In this document: piece after piece, positions 1-64,000 of the stretch
Layout: each line of letters begins with the position of its first letter
How positions within the stretch are numbered: position 1 is the stretch's first letter
Assembly: GCA_022818135.1 (NCBI GenBank)
Contig: JAFMSR010000003.1
Span: forward strand, 16,529,381-16,593,380
From: Saxidomus purpurata
Lineage: Eukaryota > Mollusca > Bivalvia > Venerida > Veneridae
DNA: 64,000 nucleotides
Direction of reading: 5' to 3'
Program-made: the position numbers and the translations under genes
Notes under the pieces: model-generated
Seen by the model: only the letters and a program-made list of their open reading frames with translations
Told to the model about the DNA's origin: nothing
The model's database searches: none

Positions 1-475
1 TTTATCACCAAATAAACAATGGTTTGGTGTTCTGATGGGCATTGATTAACCAAGAAAGCTTAAAGCCTGAGTGTTTTGTGAATGGAGTAGTCACCTAGAT
101 ATTCGTTGTTAGCACAAGATTTTACATGTAGGCTAAGGAACATCAAATACAGGTCATGTTAGATTTAGGTTACAGTCAAGTGATTCTTATAGAAATTATG
201 GCCCCTTTTCAATTTCTGTTAATTTGTGGTTTTCCGATCATTATCTCCTGAAAGGTTGGATGGATTTTAATTATTAATAAAATACATGTCAAGTTAGATT
301 TTGTGTTACATTTCACTAACTTTGATATCTGACAACAATATAAATAATTGGTATGTATCATATCTTTGCCAGATGTTCAAAAAAACATGAGCACAATAGA
401 AATTGTGTAAATGTCAGATTTTAGTTAAAAACAACAAATTAGGTGACTTACTTGAATTCCTGTACATGTATATAG

Positions 476-1435
476 CACAGGTGAGTGTAGCGTACCAGGG
501 ACCCATACAGTGATTTTTAGTTCAAAATAGCCTACTTACTAACCCTATATCAATAAGAAGGTAAACAACACCGTTTACACATCGACCCACTTTCAGCTTT
601 AATTACTTCATCTAGAATAATGCATATTTATTAAAACCCATTGCATAATAGCATAAGTGTTTATCATTTCCGTAAAGTTTACTTCAAGGCCCAAAAGCAA
701 ACCGTTTTGAAATAGCGACTGATAATTTCCGATTTTTTTGACATTTTTCGTCAACCCGAATAAATGTCACACATTTCTAACACTGAATTCTTCCCTTTTA
801 ACAAGCTTTTAAACAATTTCGCCTTGTGTCATCCAAATATTACACAACCGCGCTCGTAGAAATTGATTTGATAAATATTTCCACAAGCTTTCCAGTTTTA
901 ATACGATCCGTTAATACAGTATTCTTTTATTTCGTTGATATATTTTGTAAACATATACATGCAGCCATACTGATAATGGGAAAACCAGTTTCCATACTGT
1001 ATCGATCGGCCAGGTCTTACCAAGTCTAGGTTACACATCACTAATACATGTCTATGGAATACTGAGCTCTAGTAGCAGTGTTGTGCCGTTCTTGTGTATG
1101 TCCACAGTGACGGTTGCACACTGGAAAATAGACGTACCCGAAATGTGTGAGATTTATTCGAGTTGGCGAAAAATTGTAAAAATTTCGGAAACTATCAGTC
1201 GCTGTTACAAAGCGGTTTGCTTTGGACCTTGAAGTAAGCGTTACGGAAAATATAATTCGTTAGGTATATATGCAATAGGTTTTGATAAATTGCACTATTC
1301 TGTATGAAGTAATTGAAGCTGAAACTGGGTCTATGTGCGAACTGTGTTGTTTACCTTCTTATTGATATATAGTCATTAGGCTATTTTTATCTAACATTCA
1401 CTGTTTGGGTCCCTGGTACGCTACACTCACCTGTG
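476..1435. mobile_element. Foldback MITE, ~300-bp inverted arms, 8-bp TSD
   Basis: The left arm (about 476-779) and right arm (about 1140-1435) are imperfect reverse complements, starting CACAGGTGAGTG and ending CACTCACCTGTG, around a spacer of about 360 bp. The element is flanked by a perfect 8-bp direct repeat, gtatatag, at 468-475 and 1436-1443. No transposase is encoded; a 67-codon open frame in the spacer has no recognisable features. An 8-bp duplication fits hAT-like or other 8-bp-TSD DNA transposons, but the superfamily is an inference. It lies upstream of the first visible TRPA1 exon, probably in an intron. Confidence 0.85.
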
Positions 1436-1932
1436 GTATATAGATTTTCATCAATTAGACTTCAAATGTAGGAAACAATATAAATTACAAAATTAAAGAA
1501 ATACGATTTGCTGTGAAGAAATTTTGGGTTGACTTTTCGAGATAAAGTAGGTGTATGCATTGATTGAATGAGAGTTTATAAAATTTAAATCTTCAATTAA
1601 TTTACATCGTTAAAATTTATTAATTATACTGCAACAAGATTTCAATACAATGACCCGCATGAGTGGGACAGATATTGTTCACATGGGTTAAAAATAGTTC
1701 TTAACAAATAGCAAATGACATCACAGCCTTTATGTATAAGCCAGATATTACGCAATATTTCACATTAAAATTTTGATGTTATATACTATTATAGTTTTAT
1801 CATAGAGCCTACACCCTAAAAAGGTCTATGTGTACTGAAATTTGTTTACTTTAGAGCCTACATCCTAAAAAGGTCTACATGTACTGAAATTTGTTTACTG
1901 TTCTATGGGTTGTACTGTTGGTATTTTGACAG

Positions 1933-2103
1933 GAATCTTTTTCGACGGTATGGCAGTCCTTGATAAAGACCACAGTGATGATGATTGGGGAGTTTGAGTA
2001 TGACGGAATCTACACCGACGGTACTGTGCACTACGAGGTTCTTGGCTACATTCTGTTCTGTGTGTTCATGGTGGTCATGTCAATCATCATAATGAACTTG
2101 CTT
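1933..2103 (+). CDS. TRPA1: TRPA1 exon: pore and last TM helix
   Basis: The acceptor is AG at 1931-1932 and the donor is GTAAGT at 2104. It encodes 57 residues: pore helix, an acidic selectivity filter (GEFEY), a short extracellular loop and a hydrophobic helix ending at NLL. It is the first TRPA1 exon visible; the preceding phase is 0. Confidence 0.88.
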
Positions 2104-5100
2104 GTAAGTTTTACAGATTTTTAGCTCACCTGGCACAAAGTGCCAGAGTGAGCTATTAGGATCGCTTTCTGTCCGTCTGTCCACCATTTCCTTCAAACGA
2201 CATCTCCTCTGAAACCACTGGGCCAATGTTGATGAAACTTTGCAGAGTTGTTCCTTGCATGAAGCTCTATCAAAGTGTTCAAAGAATTCCATTCCATGCA
2301 GAACTCTGGTTGCTATGGCAACAAATAAGAAAAACTTTAAAAATCTTCTTCTCTGAAACCACAAGACCTAGAGCTTAGATATTTGGCATGTGGCATTGTC
2401 TAGTGGACCTCTACCAAGATTGTTCAAATTATGACCTTGCGTCAAAATTGACCCCGCACGGTGGTCACTTAGTTTTGCATAGGCTTATATAGGGAAAACT
2501 TTAAAAATCTTCTTCTCTGAAGCCAAAAGGCCTAGAGCTTAGATATGTAGCATGTAGCATTGTCTAGTGGACCTTTACCAAGATTGTTCAAATTATGACC
2601 CCCGGGTCAACATTGACCCCGTGGCGGTGGTCACTTGGTTTTGCATAGGCTTATATAGGAAAAACTTTGAAAATCTTCTTCTCTGAAACCACAAGGCCTA
2701 GAGTTGAGATATTTAGCATGTAGCATTGTCTAGTGGACCTCTACCAAGATTGTTCAAATTATGAGCCCTGGGTCAAAATTAGCCCCGCCCGGGGGGTCAC
2801 TGGTTTTACATTGGCTTATATAGGAAAAACTTCAAAAAATCTTCGCTGAAACCACAAGGCCTAGAGCTTAGATATTTAGCATATGGCATTGTCTAGTGCA
2901 CCTCTACCAAAATTGTTCAAATTATGAGCCCTGGGTCAAAATTAACCCCGCCAGGGGGGTCACTTGGTTTTACATAAGCTCATAATTATAGGAAAAACTT
3001 TAAAAATCTTCTGCTCTGAAACCACAAGGCCTAGAGCTGAGATATTTAGCATGTAGCATTGTGTAGTGGACCTCTACCATGGTTGTTCAAATTATGACCC
3101 TAAGATCAAAATTGACCCAGTGCGAGTGGTCACTTAGTTTTGCATAGGCTTTATATAGAAAAAACTTGTAAAATCTTCTTCTCTAAAACCACAAGGCCTA
3201 GAGCTTAGATATTTGGCATGTAGCATTGGCTAGTGGACCTCTACCAAGATTGTTCAAATAATGATCCCCAGATCAAAATTGACCCCGCATGGGGGTCACT
3301 TAGTTTTACATAGGCTTATATAGGAAAAACTTTAAAAAATCTTCTTCTCTGAAACCACAAGGCCTAGAGCTTAGATATTTGGCATGTAGCATTGCCTAGC
3401 AGACCTCTTTAAAGTTTGTTCAAATTAATGCCCCTGGGGTCAAAATTGGCCTTACCCTGGGGGGGGGGGGGTCATTTGTTTTTCAAAGATGTATGTAGGA
3501 AAACCTATTGGGTATATAACATTGTTTAGTGATCTTCCACCAGGCAAGTGGACTTGTACCAAGGTGAGCGATATAGGGCCATCTTGGCCCGCTTGTTTTC
3601 TGAAGTTTGAGAAAAGTTTTGTAAACTATAAAAAGTTGTACCCATACAGACATGCCTGGCATGGTTTTCACATGTAGGGCTCATTAAATACATACTGTTA
3701 TGTACACTGTAGGTTGGTTTGGCTGTAGATAATATTAAAGAAGTACAGGAGCAGGCAGAACTCACCAGGAAAGCTATGCAGGTATGTACACTGTTTGCTA
3801 CATTGTGTTTTCATTAATCAACATATAAATAAAAAACAAAGCCACAGGAGATATAGTTGAAATGTAGTGATGTACTGCAAGGAGCTCATATAACCAATGT
3901 TTCAGCCTTTCACAGCAGATGATTGTGAACATCAAACTTCTGTGACCTAGTTGGATAGCTTCCATTTGCTACAAAAGCAAACAAACAAGTTGCCATTTTT
4001 CAAATTATATTCTAAAAACTGTGAAGACTATGTAAAATTCATGTGATCTGTTCTATAAAGTAAATACCGACAGGTTTATTTGACTGATGAATGCAGTTTG
4101 TGAAAACACGACACATTATTGTGTTATTACTGTTTTTGCCTTAATTTGTAAATTTTGATGTGAAGGCAATGCCACATGTGGCTATTGGTTTGATATGCTG
4201 TAAATTACTTTGAATTCGTGAGAAAAAAAAATTTGCGATTTTGTGGTCCCGTGATCAATTCAGGAATCTATGAATTTCCAAACAAGCAGGCCAGAATGTT
4301 TCTGGACCCCACGCATTGCCAGGGAACTAAATTAGTAAAAGGGCTTTAAAGTGACATTATGCGCAATTTTTTGATGTAACAATCCAGCTGAAAATGGTGT
4401 GTGTACAAAAGCGAGGGAAATAATAGCTTTTAACCCAATACACCAAACTCTCCCCACCCCCCCCCCCCCCCCCCCCCTACCAGTATGAAAAAATAACTTT
4501 CCAAATATTGATTTTCTTTTTGACTGGGAGAGTCAATTTAAGAAAAGAACACTGCATGCAGGAGTTGCTTCCCTTCCACTGCTGAAATCTCTACCAACAT
4601 CAACAACAACACAATCAACTATCATTTTATCAGTCCGATATTTTTATATCTAAAGCACCAATTTCAAATACTAATGTGGCATAATCATTAATTTAACACA
4701 TTTAAATGCACAGCAACCAAAAATTGCATTTTTAAAATTGTCACCAAAAATACACTATGTGCAGTAAGATGCGCATAATGTCACTTTAAATAAGCAAATT
4801 GATGGAAATTGCAAACAAGTGCTCTTAGATAATAAAATGCGAAAAATAAAGTTCTAACAAAAATTTCATGATTTACAGTAAATGAATTTTAAAAACCTTA
4901 TTATCATTACATTGTTCATTATTTGGTAAATATTGAAAATCTGGTTTATATGAAGGTTAATTGTTTTATCTGATTGTACATTATAAGGTTGAACTGGCGT
5001 TAGACGTGGAGAGGATCGTACCCGACTTCTTCCGTAGGAGACTGGTCGTAAGAAAAGATTCGCTGAAACCAAACCAAGGCGTCCATAAAATGTTGAGTGG

Positions 5101-6026
5101 TATATTTGGACTTGAAAGTTACGGACTTACAGCACAAACTATCAGCAAAGCTCTGAACCCAGAACTGGTATGTACACTTTAAATTAAGTATTTATTCAGT
5201 TTAGCTTACTAATACTTGTTTCATAACACAGTGGTATAAAAAAAATGAAACTAGAACTGCTCAAGACATTGTTGGTTAGAAATCTGGGGAAGTTGGTGAA
5301 AATTTATTTTGATCTATATTATAAATAAAAGAAGCAATTTGTGTTATAACAGAAAAGAATCACAGATTAAAGCCCCCATTTCACATCTGTTTTCATAAGA
5401 TAAACTCATGTCATGTATATTATCAAGTTTCGACTCTTGCAGTCGAAAATGGGGCATATTTTTATCAGACCTCTTTTCTAAATTTGGCTGTTTTGCTCTT
5501 GAATATTTATTTAGATTCTTTACTACTTAGTCATGTATCAACCACAACACAGCCAGATAGGGCTGACTTATTAAAACAACATAAGCGAGCATGAGATTTA
5601 TGGAAAATATATCGCGGGAATTACAATATTCTAAAAATACATATTTTTAATGACATCATTATAAATGTACATGTAATTATGAAGTACTTTGAAACAACTT
5701 TTCCAAAAGATTAATCATCAAAATGATGATAAAGCATACGCAAATTTTTTTAGAGAAAATCAAAATCCAGTCAGTAAAGTTAGTGTGGATAGGGGTCCTT
5801 TAAATTTAATGTTCTTTCATAGGATGAGATAGAAAAGGTGAAGGAAAGCCAGGAGAAGTTACAGTCAACAATAAACAAGATGCGTTACAACAACAAAGAA
5901 ATGAAAGGCCAGATTAACAACCTCGAAGGAATGTTGAAAGCTCTAATGGCGGCTCAGGGTGTCGCTTGGCAGGATGAAGATTTCCAGGAAAGTGATGAAA
6001 TCAGTCCAATGGGAGTTTACTCATAG
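1933..6026 (+). CDS. TRPA1: TRPA1-type cation channel, C-terminal part (4 exons)
   Basis: Exons at 1933-2103, 3713-3781, 4988-5167 and 5823-6026 join in phase 0 throughout and give the last 207 residues. TRPA1 is a tetrameric plasma-membrane cation channel that senses irritants or temperature. The first exon covers the pore helix and selectivity filter (motif MMIGEFEY, where vertebrate TRPA1 has MMLGD) and the last transmembrane helix ending SIIIMNLL. Next comes the TRP-like helix (GLAVDNIKEVQEQ), where vertebrates have a closely similar sequence. The third exon holds VELALDVERIVPDFFRR. The last exon encodes a charged helical stretch fitting the C-terminal coiled coil and ends at TAG 6024-6026. 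All visible introns are GT-AG. The ankyrin repeats and first transmembrane helices lie left of the window. Family assignment is firm; orthology within TRPA is inferred. Confidence 0.9.
2123..3597 (+). mobile_element. Pearl-like element with seven ~165-bp repeats
   Basis: A head hairpin (agctcacctggcac... paired with ...gtgccagagtgagct, 2123-2154) is followed by a gtccgtctgtcc stretch. Then come seven diverged tandem units, each containing cctagagcttagat and a ggtcaaaattgacccc block, at spacings of 163-170 bp. The tail is aggtgagcgatatagggcc followed by a ggccatcttggcc hairpin. This layout of unique head, core of ~160-bp repeats and unique tail resembles the pearl family of bivalves, probably non-autonomous Helitron-like; the family name is inferred. 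It sits in a TRPA1 intron. Confidence 0.75.
3713..3781 (+). CDS. TRPA1: TRPA1 exon: TRP-like helix
   Basis: This 23-codon exon reads VGLAVDNIKEVQEQAELTRK and then AMQ. It follows the last transmembrane helix directly and matches the post-S6 helix of TRPA1. The donor GTATGT follows at 3782. Confidence 0.9.
4350..4785. mobile_element. MITE with TTAA target duplication
   Basis: The termini are perfect inverted repeats, AGTGACATTATGCGCA at 4350 and its complement ending at 4785. They are flanked by TTAA at 4346-4349 and 4786-4789. TTAA duplications are typical of piggyBac and Kolobok transposons, so this is a non-autonomous relative of one of them. A run of C's at about 4446-4478 lies inside. 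It is inserted in a TRPA1 intron. Confidence 0.8.
4988..5167 (+). CDS. TRPA1: TRPA1 exon: cytoplasmic C-terminal region
   Basis: This 60-codon exon starts VELALDVERIVPDFF and ends SKALNPEL before the donor GTATGT. The VELHxxxE-like start corresponds to the segment that follows the TRP helix in TRPA1. Confidence 0.9.
5823..6026 (+). CDS. TRPA1: TRPA1 last exon: coiled coil and stop
   Basis: The acceptor AG is at 5821-5822. It encodes 67 residues rich in E, K, Q and N with heptad-like spacing (EKVKESQEKLQ, NNLEGMLKALM), consistent with the tetramerising coiled coil. The stop TAG lies inside the first unit of a short tandem repeat that continues into the 3' UTR. Confidence 0.88.
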   Translation, partial: DEIEKVKESQEKLQSTINKMRYNNKEMKGQINNLEGMLKALMAAQGVAWQDEDFQESDEISPMGVYS

Positions 6027-6225
6027 ACTGGTTCTCTGAATCTGGAAATTTTATCATTGACTGGTTCTACTCATAGACTGGTTCCAAGTGTTTTGATTAT
6101 TTTTTCTTTGACTGGTTCTACTCATAGACTGTTTCCCAGTGTTTGAATATTGTTTCATTGACTGATCCTTCTTGTAGACTGGCTCTCTGTATCCAGGAGT
6201 TTTATTATTGACTGGTTCATTTTAC
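6018..6225 (+). repeat. TRPA1: ~50-bp tandem repeat from the TRPA1 stop codon into the 3' UTR
   Basis: The motif tagactgg recurs at 6024, 6074, 6125 and 6175 with a second motif, ttgactggttc, between copies. This gives four to five units of about 50 bp. The first unit contains the TRPA1 stop codon, so the repeat must lie in the mature 3' UTR. Confidence 0.7.
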
Positions 6226-8317
6226 AGTTTGTGTTAAAGCAGATATTTTTATAGTTATTTATATTTCTATTCTGTGAGGTTTTATTCACAGACTGATAGG
6301 TTTATGTTCTATACTGTAATCTACTGGGTAGACTGGTTTTAAATACTGAGAAAAATTAACTAGGATAGGCGATAGGAGAAATTATGAGCATTTTCACTCA
6401 CTCATTCTTACAAATATATTTACTTATTATGAACTGCTGGAAGGTAAAGCAAACTAGAACAAATAAAGGACCATAAATGAGTATAAAGTATTTTAACAAT
6501 ATTTGTACCAAGCAAATTATTTTATACTTGTTATTCACAACTTTCTTGCTACATGAATTTGTTTGGTAATTGATGTACATGTAGGTTGATATTCATCTTG
6601 TACAGATCTCACAAGCTTTGGTGTACTTATTTTTAATTTGAATAAATTCGAGCCCCACTGTGTGAAAACCAGTGTGAGCTGTTTGTGAACAGTCTGGATG
6701 TAGATCAGCTTACATATCCTAACAGTCTCATCTGAACCCATACTGTCCACTCACCCATTATAGACAGCCAAACTGACTGACTGATTGTATTTATTTATCC
6801 TCCATTCTGGCTGAGGACATATGACCGAGTGAGCCTCACATTATTGCAATTGTAGTTGTAGTAATGTTTCAGAATTGTAACAAATTTTTATCTTTTTTTT
6901 ATGTTGATGATAAACTTTAAAATGTTGGTTTTCAAGCAGCTGGGCTCATTTGTTCTCTTTTGATTTTTGTTTCAAAATTATCACCGTATGTGTTTTCTGT
7001 TACTACTTGTAGACTTGTAGTTGATGAGAGTTCGTAACATCCACACTAAAACTAAATTCTACTATTTTATGTTTTTCGGTACTTGATTGAAATGTAACAG
7101 TGAAATTATCAAAACCTTCTACCATGATGTACTGAGTGATATAATAACTGGAAACCATACAACATTGACGCCATTAAAATGCTATACTTTCTGATGAGAA
7201 TTTCCTTGATTTTTGGCATTTTATTGAAACAAACTCGACAAAAATAGAGTTTTAAACATAAAATATTTACGTTCTGATTCTGAAGAAGTTCTTTCTTTCG
7301 TGATATTCATGCATAATATCATTATTTCATATTCTACCGACACAAAAGGGTAATACGTTTATAGGCTGTGTTTGATTGTTGCCTAACTATTTTTACTGTT
7401 GTGATAATTCTACTAAATGGCATGGTTAATGAGATCTTACATGTAACATGCATGTATGTACTTTCTGGATTACAAAACAAAACAAAAGAATGTTTGATTG
7501 ATTATTTTTTTCAATGACATGAAAGGAAGATAATCTCAGAAGTGAACATTTGGATCTCAGTAGTCAAAACTGGGATCTCTAAAGACAAATTGGGAACTTG
7601 GAACTCAAAATTGGGTCTCAGAAGACAAAATATAAATATGACAAATTACATTTAAGGTAAAAAAAATATTATTAGCCTCACTCTGGAAAATCTAGTATCC
7701 TTATTTCAAAAATGAATCAATTAAATCCATATGGAGAATTGTTTGTTTTTGTTCAGTGCGGTAGTTCCTTAAGACATGTAAGCTAAGAGGATCCAGAAAG
7801 TACTCAGAGTTTTGTTTCCAAACAGTAATTAGCAATAAACACATTGCAATTACTTGTTAGCTCTCATTTTCTTTTACGTAAACAATTTATGAATTTTATA
7901 CTATCCAGTTTATTACACAGTTATCTGGCCAAAATGTGTGAGTGTATTGTATTTTGCATAAAAAGTGCTGAGTTTCTGAGATAGTGTTCTTTTACATGTG
8001 TGTGGTCTAAGCCAATAATTTTTGGACATTTGTGAGATAAAACTTGTGTTAAATTTTTTTGTGATCTATTTACATGTACTTGATTTTGTTGACATTTTTC
8101 TTCAAAGACTTGTGCCTTTCATATCTTTATTGATAATGCTCATCCTTTTGTTCATTTTGTGTAAGTTAAATATATTTCAAGAAAGGTTCATGCACGGACC
8201 TATATACACATGTATATAGGTCAGTGGTTCATGGAAACTTTGTAAATGCATTGAAGTTCATGATATTACATAAGTGTCTAGATCTGTATATCGTAAACCT
8301 GTCATAAAAACTTAATT

Positions 8318-8510
8318 CTGATTGGCCGATAGTGGTCTAGCGTCAGGTCTACTTAATTTGTGGATAGTGGTCAAGTGCCAGGTTTATTTAATCCTGATTG
8401 TCCGATAGCGGTCAAGGCCAGGTCTACTTAATCCTTGTTTGCCGATAGGGACCAAGTGCTAGGTCTACTTAATCCTGATTGGCCAAAAGTGATCACGTGC
8501 TTGGTCTGCA
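8318..8510 (+). repeat. ~43-bp minisatellite, about 4.5 copies
   Basis: Degenerate units read like ctgattggccgatagtgg followed by tcaagtgccaggtctactta. Unit starts are near 8318, 8354, 8393, 8435 and 8475. Copies differ at many positions, so the array is old. Confidence 0.65.
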
Positions 8511-8860
8511 AAAGTATGTGTAGACCTGGAAAATAACATGAAGACCAGCATGGATTTCAAGACTCTTTTATATTTTCGCATATTTTCACTACTTTTTATG
8601 AAGTATATGATATAATATAATCATATAGTATATACTAGTAAACTTGTATGTTTCTTGGTTTAAAATGCAATCGTACTAAAATCTATGCTCAAGTACACTA
8701 TTTTTCTTTAGTTGAATTCATTAATTATGTATTTTCATATTTTCATTCTTCTTTCATTTTATAAGGTGTGTGCAGGTGTGTGTGTGCCATTCTAACAAGG
8801 TTTATAAAACCCTTTATATAAACAAAGAAGCAAACACACATGGGTATATTATACAAATAT

Positions 8861-8990
8861 TGACTGGTGATAAGGTGAATATCCAAATCTATGGACCTAA
8901 GGTATGTGATATTTACAGAGGCTGAGGGCCTAGGTGAATATCATCTGCATCAGGGCCATAGATTTGGATACTCACCTTATCGTCGGTCAG
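8861..8990. repeat. Inverted repeat, ~38-bp arms
   Basis: The arm at 8861-8897 (containing taaggtgaatatccaaatct) is the near-complement of the arm at 8952-8990, around a spacer of about 54 bp. Transcribed, it would form a stable hairpin. There are no coding features. Confidence 0.65.
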
Positions 8991-9140
8991 TTTGTGTTTT
9001 ATGGTATGACTAAGGTAAACATGCTGTTTAGCAACAATAATATATAATTGATATATAGCAATTTTACTAATAGTAAATAAAAATATACCATTGTATACAT
9101 GTACTTTTTGGCATCGAAAGCACAAAACTGACATTTAGCA

Positions 9141-9245
9141 TAAAGGGAAATGGTAGTTAGCAGGTCTCGAACCCATGACCCTAAATCAGTGAGAGATCAC
9201 AGTGATTTCAGGGAACACGTGATTTCAAGTCAGTGACACAGAGAT
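9141..9245 (-). mobile_element. SINE fragment (tRNA-type head), reversed
   Basis: On the minus strand it reads cactgacttgaaatcacgtg... then gggtcatgggttcgagacc, a tRNA-like B box. The same head occurs at 42990, 47676, 54236 and 62308, so it is a truncated member of that SINE family. Confidence 0.5.
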
Positions 9246-9909
9246 GGTTGCTACCAAATGTTAAAAAAGCAACTTTCGACACTTTGTTTTTACCATAATG
9301 TTATCAAAGTGTGTGCCTAATTTGTTGAACACTTTTGTTTATAAGACTATAAACCAGGGTATCTGTTGATATATCATGTGACTTACAATAAACCAATCAC
9401 AGTGCCTGGATATATTTAGTCATACAATAATCCACAATATACCATGGCTGTTTGTGCAACCCACTTTTTCCATTGTATTGATATGATTCTATTAAGTTTT
9501 AGAATTTTAACGAAATACAGCTGTGTACAACTGTGTTGATTTGTTAGTTTTACACTTGGTGATGAGATGCCGTCATTCATTAAATGAACTGCTGATACAG
9601 AAATCCAGCATTAAGGCCGTATATTGTTATTTGTTAAGTTGTATCACATCAGTTATGTTACAGTCAGTCGTGTATAATACAACTATGCAGTAGTTTTATA
9701 GCTTGAATTTTGTAATTTGTCATAGATTCTAACTGACGTAGATTTGATTACCTCGTGTAGTTTTAGATAAGATTTATAATAAAAAGAAAAAATTCTGAAA
9801 AATTTATGTCAGTTTCAAGTTAGTCTACTCGTACAAGACTTTGGAAAAATGATGATTCAGGTGTAAATGGCATAATATTAACTTGACTAGATATTTTAGC
9901 CTATGTGAC

Positions 9910-9965
9910 CAGTGTAGATCATGATCAGGTAGTCTATCCATGCAGTATGATCATAGTCTACACTG
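9910..9965. repeat. Short hairpin, ~18-bp arms
   Basis: The arm cagtgtagatcatgatca (9910-9927) pairs with tgatcatagtctacactg (9948-9965) with one mismatch around a 20-bp loop. Confidence 0.55.
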
Positions 9966-10066
9966 TTTATATGTCAACAGGTTATATTTCTTTGAAATGT
10001 CCCTATCAGGATTTATTATTTCTGTTAATTAAACGATGGTAAAGTTTCAGGGTAAAGGTGAAAAGC

Positions 10067-10163
10067 TATATCTTCAATATGTTTGGACAGTTCAATGATA
10101 TATCTTCAATATGTTTGGACAGTTCAATGCTATATCTTTGATATTTTTGGACTGTTCAATGCT
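10067..10163 (+). repeat. 32-bp tandem repeat, three copies
   Basis: The motif tatatcttcaatatgtttgg recurs at 10067, 10099 and 10131 with exactly 32-bp spacing; the third copy has diverged. Confidence 0.75.
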
Positions 10164-11373
10164 GTATGTGAGTTAAAGTGAAACTTGAATCGCAAAATTT
10201 ATTTAGAAACATTTATCCATTGTTGTTACCTTTGTAATTTTGTATGTTAAAACATGTAATATAATATCTTACTAATATGCAATACCATTGAACACAAAAT
10301 ACAGTACATTATAACCTTAAATGAATTTTGAAGAAAGTACAGTTTTTCAAGGTATGAAGTTTATGGCTATAATGGGCAGTTAAATATTTATATTTAGTGA
10401 GTTTCTTATCATATTGTCTTACCAAAAAGTAATGCGTATAATTTACAATATATAGCAATTTTGTCTTTGGAATTGTTACTGGACTAATGTTTGGTAAAGG
10501 TTTGACAGAGTAATCAATGCAAATGCATGATTTCAAGCTCCTGATATTATTTGCTAAAGATGTACGTGCAAGAACAGACCCTTAGTTGGTAAAATCATCC
10601 CACCTTGACTGAAGATCGTGTGAAAATTCTGTTGTGATAGAATTAAATTATCTCTGCATGTTTATGAATGTATATGATGTAATGTATATATGCTGTTATT
10701 GACCTGTAGATATATTGTACATGTATATATATTTAAACAGTGTATTACCCTGTGATAATGTACATGTAATAGTTTATATAGTACACGTGTATGTTGAAAA
10801 AGATCTGATTTTTTTCCTCTTTATTCTTGTTGATTTTTTTGTATTTATATAATCGTTTTCTCTATAAATCGTCCCTTCAGTGTATCATAGTTGCTATTCT
10901 TAATACATAACAGTGACAACTTTGTTGTACTAAAGGGACAAATTTCTGTTTGAACATAACTCTTGCACTGTAAATATGGCCTGCACCATGGGAAAATGGG
11001 CATTCAGACACACTATCCCGAAAATAGTTTTGGTCCTTCTACAATATCATTTAACCAATTTCTTGTTACTCATTTCTGCTTTACATACATAGAAAAAAAC
11101 ACCATCATGTTTTTTCTGGTGAAACTGAAAGTAAAGAATCATGTTTATTTTATTAACATAAAGAACTTTTGAAAAAATATCATGTTTACTTCGATCGTTA
11201 CATGTATGAGCCAAATTATGTAAATAGTGTGCATAAACTTAGCCTAACAACACCAAACACTGTAAATAGGATTTTTTTACAGATTTTCATAGATATTTTT
11301 GTAACTGAAAGGGAGTAGGCAAGATTTATTTGAGCTTTTAACATAATTGTTTTTTTACGGGTTAGTAAAAGGA

Positions 11374-11503
11374 ATGGGGCTATATGTTTCATATGTGCTG
11401 GTGTACACCTGCCAGTGTATTTGTTTCTTTTTATCACTAAAGCAGTCTGGATATACCGGCACACACCAGATATATGCCAGCATGGATGAAACATATATCC
11501 CCA
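11374..11503. repeat. Imperfect inverted repeat
   Basis: The left arm begins ggggctatatgtttcat and continues into tgctggtgtacacctg. The right arm ends atgaaacatatatcccc, its near-complement. Arms are about 40 bp around a loop of about 50 bp. The overlapping open frames on both strands are by-products of this symmetry. Confidence 0.5.
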
Positions 11504-12164
11504 AAGACTATGCAGATAAAATGTACATGCCAATTTACTAATATTGAGGAAGTTTGAAATTCTTAATGTTTGAAACTAGTATCATAAAAGACCAGATGGA
11601 TATAGCATGCAGAAGAGATTGTTTTAACCTAAAGCAACATCTTGATGTACTTTAGAGATTAAAAATACTGATCTGTGAGTTCTATTTTTTTACTAACAAA
11701 ATACTTATTTAAAATTGGTAGAATACAGGAGTAATCAAAGTTGTTCATGAAAAACAAAACACAGTACAAACTACACAATATGCATGCATGTTCTTGCTCA
11801 TTTGTGCTACACTTTTTATTTTGTGCAACCCTTATATATGTTAAACTTACAGATTTTGTTAACTTTAACCAGTGCTCAATACATTTTATGATGTTATGTT
11901 ACAATTTCTTGAGATATTAATTTGTGATGCCTAACCAGAAGAGTGAAATGTCATGTGGATTTTAACACATGATATCTTTATTTTATTTTATTTTTTTTAA
12001 AAAGGGTACAGCCTTAATTAAATTAATTAAAATATTAGTGTTCTGAAGGTTGATCCTTTGGAATGAATCTTTTAATGACAATTTGCCGTAAACATGCCGG
12101 CATAACAAGTGTTATTTGGGCGGCCGAGCCCTGGTATTTAAGTTTGACCACGAGGTAGGACATA

Positions 12165-12490
12165 CTCTTGTGATCCCCTGCCTAAGGCGGAGGGATATTG
12201 TTTTGGCGTTGTTCGTCTGTCCGTCCGTCCAGAGTCATAACTCGAGAACCAACGGATAGAATTTAATGAAACTTAAAAGAAGTGTACAATAGCATAATGC
12301 AGCGACGCACACACAACTTTCGTCAAGATTGGATTAGTATCTCCAGAGTTATTGCCCTTCAATTGGTATTTTCTCCTATATTCTATATAAAAACATTAAA
12401 ATTCTATTTCTCTATCAAAATTAAATTGTAATTTGCTCAGATATTTAAATGATCACTCTTTCTAATATCCACTACCTGCACTTTCTGATT
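12165..12490 (+). mobile_element. Mollusc repeat with CCTAAGGCGGAGG head
   Basis: It begins cccctgcctaaggcggaggg, then a ttcgtctgtccgtccgtcc stretch, agagtcataactcgagaacc and agttattgcccttcaattgg. A second, inverted copy lies at 51890-52195 in a TOP1 intron, which shows it is dispersed. No coding capacity is seen. Confidence 0.65.
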
Positions 12491-14265
12491 TTTTTTTTAG
12501 AAATGAGGCCCCTTACTGGGGTGTAATGCTTTTCTGAAATACTCTATATAGAAACTTACAATTTTTGTTTTCTGAAAGTAGTAGTACTGATTTAATTAAA
12601 CTGATAAAAATTGAGTTCTGTATCACTGTGAGTGCTTTTTTTCTGAAACAGGCAGACCAATTCACTTACCAGTTATTCTTTTTCAGCTATTTGCTTAGTC
12701 TGGCGGGGGATATAAATTCACTGAATTTGCTTGTAATGCCAGATTTTAACTGAAATCATAAGTTTTTTATGATACAATTAGAATATTCAAGGGTTGACTG
12801 CAAAACTGTAGTAACTTATATGAAATAAAGAAGGACTTACAACAATTTTGCGATCAACCTTTGACTTTTACTACACAACAGCCGACTGTCATAAAGCTGT
12901 TGAAATAAACCACTGTTCTATGTCTACCTCAACATCTGATATTCGTTTTTTATTTCATAAATTTTGAAAAAGGGTACAGAACAATTTCATAGATACCGGC
13001 ATGTTTTATCTTTTGGAAATAAAAAATGTATGAATTCTAAAATTTTCTAAAAGTTTCATCAAAATATGATGTAAACATTTCATTAAGACAAAGAAGTTCT
13101 TAACTAAAAAGGGTAACATTAAATTTGACCATTTTTTGTCTATATTTATAAATGAAATATACAATCAAAAAGGAATTTTATGCCATTATTTTAGAAAACT
13201 ACACTTGTGATACCTTAAAAAGTAGAAAAATGTTCAAATACCTTTAGAATTGAATGTAGAATTGTGTTGATGTGAAATAAGGAATCAAACTTACATTTAT
13301 TTAACATAAAATGTGAATGAAATTGTTCATTCCGAGCACCAGCTCGACCACATCTCTTCAAGATTTTTATTTAGCTGTTGAAACCATTTTAATTGTCTCT
13401 GTTTGCGTTCTATCATCTTTGATAATATTATATATAAGGGCCAACCCAGTTTACAACTACTTTTTGTTGAATGCACTCTAATTCTAACATTTTGTGCAAG
13501 TATATATACTGGCAAGTGACTTTACTTCTTGTTTTGTACTTTTATTTATATATTTTATATAGACAGTTGTATTAGCAGTTGTATATTTGATATGTATGTA
13601 AATCTTTATATGATAGTTATGTAATAAAACTAAAATTTTCTACTTCTTGAAGCTTTATTTCTGATATCTTACCTCTCCGCCTTTGGGAAAGGGGGCGGGG
13701 GGGGTTGAATCAGGTGATCAAACTTACAAAGATAATGCTCAAATATTATACTCCTTTACAAATTTCTTAATTCTCGTAATATCTACAGATAATATAAAGA
13801 CGATATGGTATGACTGTTCCGAGCTTTTTATGCTTTCAGTAATTTGATTACCGATATTGACCTATGCTAGACGTAAATGCATGACTTCCTGGTACCCATG
13901 AAGCTGCCTTTTGTGCATTTTCAGAAGAACTCATAAACCTTAAAACTTGTTAATTTGTAGGCCAATACATTCCTAGGATTAGCAGAAAAATGTGTTACAT
14001 TAATAAATGTGCAATTTTAAAAGTTTTAGATAACTCTTCAGGTTAATATCTTATCTGTTGGGAGGGATTGCATAATAAAACATCCATGAATCAAATAAAG
14101 TATTTTAAATACATGGGTTCTTCTATGTGATTGGCCAGAAATATAATCATAAAATATAGAGCTATATAGAACCTGTTACTGAGTTAAACATTAAACACAT
14201 TGACCACCTGTAAACATTCCGTTTTGAGGCGACATTAGTCTGGAATACTTCCAAATGAAATCGGT
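12491..14265. other. No gene recognised
   Basis: AT-rich sequence with homopolymer runs (for example the G run near 13700). A 62-codon minus-strand frame at 13327-13515 shows no domain. Nothing else stands out. Confidence 0.5.
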
Positions 14266-14391
14266 ATGGCGGAAAACGACAAAGATTTTGGGAGGCTAAT
14301 CCGGTCCAAACTGTTGATTGAATTTGGCGGACATTTGATAATTACGGAAGTGACGTCATGCCGACCTGATCGATGTGCTATGTTTCAGTGA
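14266..14391 (+). CDS. Small ORF or possible first exon, 41 codons
   Basis: An ATG in a fair context (ggtATGG) opens a 41-codon frame beginning MAENDKDFGRLIRSKLL and ending TGA. The composition is more protein-like and GC-richer than its surroundings, and a perfect CRE palindrome TGACGTCA lies within it at 14351-14358. I do not recognise the product. It may be a chance frame, a short peptide, or an orphan first exon whose donor I cannot place. Confidence 0.22.
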   Translation: MAENDKDFGRLIRSKLLIEFGGHLIITEVTSCRPDRCAMFQ

Positions 14392-14498
14392 ACCATGTAT
14401 ATGTGTGTCTATGTGTATCTTTAAACCTTATTTTGTTTCAATTGACGATTTAACCTTTTGTCTTTGTTGACACTGTACTAAGTACAGCACATGACGTC

Positions 14499-14693
14499 TA
14501 TAAGGGGAGCGGTGATGTAGAGGTTAATGTGCCTGCCGCTCATCCCGGAGGTTGCGGGTTCGAGCCCCACTGGGGTCATGACCGTACCTCCTCATATAAC
14601 ACCAGTACTGGTTTTCCAAGAAGCGGACTCGAGAGTGACTCGATAAGCTACAAGCTTTCATCACAACAGAGCTAAAATAAATTACAAACTAGT
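14499..14693 (+). mobile_element. tRNA-derived SINE with 10-bp TSD
   Basis: The head resembles a tRNA (ggtgatgtagaggttaatg as A-box region; gcgggttcgagccccac as B box), followed by a ~100-bp tRNA-unrelated body containing ccagtactggttttccaag. It is flanked by the 10-bp direct repeat acatgacgtc at 14489-14498 and 14694-14703. Such SINEs are transcribed by RNA polymerase III and mobilised by LINEs. The body resembles the conserved domain of the mollusc V-SINE group; that assignment is tentative. Confidence 0.75.
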
Positions 14694-14703
14694 ACATGAC
14701 GTC

Positions 14704-15520
14704 ATACTTCTTTCACTTTCACCCGATGTGTTGTAAGCGTCAGCAAAAGGACTGAGCTGTCACAAAAAAGAAGACTTTTCATTGGTCCACGTACAGGGGT
14801 CACGCGCAGGGGTCACCTTGCCGCGCATGGACTCCTTTTCTTTTTTTTTTTTTTTTTTTTTCCTTATGAGGGGTCGTTTTAAAGACTTCTATTTGGATGT
14901 CAATATATCTGGGTTTGAACATGACATGTCTGCTTTTAGCTTACGAAAGATATTCAAATATTCGCTTGTCAAAACGAATCCCACAGGGACCTGTAAGCAA
15001 ATGAAGATAAACTGAAAATTTTCAAAATGTGTCAAAGTTCGTTTTCAGTGATGTCTAGAAGTGTAAGCATTTGCCTCAGATGTGTAATTTTTTTCGGATG
15101 CAGCCTTTAAATTGATATAGACTAGACAAAACATATTCCCTACGATAACTATTGATTCTACGGAAAGCCAAAAATGTCTTAACCACCATATACCCCGCGT
15201 CTCATTGATGGTCGCTTTGAACCAGCAACATATACATGTATAACTCAGATATTATACGTTTTCTAATGCATTGGTAATATCTAAACATTTAAAATACAAC
15301 CATGTTTAAAATCGACTATATATTTAGAGAATCTAGAAGACTATATGTCTTAGTGTTGACTTTGAAAGCAAGTTCGCGTCTCTCTGAAGACATTTGTAGA
15401 ATGAGATTCTATGTTCACTACCCTAGATGTACGTAAACTTGTTCGGATTTACTGTCATTTTAAATATAGACATGTCTTTTTTCTCTTCAGTATTTCAAAC
15501 TAAATCGGGCACTTCATTAT
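14704..15520. other. Left flank of the satellite array, no gene
   Basis: It contains a T run at 14841-14861 and otherwise unremarkable AT-rich sequence. No coding exon is recognised, and I see no degenerate satellite units leading into the array. Confidence 0.5.
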
Positions 15521-18500
15521 AATAAAGATATCTTATTGCAAACTAATTTTATAGCCGTTTCTTAGGCGGGGTCTCGAACTTAGGTCATACCTGAAAAGAA
15601 GGTCACAGAGGGGTCAAAGGTAAAGATAGACCCCAAGTATTATATATTTCCGTGACCTACTCATCAAGACGAAGAGAATGAGGTATCACATGACCCGATT
15701 CTAGAGAAAAGTTGTTTCACCCCCAGAAAAACCCAAAGGGTATAGCCTTAGGAAAAATGCCATTTTCGACAAAAATTACTTTGCCCCCATTTTCGCAGGG
15801 ATTGTTCAGGGATCACTTTCGACGAAGGAACTGCAATCAGAATGAAGATATCTTATTGCAAACTAATTTTATAGCCGTTTCTTAGGCGGGGTCTCGAACT
15901 TAGGTCATACCTGAAAAGAAGGTCACAGAGGGGTCAAAGGTAAAGATAGACCCCAAGTATTATATATTTCCGTGACCTACTCATCAAGACGAAGAGAATG
16001 AGGTATCACATGACCCGATTCTAGAGAAAAGTTGTTTCACCCCCAGAAAAACCCAAAGGGTATAGCCTTAGGAAAAATGCCATTTTCGACAAAAATTACT
16101 TTGCCCCCATTTTCGCAGGGATTGTTCAGGGATCACTTTCGACGAAGGAACTGCAATCAGAATGAAGATATCTTATTGCAAACTAATTTTATAGCCGTTT
16201 CTTAGGCGGGGTCTCGAACTTAGGTCATACCTGAAAAGAAGGTCACAGAGGGGTCAAAGGTAAAGATAGACCCCAAGTATTATATATTTCCGTGACCTAC
16301 TCATCAAGACGAAGAGAATGAGGTATCACATGACCCGATTCTAGAGAAAAGTTGTTTCACCCCCAGAAAAACCCAAAGGGTATAGCCTTAGGAAAAATGC
16401 CATTTTCGACAAAAATTATTTTGCCCCCATTTTCGCAGGGATTGTTCAGGGATCACTTTCGACGAAGGAACTGCAATCAGAATGAAGATATCTTATTGCA
16501 AACTAATTTTATAGCCGTTTCTTAGGCGGGGTCTCGAACTTAGGTCATACCTGAAAAGAAGGTCACAGAGGGGTCAAAGGTAAAGATAGACCCCAAGTAT
16601 TATATATTTCCGTGACCTACTCATCAAGACGAAGAGAATGAGGTATCACATGACCCGATTCTAGAGAAAAGTTGTTTCACCCCCAGAAAAACCCAAAGGG
16701 TATAGCCTTAGGAAAAATGCCATTTTCGACAAAAATTACTTTGCCCCCATTTTCGCAGGGATTGTTCAGGGATCACTTTCGACGAAGGAACTGCAATCAG
16801 AATGAAGATATCTTATTGCAAACTAATTTTATAGCCGTTTCTTAGGCGGGGTCTCGAACTTAGGTCATACCTGAAAAGAAGGTCACAGAGGGGTCAAAGG
16901 TAAAGATAGACCCCAAGTATTATATATTTCCGTGACCTACTCATCAAGACGAAGAGAATGAGGTATCACATGACCCGATTCTAGAGAAAAGTTGTTTCAC
17001 CCCCAGAAAAACCCAAAGGGTATAGCCTTAAGAAAAATGCCATTTTCGACAAAAATTACTTTGCCCCCATTTTCGCAGGGATTGTTCAGGGATCACTTTC
17101 GACGAAGGAACTGCAATCAGAATGAAGATATCTTATTGCAAACTAATTTTATAGCCGTTTCTTAGGCGGGGTCTCGAACTTAGGTCATACCTGAAAAGAA
17201 GGTCACAGAGGGGTCAAAGGTAAAGATAGACCCCAAGTATTATATATTTCCGTGACCTACTCATCAAGACGAAGAGAATGAGGTATCACATGACCCGATT
17301 CTAGAGAAAAGTTGTTTCACCCCCAGAAAAACCCAAAGGGTATAGCCTTAGGAAAAATGCCATTTTCGACAAAAATTACTTTGCCCCCATTTTCGCAGGG
17401 ATTGTTCAGGGATCACTTTCGACGAAGGAACTGCAATCAGAATGAAGATATCTTATTGCAAACTAATTTTATAGCCGTTTCTTAGGCGGGGTCTCGAACT
17501 TAGGTCATACCTGAAAAGAAGGTCACAGAGGGGTCAAAGGTAAAGATAGACCCCAAGTATTATATATTTCCGTGACCTACTCATCAAGACGAAGAGAATG
17601 AGGTATCACATGACCCGATTCTAGAGAAAAGTTGTTTCACCCCCAGAAAAACCCAAAGGGTATAGCCTTAGGAAAAATGCCATTTTCGACAAAAATTACT
17701 TTGCCCCCATTTTCGCAGGGATTGTTCAGGGATCACTTTCGACGAAGGAACTGCAATCAGAATGAAGATATCTTATTGCAAACTAATTTTATAGCCGTTT
17801 CTTAGGCGGGGTCTCGAACTTAGGTCATACCTGAAAAGAAGGTCACAGAGGGGTCAAAGGTAAAGATAGACCCCAAGTATTATATATTTCCGTGACCTAC
17901 TCATCAAGACGAAGAGAATGAGGTATCACATGACCCGATTCTAGAGAAAAGTTGTTTCACCCCCAGAAAAACCCAAAGGGTATAGCCTTAGGAAAAATGC
18001 CATTTTCGACAAAAATTACTTTGCCCCCATTTTCGCAGGGATTGTTCAGGGATCACTTTCGACGAAGGAACTGCAATCAGAATGAAGATATCTTATTGCA
18101 AACTAATTTTATAGCCGTTTCTTAGGCGGGGTCTCGAACTTAGGTCATACCTGAAAAGAAGGTCACAGAGGGGTCAAAGGTAAAGATAGACCCCAAGTAT
18201 TATATATTTCCGTGACCTACTCATCAAGACGAAGAGAATGAGGTATCACATGACCCGATTCTAGAGAAAAGTTGTTTCACCCCCAGAAAAACCCAAAGGG
18301 TATAGCCTTAGGAAAAATGCCATTTTCGACAAAAATTACTTTGCCCCCATTTTCGCAGGGATTGTTCAGGGATCACTTTCGACGAAGGAACTGCAATCAG
18401 AATGAAGATATCTTATTGCAAACTAATTTTATAGCCGTTTCTTAGGCGGGGTCTCGAACTTAGGTCATACCTGAAAAGAAGGTCACAGAGGGGTCAAAGG

Positions 18501-21500
18501 TAAAGATAGACCCCAAGTATTATATATTTCCGTGACCTACTCATCAAGACGAAGAGAATGAGGTATCACATGACCCGATTCTAGAGAAAAGTTGTTTCAC
18601 CCCCAGAAAAACCCAAAGGGTATAGCCTTAGGAAAAATGCCATTTTCGACAAAAATTACTTTGCCCCCATTTTCGCAGGGATTGTTCAGGGATCACTTTC
18701 GACGAAGGAACTGCAATCAGAATGAAGATATCTTATTGCAAACTAATTTTATAGCCGTTTCTTAGGCGGGGTCTCGAACTTAGGTCATACCTGAAAAGAA
18801 GGTCACAGAGGGGTCAAAGGTAAAGATAGACCCCAAGTATTATATATTTCCGTGACCTACTCATCAAGACGAAGAGAATGAGGTATCACATGACCCGATT
18901 CTAGAGAAAAGTTGTTTCACCCCCAGAAAAACCCAAAGGGTATAGCCTTAGGAAAAATGCCATTTTCGACAAAAATTACTTTGCCCCCATTTTCGCAGGG
19001 ATTGTTCAGGGATCACTTTCGACGAAGGAACTGCAATCAGAATGAAGATATCTTATTGCAAACTAATTTTATAGCCGTTTCTTAGGCGGGGTCTCGAACT
19101 TAGGTCATACCTGAAAAGAAGGTCACAGAGGGGTCAAAGGTAAAGATAGACCCCAAGTATTATATATTTCCGTGACCTACTCATCAAGACGAAGAGAATG
19201 AGGTATCACATGACCCGATTCTAGAGAAAAGTTGTTTCACCCCCAGAAAAACCCAAAGGGTATAGCCTTAGGAAAAATGCCATTTTCGACAAAAATTACT
19301 TTGCCCCCATTTTCGCAGGGATTGTTCAGGGATCACTTTCGACGAAGGAACTGCAATCAGAATGAAGATATCTTATTGCAAACTAATTTTATAGCCGTTT
19401 CTTAGGCGGGGTCTCGAACTTAGGTCATACCTGAAAAGAAGGTCACAGAGGGGTCAAAGGTAAAGATAGACCCCAAGTATTATATATTTCCGTGACCTAC
19501 TCATCAAGACGAAGAGAATGAGGTATCACATGACCCGATTCTAGAGAAAAGTTGTTTCACCCCCAGAAAAACCCAAAGGGTATAGCCTTAGGAAAAATGC
19601 CATTTTCGACAAAAATTACTTTGCCCCCATTTTCGCAGGGATTGTTCAGGGATCACTTTCGACGAAGGAACTGCAATCAGAATGAAGATATCTTATTGCA
19701 AACTAATTTTATAGCCGTTTCTTAGGCGGGGTCTCGAACTTAGGTCATACCTGAAAAGAAGGTCACAGAGGGGTCAAAGGTAAAGATAGACCCCAAGTAT
19801 TATATATTTCCGTGACCTACTCATCAAGACGAAGAGAATGAGGTATCACATGACCCGATTCTAGAGAAAAGTTGTTTCACCCCCAGAAAAACCCAAAGGG
19901 TATAGCCTTAGGAAAAATGCCATTTTCGACAAAAATTACTTTGCCCCCATTTTCGCAGGGATTGTTCAGGGATCACTTTCGACGAAGGAACTGCAATCAG
20001 AATGAAGATATCTTATTGCAAACTAATTTTATAGCCGTTTCTTAGGCGGGGTCTCGAACTTAGGTCATACCTGAAAAGAAGGTCACAGAGGGGTCAAAGG
20101 TAAAGATAGACCCCAAGTATTATATATTTCCGTGACCTACTCATCAAGACGAAGAGAATGAGGTATCACATGACCCGATTCTAGAGAAAAGTTGTTTCAC
20201 CCCCAGAAAAACCCAAAGGGTATAGCCTTAGGAAAAATGCCATTTTCGACAAAAATTACTTTGCCCCCATTTTCGCAGGGATTGTTCAGGGATCACTTTC
20301 GACGAAGGAACTGCAATCAGAATGAAGATATCTTATTGCAAACTAATTTTATAGCCGTTTCTTAGGCGGGGTCTCGAACTTAGGTCATACCTGAAAAGAA
20401 GGTCACAGAGGGGTCAAAGGTAAAGATAGACCCCAAGTATTATATATTTCCGTGACCTACTCATCAAGACGAAGAGAATGAGGTATCACATGACCCGATT
20501 CTAGAGAAAAGTTGTTTCACCCCCAGAAAAACCCAAAGGGTATAGCCTTAAGAAAAATGCCATTTTCGACAAAAATTACTTTGCCCCCATTTTCGCAGGG
20601 ATTGTTCAGGGATCACTTTCGACGAAGGAACTGCAATCAGAATGAAGATATCTTATTGCAAACTAATTTTATAGCCGTTTCTTAGGCGGGGTCTCGAACT
20701 TAGGTCATACCTGAAAAGAAGGTCACAGAGGGGTCAAAGGTAAAGATAGACCCCAAGTATTATATATTTCCGTGACCTACTCATCAAGACGAAGAGAATG
20801 AGGTATCACATGACCCGATTCTAGAGAAAAGTTGTTTCACCCCCAGAAAAACCCAAAGGGTATAGCCTTAGGAAAAATGCCATTTTCGACAAAAATTACT
20901 TTGCCCCCATTTTCGCAGGGATTGTTCAGGGATCACTTTCGACGAAGGAACTGCAATCAGAATGAAGATATCTTATTGCAAACTAATTTTATAGCCGTTT
21001 CTTAGGCGGGGTCTCGAACTTAGGTCATACCTGAAAAGAAGGTCACAGAGGGGTCAAAGGTAAAGATAGACCCCAAGTATTATATATTTCCGTGACCTAC
21101 TCATCAAGACGAAGAGAATGAGGTATCACATGACCCGATTCTAGAGAAAAGTTGTTTCACCCCCAGAAAAACCCAAAGGGTATAGCCTTAGGAAAAATGC
21201 CATTTTCGACAAAAATTACTTTGCCCCCATTTTCGCAGGGATTGTTCAGGGATCACTTTCGACGAAGGAACTGCAATCAGAATGAAGATATCTTATTGCA
21301 AACTAATTTTATAGCCGTTTCTTAGGCGGGGTCTCGAACTTAGGTCATACCTGAAAAGAAGGTCACAGAGGGGTCAAAGGTAAAGATAGACCCCAAGTAT
21401 TATATATTTCCGTGACCTACTCATCAAGACGAAGAGAATGAGGTATCACATGACCCGATTCTAGAGAAAAGTTGTTTCACCCCCAGAAAAACCCAAAGGG

Positions 21501-24500
21501 TATAGCCTTAGGAAAAATGCCATTTTCGACAAAAATTACTTTGCCCCCATTTTCGCAGGGATTGTTCAGGGATCACTTTCGACGAAGGAACTGCAATCAG
21601 AATGAAGATATCTTATTGCAAACTAATTTTATAGCCGTTTCTTAGGCGGGGTCTCGAACTTAGGTCATACCTGAAAAGAAGGTCACAGAGGGGTCAAAGG
21701 TAAAGATAGACCCCAAGTATTATATATTTCCGTGACCTACTCATCAAGACGAAGAGAATGAGGTATCACATGACCCGATTCTAGAGAAAAGTTGTTTCAC
21801 CCCCAGAAAAACCCAAAGGGTATAGCCTTAGGAAAAATGCCATTTTCGACAAAAATTACTTTGCCCCCATTTTCGCAGGGATTGTTCAGGGATCACTTTC
21901 GACGAAGGAACTGCAATCAGAATGAAGATATCTTATTGCAAACTAATTTTATAGCCGTTTCTTAGGCGGGGTCTCGAACTTAGGTCATACCTGAAAAGAA
22001 GGTCACAGAGGGGTCAAAGGTAAAGATAGACCCCAAGTATTATATATTTCCGTGACCTACTCATCAAGACGAAGAGAATGAGGTATCACATGACCCGATT
22101 CTAGAGAAAAGTTGTTTCACCCCCAGAAAAACCCAAAGGGTATAGCCTTAGGAAAAATGCCATTTTCGACAAAAATTACTTTGCCCCCATTTTCGCAGGG
22201 ATTGTTCAGGGATCACTTTCGACGAAGGAACTGCAATCAGAATGAAGATATCTTATTGCAAACTAATTTTATAGCCGTTTCTTAGGCGGGGTCTCGAACT
22301 TAGGTCATACCTGAAAAGAAGGTCACAGAGGGGTCAAAGGTAAAGATAGACCCCAAGTATTATATATTTCCGTGACCTACTCATCAAGACGAAGAGAATG
22401 AGGTATCACATGACCCGATTCTAGAGAAAAGTTGTTTCACCCCCAGAAAAACCCAAAGGGTATAGCCTTAGGAAAAATGCCATTTTCGACAAAAATTACT
22501 TTGCCCCCATTTTCGCAGGGATTGTTCAGGGATCACTTTCGACGAAGGAACTGCAATCAGAATGAAGATATCTTATTGCAAACTAATTTTATAGCCGTTT
22601 CTTAGGCGGGGTCTCGAACTTAGGTCATACCTGAAAAGAAGGTCACAGAGGGGTCAAAGGTAAAGATAGACCCCAAGTATTATATATTTCCGTGACCTAC
22701 TCATCAAGACGAAGAGAATGAGGTATCACATGACCCGATTCTAGAGAAAAGTTGTTTCACCCCCAGAAAAACCCAAAGGGTATAGCCTTAGGAAAAATGC
22801 CATTTTCGACAAAAATTACTTTGCCCCCATTTTCGCAGGGATTGTTCAGGGATCACTTTCGACGAAGGAACTGCAATCAGAATGAAGATATCTTATTGCA
22901 AACTAATTTTATAGCCGTTTCTTAGGCGGGGTCTCGAACTTAGGTCATACCTGAAAAGAAGGTCACAGAGGGGTCAAAGGTAAAGATAGACCCCAAGTAT
23001 TATATATTTCCGTGACCTACTCATCAAGACGAAGAGAATGAGGTATCACATGACCCGATTCTAGAGAAAAGTTGTTTCACCCCCAGAAAAACCCAAAGGG
23101 TATAGCCTTAGGAAAAATGCCATTTTCGACAAAAATTACTTTGCCCCCATTTTCGCAGGGATTGTTCAGGGATCACTTTCGACGAAGGAACTGCAATCAG
23201 AATGAAGATATCTTATTGCAAACTAATTTTATAGCCGTTTCTTAGGCGGGGTCTCGAACTTAGGTCATACCTGAAAAGAAGGTCACAGAGGGGTCAAAGG
23301 TAAAGATAGACCCCAAGTATTATATATTTCCGTGACCTACTCATCAAGACGAAGAGAATGAGGTATCACATGACCCGATTCTAGAGAAAAGTTGTTTCAC
23401 CCCCAGAAAAACCCAAAGGGTATAGCCTTAGGAAAAATGCCATTTTCGACAAAAATTACTTTGCCCCCATTTTCGCAGGGATTGTTCAGGGATCACTTTC
23501 GACGAAGGAACTGCAATCAGAATGAAGATATCTTATTGCAAACTAATTTTATAGCCGTTTCTTAGGCGGGGTCTCGAACTTAGGTCATACCTGAAAAGAA
23601 GGTCACAGAGGGGTCAAAGGTAAAGATAGACCCCAAGTATTATATATTTCCGTGACCTACTCATCAAGACGAAGAGAATGAGGTATCACATGACCCGATT
23701 CTAGAGAAAAGTTGTTTCACCCCCAGAAAAACCCAAAGGGTATAGCCTTAGGAAAAATGCCATTTTCGACAAAAATTACTTTGCCCCCATTTTCGCAGGG
23801 ATTGTTCAGGGATCACTTTCGACGAAGGAACTGCAATCAGAATGAAGATATCTTATTGCAAACTAATTTTATAGCCGTTTCTTAGGCGGGGTCTCGAACT
23901 TAGGTCATACCTGAAAAGAAGGTCACAGAGGGGTCAAAGGTAAAGATAGACCCCAAGTATTATATATTTCCGTGACCTACTCATCAAGACGAAGAGAATG
24001 AGGTATCACATGACCCGATTCTAGAGAAAAGTTGTTTCACCCCCAGAAAAACCCAAAGGGTATAGCCTTAAGAAAAATGCCATTTTCGACAAAAATTACT
24101 TTGCCCCCATTTTCGCAGGGATTGTTCAGGGATCACTTTCGACGAAGGAACTGCAATCAGAATGAAGATATCTTATTGCAAACTAATTTTATAGCCGTTT
24201 CTTAGGCGGGGTCTCGAACTTAGGTCATACCTGAAAAGAAGGTCACAGAGGGGTCAAAGGTAAAGATAGACCCCAAGTATTATATATTTCCGTGACCTAC
24301 TCATCAAGACGAAGAGAATGAGGTATCACATGACCCGATTCTAGAGAAAAGTTGTTTCACCCCCAGAAAAACCCAAAGGGTATAGCCTTAGGAAAAATGC
24401 CATTTTCGACAAAAATTACTTTGCCCCCATTTTCGCAGGGATTGTTCAGGGATCACTTTCGACGAAGGAACTGCAATCAGAATGAAGATATCTTATTGCA

Positions 24501-27500
24501 AACTAATTTTATAGCCGTTTCTTAGGCGGGGTCTCGAACTTAGGTCATACCTGAAAAGAAGGTCACAGAGGGGTCAAAGGTAAAGATAGACCCCAAGTAT
24601 TATATATTTCCGTGACCTACTCATCAAGACGAAGAGAATGAGGTATCACATGACCCGATTCTAGAGAAAAGTTGTTTCACCCCCAGAAAAACCCAAAGGG
24701 TATAGCCTTAGGAAAAATGCCATTTTCGACAAAAATTACTTTGCCCCCATTTTCGCAGGGATTGTTCAGGGATCACTTTCGACGAAGGAACTGCAATCAG
24801 AATGAAGATATCTTATTGCAAACTAATTTTATAGCCGTTTCTTAGGCGGGGTCTCGAACTTAGGTCATACCTGAAAAGAAGGTCACAGAGGGGTCAAAGG
24901 TAAAGATAGACCCCAAGTATTATATATTTCCGTGACCTACTCATCAAGACGAAGAGAATGAGGTATCACATGACCCGATTCTAGAGAAAAGTTGTTTCAC
25001 CCCCAGAAAAACCCAAAGGGTATAGCCTTAGGAAAAATGCCATTTTCGACAAAAATTACTTTGCCCCCATTTTCGCAGGGATTGTTCAGGGATCACTTTC
25101 GACGAAGGAACTGCAATCAGAATGAAGATATCTTATTGCAAACTAATTTTATAGCCGTTTCTTAGGCGGGGTCTCGAACTTAGGTCATACCTGAAAAGAA
25201 GGTCACAGAGGGGTCAAAGGTAAAGATAGACCCCAAGTATTATATATTTCCGTGACCTACTCATCAAGACGAAGAGAATGAGGTATCACATGACCCGATT
25301 CTAGAGAAAAGTTGTTTCACCCCCAGAAAAACCCAAAGGGTATAGCCTTAGGAAAAATGCCATTTTCGACAAAAATTACTTTGCCCCCATTTTCGCAGGG
25401 ATTGTTCAGGGATCACTTTCGACGAAGGAACTGCAATCAGAATGAAGATATCTTATTGCAAACTAATTTTATAGCCGTTTCTTAGGCGGGGTCTCGAACT
25501 TAGGTCATACCTGAAAAGAAGGTCACAGAGGGGTCAAAGGTAAAGATAGACCCCAAGTATTATATATTTCCGTGACCTACTCATCAAGACGAAGAGAATG
25601 AGGTATCACATGACCCGATTCTAGAGAAAAGTTGTTTCACCCCCAGAAAAACCCAAAGGGTATAGCCTTAGGAAAAATGCCATTTTCGACAAAAATTACT
25701 TTGCCCCCCATTTTCGCAGGGATTGTTCAGGGATCACTTTCGACGAAGGAACTGCAATCAGAATGAAGATATCTTATTGCAAACTAATTTTATAGCCGTT
25801 TCTTAGGCGGGGTCTCGAACTTAGGTCATACCTGAAAAGAAGGTCACAGAGGGGTCAAAGGTAAAGATAGACCCCAAGTATTATATATTTCCGTGACCTA
25901 CTCATCAAGACGAAGAGAATGAGGTATCACATGACCCGATTCTAGAGAAAAGTTGTTTCACCCCCAGAAAAACCCAAAGGGTATAGCCTTAGGAAAAATG
26001 CCATTTTCGACAAAAATTACTTTGCCCCCATTTTCGCAGGGATTGTTCAGGGATCACTTTCGACGAAGGAACTGCAATCAGAATGAAGATATCTTATTGC
26101 AAACTAATTTTATAGCCGTTTCTTAGGCGGGGTCTCGAACTTAGGTCATACCTGAAAAGAAGGTCACAGAGGGGTCAAAGGTAAAGATAGACCCCAAGTA
26201 TTATATATTTCCGTGACCTACTCATCAAGACGAAGAGAATGAGGTATCACATGACCCGATTCTAGAGAAAAGTTGTTTCACCCCCAGAAAAACCCAAAGG
26301 GTATAGCCTTAGGAAAAATGCCATTTTCGACAAAAATTACTTTGCCCCCATTTTCGCAGGGATTGTTCAGGGATCACTTTCGACGAAGGAACTGCAATCA
26401 GAATGAAGATATCTTATTGCAAACTAATTTTATAGCCGTTTCTTAGGCGGGGTCTCGAACTTAGGTCATACCTGAAAAGAAGGTCACAGAGGGGTCAAAG
26501 GTAAAGATAGACCCCAAGTATTATATATTTCCGTGACCTACTCATCAAGACGAAGAGAATGAGGTATCACATGACCCGATTCTAGAGAAAAGTTGTTTCA
26601 CCCCCAGAAAAACCCAAAGGGTATAGCCTTAGGAAAAATGCCATTTTCGACAAAAATTACTTTGCCCCCATTTTCGCAGGGATTGTTCAGGGATCACTTT
26701 CGACGAAGGAACTGCAATCAGAATGAAGATATCTTATTGCAAACTAATTTTATAGCCGTTTCTTAGGCGGGGTCTCGAACTTAGGTCATACCTGAAAAGA
26801 AGGTCACAGAGGGGTCAAAGGTAAAGATAGACCCCAAGTATTATATATTTCCGTGACCTACTCATCAAGACGAAGAGAATGAGGTATCACATGACCCGAT
26901 TCTAGAGAAAAGTTGTTTCACCCCCAGAAAAACCCAAAGGGTATAGCCTTAGGAAAAATGCCATTTTCGACAAAAATTACTTTGCCCCCATTTTCGCAGG
27001 GATTGTTCAGGGATCACTTTCGACGAAGGAACTGCAATCAGAATGAAGATATCTTATTGCAAACTAATTTTATAGCCGTTTCTTAGGCGGGGTCTCGAAC
27101 TTAGGTCATACCTGAAAAGAAGGTCACAGAGGGGTCAAAGGTAAAGATAGACCCCAAGTATTATATATTTCCGTGACCTACTCATCAAGACGAAGAGAAT
27201 GAGGTATCACATGACCCGATTCTAGAGAAAAGTTGTTTCACCCCCAGAAAAACCCAAAGGGTATAGCCTTAGGAAAAATGCCATTTTCGACAAAAATTAC
27301 TTTGCCCCCATTTTCGCAGGGATTGTTCAGGGATCACTTTCGACGAAGGAACTGCAATCAGAATGAAGATATCTTATTGCAAACTAATTTTATAGCCGTT
27401 TCTTAGGCGGGGTCTCGAACTTAGGTCATACCTGAAAAGAAGGTCACAGAGGGGTCAAAGGTAAAGATAGACCCCAAGTATTATATATTTCCGTGACCTA

Positions 27501-30500
27501 CTCATCAAGACGAAGAGAATGAGGTATCACATGACCCGATTCTAGAGAAAAGTTGTTTCACCCCCAGAAAAACCCAAAGGGTATAGCCTTAGGAAAAATG
27601 CCATTTTCGACAAAAATTACTTTGCCCCCATTTTCGCAGGGATTGTTCAGGGATCACTTTCGACGAAGGAACTGCAATCAGAATGAAGATATCTTATTGC
27701 AAACTAATTTTATAGCCGTTTCTTAGGCGGGGTCTCGAACTTAGGTCATACCTGAAAAGAAGGTCACAGAGGGGTCAAAGGTAAAGATAGACCCCAAGTA
27801 TTATATATTTCCGTGACCTACTCATCAAGACGAAGAGAATGAGGTATCACATGACCCGATTCTAGAGAAAAGTTGTTTCACCCCCAGAAAAACCCAAAGG
27901 GTATAGCCTTAAGAAAAATGCCATTTTCGACAAAAATTACTTTGCCCCCATTTTCGCAGGGATTGTTCAGGGATCACTTTCGACGAAGGAACTGCAATCA
28001 GAATGAAGATATCTTATTGCAAACTAATTTTATAGCCGTTTCTTAGGCGGGGTCTCGAACTTAGGTCATACCTGAAAAGAAGGTCACAGAGGGGTCAAAG
28101 GTAAAGATAGACCCCAAGTATTATATATTTCCGTGACCTACTCATCAAGACGAAGAGAATGAGGTATCACATGACCCGATTCTAGAGAAAAGTTGTTTCA
28201 CCCCCAGAAAAACCCAAAGGGTATAGCCTTAGGAAAAATGCCATTTTCGACAAAAATTACTTTGCCCCCATTTTCGCAGGGATTGTTCAGGGATCACTTT
28301 CGACGAAGGAACTGCAATCAGAATGAAGATATCTTATTGCAAACTAATTTTATAGCCGTTTCTTAGGCGGGGTCTCGAACTTAGGTCATACCTGAAAAGA
28401 AGGTCACAGAGGGGTCAAAGGTAAAGATAGACCCCAAGTATTATATATTTCCGTGACCTACTCATCAAGACGAAGAGAATGAGGTATCACATGACCCGAT
28501 TCTAGAGAAAAGTTGTTTCACCCCCAGAAAAACCCAAAGGGTATAGCCTTAGGAAAAATGCCATTTTCGACAAAAATTACTTTGCCCCCATTTTCGCAGG
28601 GATTGTTCAGGGATCACTTTCGACGAAGGAACTGCAATCAGAATGAAGATATCTTATTGCAAACTAATTTTATAGCCGTTTCTTAGGCGGGGTCTCGAAC
28701 TTAGGTCATACCTGAAAAGAAGGTCACAGAGGGGTCAAAGGTAAAGATAGACCCCAAGTATTATATATTTCCGTGACCTACTCATCAAGACGAAGAGAAT
28801 GAGGTATCACATGACCCGATTCTAGAGAAAAGTTGTTTCACCCCCAGAAAAACCCAAAGGGTATAGCCTTAGGAAAAATGCCATTTTCGACAAAAATTAC
28901 TTTGCCCCCATTTTCGCAGGGATTGTTCAGGGATCACTTTCGACGAAGGAACTGCAATCAGAATGAAGATATCTTATTGCAAACTAATTTTATAGCCGTT
29001 TCTTAGGCGGGGTCTCGAACTTAGGTCATACCTGAAAAGAAGGTCACAGAGGGGTCAAAGGTAAAGATAGACCCCAAGTATTATATATTTCCGTGACCTA
29101 CTCATCAAGACGAAGAGAATGAGGTATCACATGACCCGATTCTAGAGAAAAGTTGTTTCACCCCCAGAAAAACCCAAAGGGTATAGCCTTAGGAAAAATG
29201 CCATTTTCGACAAAAATTACTTTGCCCCCATTTTCGCAGGGATTGTTCAGGGATCACTTTCGACGAAGGAACTGCAATCAGAATGAAGATATCTTATTGC
29301 AAACTAATTTTATAGCCGTTTCTTAGGCGGGGTCTCGAACTTAGGTCATACCTGAAAAGAAGGTCACAGAGGGGTCAAAGGTAAAGATAGACCCCAAGTA
29401 TTATATATTTCCGTGACCTACTCATCAAGACGAAGAGAATGAGGTATCACATGACCCGATTCTAGAGAAAAGTTGTTTCACCCCCAGAAAAACCCAAAGG
29501 GTATAGCCTTAGGAAAAATGCCATTTTCGACAAAAATTACTTTGCCCCCATTTTCGCAGGGATTGTTCAGGGATCACTTTCGACGAAGGAACTGCAATCA
29601 GAATGAAGATATCTTATTGCAAACTAATTTTATAGCCGTTTCTTAGGCGGGGTCTCGAACTTAGGTCATACCTGAAAAGAAGGTCACAGAGGGGTCAAAG
29701 GTAAAGATAGACCCCAAGTATTATATATTTCCGTGACCTACTCATCAAGACGAAGAGAATGAGGTATCACATGACCCGATTCTAGAGAAAAGTTGTTTCA
29801 CCCCCAGAAAAACCCAAAGGGTATAGCCTTAGGAAAAATGCCATTTTCGACAAAAATTACTTTGCCCCCATTTTCGCAGGGATTGTTCAGGGATCACTTT
29901 CGACGAAGGAACTGCAATCAGAATGAAGATATCTTATTGCAAACTAATTTTATAGCCGTTTCTTAGGCGGGGTCTCGAACTTAGGTCATACCTGAAAAGA
30001 AGGTCACAGAGGGGTCAAAGGTAAAGATAGACCCCAAGTATTATATATTTCCGTGACCTACTCATCAAGACGAAGAGAATGAGGTATCACATGACCCGAT
30101 TCTAGAGAAAAGTTGTTTCACCCCCAGAAAAACCCAAAGGGTATAGCCTTAGGAAAAATGCCATTTTCGACAAAAATTACTTTGCCCCCATTTTCGCAGG
30201 GATTGTTCAGGGATCACTTTCGACGAAGGAACTGCAATCAGAATGAAGATATCTTATTGCAAACTAATTTTATAGCCGTTTCTTAGGCGGGGTCTCGAAC
30301 TTAGGTCATACCTGAAAAGAAGGTCACAGAGGGGTCAAAGGTAAAGATAGACCCCAAGTATTATATATTTCCGTGACCTACTCATCAAGACGAAGAGAAT
30401 GAGGTATCACATGACCCGATTCTAGAGAAAAGTTGTTTCACCCCCAGAAAAACCCAAAGGGTATAGCCTTAGGAAAAATGCCATTTTCGACAAAAATTAC

Positions 30501-33500
30501 TTTGCCCCCATTTTCGCAGGGATTGTTCAGGGATCACTTTCGACGAAGGAACTGCAATCAGAATGAAGATATCTTATTGCAAACTAATTTTATAGCCGTT
30601 TCTTAGGCGGGGTCTCGAACTTAGGTCATACCTGAAAAGAAGGTCACAGAGGGGTCAAAGGTAAAGATAGACCCCAAGTATTATATATTTCCGTGACCTA
30701 CTCATCAAGACGAAGAGAATGAGGTATCACATGACCCGATTCTAGAGAAAAGTTGTTTCACCCCCAGAAAAACCCAAAGGGTATAGCCTTAGGAAAAATG
30801 CCATTTTCGACAAAAATTACTTTGCCCCCATTTTCGCAGGGATTGTTCAGGGATCACTTTCGACGAAGGAACTGCAATCAGAATGAAGATATCTTATTGC
30901 AAACTAATTTTATAGCCGTTTCTTAGGCGGGGTCTCGAACTTAGGTCATACCTGAAAAGAAGGTCACAGAGGGGTCAAAGGTAAAGATAGACCCCAAGTA
31001 TTATATATTTCCGTGACCTACTCATCAAGACGAAGAGAATGAGGTATCACATGACCCGATTCTAGAGAAAAGTTGTTTCACCCCCAGAAAAACCCAAAGG
31101 GTATAGCCTTAGGAAAAATGCCATTTTCGACAAAAATTACTTTGCCCCCATTTTCGCAGGGATTGTTCAGGGATCACTTTCGACGAAGGAACTGCAATCA
31201 GAATGAAGATATCTTATTGCAAACTAATTTTATAGCCGTTTCTTAGGCGGGGTCTCGAACTTAGGTCATACCTGAAAAGAAGGTCACAGAGGGGTCAAAG
31301 GTAAAGATAGACCCCAAGTATTATATATTTCCGTGACCTACTCATCAAGACGAAGAGAATGAGGTATCACATGACCCGATTCTAGAGAAAAGTTGTTTCA
31401 CCCCCAGAAAAACCCAAAGGGTATAGCCTTAGGAAAAATGCCATTTTCGACAAAAATTACTTTGCCCCCATTTTCGCAGGGATTGTTCAGGGATCACTTT
31501 CGACGAAGGAACTGCAATCAGAATGAAGATATCTTATTGCAAACTAATTTTATAGCCGTTTCTTAGGCGGGGTCTCGAACTTAGGTCATACCTGAAAAGA
31601 AGGTCACAGAGGGGTCAAAGGTAAAGATAGACCCCAAGTATTATATATTTCCGTGACCTACTCATCAAGACGAAGAGAATGAGGTATCACATGACCCGAT
31701 TCTAGAGAAAAGTTGTTTCACCCCCAGAAAAACCCAAAGGGTATAGCCTTAAGAAAAATGCCATTTTCGACAAAAATTACTTTGCCCCCATTTTCGCAGG
31801 GATTGTTCAGGGATCACTTTCGACGAAGGAACTGCAATCAGAATGAAGATATCTTATTGCAAACTAATTTTATAGCCGTTTCTTAGGCGGGGTCTCGAAC
31901 TTAGGTCATACCTGAAAAGAAGGTCACAGAGGGGTCAAAGGTAAAGATAGACCCCAAGTATTATATATTTCCGTGACCTACTCATCAAGACGAAGAGAAT
32001 GAGGTATCACATGACCCGATTCTAGAGAAAAGTTGTTTCACCCCCAGAAAAACCCAAAGGGTATAGCCTTAGGAAAAATGCCATTTTCGACAAAAATTAC
32101 TTTGCCCCCATTTTCGCAGGGATTGTTCAGGGATCACTTTCGACGAAGGAACTGCAATCAGAATGAAGATATCTTATTGCAAACTAATTTTATAGCCGTT
32201 TCTTAGGCGGGGTCTCGAACTTAGGTCATACCTGAAAAGAAGGTCACAGAGGGGTCAAAGGTAAAGATAGACCCCAAGTATTATATATTTCCGTGACCTA
32301 CTCATCAAGACGAAGAGAATGAGGTATCACATGACCCGATTCTAGAGAAAAGTTGTTTCACCCCCAGAAAAACCCAAAGGGTATAGCCTTAGGAAAAATG
32401 CCATTTTCGACAAAAATTACTTTGCCCCCATTTTCGCAGGGATTGTTCAGGGATCACTTTCGACGAAGGAACTGCAATCAGAATGAAGATATCTTATTGC
32501 AAACTAATTTTATAGCCGTTTCTTAGGCGGGGTCTCGAACTTAGGTCATACCTGAAAAGAAGGTCACAGAGGGGTCAAAGGTAAAGATAGACCCCAAGTA
32601 TTATATATTTCCGTGACCTACTCATCAAGACGAAGAGAATGAGGTATCACATGACCCGATTCTAGAGAAAAGTTGTTTCACCCCCAGAAAAACCCAAAGG
32701 GTATAGCCTTAGGAAAAATGCCATTTTCGACAAAAATTACTTTGCCCCCATTTTCGCAGGGATTGTTCAGGGATCACTTTCGACGAAGGAACTGCAATCA
32801 GAATGAAGATATCTTATTGCAAACTAATTTTATAGCCGTTTCTTAGGCGGGGTCTCGAACTTAGGTCATACCTGAAAAGAAGGTCACAGAGGGGTCAAAG
32901 GTAAAGATAGACCCCAAGTATTATATATTTCCGTGACCTACTCATCAAGACGAAGAGAATGAGGTATCACATGACCCGATTCTAGAGAAAAGTTGTTTCA
33001 CCCCCAGAAAAACCCAAAGGGTATAGCCTTAGGAAAAATGCCATTTTCGACAAAAATTACTTTGCCCCCATTTTCGCAGGGATTGTTCAGGGATCACTTT
33101 CGACGAAGGAACTGCAATCAGAATGAAGATATCTTATTGCAAACTAATTTTATAGCCGTTTCTTAGGCGGGGTCTCGAACTTAGGTCATACCTGAAAAGA
33201 AGGTCACAGAGGGGTCAAAGGTAAAGATAGACCCCAAGTATTATATATTTCCGTGACCTACTCATCAAGACGAAGAGAATGAGGTATCACATGACCCGAT
33301 TCTAGAGAAAAGTTGTTTCACCCCCAGAAAAACCCAAAGGGTATAGCCTTAGGAAAAATGCCATTTTCGACAAAAATTACTTTGCCCCCATTTTCGCAGG
33401 GATTGTTCAGGGATCACTTTCGACGAAGGAACTGCAATCAGAATGAAGATATCTTATTGCAAACTAATTTTATAGCCGTTTCTTAGGCGGGGTCTCGAAC

Positions 33501-35526
33501 TTAGGTCATACCTGAAAAGAAGGTCACAGAGGGGTCAAAGGTAAAGATAGACCCCAAGTATTATATATTTCCGTGACCTACTCATCAAGACGAAGAGAAT
33601 GAGGTATCACATGACCCGATTCTAGAGAAAAGTTGTTTCACCCCCCAGAAAAACCCAAAGGGTATAGCCTTAGGAAAAATGCCATTTTCGACAAAAATTA
33701 CTTTGCCCCCATTTTCGCAGGGATTGTTCAGGGATCACTTTCGACGAAGGAACTGCAATCAGAATGAAGATATCTTATTGCAAACTAATTTTATAGCCGT
33801 TTCTTAGGCGGGGTCTCGAACTTAGGTCATACCTGAAAAGAAGGTCACAGAGGGGTCAAAGGTAAAGATAGACCCCAAGTATTATATATTTCCGTGACCT
33901 ACTCATCAAGACGAAGAGAATGAGGTATCACATGACCCGATTCTAGAGAAAAGTTGTTTCACCCCCAGAAAAACCCAAAGGGTATAGCCTTAGGAAAAAT
34001 GCCATTTTCGACAAAAATTACTTTGCCCCCATTTTCGCAGGGATTGTTCAGGGATCACTTTCGACGAAGGAACTGCAATCAGAATGAAGATATCTTATTG
34101 CAAACTAATTTTATAGCCGTTTCTTAGGCGGGGTCTCGAACTTAGGTCATACCTGAAAAGAAGGTCACAGAGGGGTCAAAGGTAAAGATAGACCCCAAGT
34201 ATTATATATTTCCGTGACCTACTCATCAAGACGAAGAGAATGAGGTATCACATGACCCGATTCTAGAGAAAAGTTGTTTCACCCCCAGAAAAACCCAAAG
34301 GGTATAGCCTTAGGAAAAATGCCATTTTCGACAAAAATTACTTTGCCCCCATTTTCGCAGGGATTGTTCAGGGATCACTTTCGACGAAGGAACTGCAATC
34401 AGAATGAAGATATCTTATTGCAAACTAATTTTATAGCCGTTTCTTAGGCGGGGTCTCGAACTTAGGTCATACCTGAAAAGAAGGTCACAGAGGGGTCAAA
34501 GGTAAAGATAGACCCCAAGTATTATATATTTCCGTGACCTACTCATCAAGACGAAGAGAATGAGGTATCACATGACCCGATTCTAGAGAAAAGTTGTTTC
34601 ACCCCCAGAAAAACCCAAAGGGTATAGCCTTAGGAAAAATGCCATTTTCGACAAAAATTACTTTGCCCCCATTTTCGCAGGGATTGTTCAGGGATCACTT
34701 TCGACGAAGGAACTGCAATCAGAATGAAGATATCTTATTGCAAACTAATTTTATAGCCGTTTCTTAGGCGGGGTCTCGAACTTAGGTCATACCTGAAAAG
34801 AAGGTCACAGAGGGGTCAAAGGTAAAGATAGACCCCAAGTATTATATATTTCCGTGACCTACTCATCAAGACGAAGAGAATGAGGTATCACATGACCCGA
34901 TTCTAGAGAAAAGTTGTTTCACCCCCAGAAAAACCCAAAGGGTATAGCCTTAGGAAAAATGCCATTTTCGACAAAAATTACTTTGCCCCCATTTTCGCAG
35001 GGATTGTTCAGGGATCACTTTCGACGAAGGAACTGCAATCAGAATGAAGATATCTTATTGCAAACTAATTTTATAGCCGTTTCTTAGGCGGGGTCTCGAA
35101 CTTAGGTCATACCTGAAAAGAAGGTCACAGAGGGGTCAAAGGTAAAGATAGACCCCAAGTATTATATATTTCCGTGACCTACTCATCAAGACGAAGAGAA
35201 TGAGGTATCACATGACCCGATTCTAGAGAAAAGTTGTTTCACCCCCAGAAAAACCCAAAGGGTATAGCCTTAGGAAAAATGCCATTTTCGACAAAAATTA
35301 CTTTGCCCCCATTTTCGCAGGGATTGTTCAGGGATCACTTTCGACGAAGGAACTGCAATCAGAATGAAGATATCTTATTGCAAACTAATTTTATAGCCGT
35401 TTCTTAGGCGGGGTCTCGAACTTAGGTCATACCTGAAAAGAAGGTCACAGAGGGGTCAAAGGTAAAGATAGACCCCAAGTATTATATATTTCCGTGACCT
35501 ACTCATCAAGACGAAGAGAATGAGGT
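15521..35526 (+). repeat. 320-bp satellite array, ~62.5 near-identical units
   Basis: The motif aatgaagatatcttattgca recurs at 15841, 16161, 16481 and so on every 320 bp until the assembly gap; the first unit at 15521 differs by one base (A at 15524). By eye there are 62 full units plus 164 bp. The variants I noticed are G to A at unit offset 230 in units 5, 16, 27, 39 and 51 (17031, 20551, 24071, 27912, 31752), C to T at 16420 in unit 3, and one extra C in C runs of unit 32 (near 25705) and unit 57 (near 33641). No long reading frame exists, and 320 is not a multiple of three. The unit is not recognised. Confidence 0.97.
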
Positions 35527-36026
35527 NNNNNNNNNNNNNNNNNNNNNNNNNNNNNNNNNNNNNNNNNNNNNNNNNNNNNNNNNNNNNNNNNNNNNNNNNN
35601 NNNNNNNNNNNNNNNNNNNNNNNNNNNNNNNNNNNNNNNNNNNNNNNNNNNNNNNNNNNNNNNNNNNNNNNNNNNNNNNNNNNNNNNNNNNNNNNNNNNN
35701 NNNNNNNNNNNNNNNNNNNNNNNNNNNNNNNNNNNNNNNNNNNNNNNNNNNNNNNNNNNNNNNNNNNNNNNNNNNNNNNNNNNNNNNNNNNNNNNNNNNN
35801 NNNNNNNNNNNNNNNNNNNNNNNNNNNNNNNNNNNNNNNNNNNNNNNNNNNNNNNNNNNNNNNNNNNNNNNNNNNNNNNNNNNNNNNNNNNNNNNNNNNN
35901 NNNNNNNNNNNNNNNNNNNNNNNNNNNNNNNNNNNNNNNNNNNNNNNNNNNNNNNNNNNNNNNNNNNNNNNNNNNNNNNNNNNNNNNNNNNNNNNNNNNN
36001 NNNNNNNNNNNNNNNNNNNNNNNNNN
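35527..36026. other. Assembly gap, exactly 500 N
   Basis: The run of 500 N is a conventional scaffold gap of unknown true size. It interrupts the satellite inside a unit, so the array's real length and right edge are unknown. Frames reported across it are meaningless. Confidence 0.99.
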
Positions 36027-37461
36027 CTTGGACATTCTATACATGGAGCTGAATTAGCAGGCATTTTTACTTTTCAGATTAACTAAGAAAGTTGTGCCCT
36101 TTCAGTCTCATTTAACCATATGTAAAGCTTACTAGCGTGACTCAATCTTCTCATTCTACTCAAACTTCTTAATCTTATCATTTTACACAAGGTGCACACA
36201 ATAGCACTTTGAGATAATTGATTAATTAGAAAAGAAGCAGCATTACATGATAATTGCCTAATTAAGTATACACCTTAATGTTTGATCAGAGTCAATGTCT
36301 GGAAAACTTGTGAAAAACTTAATAAATTTATTTAACTTCATAGTTACAGTCTGTGTTACACATTCCTGTTTAATAAGTAAAAAATTATATAACAGTTTAT
36401 TAATTTTTGTCATATAACGGTATTTTCATTAACATGAAGATATTATACCTATTAATAAAAACAGTTCTTTATTTTTTACATCTTATTTCTTATCATGCTT
36501 ATTCACATTATTCACACTCAATCAATCCAAACTCAAATCTGCAACTTATAATCATTAAAATATTCATAATAATAATAGGATTATTATCTAAATTAACAAA
36601 CATCTCTAAATACTCAGTATCTAAGGTAAATGCACTTCCATATATATAAGTTTATTTGGGGGAGAAATGTCTTGGGGGAGAAATGACTAGGGGAGAAACG
36701 ACTAGGGGAGAAATGACTAGGGTGTGAAACATCTGTAAACCCAATCCAGCACACTTAACAGGAACTTTATTTCATATCAACACCTAAATGTTACATTGCG
36801 TCAGTTTTTAGGCCATCGCAAGGCATGTGGAGCTCTTGATAATATAGTATGTTTCAAAGTTTATATCCATGGAAGGTTTTCTTTCATCATCAAAAGCTCA
36901 CAAAAATAGTCAAAGGAATCATAGTATTACTTTGATTAAAGGCAGTGGCTAGAGTTACGGTACCGGTCTAGAGTTACGGAAGTTCCAAAGCAAAACCCTA
37001 TGAGGAAAGGCTAGAGTTACAGAAGTTGATAAAATCATCAAATGGTTTGTCAAGATTATTTAATTCTATATTTGGTTGATTGTCATAAACATGATACATA
37101 GGATCAAACAATTTGTTACAAACCAGTTAGCTTTGTCGTTGGACGTAATTATAGGTCCAATCTGAGTATTATATACCAAAATTTTCATCAAAGTTAGTTG
37201 AGTTTTGAAAATGTTTATGTTAAGGACATGAATTATCAGTTTATTAACAACTGAAAGCATTACCGGTATGTGCATAACAAGCTTCAATCTATGTTGATAT
37301 TAGATTCTATATAATTATACTTTGTAATTTTAATAAAGAAAAGTATTATACTCCTCAATTTCCATAGTTATTATTTGAGTAATTACCTTTAAGTAGGTGT
37401 GAAATCCTATTTTTATCTAATACATTACCTTCTTGACGAAATGAAATCCTTTTTTGAAGAG
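36027..37461. other. No gene recognised to the right of the gap
   Basis: No satellite sequence remains on this side. The region is AT-rich, with a small G-rich minisatellite and a doublet of ggctagagttacgg motifs at 36948-37024. No coding exon is supported. Confidence 0.5.
36657..36728 (+). repeat. G-rich 15-16-bp minisatellite, four copies
   Basis: The units read gggggagaaatgtctt, then gggggagaaatgacta, ggggagaaacgacta and ggggagaaatgacta. Its regularly spaced runs of four or five G's could allow a G-quadruplex on the plus strand, which is inference. Confidence 0.7.
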
Positions 37462-38715
37462 CTTTTCTGATCGATGATGTCCGTCGTCCGTCAACATTTT
37501 GATTCAAATGACATCTCCTCTGAAACCTCTAGGCCAATGTTGATAAAACTATGCAGGAATGTTCCTTGCATGAAGCTCTACCAAAATTGTTCAAAGAATT
37601 CCATTCCATGCAGAACTCTGGTTGCTATGGCAACAAATAGGAAAAACTTTAAAAATCTTCTTCTCTGAAACCACAAGGCCTAGAGCTTAGATATTTGGCA
37701 TGTAGCATTGTCTAGTGGACCTCTACCAAGATTGTTCAAATTATGACCCCTGGGTCAAAATTGACCCCGCACAGGTGGGCACTTAGTTTTTGCAAAGGCA
37801 TATATAGGCAAAACTTTAAAAATCTTCTTCTCTGAAACCACAAGGCCTAGAGCTAAGATATTTAGCATGTAGCATTGTCTAGTGGACCTCTACCAAGATT
37901 GTTCAAATTATGACCCCCGGGTCAAAATTGACCCCGCGGGAGTGGTCACTTAGTTTTGCATAGGAATATATAGGAAAAACTTTAAAAATCTTCTTCTCTG
38001 AAACCACAAGGCCTAGAGCTTAGATATTTGGCATGTAGCATTGGCTAGTGGACCTCTACCAAGATTGTTCAAATTATGAGCCCCGGATCAAAATTGACCC
38101 CACACGGGGGTCACTTAGTTTTACATAGGCTTATGTAGGAAAAACTTTAAAAATCTTCTTCTCTGAAACCACAAGGCCTAGAGCTTAGATATTTGGCAGG
38201 TAGCATTGGCTAGTGGACCTCTACCAAGATTGTTCAAATTATGACCCTCGGATCAAAATTGACCCCGCACCGGGTGTCACTTAGTTTTACATAGACTTAT
38301 AAAGTAAAAACTTTAAAAATCTTCTTTGAAACCACAAGGCCTAGAGCTTAGATATTTGGCATGTATCATTGGCTAGTGTACCTCCACCAAGTTTGTTCAA
38401 ATTATGACCCCCGGGTCAAAATTGACCCCGCACCGGGGGTCACTTAGTTTTACATAGGCTTATATAGGGAAAACTTTAAAAATCTTTTTCTCTGAAACCA
38501 CAAGACCTAGAGCATAGATAATTGGCATGTAGCATTGCCTAGTAGACCTCTTCAAAGTTTGTTCAAATTATGCCCCTGGGGTCAAAATTGATCATTTGTT
38601 TTACAAAGGCGTATATAGGAAAACTTATTTGGTATATAACATTATCTAGTGATCTTCCACCAGGCAAGTGGACTTGTACCAAGGTGAGCGATATAGGGCC
38701 ATCTTGGCCCTCTTG
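37462..38715 (+). mobile_element. Second pearl-like element, six ~166-bp units
   Basis: It has the same parts as the element in the TRPA1 intron: a gtccgtcgtccgtc stretch, six units with cctagagcttagat at spacings of 163-167 bp, and the tail aggtgagcgatatagggcc with the ggccatcttggcc hairpin. The head hairpin is missing. It lies about 330 bp upstream of the TRAPPC2L start codon. Confidence 0.75.
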
Positions 38716-39049
38716 TATACATTGGTAAGTAATGGTTACTGCGCAAGGGAAGGACATGATGTGACAAAAGAAGTAACTAGTGCATTTTGAAAGAATAAAA
38801 TTTGTACAATGAAGTGCTGACGTTTACTGTTCCAGCTTTGCTTGGAATGCTTACAGATAGACATCATAGCAGATAATTTCAAGGATAACATCTAATCATA
38901 TATTTAGAAGAGTGTTACTTTAACAATTATGATACATGTATATTTGCTTTCTTTCAGATTTGCTAAGACTGGGTTCATGTAGAGTGCTCCACAAGCTGTA
39001 AATTGCTCAAAGAAAACTGTAGCTACACAAATTCCAACAGTAATTCAAA

Positions 39050-39082
39050 ATGGCAGTTTGTGTAGCTGTCATTGCCAAAGAG
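39050..39082 (+). CDS. TRAPPC2L: TRAPPC2L exon 1 (coding part)
   Basis: It encodes [11 protein letters not shown] and ends at the donor GTGATC, a weak but acceptable match. The 5' UTR extends upstream to an unknown start. Confidence 0.9.
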
Positions 39083-42000
39083 GTGATCTATTTACAATCC
39101 GTTTACTGTAAATCATGAAATATTTACGAGTACTTTATTTTCGTGTTTTTTACAATAGAGCAATCCTTCACAAATTCATCATTTTGCTTAAATGCACCGG
39201 AAGTGATATTTTTTAACAAAGTGAACCTGTAGGCACGCTTGGTCATGGTCTCATAACTTGATGACCTGGAGAGTAAAAAAAATGACCAGCAGATTTCCCT
39301 ATGGATTTGAGGTCAGAAGGTCAAGGTCACCAGGACCTTTGATATTGAAATAGTTTCCAAGTCATTAGTCAAGAATCAGTCAGCATACTTTTTCCACATT
39401 ACTGATTGCATCAAGGGGGGCATTCGTGTTTTACGAATAGATCTTATTGTAATGCATTTTCTGACTGAGCTTGTTTTGCTTAGTTTCCTTTAAATAATTT
39501 GTGTTTTGTTTTGTAGAATTACCCTATGTACATAAAGGCAGCGTCTGCAGACAGTGAATTAAAGTTTTACTACACAGTTCATACATCTCTTGATGTCATT
39601 GAGGAAAAAATATCATCATCGGGTAAAAATGCAAACGATCTTCGGGAGCTATATCTAGGTTTACTTTATCCCACAGAGGACTATAAAGTGTATCCTTAAA
39701 AATATTAAGACACAAAAAATATGTGTTTTCAGTCTCCTGACCTGCCATAACTCTTTACTGCGGACCTCAAATTTTTTTATCCCCCCGCCAAAGGTGAAGG
39801 GGATATTAGAAATGGTCTCCGTCCGTCCGTCCATCCATCCGTGCTCACATTCTGGTACTTTGGTGGCTATACAGACAACAGGTAACAGTGCATTTACTTT
39901 GATGTCATTCATTCCGTAATGCTGTTAAGTGGCTAAAAAGAACAATGGGGAGAACAAAAGGCTAGCCACATAAGTATCAAAATGTGAGTACGTCCGTCCG
40001 TGCGTCTGTCCCAATTTTGTCCGGAGCATAACTCCAAAAGTACTTGAGTGATTTTCTTCAAACTTCATACACTGACATAGCACATTGGTAGGAAGTGCAG
40101 TGTGCAAGAACAATAACTCTACCTGGCCTACTTTTATAGTTATTCCCCTTTATCAGATTTACTTTAAAAGTTTTGTCCAGAGCATAACTCCAAAAGTACT
40201 TGAGGGATTTACTTCAAACTTAATACACTGACATAGCACATTGGTAGAAAGTGCAGTGTGTAAGAACAATAACTCTACCTTGCCTACTTTTAGAGTTATT
40301 CCCCTTTATCAGATTTACTTGAAAAAAAAATTCCAGAGCATAACTCCAAAAGTACTTGAGGGATTTTCTTCAAACTTAATACACTGACATAGCACATTGG
40401 TAGGAAGTGCAGTGTGCAAGAACAATAACTCTACCTTGCCTACTTTTAGTCAAATAGAAAAAATATCATACCTATACTGATAATGAACATTAATATAATT
40501 TTGCAAACCTTCTCTTCATTGCCTTATTCTTTTTCCACTTACTTGAAAACTGTACTCAGCATGACCATAACTATATGGCTTTTTAAGGATTTCCTCTCAC
40601 CAAGTAAAATGTACGAAAGTACAACCTTCAGGTAACTTCTTCCCGGCGGGGGGATTAACCATGTGTAACATGGCTCTTGTTTTTATGAGAAAATGACCAA
40701 AAGATTGATATTAAAGTGTTTCAGAACAAAAAGGCAAAAGAATAATCTAAAAATAACTGCCCACCAACCTTAAATCTTCAGAGACCTGAAGCACATAATT
40801 TTTGTTTTGCCTTATGTACAATATTTGTGACTGGCACTAATAATTTTTTACCTCCTCTTAGCACTACACCCACAACGAATTATACGTAGTTGGCAGATTT
40901 TGACCAAACTTGTCAGAAATTTAATTGTTATCATGTACCAGTCCTCTAATTGACACAAATTGAGATTGGACCAGAAAGTAGATCTATAGCAAAAAGTGTT
41001 GGGTTTGTTGTGCCTAAACTTTGTCTGAATGTCACCTTGGTACCATATCTGTTTCCAATAGATACCCATAGCTCGTATGAAGAAGAGTGTCACAAGTCAA
41101 GAAACAGAATGTAGCAGTACAAATTTATTTTATCTCTACAGTTTACTAGTAAAACTAATAAATGAGATTTTGATGAAACCTGGTTAGAATTTTATTCAGC
41201 CCAATGGGTATATCAAATGTCAAGCTCTTTTTCTGTTTTAGTCTGTCTGTTTGTGTCCTTAACATTAAACAGGTATGGATATGTAACCAATACAAAGATC
41301 AAGTTCGTCATTGTGGTGGAATCCTCAAACACAACACTGCGAGATAATGAAATAAGAAGTGTGAGTTGTTCCTTGATGATTTGGTATCCCTCTGTACTTA
41401 CTGTAAATTGGGTAATATTCGTGATGATTTAATTCACGCTATTTTGCGAATTTCCCACTTTGCTAATTTGAAAATCTCGCAAGATTCATTTCGCATAGAT
41501 TTACTATCAGAGAATTTCATTTCGCAAAACAAGTCTGTCAGCACACAAAACACAAAATTTTTGCCACATGAGAATTACCCAATTTAGAGTTTACAGGTAC
41601 AGTCTTGGACTCCTCATCTGCAGGTCCCAAGTTTGAATTTTGTCAGTGAGTTTAACTGCCCCTTGGCCTCCATAATTTAGATTTAGCTGTCATTAATAGA
41701 CTACATCTACTCCAGAATATTTTCAGTTAAAGTCAAATATATTCAATGAGCTGCCATTATAAGATCAGAACACCAGCACTCATTTTTCTGTACAGTTCAG
41801 TGTAAGAAATAAAACGCACAGGATATGACACCAACTGTTAACAGAACCAAAATACAATTTGAAGGGAGCTTGCCAACAGTTAATAGAAAAGTTTACTTTT
41901 GTGTTTACCGGTATTTATGACTAACTTCAGCACTGGTATTGCTACCATGTTGTAAACTCTTTGTAACAAACATTGATAACTGTCAATTCTGTTTCAGATG

Positions 42001-42412
42001 TTCAGAAAATTACATAATGCTTATGTGGACATGTTGTGCAATCCTTTTTACATTCCTGGAGAAAATATTACTTCAAAGTAAGTTGATAGATTTAATAGTG
42101 TAAATTAAATATCAGCAGTACTTAATTAAAATGCTGTTGAAGCAGAAATTGAACGGCTGTATACCTCGGAAATCTGTCAAATAAAGGAGGTAGAAGTAGA
42201 TTTAAAAATTTACTCACTGGAACAAAAGGAAAATGTTTTTCTATACTTCACATTTGCCCCTCAATGTCAGACAACAGTTTTGAACATACACTAGAGATGT
42301 AAAAATTGTTCTAATGTTGAAATTGTAGTCAGTATTGGATATCATCTTAAATTGTGTCGATTTTTGCTTCAGAACATTCAACAACACTGTGATATCAATG
42401 ATGCAAGAGTGA
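39050..42412 (+). CDS. TRAPPC2L: TRAPPC2L, TRAPP complex subunit 2-like
   Basis: Five exons (39050-39082, 39517-39689, 41273-41360, 41998-42077, 42373-42412) encode about 137 residues, close to the 139-140 of vertebrate TRAPPC2L. The protein is a small longin-fold subunit of the TRAPP tethering complexes acting in ER-Golgi and Golgi traffic. Diagnostic stretches are the start [14 protein letters not shown], then [45 protein letters not shown] and CNPFYIPGE. Reading phases join correctly at every GT-AG junction and no stop interrupts. The start is fixed by the conserved N-terminus. An AG at 38956-38957 could open an exon with 5' UTR. A pearl-like element lies just upstream and another repeat fills intron 2. 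Confidence 0.95.
39517..39689 (+). CDS. TRAPPC2L: TRAPPC2L exon 2
   Basis: The acceptor TTGTAG precedes it. It encodes 57 residues from [10 protein letters not shown] to YPTEDYK plus two bases of the next Val codon. The donor is GTATCC, a weak match, but the phase fits exon 3 exactly. Confidence 0.92.
39780..40682 (+). mobile_element. Repeat with CCCCCCGCC/GGCGGGGGG ends in TRAPPC2L intron 2
   Basis: The left end tccccccgccaaagg pairs with the right end cccggcggggggatta. After a ccgtccgtccgtccatcc stretch come three tandem units of about 155-165 bp, each containing agcataactccaaaagtact and actgacatagcacattggta. The tail is accatgtgtaacatggctct. It has the same head-core-tail plan as the pearl-like elements but a different sequence. 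Confidence 0.7.
41273..41360 (+). CDS. TRAPPC2L: TRAPPC2L exon 3
   Basis: It completes the split Val codon and encodes [18 protein letters not shown] and then [11 protein letters not shown]. The donor GTGAGT follows. Confidence 0.93.
41998..42077 (+). CDS. TRAPPC2L: TRAPPC2L exon 4
   Basis: It encodes [20 protein letters not shown] and then GENITS, plus two bases of a Lys codon. The acceptor is TTTCAG and the donor GTAAGT. Confidence 0.93.
42373..42412 (+). CDS. TRAPPC2L: TRAPPC2L exon 5 and stop
   Basis: It completes the Lys codon and encodes [12 protein letters not shown] followed by TGA. The residues correspond to the AFDNMVTSMM-like end of the vertebrate protein. Confidence 0.9.
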
Positions 42413-42769
42413 CCATGTGATGTGTATATAATAGACAGTACTCAAGGTGGTCGTCAGCTTATGTACATAACTTGTTTGACGAGCCTGCTCAAACAGGCTG
42501 AAGTGTTTAACTTCAGTGAAAATGAAGTAATGCCCATGAAAAAAAACTGAAGTAAACTTAGTTTTTACAGCTTTTAGTGATGATGGCTAACGATGAAGAC
42601 TCCAATGTTCCTCGTCTGTTTGCTTGCAGGTGTGTTTGTGTTTTCAATTATCAGTATGGATGGGTAGTCTGCCATACATAATTTCATTTTATAGGACTTT
42701 TTTTTCTTAATATGTAATGTGAAAATGTGCAAATGTGCAACGTTTATTATTATAGAGTTTTAAAAGTGC

Positions 42770-42775
42770 AATAAA
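42770..42775 (+). terminator. Probable TRAPPC2L polyadenylation signal
   Basis: AATAAA lies about 360 bp past the stop codon, in AT-rich sequence and ahead of the next repeat. The cleavage site cannot be placed from sequence alone. Confidence 0.5.
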
Positions 42776-42989
42776 AACTTTGAACAGTGGATCAGGTCAT
42801 AAAATAAATTGTTTAAAATTAAATTGCTCAGTTTTATGATTGCCAGGTCAATAGCTGGAATCCAAACATTTAGGGACCCCTTTTAGGTTCTAACCTTGGC
42901 GTGACATATGGAAAAGTGATCCACAAGTATTACCCTTCCGCTTCGAAGGCAGGTGATATGAAAATGAGTCTATTGGAGTTGAATTTTAG

Positions 42990-43125
42990 ATATGTCCACC
43001 TAGGAGGTGTCATGGTCAAGAGTCACTGACTTTACATCCACATTAACCCTTTCATTGACTGAGGGTCATGGGTTTGAAGCCCTGCTACTAATCATGTCTC
43101 TTTATGTGAGAAAGTTGGCAGTTTT
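42990..43125 (+). mobile_element. SINE copy downstream of TRAPPC2L
   Basis: A tRNA-like head (tgtcatggtcaagagtcactg, then a gggtcatgggtttgaagccc B box) runs into atgtgagaaagttggcag. The same order, reversed, occurs at 47676 and 54236. Its 3' end is cut off by the next repeat at 43130. Confidence 0.6.
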
Positions 43126-43129
43126 TTTG

Positions 43130-43925
43130 TTGAGCCGCTTGCGAAAGCTCGATATAATTGTCCAAATGGCAGTTCGGTGTATGTGCGTCCGTCCGTCTGT
43201 GAGTTTAGTTTGTTCGAGCATATCTTCTTCATGCATGGAGGGATTTTGATGTAACTTGGTACAAATGTTAACCATCATGAGACGGAGTGTCATCCGCAAG
43301 AACCAGGTCCCTAGGTCTAAGGTCAAGGTCACCCTTAGAGGTTAAAGGTCAAATTCAAGAGTGACTTTGTCCGGAGCATATCTTCTTCATGCATGGAGGG
43401 ATTTTGATGTAACATGGTACAAATGTTCACCCTCTTGAGACAGAATGTCGTGCGCAAGAACCAGGACCCTAGGTCTAAGGTCAAGGTCACACTTGGAGGT
43501 TAAAGGTCAAATTCAAGAATGACTTTGTCCGGAGCATATCTACTTTATGCATGGAGGGATTTTGATGTAACTTGGTACAAATGTTCACCATTATAAGATA
43601 GAGTGTCATGCACAAGAACCAGGTGCCTAGTTCCAAGGTCAAGGTCACACTTAGAGCCCAAAGGTCAGATGCAAGAATAATTCAAGAATGATTTGTCCAG
43701 AGCATTTCTTCTTCATGCATAGAGGGATTTTGATGTTACATGGCACAAATGTTCACCACCATGAGACTGAGTGTCATGCGCAAGAACCAGGTCCCTAGGT
43801 CTAAGGTCAAGGTCACACTTGGAGGTTAAAGGTCAAATTCAAGAATATCTTTGTCCGAAGTTTCTTCTTCATGCATGGAGGGATTTTGATGTAACTTGGC
43901 ACAATTGTTCACCACCATGAGCTTC
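43130..43925 (+). mobile_element. Element with five ~158-bp internal repeats
   Basis: The head ttgagccgcttgcgaaagct is followed by a gcgtccgtccgtctgtgag stretch. Five units carry gagcatatcttcttcatgca and aaggtcaaggtcac, starting near 43216, 43374, 43532, 43700 and 43858. This is another bivalve-type repeat with an internal satellite core. Confidence 0.7.
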
Positions 43926-44740
43926 CCTTGTTTTTTAGAATTACTTCCCTTTGTTGTTACTATAAATAGCTTATTATTGTAACTGTTTTGTTACTTGCTG
44001 TAGAGTAAAATCGAGACCACTTTTCTGTGGTACAACATGCATGGTACATCCAATATTTAGGTGTATTTTGACATATCTCTACTTAAAAAAGGAGTTAGTC
44101 CTTTTGACAGCTGGCAGGCTCGGCATGTTGCGCGTGGGCATCTAGTTTGGCCTTGTGGTTTCAGAGAAGATTTTTAACGGTTTTCCTATATAAGCCTATG
44201 TAAAATCAAGTGACCCCCGGGACAGGGTCAATTTAAAATTGGGGGTCATAATTTGAATAACCTTGGTAGAGGTTCACTAGGCAATGCTGCATATCTAAGC
44301 TTTAGGCCATGTGTTTTCAGAGAAGAAGATTGTTAAAGTTTTTCCTGTTTGTTGCCATGGCAACCCAAGTTCTGCATGGAACATAATTTTAAGCAAGGAA
44401 CAAGGTTTCATCAACACTAATTAGGATTTTGAAGAAATTATGGTGCTAGAGTTTAAACACAGTTCAATATTGCAATATTGGCACAATTGTTCACCATCAT
44501 GAGGCTACCCTTGTTTTTAGAATTACTTCCCTTTGTTGTTACTATAAATAGCTTATATTGTAACATTTTTATTACTGGCCGTAGAGAAAAATCGAGACCA
44601 CTTTTCTGTGGTACAACATGCATGTTACATCCAATATTTAGGTGTATTTTGACCCATCTCTGCATGGTAAAGAGTTAGCCCTTTTGACATATGGCGAGCT
44701 TGACATGTTGCACGTGGGCATCTAGTGTTAAATTAGGGGC
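43926..44740 (+). repeat. Direct duplication (~235 bp) split by an inverted pearl-like fragment
   Basis: The block starting ttgttttttagaattacttc (about 43929-44155) recurs at about 44508-44732 with high identity, including gagaccacttttctgtggta. Between the copies (about 44150-44420) lies an inverted pearl-like fragment (caaaattgg/gggggtcataatttgaa, then tctgcatggaacata). This is nested insertion of one repeat into another. Confidence 0.6.
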
Positions 44741-45113
44741 CATAACTCTGGAAGAACTAATCCAATCAAGCCCATAATTGAACTCATAAAGGATCTTATG
44801 GTCATATACATTCTCTGTAAATATGGTTAGAGTTAGAGAAGAAATGACGGTCCTCAAGTGTAAACATAGTCAAATATTGCATTTTTTGTTAAATCAGGGG
44901 CCATAATTCAGGAAGTACTGATCAAATTAAACCAGTAATCGAACTCATCCGAGGTATTGTGGCCATATACATGTACATGGTATTCAAGCTTCATTATGAT
45001 TGTTTTTAAAATGTAGATGCTCGAATGTAAACAAACTAATTGTGGATGGACGGACTACGGACATTCAATGTCCTAAAATCTCACCATGACCATTCTGTGG
45101 TCAGGTGAGCTAA
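44741..45113 (-). mobile_element. Minus-oriented repeat with GTCC-rich head
   Basis: On the minus strand it starts with the hairpin agctcacctgaccacagaat, then gacattgaatgtccgtagtc. Two related units follow, each with a ggggccataa...aagtactgatc pattern. Confidence 0.5.
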
Positions 45114-45118
45114 AAAGG

Positions 45119-46385
45119 GACGAGGTGGCCCTATAATGCTCAACACATTGCAACACAGATCAGACCTGCATTTTTAACGTGGGCTATGAAGGTGTAACTG
45201 GGATAAATTCTTAATCAGCTATCAAAATATAACCTCATGACAACACGAGGTTTATTGTTGACTTGACCTAGTGACCTTATTTTGATCCAACATGAACATT
45301 TCAAACTTCATGTCGAGTTCATTAGGAAAAACATTTTGATTAATTATCAGGATGGATACAAAATGTGGCTTCTCAATGTGAGGACAACTGACACTGGGTA
45401 ATTAGAAAAGCTCCTCTTGAGCTTTAGTGAGCTTAAAAGTAGATATGATCAAAGAGTCATCCCAAAAGAAAGTCATTACTCCTGTATTTTCAAACTTATA
45501 TTTCATATGAGACACATTATATGTTTAACACACATAAATCGGATGGTACACAGAACATACAATTGATCTACATAAACATGTATAAAACAAACTTCATTAA
45601 AGGTCACAGTGTCTAGCTGTTAGATTTTGACCCACATTTTATAAAATATTGGCAACATCAAATGTGATAAATAACTGGATGTTACAATAACAATTGAAAA
45701 GAAGTTGAGTATACTGAATAGACAATCATTTATGATGAGTATTTTAAATCTGGAATTATCTGACATAGTGAATGTATATAATCCGGTCTGGGGTGTATAC
45801 ATGGTTGATATTCAGAAAATGAAATTTTATCGTGCATTCTTGAAATTAGTACTTCAGTGTTGCTAAATATTAGTGTAGTCTATGAACAGTTTCCATTTGA
45901 CAATATGGGTACTCTGCTCTCCAATTAGAAATTTTATTATGTTTTATACATTGTATAAACATTTCAATGAATACTCCTCAAATTTTGAGCAGTCAGGAAA
46001 TGTATAGGAGCTTCAGTCCCATATGTACAATTGAAGAATTCAAAAACTTTTTCTGTTTGTTGCATTCACAAAATACATTATTGAAAATGTCACGTTTTAT
46101 GTAGTTACCACATCTTCACTGTGATGGGATATGGCTTTTTGTCTCACATAATTATGATTGTGTGTATATTGAATGAGAGGCGACACACTTTCTGATCAAC
46201 AGCAACAACAAAATACCAACCATTGCTAGTAGATGAAAAGATAAGTTTGTGTCTTTGTATTGTAGCTGACATTAAATTTGGCTTGTTAATTTCACTTCGA
46301 CCAAGTGTTGTTTGCAACACACTGTGTAAATAAATCAAGTCTGGTTTTTATTGTTTCAGAAATACAACTGTTTATAAGTGTACAG
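45119..46385. repeat. ~1.25-kb repeat, copy A, 3' of TOP1
   Basis: 45119-45608 matches 62702-63140 in the same orientation (shared blocks include gcaacacagatcagacctgc and ggtacacagaacatacaatt). 45615-46385 matches 63145-63845 in inverted orientation (shared ggcaacatcaaatgtgataa and ttaccacatcttcactgtga). It begins about 750 bp beyond the TOP1 stop codon. It may be a mobile element or duplicated gene flank. Confidence 0.7.
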
Positions 46386-47139
46386 TATCACAGAATATCA
46401 TATACATATGAATGCATAATTATATCACAATTTAAATATCACAAATTGCTTTCACATTATCACATATATTCACTTGAATCTTGTCACAATATAATTATAA
46501 TTTAATTAAATGCAACAATCACATTTCATATCTATGAGACAGTAATTACATCACATGAAAATATCATATATATATATAATATAAGAGTTTAATGATTGTT
46601 GTGATCTAACAAGGTGACCTGTTCCACAAAGAGCAACCCATAAAGCAAAAGGATCTGGATCAAAAACTTGTTACATTCGGGATAGCAAATGCACCTTCAT
46701 TGCTGTTAAAACATTGTTCTATAATGATAAGCATTATTTTTGGACACAAAATGACCCATGTAAACTGGGGCTAAAGCATTTTTAATCTTTAAAACATGAC
46801 AGAGAATATTCTGTTGAATCTATTCTACATGTTCTTTAACAGGTAACCAGTTGAGTTATCTAAAATGTATTGCGTCTATAGGATTTCTACAGTTCAAATC
46901 AAGTACAAACCCAATTAACTTGTTCTGAGTGACTTGTTACTAAAATAACTGTCTTGTTTTAATATGAGAAAGAACTTTGGTTACATAAATAATTGTAAGA
47001 ACCTAAGATTCTGTTTCTTATCACCTATAAATTCAACTAGTAAAATACAAATAATTTGCTCAGTGCATGATTTTAGTATAATTTTGTGTCCCTTCACTGA
47101 AGTACACAAACAAGCAAAACAAAATATACTAATGAAATG

Positions 47140-47242
47140 TTAAAATCTAAAATCAGCTTCTGCCATATCAATTGCCCATTTGAATTTCTCTCTATGAAAT
47201 TTGTTGTAAACTTTTTCCACTGGTACTTCCCACTTCTTACAC
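47140..47242 (-). CDS. TOP1: TOP1-like exon 13 and stop
   Basis: It completes the Trp codon and encodes [20 protein letters not shown], then [13 protein letters not shown] and TAA. This is the conserved TOP1 C-terminus. The intron before it is about 4.3 kb and full of repeats. Confidence 0.93.
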
Positions 47243-50200
47243 CTGTAAACAGACAAATCAAGAACATTTCCTGAAACCACAATGCCTAGAGCTTAGTTTA
47301 TTGGCATGTATCATTGCCTGGTTGATCTCTATTAAGATTGTTGAAATCATGACGCCCAGGTCAGAATTGACCCTGCCTGAGGAGCAACTAATTTAACATA
47401 GGCTTATACAAGGAAAACTTCAAAATGCTTTTTGTCTAGAACCACTAGGCCCAGAGCTTAGATTTTTGGTATATAGCATTGTGTAATGGACCTCTATGCT
47501 TAAATCAGAACCCCGAAGGTCAAAATTGACCCTTTCTGCTACTGATGACCTTGTTTTATAGCCAATGGTAGTCAGGTGAGCGATATAGGGTCATCTTTGC
47601 TCTCTTGTTCAATGATTGTTTTGATTTGGTTTTTGAGTTTAACACCCTTTTTCAACAATATTTCAGTCATATACAGGCAGGCAGTTTACTTAACTACTGT
47701 TCCTGGGAAGAACCAGTACTAGACCCATATCCTACATTAAAAACTGCCAACTTTCTCACAGAAAAGAGATCATGGTCAGTAACACAGCTTGAACCAATGA
47801 CCCTCAATCTGTGAGAGGTTTTGTGATTACAAGTCAGCAACCATAACCACATGACCACAGAGGTGGTCCTCTATGATGGTGTATCATAAACAAACTTGAC
47901 CTTTATTTATTACAAGGCAGAAGCCTGCTGTATGACAAATGTAAAACAAGAGCACCGCCTGCGGATGCCTGACGCTCGTCTGATTTCATCCTTCTAAGTT
48001 TATTTATCACCATTTTTTAAGTAACAGTGTCCTTGACCTTGGCCCCAGAACACAATCCCACAAAAGGTTTAAAATTTCATAATAATAACTAGACACTAAG
48101 TTTCGTCACAATAATTAAACTGCAACTAAAGATGTTGTTTTTTTTCTCCATTTTTCTATTTTTAGAAAAAATCCTGGACTTTAACCCCATGAGCCCCAAA
48201 CACAATCCCAATTAATTAAAAAGTCTTTATTCATATGTATTACACATTTAATAATTTAAAAAGTTACATTATGTCAGTTGTAACAAAAGATATTGAACAT
48301 ATTACTGTTTTTTCTATTTTTAGTGAGTGACCTTGACAATGACCCCAGGAGTCCCAAAACCCAGCCCTATCTTCTTAAATACTTACTACAAACAAAAGTT
48401 GGTTACATTATGTCAACTGTAACTAAAGATATTGAATATAATACAGTTTTCCTATTTTTAGTAACAGTGACCTTGATCCCAGGAGCCCTAAAATACAATC
48501 CAATTAAAGATATTCATAAATATTTCTTATACACTAAGTTTGGTTGCATTATGTTGACTGTTACAAATATTGTGTGTGTGAAACTTTCTCAGTTTAGAAG
48601 GGGCAATAATCCAGCCAAATAAATTACAGGGTTATGTAACTTGTAAAATTCTTCATTTATACTATTGTACATTTGATAGTGAACAGGTATTCCAAAGTTT
48701 CAAAGTGACAGCTTTGATAGTTTGCATGTAAGTGACCCAAGCACAAAACTTAAACAAGAGGGCCATGATGGCCCTGTATCGCTCACCTGTCTACCATTGG
48801 CAAAAATAAAAGGTTATTAATAGCAGAAAGGATCAATTTTTACCTTTGGCTCATGATATCCTCTTAATAACCCTATGTAAAATCAAAAGACCCCCGCAGG
48901 CAGGGTTAATTTTGAACCTGAGGTCATGATTTGAACAATCTTGGTAGAGAGTCAATTATTGCCACATGCTGAATATCTAAGCTCTAGGCCTCATTATTTT
49001 GCTGTCTGATCATGATCTGCACTGTTGGCTATTCATTTTTTTGCTGTCTGATCATGATCTGCACTGTAAGCTATTCATTGTATGTTGGCTGGTCATGATA
49101 TGCACTGTCAGCTATTTATTTTTTGCTGTCTGATCATGATCTGCACTGTTTGCTATGCATTATTTAGCTGTCTGATCATGATCTGCACTTTCATTATTTT
49201 GCTGTCTGATCATGATCTGCACTTTCATTATTAAGCTGTCTGATCATGATCTGCACTGTAAGCTATTCATTATTTTGCTGTCTGATCATGATCTGCACTG
49301 TAAGCTATTCATTATTTTGCTGTCTGATCATGATCTGCACTGTAAGCTATTCATTATTTTGCTGTCTGATCATGATCTGCACTGTAAGCTATTCATTATT
49401 TTTCTGTCTGACCATGATCTGCACTGTAAGCTATTCATTATTTTGCTGTCTGATCATGATCTGCACTGTAAGCTATTCATTATTTTGCTGTCTGATCATG
49501 ATCTGCACTGTGAGCTATTCAATTTTTTAACAATTTATGGTACTTTCCAAAGTGATAGATACAACTACATTTTTTGTACCAAAATCTTTAACATGGAAGT
49601 TCAACTAGGGGTCAAGAACATGTATTGCATCATCGCTATTTAAAACTTTATATAAGTGCCAATTTTAGGCCAGAGTTTTTATATTGCTTGGTTTATGGGA
49701 AGTTTTCTAAAATATTGAGTATGAAGGACTTTTCCTACTATATTGAACAGAGCACATATTGAACATCAGTCTACTGCGCCTGTCAATAATCATCATTTTC
49801 GAACAAAATAAACACTTTAAAATAATTACTTTCAATTTTATATCCCTACTATTCTGACACTTCATTAACTAGTCTGTGTAGTCTGAACAGCGGAAATAAT
49901 AAAAATAAAATGTCAGTTCATAATGTCATTGTTATTCTACCTTTTCAAAAAATAGGACAGGCAGTCGCATAAACCAAGAGATATAAAAACTCTGGCCTTA
50001 CCATAGAGAGATGATTACAAGACAAATGTCATTTATCAATCTTATATGGTGTTAAAATACTGCAATAAAATTAGCAAATGAGGTGTTCAATAAACAACAC
50101 ATTATTAAAACTAGAAATCATCAAAACAACCTTTCTGACAAATTTCAAGGATATCTGGGCTGAAAATGTAACATCTAGAGTGTTAACAAGGTTTTTCCAT

Positions 50201-53200
50201 ATTTGGGCTCTGTGACCTAGTTTTTGACCCCAGATGACCCATATTCGAACTTGGGCTAGAAATCATCTTAACAACCTTTCTGACAAATTTCCAGGATATT
50301 TGGGCTGAAAATGTTACCTCTAGAGTGTTAACAAGGTGTTTCCATATTTGGGGTGTGTGACCTAGTTTTTGACCCCAGGTGACCCATATTAAAACTTGAG
50401 CTAGAAATCAACCAAACAACCTTTCTGACAAATTTCAAGGATATTTGGACTGAAACAGTAGCCTCTAGAGCCTTAACAAGATTTTTCTATTTTTGGGCTC
50501 TGTGACCTAGTTTTTGACCCCAGATGACCCATATTCGAACTCGTCCGAGTAATTACTGGGACAAACATCCTGACCAAGTTTCGTGACAATTGAGGAAAAA
50601 ATGTGACCACTAGAGTGTTAACGAACTAAATGTGGACGGACGACGGACATTCATCGATCCTAATAGCTCACCCTGAGCCAGCTCAGGTGAGCTAAAAATC
50701 AGACTAGCTAAAAATTACAAAGTCCAAAAATACTAAAATATCCCCCACCCTCCCCCTCCCCTTCCAAATGTGTGACTCAAAAACCTGTTTGATATATAGA
50801 AGTGCATTATCCATTTGTTGTCTGTGAAAAAATCTGAAATCAACCTAACAAAAATTGAAGAAGCTATCTCCAATTCTCAAAATCAACCAAAATCCATCAA
50901 AATTCATGTTTTTTACCCAAAAAAACAGGTGAGACTCAGCATCTTTAGGGTACAATGTGAAGAAGGGTATTAGATGAACTAGTTCCCCAGATTTCAAAGT
51001 GATAGCTTTGATAGTTTCCATGTAAGTGACCTAAACTCAAAACTTAACTAACGCCTCCAACGACGCCGACGACAATCAAGTGACGACAATAGCTCATCAT
51101 TTTTTTCAAAAATCAGACGAGCTAAAAATGTAAATTGCTAATTTTCACGAATGAAGCACTTCGCACATTCATCAAACTTGCTTAAACAGCAAACAAACAT
51201 TGAACAAACAGTATTTGATTGCAAATTTAAGATCTGGCTTCAAAATAGAAAATTTGAAAATCATGGCAAATATAAAGACATTTACAGTAAGCAATTGACC
51301 CTAAAATTACTCGGGATATAATGACTGGAACTGTGACACACTTGCCTCTAAATTTGTGTAAGTAACGAGTCAATAAATTTCAATGTTGACCTCCAACAAT
51401 CTTTATCTGGGCATAAACTGACCACAGCAAAGTTCAGTGTCATGTGACAGGTTGGTGATTTTATGATATCTAGTTTTTATCAAAAGTACCATGATACATA
51501 CTAGTACCCCACCCAAAATATTTAACTACCGACCACTATTATGTAACAATGTATAAATCAACATACCAGGCGACAGTGACCCTTGGATCTACAAAGTGAA
51601 GCTTTGAGGTTCCCAGAGCAATCTCTTTGTTATCCTCCTTGTCCGTACCCTGTACCTCCAATTTTGTATCTGGATAGTTAAGATTGGAGGTTTCCAGAGC
51701 AATTTCTTTGTTCCTGTCCATGTCCGAGGCCTGTACCTCCAACTTTGGATCTGAGCTGTTATGCTTGGAGGTTCCCAGAGCAATTTCTTTGTTCTCAACG
51801 TTGTCCGTGGCCTGTACCTCCAACTTTGACTTTAGGTTTCAAAACAAAAAAGTTTCTATATACAGGGCCTAATTTCTAAAACAATTCAAGGGCTGGGTGT
51901 GGATAAGAGAAAGAGTGATCATTAAATGATTTAAGCCAATTACAATTGAATTTTGATAACCAGTTGCAGAGAAATAGAATTATAATGTTTTCATATTGAA
52001 TACAGAAGAAAATAACAATTAAAGGGATACTAAGCCAATCTTGGCTAAAGTTGTGTGTGCGCCGTGGCATTATGCTAATGTATACTTACCTTAAATTTCC
52101 TGAAATTTTATCTATTGGTTACTTAGTAATGACTCGGGACGGCAAACTCAAGGAAAATGCCAAAACAATATCCCTATGCCTTTGGCGTAGGATAATAAAG
52201 AAGTACATGTAACACAAATGTTGTAATTTTGCAAAATCACTGCACTTTCAAAGTGAATTAATTTCGATTACATTATGAAATTTTTATGTGCCAAGTTTCA
52301 GGATCTCATAAAACAAGTGAAAGAAATAAACCAGCTGGCTTTATAAAAATTAGCAGCTTGGAGATAAAGTATCTTCAAAATAACATGAATTGTATACCGT
52401 ATAATCATACATTTGCCATTTTATTTTCCATCTGTTTGCTGAAGTTTTTCAGAGCTGCACGTTGATGCTTACACAGAATGGACTCAGCACAACTTTTTGC
52501 ACGGTTGTAACTCAACATCTTTGCAGGCATTGGGTCTTCCTCTATAACAAGATGTAAACAATATCTAGCATTAAACAAAAACAGCTTGAATTCTAGCCCA
52601 GTGAGATAAAGAATTTATATTTCCAAGGGCTATTAAACTCTACCTTGCTGGAGACAAAAAAAAAATACAAAAGGGTAATTCTCTCATACTAAATCTATGT
52701 GAAATGAATCTTTCGTGATTATTTTAAATTAACAAAGTGGGAAATTTGCAAAGAAAATAGTGAAAATAAAATCATCATAATGTCAGTATTATGGGAAAAT
52801 TAAAGTCTACAAAAGTATTACCCAATTTACAGTAAATGTTCACCACACTTGTATCTAAGATAAGTTTATACAATGGTAATGTCCGATTTAAAATATGGGC
52901 AAGTCAATTTTAGCAATTAAGGATGGTAAGTATATATATTATCACGAAGCAGGAACGTACCATTTGTCATGAGATCAAGCTGTTCCTGTAAGATTTTGGA
53001 GGCATTGTAAGTAAGGAACACCTTGGCTGTGAGTCCCTTCATCAAGTCCTGAAGATGCTTGTTCAAGATGGCTGTCTGTAATATGTACATATTAGAAAAT
53101 ATAAACCTGAAACTATCAAGTTTTTTAAAACGAACCAGTATTGTTTTTGACTTTATCTTTCTTTATCTTAAAACAAATGTAACTGCAAGTACATATTGCC

Positions 53201-56200
53201 AACTGTAAGTTTCTGCAGGTCTAATCAAGCTATTTATTAGACAAAGAAAAAAATCAATATGCTGAAAAAAGTATGTTACATGATTGTATCGAGAAGTAGT
53301 ATATTTTTCTAAATTATTTAAAATAAGTGGGCGTCCTTCTCTGAAGGTAAAAAGGTTGACTTCAAAACTATTATTTAAGGTATGGGGCAAAGAAATGGTA
53401 CAAATTGTGGCCTGAAATATTTTGGTCAATCCTTGAAAATTATTTTGTTTCGAGTCAACCAACCCAGAGTTGTTAGGACAACAGGTACAAAGTAGGTGCT
53501 TTTTTATTTATTCAATCATTTCTTTACACTGAGACATGGAATATTTCCTCCCTAAATATATCCTGCATGAATAAAAACAAAAAACTGGCAGTACTTACAT
53601 TCAGTCGATTTAAAAACAATTAATCTTCGGGCTGTTTTTTATCCATAAACAGTAGATGGCAGTACTTACATTCAGTCGATCAAACAAATCATCTCCGGGC
53701 TGTTTGTTATCCACAAACATCTGTAGATTCTTAAACACCCTCTTTTCTACCGGCACAGCATTCTGGGTTCGTATAGAATCCTTTCCGAGGAAATCAAATT
53801 CTACTACATTTGCTTTTCCATCTTTTTCTTCATGAAGAGTTATATGTTTGACACGTAGGGAGCAGCAACTGAAAGTATCAGCTGTTCCGCCCTCTTCCTT
53901 CTCGTTACCAACTCTCATTGCCAACTATTTCAGACAAATGCACATAATTTAATGTAACCTTTTTAGAAAATGTAACTTTGTCCTGTGTGTGACCCAAAAT
54001 CAGTTTTCAAAATGATATGACTAATCTTACAGTGACAAATTAATGAACATGTATAAAGGGAAATGCCACTGCCTGATTTGATTCTGATGATGAAATGGTC
54101 CTCAAAACAAATGCAAAATATTCAATTTTACCTTTTCTGTATTTAAATTAACCTTTTCTGTATTTATTTAAACCTTTTCTGGGACTTTCATACTACATAA
54201 ACTGAAAGCAACCATGTTGTAGAAGTAATACTAGTTAAGGCAGTTTACCTAACCATCATTCCTAGGAAGAACCAGTACTCGAATCATATCATCTATAAGA
54301 AAACTGCCAACTTTCTCACATAAAGAGATAGGGTCGGTAGAGGGGCTAACCCATGACCCTCAATCTTTAAGAGGTTACACTGATTTCAAGTTAGTGACTC
54401 TTACCACATGACCATGGAGGCAGATAGAAAGAGTAAATACAAAATGCCTTGTTCAATCCCTTACTTTATCAATGAAGTACATAGCAACAGCCCTCTGACA
54501 GATTCTCATCTCCTTGGATTTCCAGTCTTCCTGGTAGTTGGCTCGGATCTTGTCAATACACTTGTGTAGTTGCCGAGCAGTCTCATACTTCCGCCAATCT
54601 ATTTCTCCTTTCAATTTTGATTCTGCGTGCAACATCACATACTTGATCTGACCCTGAATGTTGTCATTCCAACTGACCAACCATATTACCTACAATAAAG
54701 AATACCCTGCTCTGTTTCATGTTCTCGGATAAGCTCCGTTTATAAGATTCTAAATTCCACCCAGCTACAAATATGCAAAACTAGTGAAAAATTGCTGGTT
54801 CTTTCTCTCAAAGTGATTGGTATGACCACTGGCCGTGTCTGGATAGCTCCAAGTTAGTTGATATAATTACTTTCACAAACAAGCTAAATCAAATGAGTAC
54901 ATGCAAAATACACACTAACTTGTAATTTTTCTGATGCTCCAATCAGTTATTTTTAGAAAAAGAAACCATAAACTTTTCTATTAAAAATAGACATCTTAGC
55001 AGATTGTAAATGTCAAATACAAATAGCATGAACTTTGTAAATGAGCAACTATCCTATTCAACATAAAATCCTTGTCAATCAGCTGCTTAGTTATAGCCTA
55101 CGACTTTCTTGGTTTAAATTACTACTGTGCATCTGAACTCCAAAACATGGTTTAAAGACTATGAACACCGCTAAAATGAATACTATTTCTTAATTTTAAG
55201 ACTCTGATATTGCTTTACCATTACTTATCTAAGTTATTCTATTGACCAAACTTACTCGATTTGATTTGATGAGAATTTTATCAAGGTCCGTCCCAAAGAG
55301 CATGTATGTTAGCTTAATATTGGGATGAGACCCCGGCATGTCTCCCGTCATGCCTAAAAGACAAAATTTTGAAGCCAAAAAATAGGAGAAATTTACTTGA
55401 CTGCAATTTCCAGCCAGTATAGCCAAAGGTTTAATTTGATTGGTTGCCAAAGAGTAGGCCAGTCACGGCGACCAATGAGATCTGAGACCAAACTTACTCT
55501 TCCACTCCTTACCTTATATAGACATTCTATTTTTAGAACAATTGATCACATGACTAACTTTCACTCTTGGCTAGCTTTAGAATGTTAATTTAGATTTATT
55601 CTTTACATCTCCGATGAAGACCTGAGAAAAGTGGAAACATTGGACAATTAAAACTTAGTTAACCCTAATTGGTATTGATGTATGTTCCACTTTTTGTTAA
55701 TTTTTTGTGATGCTTTTCCAAAACCCTAATTAGTGTTCTTAAATTTAACTGAAATTAAATTCAGCAGCTACTCAAAAACTTTCTGCTCTAAATATCTGAT
55801 GACAATTTTACTCTATAATGCTAAAATTTCCAAACTTACTGTATTGTCATGTTGCACTCTCTTCCATTTGTGACCCTTTGGAGGTGCTGGAATTTTTGAA
55901 TCCCTTAAAATGGACAGGTTTTGAAAACTTTAATTCAGACTAGACAAAAGCAGGGAAGTATAAACGTGGCATTGTTTAACAATTAATGTTTTCAAATAAA
56001 AACACAGATATCTAATTAGAAGTCTAATAATATATATTTCATATCATGGCTCTTTTTTCCAAAATTTCACTAAGCAAAGGGCCGTAACTATGTATATATG
56101 GCAAAATTGCATCACACTTAAACTGTAAATCATAGAAATTTTACTAAGAAATTTTATTACCCAAAGTGAATTCATGACACATTAATTTGCACAGAAATAA

Positions 56201-59200
56201 ATGTGCTTGGACCAAGTTATTTTTAAAACTTTATGTTGTGATTTTTTCACTTTTAAAAAAAGTCTTATTATCTATTTTGACCTCCAACTTTCTTTTCAAA
56301 TCTTCAATACAATAAAACTTTAAACTCACTTGCTACAGTTGATGATAACATCCTCTGGCTGGACTCTCCTCTTCAACATTCCCTGTTTGGGGTGGTCACC
56401 TCGTCCTCTGAATAGCCCTGGAGGGTCAATCTTGAAGTTACCAATCCTTTGTTTGTGCCCATCCATGATACAGAAACCATATTCCTCTTGTAAACGTGCA
56501 TTATCTTCTTTCAATTGCTGCATGTGAATAAAGGAAATTAGCATAAACACTGATGACTTAATTCCTCAGAAAAAAGGAGATTTTTTTCTATAGGAGGTGT
56601 GTTTCCAGTTTCCTGACCGACCTTGACCTTTTACTATCAACCTCAAACCTTTTTTTATCAGAAAATGATCAAAAAGAACAAAGTGCTTCAGAGGAGACTT
56701 GTGCAATCTAGTGATTTTCTCTTTACATTTCCATCCTATTATTACATTTTTCTTGGCTCACCTCTTTTTCTTCCTTGGGCCTGTTTCTCCTCTTTTCTAA
56801 TTCCAGCTTAAAATGCTTGTACATCTCTTGAAAGTTACACTTCTTAAGATCTTTGATTGTTTCACGTTCACGTGGAGTCATCATCTAACAAATGCATCAA
56901 AGATACTCAGCAAAAAGTGACCGATACCACCCCTTCAAACACACAACATAAAACTACTACGTCCTCTGAGATGAACAATGTATTTGTCACTGTCAGGTGA
57001 ATGGATCAGTCTTTAAAAAAGCTTACTTTTTAGTATTCATATCAGAAAATTTTACCTTCTATAAATTTTCTTTAAAATCATGCAGACTTCATTCGCACAC
57101 TGTGACTTAACACCAGGATTTAAGTTTTGCCTTCAGCTAACTATCACTTAAATTTCCCCCAAATTGAGGGACTAGTGTGGCTTCCCCGAACTTGGAAAAA
57201 TTGCCCTGCAAATTACCTTTCTCCAGTCCTGGAAGAAGTTAGTGTTGAATACTTCTTTTGATGTATAATTTTCTTCCAATATCTTGGCATAGAACATAGC
57301 CACTTCCTCTGCCTCAACACTTAATACCATAGGTTCACCTAGAAAACAACAGCATTGAATTAAAGAAGTCTTAAAGCCAACCCACATTTCAAAAGAAAGC
57401 TTAAAAGCTGGCCATCCGGTTTAGAAATAGATACCTTATGTGCCAACCTCCGGCAAAAGAATGCTAGCAAATTGCAAAACCTTATCTAAAGCATTTAGTG
57501 CTAAATATACGGGCTAAATAAAGTCATTCAAGCAGAACATTCTGATACAGAGACTGGAAAGTATGAAACAAAAATTGGCCAACAGTTGGAACAGAAAAAC
57601 TGAAATCAAAATTAGGGAGAGACTTAGAGAGAAACAAACATTTATACATATTAACCTTAAGAGTTTATTGCTACCCCGCGCTTGAGATATTTAAAGTTCT
57701 GTCACTTAAATTGGCTTAATCATACCGTCATAGTAAAATCTGACATCTTTTGGAATGGGGCTCGTAATCTGGAGCAAACACTGGTCCTTTATGCTCAAGG
57801 AATTTCCACTTCTCCTGACTGTCCTGTTTCTTTTCCTCCCACCACTTCCATACTTCCTGAAATCATTTCTAGCAAGTATTTGATATGTTACATGTGAAAA
57901 AAATGAGCAGAAAATCATCTTCTTTTTTTTTGTCAGATATTTTTGGGTCCCTGGTTTTTGTTATTTTTTCAAAGAAAACAGTGTTAAGAAGATAAAAGCG
58001 GATGATAATACAATGTTTTCATTTAACAAACGTGTACAAGTAATTCACAGTTGACATGACATTGTGTTTTAACACCAGTCCAATAATTATTTGACATTAA
58101 GCTTATTTCTTCATATCACTGACTCCAGTAGATTCTATATTTTTTTCTTCTAAAAATATTCTTCTCAAAGTTTTAAAACCTTGTAACACAATGAGATAAC
58201 ATCTTTCTACTCTACATGCATGTTTCAGTTAAAATAAAATTATTAAAATTGATTATTCAGCGATTGTGTTTATATATAAAAAATATACCTGGTAGTAGCA
58301 TTAAATACTGATATATATGTTGCTGTTATAGACACATAAGGTGACAGTTGTTGGTGACATCGTGATATTCAGACCTGATCCACATTATAAAATATGGGAC
58401 TTCAGTTCCTAAAATAAAACCATACAGGAACCCCTGCAAAATTTTCACTCATCAAGATCTACCCTTAATTGCATGATAAATGCTTTGACAGTAATTATTT
58501 CTTTGCACAAACATTTTCTCAATAACAAAGAAGAAAGGGCAATATTCATACTCATGCTTTTAAAAATTTGTGACAATATCAAAATGTCCCCAACGAGACC
58601 AAGCTACCCACCAATGGTACATCATCCTTGTCACTTTTAGGCTCTTCCATCAATGGTTTTGGCAGTGTTGCTTTCACTTGAGAATTATGTTCACTCTTAA
58701 CTGGCGACTGTAGCTCTCTCTTAACCATCACCATCTCTGACTGTTCTCTTTCTTTACTTTCTTTTTCTTTCCGTTCATGTCTTTCTTTTTCTTTCCTTTT
58801 CTGTCCCTGTTTTTCTTTTAGCTCCTGTATTTCCTTTTCTTTAAACTCACTTCGTTCTTTCTCTTTATCTTCATCCAAATTCTCATTCTTGCTTTTAGAA
58901 TCTGAACTATTGTATTTTGAACTGCTTGAACTGTGCTTGCTTTTATGCTCATGATCCTTGTCCTTTTCACGGTCCTTATCCCGATGCTTATCTGAGGACG
59001 AATGTTTGCTTCTTGAACTTGAACTGTGTTTACTCTTCTCAGAAGACCCGTGTCTATCCTTGTCTTTATCAGAAGAAGTGTGTCTATCCTTGTCTTTACT
59101 GCTGCTGTGGCCACTACCCGAGCCGTGTTCATCTTTACTGCTTGACGAGTGGCTGTCTATATGTTTGTGTGTGCTGCTGCTATTACTGGAATGACAGTGT

Positions 59201-61008
59201 TTACTTGAGCTTGATGAGTCATGCTTTGAGCTGCTTGAGCTTGAACTATGTTTGTATTTGTCTGAGCTGCTCGATGAACTAGACTTATGTTTGTCTGAAC
59301 TGGAACTGTGCTTTGACTTTTCCCGTTCTCTGTCCCTGTCATCTTCTCTATTCATTTCTTTAAAAATTAAATTGTAGATTAGTAATTTTCTAGCACACAG
59401 GACTAAACCTTACTAGTTAAAGTTAATATTGATACAACCTGTGGGTACATTTGTTAGCAAGATGATCAAGATGGTACTGTATCACTCACTTGATTACATG
59501 ACCCACATATGCCTAAATGTGACCAAAATTCAACTTTAATATTGATAATACCAATTATCATGAAGATTGCATAGTAAATGTGGCGAGTACATGTCAACAA
59601 GGTTTTTCTCTGATTTGACTGTGTGACCTTGTTTCTAACTCCAGAGTACAGATGACCAAGATCTGAACTAATATAATTAACCTAGAAACCATTGATACAA
59701 ACATTCTGCCCAATTTTCATAATGATTAGATGGTAAATGTGGTGACTCTAGAATGTAACCAAGGTAACCCAGATTCGAACTTGACCTTGTACATTCTGAC
59801 CAATTTTCATGATGACAAGGTTGTAAATGAGGCCTATATGGTAATGGTAAGAATTTTATATAATTTGACCTGGTGACCTAGTTTTTATCCCAAAATAACC
59901 CATATTTGAACCTGACATAGATTTATCAAGAAAGTCATTCTGACCAAATTTCATTATGCTCCAGTGAAAACATTATGACCCATATTCAAACTTGACCTAG
60001 ATTTCATTCAGACATTCATGCAATCTGACAAAGTTTCTAGAAAATCCAATGAAAAATGCGACCTTTATTAATTGCATACACAAGGTTATTATATGATTTG
60101 ATGTGCTGACCAAATTTTTTACCAAAATGACCCATATTCAAACTCGACCTAGACTTTATCAAGGCACCCATTCTGACCGAGTTTCATGAAGATACAGTGA
60201 GAACATGGAGAAAGGCAGCCTTTTTTTGCATACACAAGTTTAAGTATGGATGGATTGACGGGCGGCTGCCATCTAGCGATCACAATTTAATAGCTTACCA
60301 CAAAGTGCTCGGGTGAGCTGAAAATCAATGAAAAATAAATACACGTGTATTGTCTGCTGGCAGAGGAATTTCATTGTAATTCAATCAATAGGCGGTAAAC
60401 AGTTATGTTTGCCAAATAGTTATATTTGCTATGCTTCTTACACAATGCAGTTTCTCATTGTTATTAAGTTTTGCTGGGCTGCCATAAAAATGATTTGCCT
60501 ACAAAAAATTATTACAGAGTTGTGTTTTTGGGATATTCCACATTCACTGTCACCTTCTATTTAAGGTTCTACTGGATCAAATTCAAAAGGTCTAATTAAT
60601 TAGCAACAGCTAGAAGCAGGCTAACTTATATACTTCAATGAAGCTCATGTTTTTTTTGTTTGCATGTCTTTTTATTGAATTATATCTATTTTCAAAATTA
60701 ACTGGCACAAATCACAGGTAGCCGGTGCGGGGTATGGACCCCCATCCCCGCAGATGCCCCTCTACAAGTACAGCCCTGGTACCCCATATACTGATATATT
60801 AAATCAATTTTTTTTTCTATTGTTTTGTTTTAGTATATGGGGTACCAGGATTGTTGAGGGGCCTCTGGGGGGATGGGGGTCCAAACCCCACGCTGGCTAC
60901 CTGTGGCACAAATTTGAACTGTTTGGCCTCCAGGCTAAAAAATTTTAAGTGTTGTTTTTCACCAAAAAATAAATAGGCAAGTTCCTTACCAGATTCTGTT
61001 GAATCCAT
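47140..61008 (-). CDS. TOP1: DNA topoisomerase I-like gene with altered active site (13 exons)
   Basis: TOP1 relaxes supercoils by a transient 3'-phosphotyrosine link. Exons in transcript order: 61008-60990, 59357-58612, 57856-57726, 57338-57217, 56884-56762, 56517-56330, 55903-55840, 54689-54465, 53924-53670, 53075-52961, 52541-52411, 51829-51567 and 47242-47140. Together they give about 827 residues once one frameshift is discounted (human 765). The N-terminus is a Ser/Lys/His/Asp-rich tail. The core follows ([59 protein letters not shown]), and the C-terminus ends [11 protein letters not shown]. Human R488, K532 and H632 equivalents are kept. R590 is Leu, the Y723 segment is triplicated with Phe in the last copy, and no linker exon is found. 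It could be a divergent paralogue, a young pseudogene, or partly misassembled. Family membership is certain; function is doubtful. Confidence 0.9.
47268..47608 (+). mobile_element. Pearl-like element, short copy
   Basis: It carries two partial units (cctagagcttagtttattgg and cccagagcttagatttttgg) and the tail caggtgagcgatatagggtc ending gctctcttg. It starts only about 25 bp from the exon 13 acceptor, inside the last TOP1 intron. Confidence 0.6.
47676..47873 (-). mobile_element. SINE, reversed, in the last TOP1 intron
   Basis: On the minus strand the head is ggtcatgtggttatggttgc and the B-box region gggtcattggttcaagc. Then come gtgagaaagttggcag and ctagtactggttcttccc, with the same body order as the other copies of this family. 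Confidence 0.65.
47945..48610 (-). mobile_element. Degenerate element with ~150-bp units
   Basis: It begins aaacaagagcaccgcctgcg. Four or so diverged units contain tgaccttgac and cccagga/ccccaga, ending near ggggcaataatccagccaaa. The 109-codon plus-strand frame inside is a by-product of these units. Confidence 0.5.
48753..48990 (-). mobile_element. Pearl-like element fragment, reversed
   Basis: It begins aacaagagggccatgatggc and cctgtatcgctcacctg, the complement of the pearl-like tail, and continues with one partial unit containing gaatatctaagctctaggcc. It is cut by the 42-bp minisatellite. Confidence 0.6.
48997..49526 (+). repeat. 42-bp minisatellite, 13 units with GATCATGATC
   Basis: The palindrome gatcatgatc (or close) recurs at 49008, 49050, 49091, 49132, 49174, 49208, 49242, 49284, 49326, 49368, 49410, 49452 and 49494. 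Spacing is 42 bp except for two 34-bp units. Because 42 is a multiple of three, long frames (up to 143 codons) run through it; they are not evidence of a gene. It lies in the last TOP1 intron. Confidence 0.9.
50100..50697 (-). mobile_element. Repeat with four ~150-bp units and hairpin head
   Basis: Units contain acctttctgacaaatttc and gacctagtttttgacccc. The right end, gtggacggacgacggacatt then agctcaccctgagccagctc, is the hairpin head on the minus strand. It is in the last TOP1 intron, in the style of the pearl-like elements. Confidence 0.65.
51567..51829 (-). CDS. TOP1: TOP1-like exon 12: triplicated active-site segment
   Basis: It encodes 87 residues made of three tandem 27-codon units (51826-51746, 51745-51665, 51664-51584), each of the form KLEVQ-x-D-x-NKEIAL-x-TS. 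They end [16 protein letters not shown] and SKLHFVDP, followed by RVTVA and a split Trp codon. The catalytic Tyr position is Ser, Tyr and Phe in turn. The acceptor could also be 51823, which changes only the first two residues. Confidence 0.9.
51890..52195 (-). mobile_element. Inverted copy of the 12165 repeat in a TOP1 intron
   Basis: On the minus strand it reads tacgccaaaggcatagggat, then gccgtcccgagtcattacta and cagcgcacacacaacttt-like sequence, in the same order as 12165-12490. It fills most of the intron between exons 11 and 12, leaving no room for a coiled-coil linker exon. Confidence 0.7.
52411..52541 (-). CDS. TOP1: TOP1-like exon 11: catalytic His region
   Basis: It encodes [20 protein letters not shown], then [16 protein letters not shown] and MENKMAN. 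The catalytic His is kept (codon 52467-52465). The block between SYNRA and ILC is KSCAES, one residue longer than NRAVA of typical TOP1. Confidence 0.88.
52961..53075 (-). CDS. TOP1: TOP1-like exon 10: Leu at the catalytic Arg590 position
   Basis: It encodes [20 protein letters not shown], then [10 protein letters not shown] and EQLDLMTN. The family has KVFRTYNAS here. The codon at 53015-53013 is CTT (Leu), one base from CGT (Arg). Confidence 0.9.
53586..53727 (-). repeat. 71-bp tandem duplication across exon 9 end
   Basis: 53586-53656 and 53657-53727 are tandem copies. The right one holds the true 3' end of exon 9 and its donor. The left one has decayed, with an in-frame TAA where the exon reads GDDLF, but it keeps a donor-like GTAAGT at about 53598. 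Confidence 0.8.
53670..53924 (-). CDS. TOP1: TOP1-like exon 9: catalytic Arg and Lys
   Basis: It encodes 85 residues. [17 protein letters not shown] holds the human R488 equivalent (codon 53915-53913), and [11 protein letters not shown] the K532 equivalent. It ends DDLFDRLN at the donor GTAAGT. Its last 58 bases and donor lie in a 71-bp tandem duplication. Confidence 0.93.
54236..54424 (-). mobile_element. SINE, reversed, next to exon 8 donor
   Basis: It has the same family order as 47676-47873: a tRNA-like head (catgtggtaagagtcacta on the minus strand), B-box region gggtcatgggttagcc, then gtgagaaagttggcag and gtactggttcttcc. Confidence 0.65.
54465..54689 (-). CDS. TOP1: TOP1-like exon 8
   Basis: It encodes 75 residues starting [20 protein letters not shown] and ending [11 protein letters not shown]. 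This is core subdomain III entry, well conserved. A SINE ends about 40 bp past its donor. Confidence 0.93.
55840..55903 (-). CDS. TOP1: TOP1-like exon 7
   Basis: It encodes [20 protein letters not shown] and then NT, the conserved P-P-GHKW segment. The donor is GTAAGT. Confidence 0.92.
56330..56517 (-). CDS. TOP1: TOP1-like exon 6
   Basis: It encodes 62 residues including [40 protein letters not shown] and [12 protein letters not shown]. The Arg equivalent to human R364 is present. Confidence 0.93.
56762..56884 (-). CDS. TOP1: TOP1-like exon 5
   Basis: It encodes 41 residues, [20 protein letters not shown] onward, ending PKEEKE. It is in phase 0 on both sides and conserved with the TOP1 core (KCxFxxM). 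Confidence 0.9.
57217..57338 (-). CDS. TOP1: TOP1-like exon 4
   Basis: It completes the split Gly codon and encodes [20 protein letters not shown], then a segment ending NFFQDWRK, as in the TOP1 core. The donor is GTAATT. Confidence 0.9.
57726..57856 (-). CDS. TOP1: TOP1-like exon 3, with a 1-base frameshift
   Basis: It starts [20 protein letters not shown], then [13 protein letters not shown], a strong TOP1 match. Past a CCCC run (57757-57760) the conserved continuation [11 protein letters not shown] is in the next frame. Read straight, translation meets a stop within nine codons. The exon's 3' phase fits exon 4 only with the shift. It is either a homopolymer error or a real lesion. Confidence 0.85.
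58612..59357 (-). CDS. TOP1: TOP1-like exon 2: Ser/Lys-rich N-terminal domain
   Basis: It encodes 248 residues of low complexity: Ser runs mixed with KH, DK and SK, then an E/K-rich stretch, ending KSDKDDVPL. This charged, disordered region carries nuclear and nucleolar targeting in known TOP1. The donor GTGGGT (just after Leu) is chosen because only that phase leads into exon 3. The plus-strand frames here are shadows of the repeats. Confidence 0.85.
59450..60325 (-). mobile_element. Degenerate repeat with ~150-bp units in TOP1 intron 1
   Basis: Units contain attctgaccaatttcat and tgacccatattcaaactt. The right end, ggattgacgggcggctgcca then accacaaagtgctcgggtga, is the degraded head hairpin on the minus strand. 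It has the same plan as 50100-50697. Confidence 0.6.
60713..60905. mobile_element. Foldback MITE with 8-bp TSD in TOP1 intron 1
   Basis: The arms of about 78 bp, cacaggtagcc... and ...ggctacctgtg, are near-complements around a T-rich loop. The flanks are the perfect 8-bp repeat gcacaaat at 60705-60712 and 60906-60913. The terminal CACAGGT and 8-bp duplication match the element at 476-1435. Confidence 0.85.
60990..61008 (-). CDS. TOP1: TOP1-like exon 1 (coding part)
   Basis: It encodes MDSTES plus one base of a Glu codon, then the donor GTAAGG. The short acidic start is usual for TOP1. A 193-bp MITE sits 77 bp into the following intron. Confidence 0.7.
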
Positions 61009-61520
61009 CTATACTGGTAGGCTAGCTACTAAAGCTCCCTGAAAATCGGAAACGTGTTATAAATAATCAGTAAATTAAGTATGAAAAATAATTATTGCAC
61101 CATTGTCGAGATATCTGTTCTATTTATCGTGTTTAAAATCACAGGCATAAAATAATACAAATATTTTTGGATTCAGAAAACGGAAAAGTCCGCATACTGG
61201 TAGCGTCCGCTTACTGGTCCGGTCTATCAATAACAATGTAATGTTTACATGTCAAAATGTGCAACCGTCAGCTGTTTTTCAGGTCGTTTCTCTAAATAAA
61301 CATAACAACCCCCAAAGAGTTTGGTGTTAATTGTTTGGGGATTCATGCCTCTAAACATCAATACTAACAAATTTACATGACTCTTCGCTTTTCGAGAAAT
61401 ATTCTGCAAAATTAAGTCCGCGCAACTGTCATATCGAGAAATCCGAGGATATATTACCGGATTCCGTACTGTATACCGGATTTTGCGTCGCCTAAATGTT
61501 AAACTTGTATTTTGAAAAAA
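61009..61520 (-). promoter_or_regulatory. Likely TOP1 5' UTR and promoter region
   Basis: It lies just upstream of the start codon and is richer in CpG than its surroundings (for example ttaccggattccgtactg and gcgtccgcttactgg). No TATA box is evident and the transcription start cannot be placed. Placement is by position only. Confidence 0.3.
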
Positions 61521-61899
61521 TGCTTAGTGCGACATAAATTTGATTACGGGGCCCTTAATCTTATAAAAAGTATTTTTTATACCGTTTAAATTACTTCTTG
61601 AAAATGTGATGTTATATCTAAAGAGCTAACTATATTATTGAATTTTTACCTATTATTCCATTAAACACGAACAAAATATGACACTTAAATGAACTTAGAT
61701 TACAAAATATAATATTCTGTATACCTGATGGTGTGTTAAGTGTTTTTACAAGTGGACTGACAACACTTTTATCACTGCCTGCTGCTGCAAGTCAAAGTAA
61801 TTTATACATGCAAATCAATTAGTTTAACTAATAAATAGAAGAGATTCACGAACTTCAGAGCAGCCCTTGTACATGCTCATGTACTTGCACTCATACCAG

Positions 61900-62078
61900 A
61901 GTTCTTTTTGGAGCTACTTCATTTGAACATTGGGGAGGGTCATCTATGGAACATTCACGTGAAGCGTGGTTGAAATTGGTCCAGTAGTTTTTCCCCAGAA
62001 TTTGAATGGATGCCGGACATTGAGTGGTCACAAAAGCTCACCCTGAGCACAAGTGCTCTGGTGAGCTTAAACCTCTTG
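61900..62078 (-). mobile_element. Repeat fragment with hairpin head
   Basis: The right end, agctcaccctgagcacaagt then gctctggtgagctt, is a hairpin. Next to it, attgagtggtcacaa and gaatggatgccggacattg are remains of the GTCC-rich head. It matches the head style of 50100-50697. Confidence 0.5.
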
Positions 62079-62307
62079 TAATAAAAACCGTTGCTATGGA
62101 TCTTGCACATAAAAGAAGAAATGGTCAATGAAATGCAGTTGGAATTAAGAGTCAATACATCCACAAGGATCTGTTACCAGAAGTCTCGTAGGATTCCCTT
62201 GTATAAGAAAGCAAACTATATCTCTAGGTTATGCTCAACAAACATAAATATTCCGCACTAAACACTGAAGTCATGGGATAACCTTTCACAAGCCCTCAAT
62301 AGGCTAA

Positions 62308-62468
62308 CAGATGTCCACCTCAGAGGTCGCATGGTTAGAATCGCCAAATTTAAACCACTTCAACCTTTCTTTGTCCGGGGGTCATGGTTTTCTAACCCTG
62401 TTACCGACCAAGTTGGGTTCTAGTACTAGCACTGCCCAGAAATGATGGTTATGTAAACTGTGCCAATC
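62308..62468 (+). mobile_element. SINE copy upstream of TOP1
   Basis: The head is tgtccacctcagaggtcgca, with a gggggtcatggttttctaaccc B-box region, then gggttctagtactagcactg. It is degraded relative to 47676. Confidence 0.5.
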
Positions 62469-62513
62469 TAAATATGACTGAAATACGGTCGAAAGCTTAC
62501 AACAGTTGATTAG

Positions 62514-62661
62514 GATTGTAGACTACAGTTTTGCAATCCAGTTCTTCATGGCACCGACAAGAATATCAGAATCATTGAAATGGAAACTATCATTGGCAAC
62601 GACTGCCAGGTGAGCTGTAATAACAGCTACTGTTTGGGACTACTTGCTGTAAACAACCGAG
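62514..62661 (+). pseudogene. Isolated exon-like fragment, TRIM/NHL-like
   Basis: A 49-codon frame contains NPVLHGTDKNIRIIEMETII, then GNDCQVSCNNSYCLGLLAVN and NR, running to a good donor GTAAGT at 62662. An in-frame TAG lies just upstream, and an AG (62527-62528) could be an acceptor. The C-Q-V-S-C-N-N and GLAVNN style recalls the beta-propeller part of the many TRIM-like proteins of bivalves. No neighbouring exon is seen, so it is probably a relic; the family call is tentative. Confidence 0.3.
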
Positions 62662-62701
62662 GTAAGTCACACAATTGAAGGTCTGGCTAGTGTAAACTAT
62701 A

Positions 62702-63845
62702 GACGGCCAGTATGGCTCTATAATGCTCAGCCAAATCCACAAGGAACATACTGCAACACAGATCAGACCTGCATGGGGTATGAAGGTGTAAGTGCGATAA
62801 ATTCCTCTGTGTCCTCAAGACAACACTCAGTTTATCTTTGACTTTTCACAACGGGTACAAAAATGTGGCCTCTTAAATTTCAAAAATAAATGCGAGGACG
62901 CAGGTTAGGTAATAATAAAAGCTCAGCTTGAGTACTTTGAGCTCAGATGAGTTTCAAATTAAAAGATATTATGAAAGAGTCTTCCTAAAAAAAAGGAAAA
63001 AAAAAAGAGTCAGAACTCGCATATTTTCATACTTTATATTTCATTGGAGACACATGATATGTTCAACACACCTAAATCTGATGGTACACAGAACATACAA
63101 TTGATCTACATATATAAAACATAAACTTCATTTAAAGGTCAAATTTTGTATCAATATACAGATGTATTTCCGGAACAATAAAAACCCAGACTTGATTCAT
63201 TTAAACAGTGTATTGCAAAACATACTTGGTCAAATTAAAATTAATACGATAAATGTACTTTCAATTACAACTATACGAATTTATCTTTTTGTCTACCAAC
63301 AATGTTTGGTGTTTTGTTATCACCTGTTATCAATCTGTAAGTGTCACCTCTCAATCAATATACATGTACACACACACATATAAATACGTGGAACAAAAGT
63401 AAAGCCATCACAGTGAAGATGTGGTTACTACAAAAAACGTGACTTTTTCAAAAGTGTAGTCTTTAGTGGACACAACAAACAGAAGAGGATATATTTATGG
63501 GACTAACGCATCTTATAAATTTCCTGATCGCTCAAAATTTTATGAAAATTGAAAGAATTGTTTCCAATATCAAGAATGCACAATACAATTTCATTTCTTG
63601 AATATCAACCATGTATACTCTTCAGGTTGGATTATATTACATTCAAAATGTCCGATCATTCCTGATTTCAAATAATAATCATAAATGTTGTTTTTGACAT
63701 CACATTTTTTAAACACTTCCATCTATTAATGAGGTATACCCAACTTCTTTTCAACTGTCATTGTGACACCACATTATTTATCACATTTGATGTTGCCAAT
63801 ATTCAATACTATGTCACAGTATGTGGGTCAAAATCCAACAGTTCA
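62702..63845. repeat. ~1.15-kb repeat, copy B, 5' of TOP1, with internal inversion
   Basis: 62702-63140 matches 45119-45608 directly; 63145-63845 matches 45615-46385 in reverse. The junction near 63142 is therefore an inversion breakpoint relative to copy A. An A-rich stretch at 62990-63008 is inside. Confidence 0.7.
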
Positions 63846-64000
63846 ATTTATATGGTTTTAATTTAAATACTCTTGCATAAAAGTTGATTTTACAAAATTA
63901 GAAAATCTTTTGTAACCTTATTCATGTCACAAACTTGCAGCAACTAAAACTGGCGCCAGTTTAAAGTATTTCACTATCAAAAACTGTACTACATTTAAAT
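63846..64000. other. No feature recognised at right edge
   Basis: AT-rich sequence with no clear match to the flank of copy A and no coding signal. Confidence 0.4.

Follow-up and report, generated by a model that had tools for sequence, protein, structure and literature searches.

The 64-kb window analysed here (C3:16529381-16593380, in an assembly of 1.13 Gb and 4232 contigs) contains on its minus strand a TOP1 gene of 12 exons that extends from 59355 to 47140 with eleven GT-AG introns (Table 1), and the presence of these introns rules out a processed retrocopy. The translation of exons E3 to E12 matches Pfam PF02919, PF01028 and PF14370 well above the cut-offs, so that all three TOP1 domains (Topoisom_I_N, Topoisom_I and Topo_C_assoc) are present, and human TOP1 structures are matched by the same translation with an E value of about 1e-218. 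Human TOP1 residue numbers were taken from this structure-match alignment (offset +243). Using the window protein and the homologue P0003 as tblastn queries we found no canonical unit elsewhere in the 64-kb window, and an Rfam scan of the window gave 0 matches. The window gene is a copy, with a frameshift, of a second and probably inactive TOP1 gene whose segment around the catalytic Tyr has been multiplied.

Table 1. Exons, units and other features of the window gene, with the copied segment (E, exon; U, unit; positions in the window).
Feature	Positions	Strand	Basis or remark
E1, first ATG (proposed) and Ser/Lys-rich N-terminal region	58612..59355	-	open frame, GT donor
E2, core start, holds the frameshift	57726..57856	-	131 nt vs 130 nt in C12 paralogue and canonical TOP1
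C run, four C vs three in C12 paralogue, one-base frameshift	57757..57760	-	sequence comparison
E3	57217..57338	-	GT-AG
E4	56762..56884	-	GT-AG
E5	56330..56517	-	GT-AG
E6	55840..55903	-	GT-AG
E7	54465..54689	-	GT-AG; identical to C12 paralogue E7
E8	53670..53924	-	Arg488 and Lys532 equivalents retained
E9, VFLTYNAS	52961..53075	-	identical to C12 paralogue E9
Leu codon CTT at human Arg590 position	53013..53015	-	alignment to human TOP1
E10	52411..52541	-	His632 equivalent retained, one extra codon
Intron 10, without linker exon	51830..52410	-	tblastn of P0003
E11, three-unit exon	51567..51829	-	TRF, translation
U1, Ser AGC (51757-51755) at Tyr723 place	51746..51826	-	unit alignment
U2, Tyr TAT (51676-51674), in NYPDT	51665..51745	-	unit alignment
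U3, Phe TTT (51595-51593), in HFVDP, runs into RVTVAW	51584..51664	-	unit alignment
E12, C-terminal domain and stop codon	47140..47242	-	identical to C12 paralogue E12
Window part matching C12, copied segment of at least 27 kb	36743..64000	.	main blocks 91-98%

Exon E11 is built from three in-frame units of 27 codons with Ser, Tyr and Phe at the place of Tyr723. An earlier note on this DNA had described these units, and its coordinates and residues proved exact; the sequence also confirmed its statement that only U3 continues into RVTVAW, and from there to the GT donor. A TRF analysis of the exon gave a period of 81 with 3.0 copies, 80% matches and a score of 317, and the triplication is therefore not due to chance. 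The three units differ pairwise at 15, 16 and 18 of 81 bases. Counterparts were found in a paralogue on contig C12 which has six units, four with Ser, the fifth with Tyr and the last with Phe: a single mismatch separates U2 from unit 5 and U3 from unit 6, and four mismatches separate U1 from unit 1. Units 2-4 of the C12 exon are chimeras that combine the front of unit 5 with the back of unit 1, and a loss from six units would equally leave three, as in the window exon. Changes in the E11 units amounted to 5.5 synonymous and 20.5 nonsynonymous, which is a neutral ratio. Cryptic splicing inside E11 could use one frame-preserving GT-AG intron that leaves extra residues between the Tyr and DPR, and no GT-AG splice within the exon that restores the Tyr spacing was found.

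The catalytic pentad of TOP1 comprises Arg488, Lys532, Arg590, His632 and Tyr723 according to the available text of PMC9094055. Equivalents of Arg488, Lys532 and His632 are retained in the window gene and that of Arg590 is not, as the VFRTYNAS of TOP1 here reads VFLTYNAS with Leu in place of the Arg. Tyr723 is absent from the catalytic place in both the window gene and the C12 paralogue, where Phe is found. Protein homology searches gave 6928 matches (8000 candidates scored), 1185 and 348, and the best 120 of each provided 338 distinct proteins for a motif scan. Among these listed matches Tyr was present at this site in 338 of 338, and Arg590 was kept in 263 of the 264 that have the motif. The exception is P0243, a short TOP1-like record from Pan paniscus with His at this position, perhaps an annotated pseudogene. 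The Tyr537 equivalent is Thr in E8 of the window gene, at the Glu497 equivalent the window copy has Gly and the C12 paralogue Glu, and the Asn631 equivalent in E10 is Lys in the window copy only. A tblastn search with P0003 detected no linker exon in the window; the canonical linker exon sits on C12. The interval from KQMEN to KLEVQ measures 53 residues in P0003, and in the window gene its place is taken by 5 residues and two additional units (54). Loss of the linker exon, the Arg590 to Leu change and the Phe at Tyr723 are common to both paralogue copies. The Ser, Phe and Leu are older than the split of the C3 and C12 copies and are not assembly noise.

We located three TOP1 loci in the 1.13-Gb assembly: a canonical gene and a paralogue on C12, and the window gene on C3. 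A query with E8 returned three candidates, all scored, at the window, C12:27311418 and C12:27331424, and a query with P0003 gave 36 matches, none of them outside these loci (52 of 52 candidates scored); a further search scored 150 of 785 candidates. These searches covered the non-N sequence of the assembly, with stretches of N set aside. The earlier note had proposed to look for a second, canonical TOP1 in the same genome, and this gene lies at about C12:27345.6-27328.0 kb. It was read in E2-E10 and in the linker, Tyr and last exons, and keeps both Tyr and Arg590, with SKLNYLDPRISVAW and VFRTYNAS. It shares with the window gene the exon borders of E2-E10 and E12, the core and C-terminal domains and 86-87% amino-acid identity over E3-E10. 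The two differ at Arg590 and Tyr723, which the canonical gene keeps and the window gene replaces by Leu and Phe; the canonical gene also has a linker exon and a single unit, whereas the window gene lacks the linker exon and has three units and a frameshift. The C12 paralogue (27318.5-27307.8 kb) follows about 9.5 kb downstream of the canonical gene, head to tail. It has 12 exons with GT-AG introns, three C in E2, VFLTYNAS and no linker, and the sole stop among its 902 codons is the terminal one, giving an open frame of 901 codons from the proposed ATG. By its open frame and its lost catalytic residues the C12 paralogue is a candidate TOP1 pseudoenzyme. E1 of the window gene is 99% identical to E1 of the C12 paralogue and 89.6% to canonical E1, which has no ATG at the paralogue start and reads on upstream. 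For both copies of the paralogue the ATG taken as the start is thus a proposal, and a short stretch seems to have been lost there in the paralogues.

The two paralogue copies lie within a longer similarity, as the window from 36.7 to 64 kb matches C12 in its main blocks, with insertions and with two blocks out of order. The length of at least 27 kb is a lower bound, the outer border of the segment lying beyond the fetched flanks, which are partly N. The introns of the two copies differ at 109 of 5074 sites (2.1%) and by 15 indel events, a comparison that leaves out introns 3 and 11, which hold arrays. In the window a 42-bp array and a 145-bp array occupy 48750-50698 in intron 11, and their counterparts in the C12 paralogue (97% and 94%) lie in intron 3 at about 27315.1-27316.1 kb; such arrays in different introns suggest a rearrangement between the copies. 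About 1.2 kb to the left of the copied segment a satellite of 20 kb (15521-35526) contains 62.5 copies of a 320-bp unit with 99% matches. Two arrays of one 166-bp unit are found at 2325-3448 and 37637-38591, and the surroundings of the C12 TOP1 genes contain this unit several times as well.

The frameshift in E2 leads to a stop after nine altered codons. It is specific to the window copy, and both the C12 paralogue and canonical TOP1 read through. As the frameshift is situated ahead of the catalytic core, no full-length protein is expected from the window copy, which would give at most an N-terminal part. As assembled the window copy is most likely a pseudogene, and the early pseudogene that the earlier note had offered as one of its options thus finds support here in a frameshift missing from both C12 genes. 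A frameshift in a short C run could also be an assembly error. We considered a +1 frame that runs from an ATG at 57918 through E2 and bypasses the frameshift, and found it a weak candidate that is not the TOP1 frame before the shift.

Phylogenetic analysis placed the two paralogues together with a support of 100 and joined them to canonical TOP1 with a support of 99, leaving P0003 outside. The stem branch of the paralogues is 0.129 against 0.020 for the canonical gene, and 12 derived columns are common to the paralogue and canonical TOP1, compared to 0 common to canonical TOP1 and P0003 against the paralogue. Amino-acid changes in E3-E10 polarised with P0003 were divided into 39 shared by the paralogues, 4 canonical, 6 private to the C12 copy, 5 private to the window copy and 6 unassigned. 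Of 197 near-invariant columns in E3-E10 the C12 paralogue breaks 24, the window gene 23 and the canonical gene 0. Leave-one-out controls on 119 homologues, with a somewhat larger column set, gave 8 broken of 255-257 in the worst case and a median of 0. A wider deviation count of 46 of 253 columns was set aside because 14 of them belong to E2, which the query lacks, and 5 fall in the unalignable linker and unit part. Between canonical TOP1 and the C12 paralogue dS was 0.20 and dN 0.067, a ratio of 0.33 (bootstrap 0.23-0.49) that mixes a slow and a fast branch; between the C12 paralogue and the window gene dN/dS was 0.52 (0.22-1.86).

Exons of the paralogue contain 2 indels in 2197 aligned bases (E11 left out), of 6 and 3 nt, and the alignable introns have 80 gap openings in 3223 bases, from which about 27 exonic indels would be expected on the paralogue half (P = 6e-10). 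When E3-E10 and E12 were simulated under neutrality with half of the 46.5 synonymous changes (23), the mean was 4.1 stops and 2.0% of 1000 runs had none; for E3-E10 alone 1.3% of runs were free of stops. The stop-free probability varies with the number of synonymous changes put on the paralogue branch, being 0.12, 0.02 and 0.004 for 12, 23 and 34 changes (11.6%, 2.0% and 0.4% of runs), and giving the paralogue half of the synonymous changes and half of the intron indels is an assumption of these calculations. Nonsynonymous changes numbered 43-110 in the simulations (mean 73); the estimate for the paralogue branch is about 60 (67.5 times the polarised share of E3-E10 changes), and the probability of 62 or fewer is 0.27. 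The nonsynonymous count is indistinguishable from neutral and substitutions alone are no proof of constraint. Given the few indels and the lack of stops in the paralogue lineage, the frame appears to have been protected for much of the time and the catalytic residues not, and we infer that the lineage was largely held in frame while near-invariant TOP1 residues went. The private changes after the C3/C12 split are few, with synonymous to nonsynonymous counts of 3:6 and 2:5 in the two copies, and the C12 copy too may therefore be dying.

The explanation we favour, with a probability of about 0.72, is that of a catalytically dead TOP1 paralogue whose active-site segment was amplified as a coding minisatellite at the place of the linker, the window representing a decaying extra copy. 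Canonical TOP1 was duplicated head to tail on C12 after the split from the P0003 lineage, as the tree and the map show. The daughter gene shed its linker exon together with some N-terminal sequence and changed Arg590 to Leu. The segment bearing Tyr723 multiplied in steps of 27 codons, with the last unit, in the catalytic place, gaining Phe. Judging from indels and stops, selection probably kept the frame much of the time and a protein was probably made; it should then act as a non-cutting clamp on DNA or on partners, its repeats sitting at the former linker place. At a later stage the gene would have been copied to C3 within a segment of at least 27 kb, unless C3 is the other haplotype, and the C3 copy with its three units and its frameshift before the core would be a recent pseudogene. 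The dead DNA-binding paralogue that the earlier note had put forward is supported for the lineage, with DNA binding as a putative property, by the replacement of Arg590 and Tyr723 and by the 901-codon frame that stays open in the C12 copy.

Several other explanations were weighed. The C3 and C12 copies could be alternative haplotypes of a single paralogue locus, with one haplotype misplaced in the assembly; the unit number of three or six would then reflect a coding VNTR, and the frameshift would mark a null allele. A divergence of only about 2% falls within the range of bivalve heterozygosity, the difference in unit number is minisatellite-like and the flanks of both copies are only partly readable. 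The segment on C3 however continues gap-free into the 20-kb satellite on its left, for which the 60 kb of C12 gave no match where it could be read, the two array blocks lie in different introns of the two copies, and the contigs concerned are 60 and 51 Mb in size, so that we regard allelism as unlikely while still a serious contender. We would say much the same of a neutral history, where the entire paralogue lineage is a duplicated pseudogene and the C12 copy is intact by luck: the nonsynonymous counts and the unit divergence fit neutrality and many near-invariant residues are gone, but the missing stops (P about 0.02) and the finding of just two indels, both multiples of three, are hard to reconcile with it. 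It is less probable again that the window gene is a working pseudoenzyme whose frameshift comes from an error in the sequence. The exons from E3 to E12 are open with GT-AG introns and the shift amounts to one C in a run of four, yet the C12 relative has three C in the same assembly, and in E10 of the window copy two near-invariant places have private changes (N389K and P395L in the numbering of the E3-E12 protein). This last argument is weak because the C12 copy has three such private changes of its own (M129V, P150S and R324Q).

The two remaining alternatives concern E11 itself. An enzyme still active through the Tyr of unit 2, as the earlier note had envisaged, would have that Tyr and the Lys532, Arg488 and His632 equivalents at its disposal. 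It is very improbable, as Arg590 is Leu in both copies, the Tyr stands 27 residues early in NYPDT with no splice to restore the spacing, the linker is gone, and the Tyr unit is the fifth of six in the C12 copy. A local assembly error that tripled a single unit, the result by which the earlier note would have seen its observation overturned, we consider scarcely credible. Tandem repeats are prone to misassembly, but the divergence of the units from each other and their match to distinct units at a second locus argue against a collapsed single unit, and the assembly does not bear this reading out.

A dead, multiplied paralogue as we propose has partial parallels. The laboratory mutants human Y723F and yeast Y727F bind duplex DNA and do not cleave it, as Table 1 in the available text of PMC8890623 gives. 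They have Phe at the catalytic Tyr as here, whereas the present case is a natural gene in which Arg590 is also lost and the segment multiplied. Vertebrate TOP1MT is an active enzyme with its catalytic residues, whereas the paralogue lineage described here has lost two of them. In common with this lineage, TOP1MT is a retained second TOP1B gene with faster evolution than TOP1 (PMC10081982, available text). The human TOP1 pseudogenes psi1 and psi2, which derive from truncated mRNA transcripts according to the same text, are likewise non-working TOP1 copies, but the window copy keeps its introns and arose by genomic duplication. No three-unit TOP1 architecture was detected by the motif scan among the 338 listed proteins; the bivalve record P0220 (FSP39_019006, Pinctada imbricata) has two units, with the same exon region twice in tandem. 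Its copies are near-identical, include the linker helix and both have Tyr, and they may be an annotation or assembly artefact. In P0002 (Trichinella zimbabwensis) 160 core residues are tandemly repeated unchanged, probably an assembly or annotation artefact. Among the open-access papers listed in our literature searches none dealt with a natural TOP1 without Tyr or with a bivalve TOP1 duplicate.

With Phe at 723 and Arg590 gone, the C12 protein should, if made, be a non-cutting clamp. The linker contributes to controlled rotation (PMC9094055, available text), and it may have been lost because a non-cutting protein needs no such rotation. We speculate, tentatively and as something less likely than not, that the C12 gene could be a working non-catalytic TOP1 clamp with Leu 590 and Phe 723 in which the linker was swapped for a variable array of active-site segments. 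If true the frame would have been maintained for a protein that binds DNA without cutting it or competes with TOP1, and the number of units would vary from copy to copy (3 and 6). Among animal enzymes TOP1 is very conserved, as the intact near-invariant core columns of the canonical copy illustrate, and a daughter gene without two catalytic residues that is still in frame beside it would be a natural version of Y723F and would test for useful TOP1 roles beyond cutting. The canonical, the six-unit open and the three-unit frameshifted loci would then show, within a single genome, how a pseudoenzyme is born and decays and how a catalytic segment can become a coding minisatellite.

A separate tandem duplication (53586-53719, 68 bp, 1.9 copies) takes in the 3'-terminal part of E8 and the splice donor that follows it. 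The canonical gene gave no such match and the duplication is also present in the C12 paralogue; the second copy of the E8 3' end is degenerate and contains a stop.
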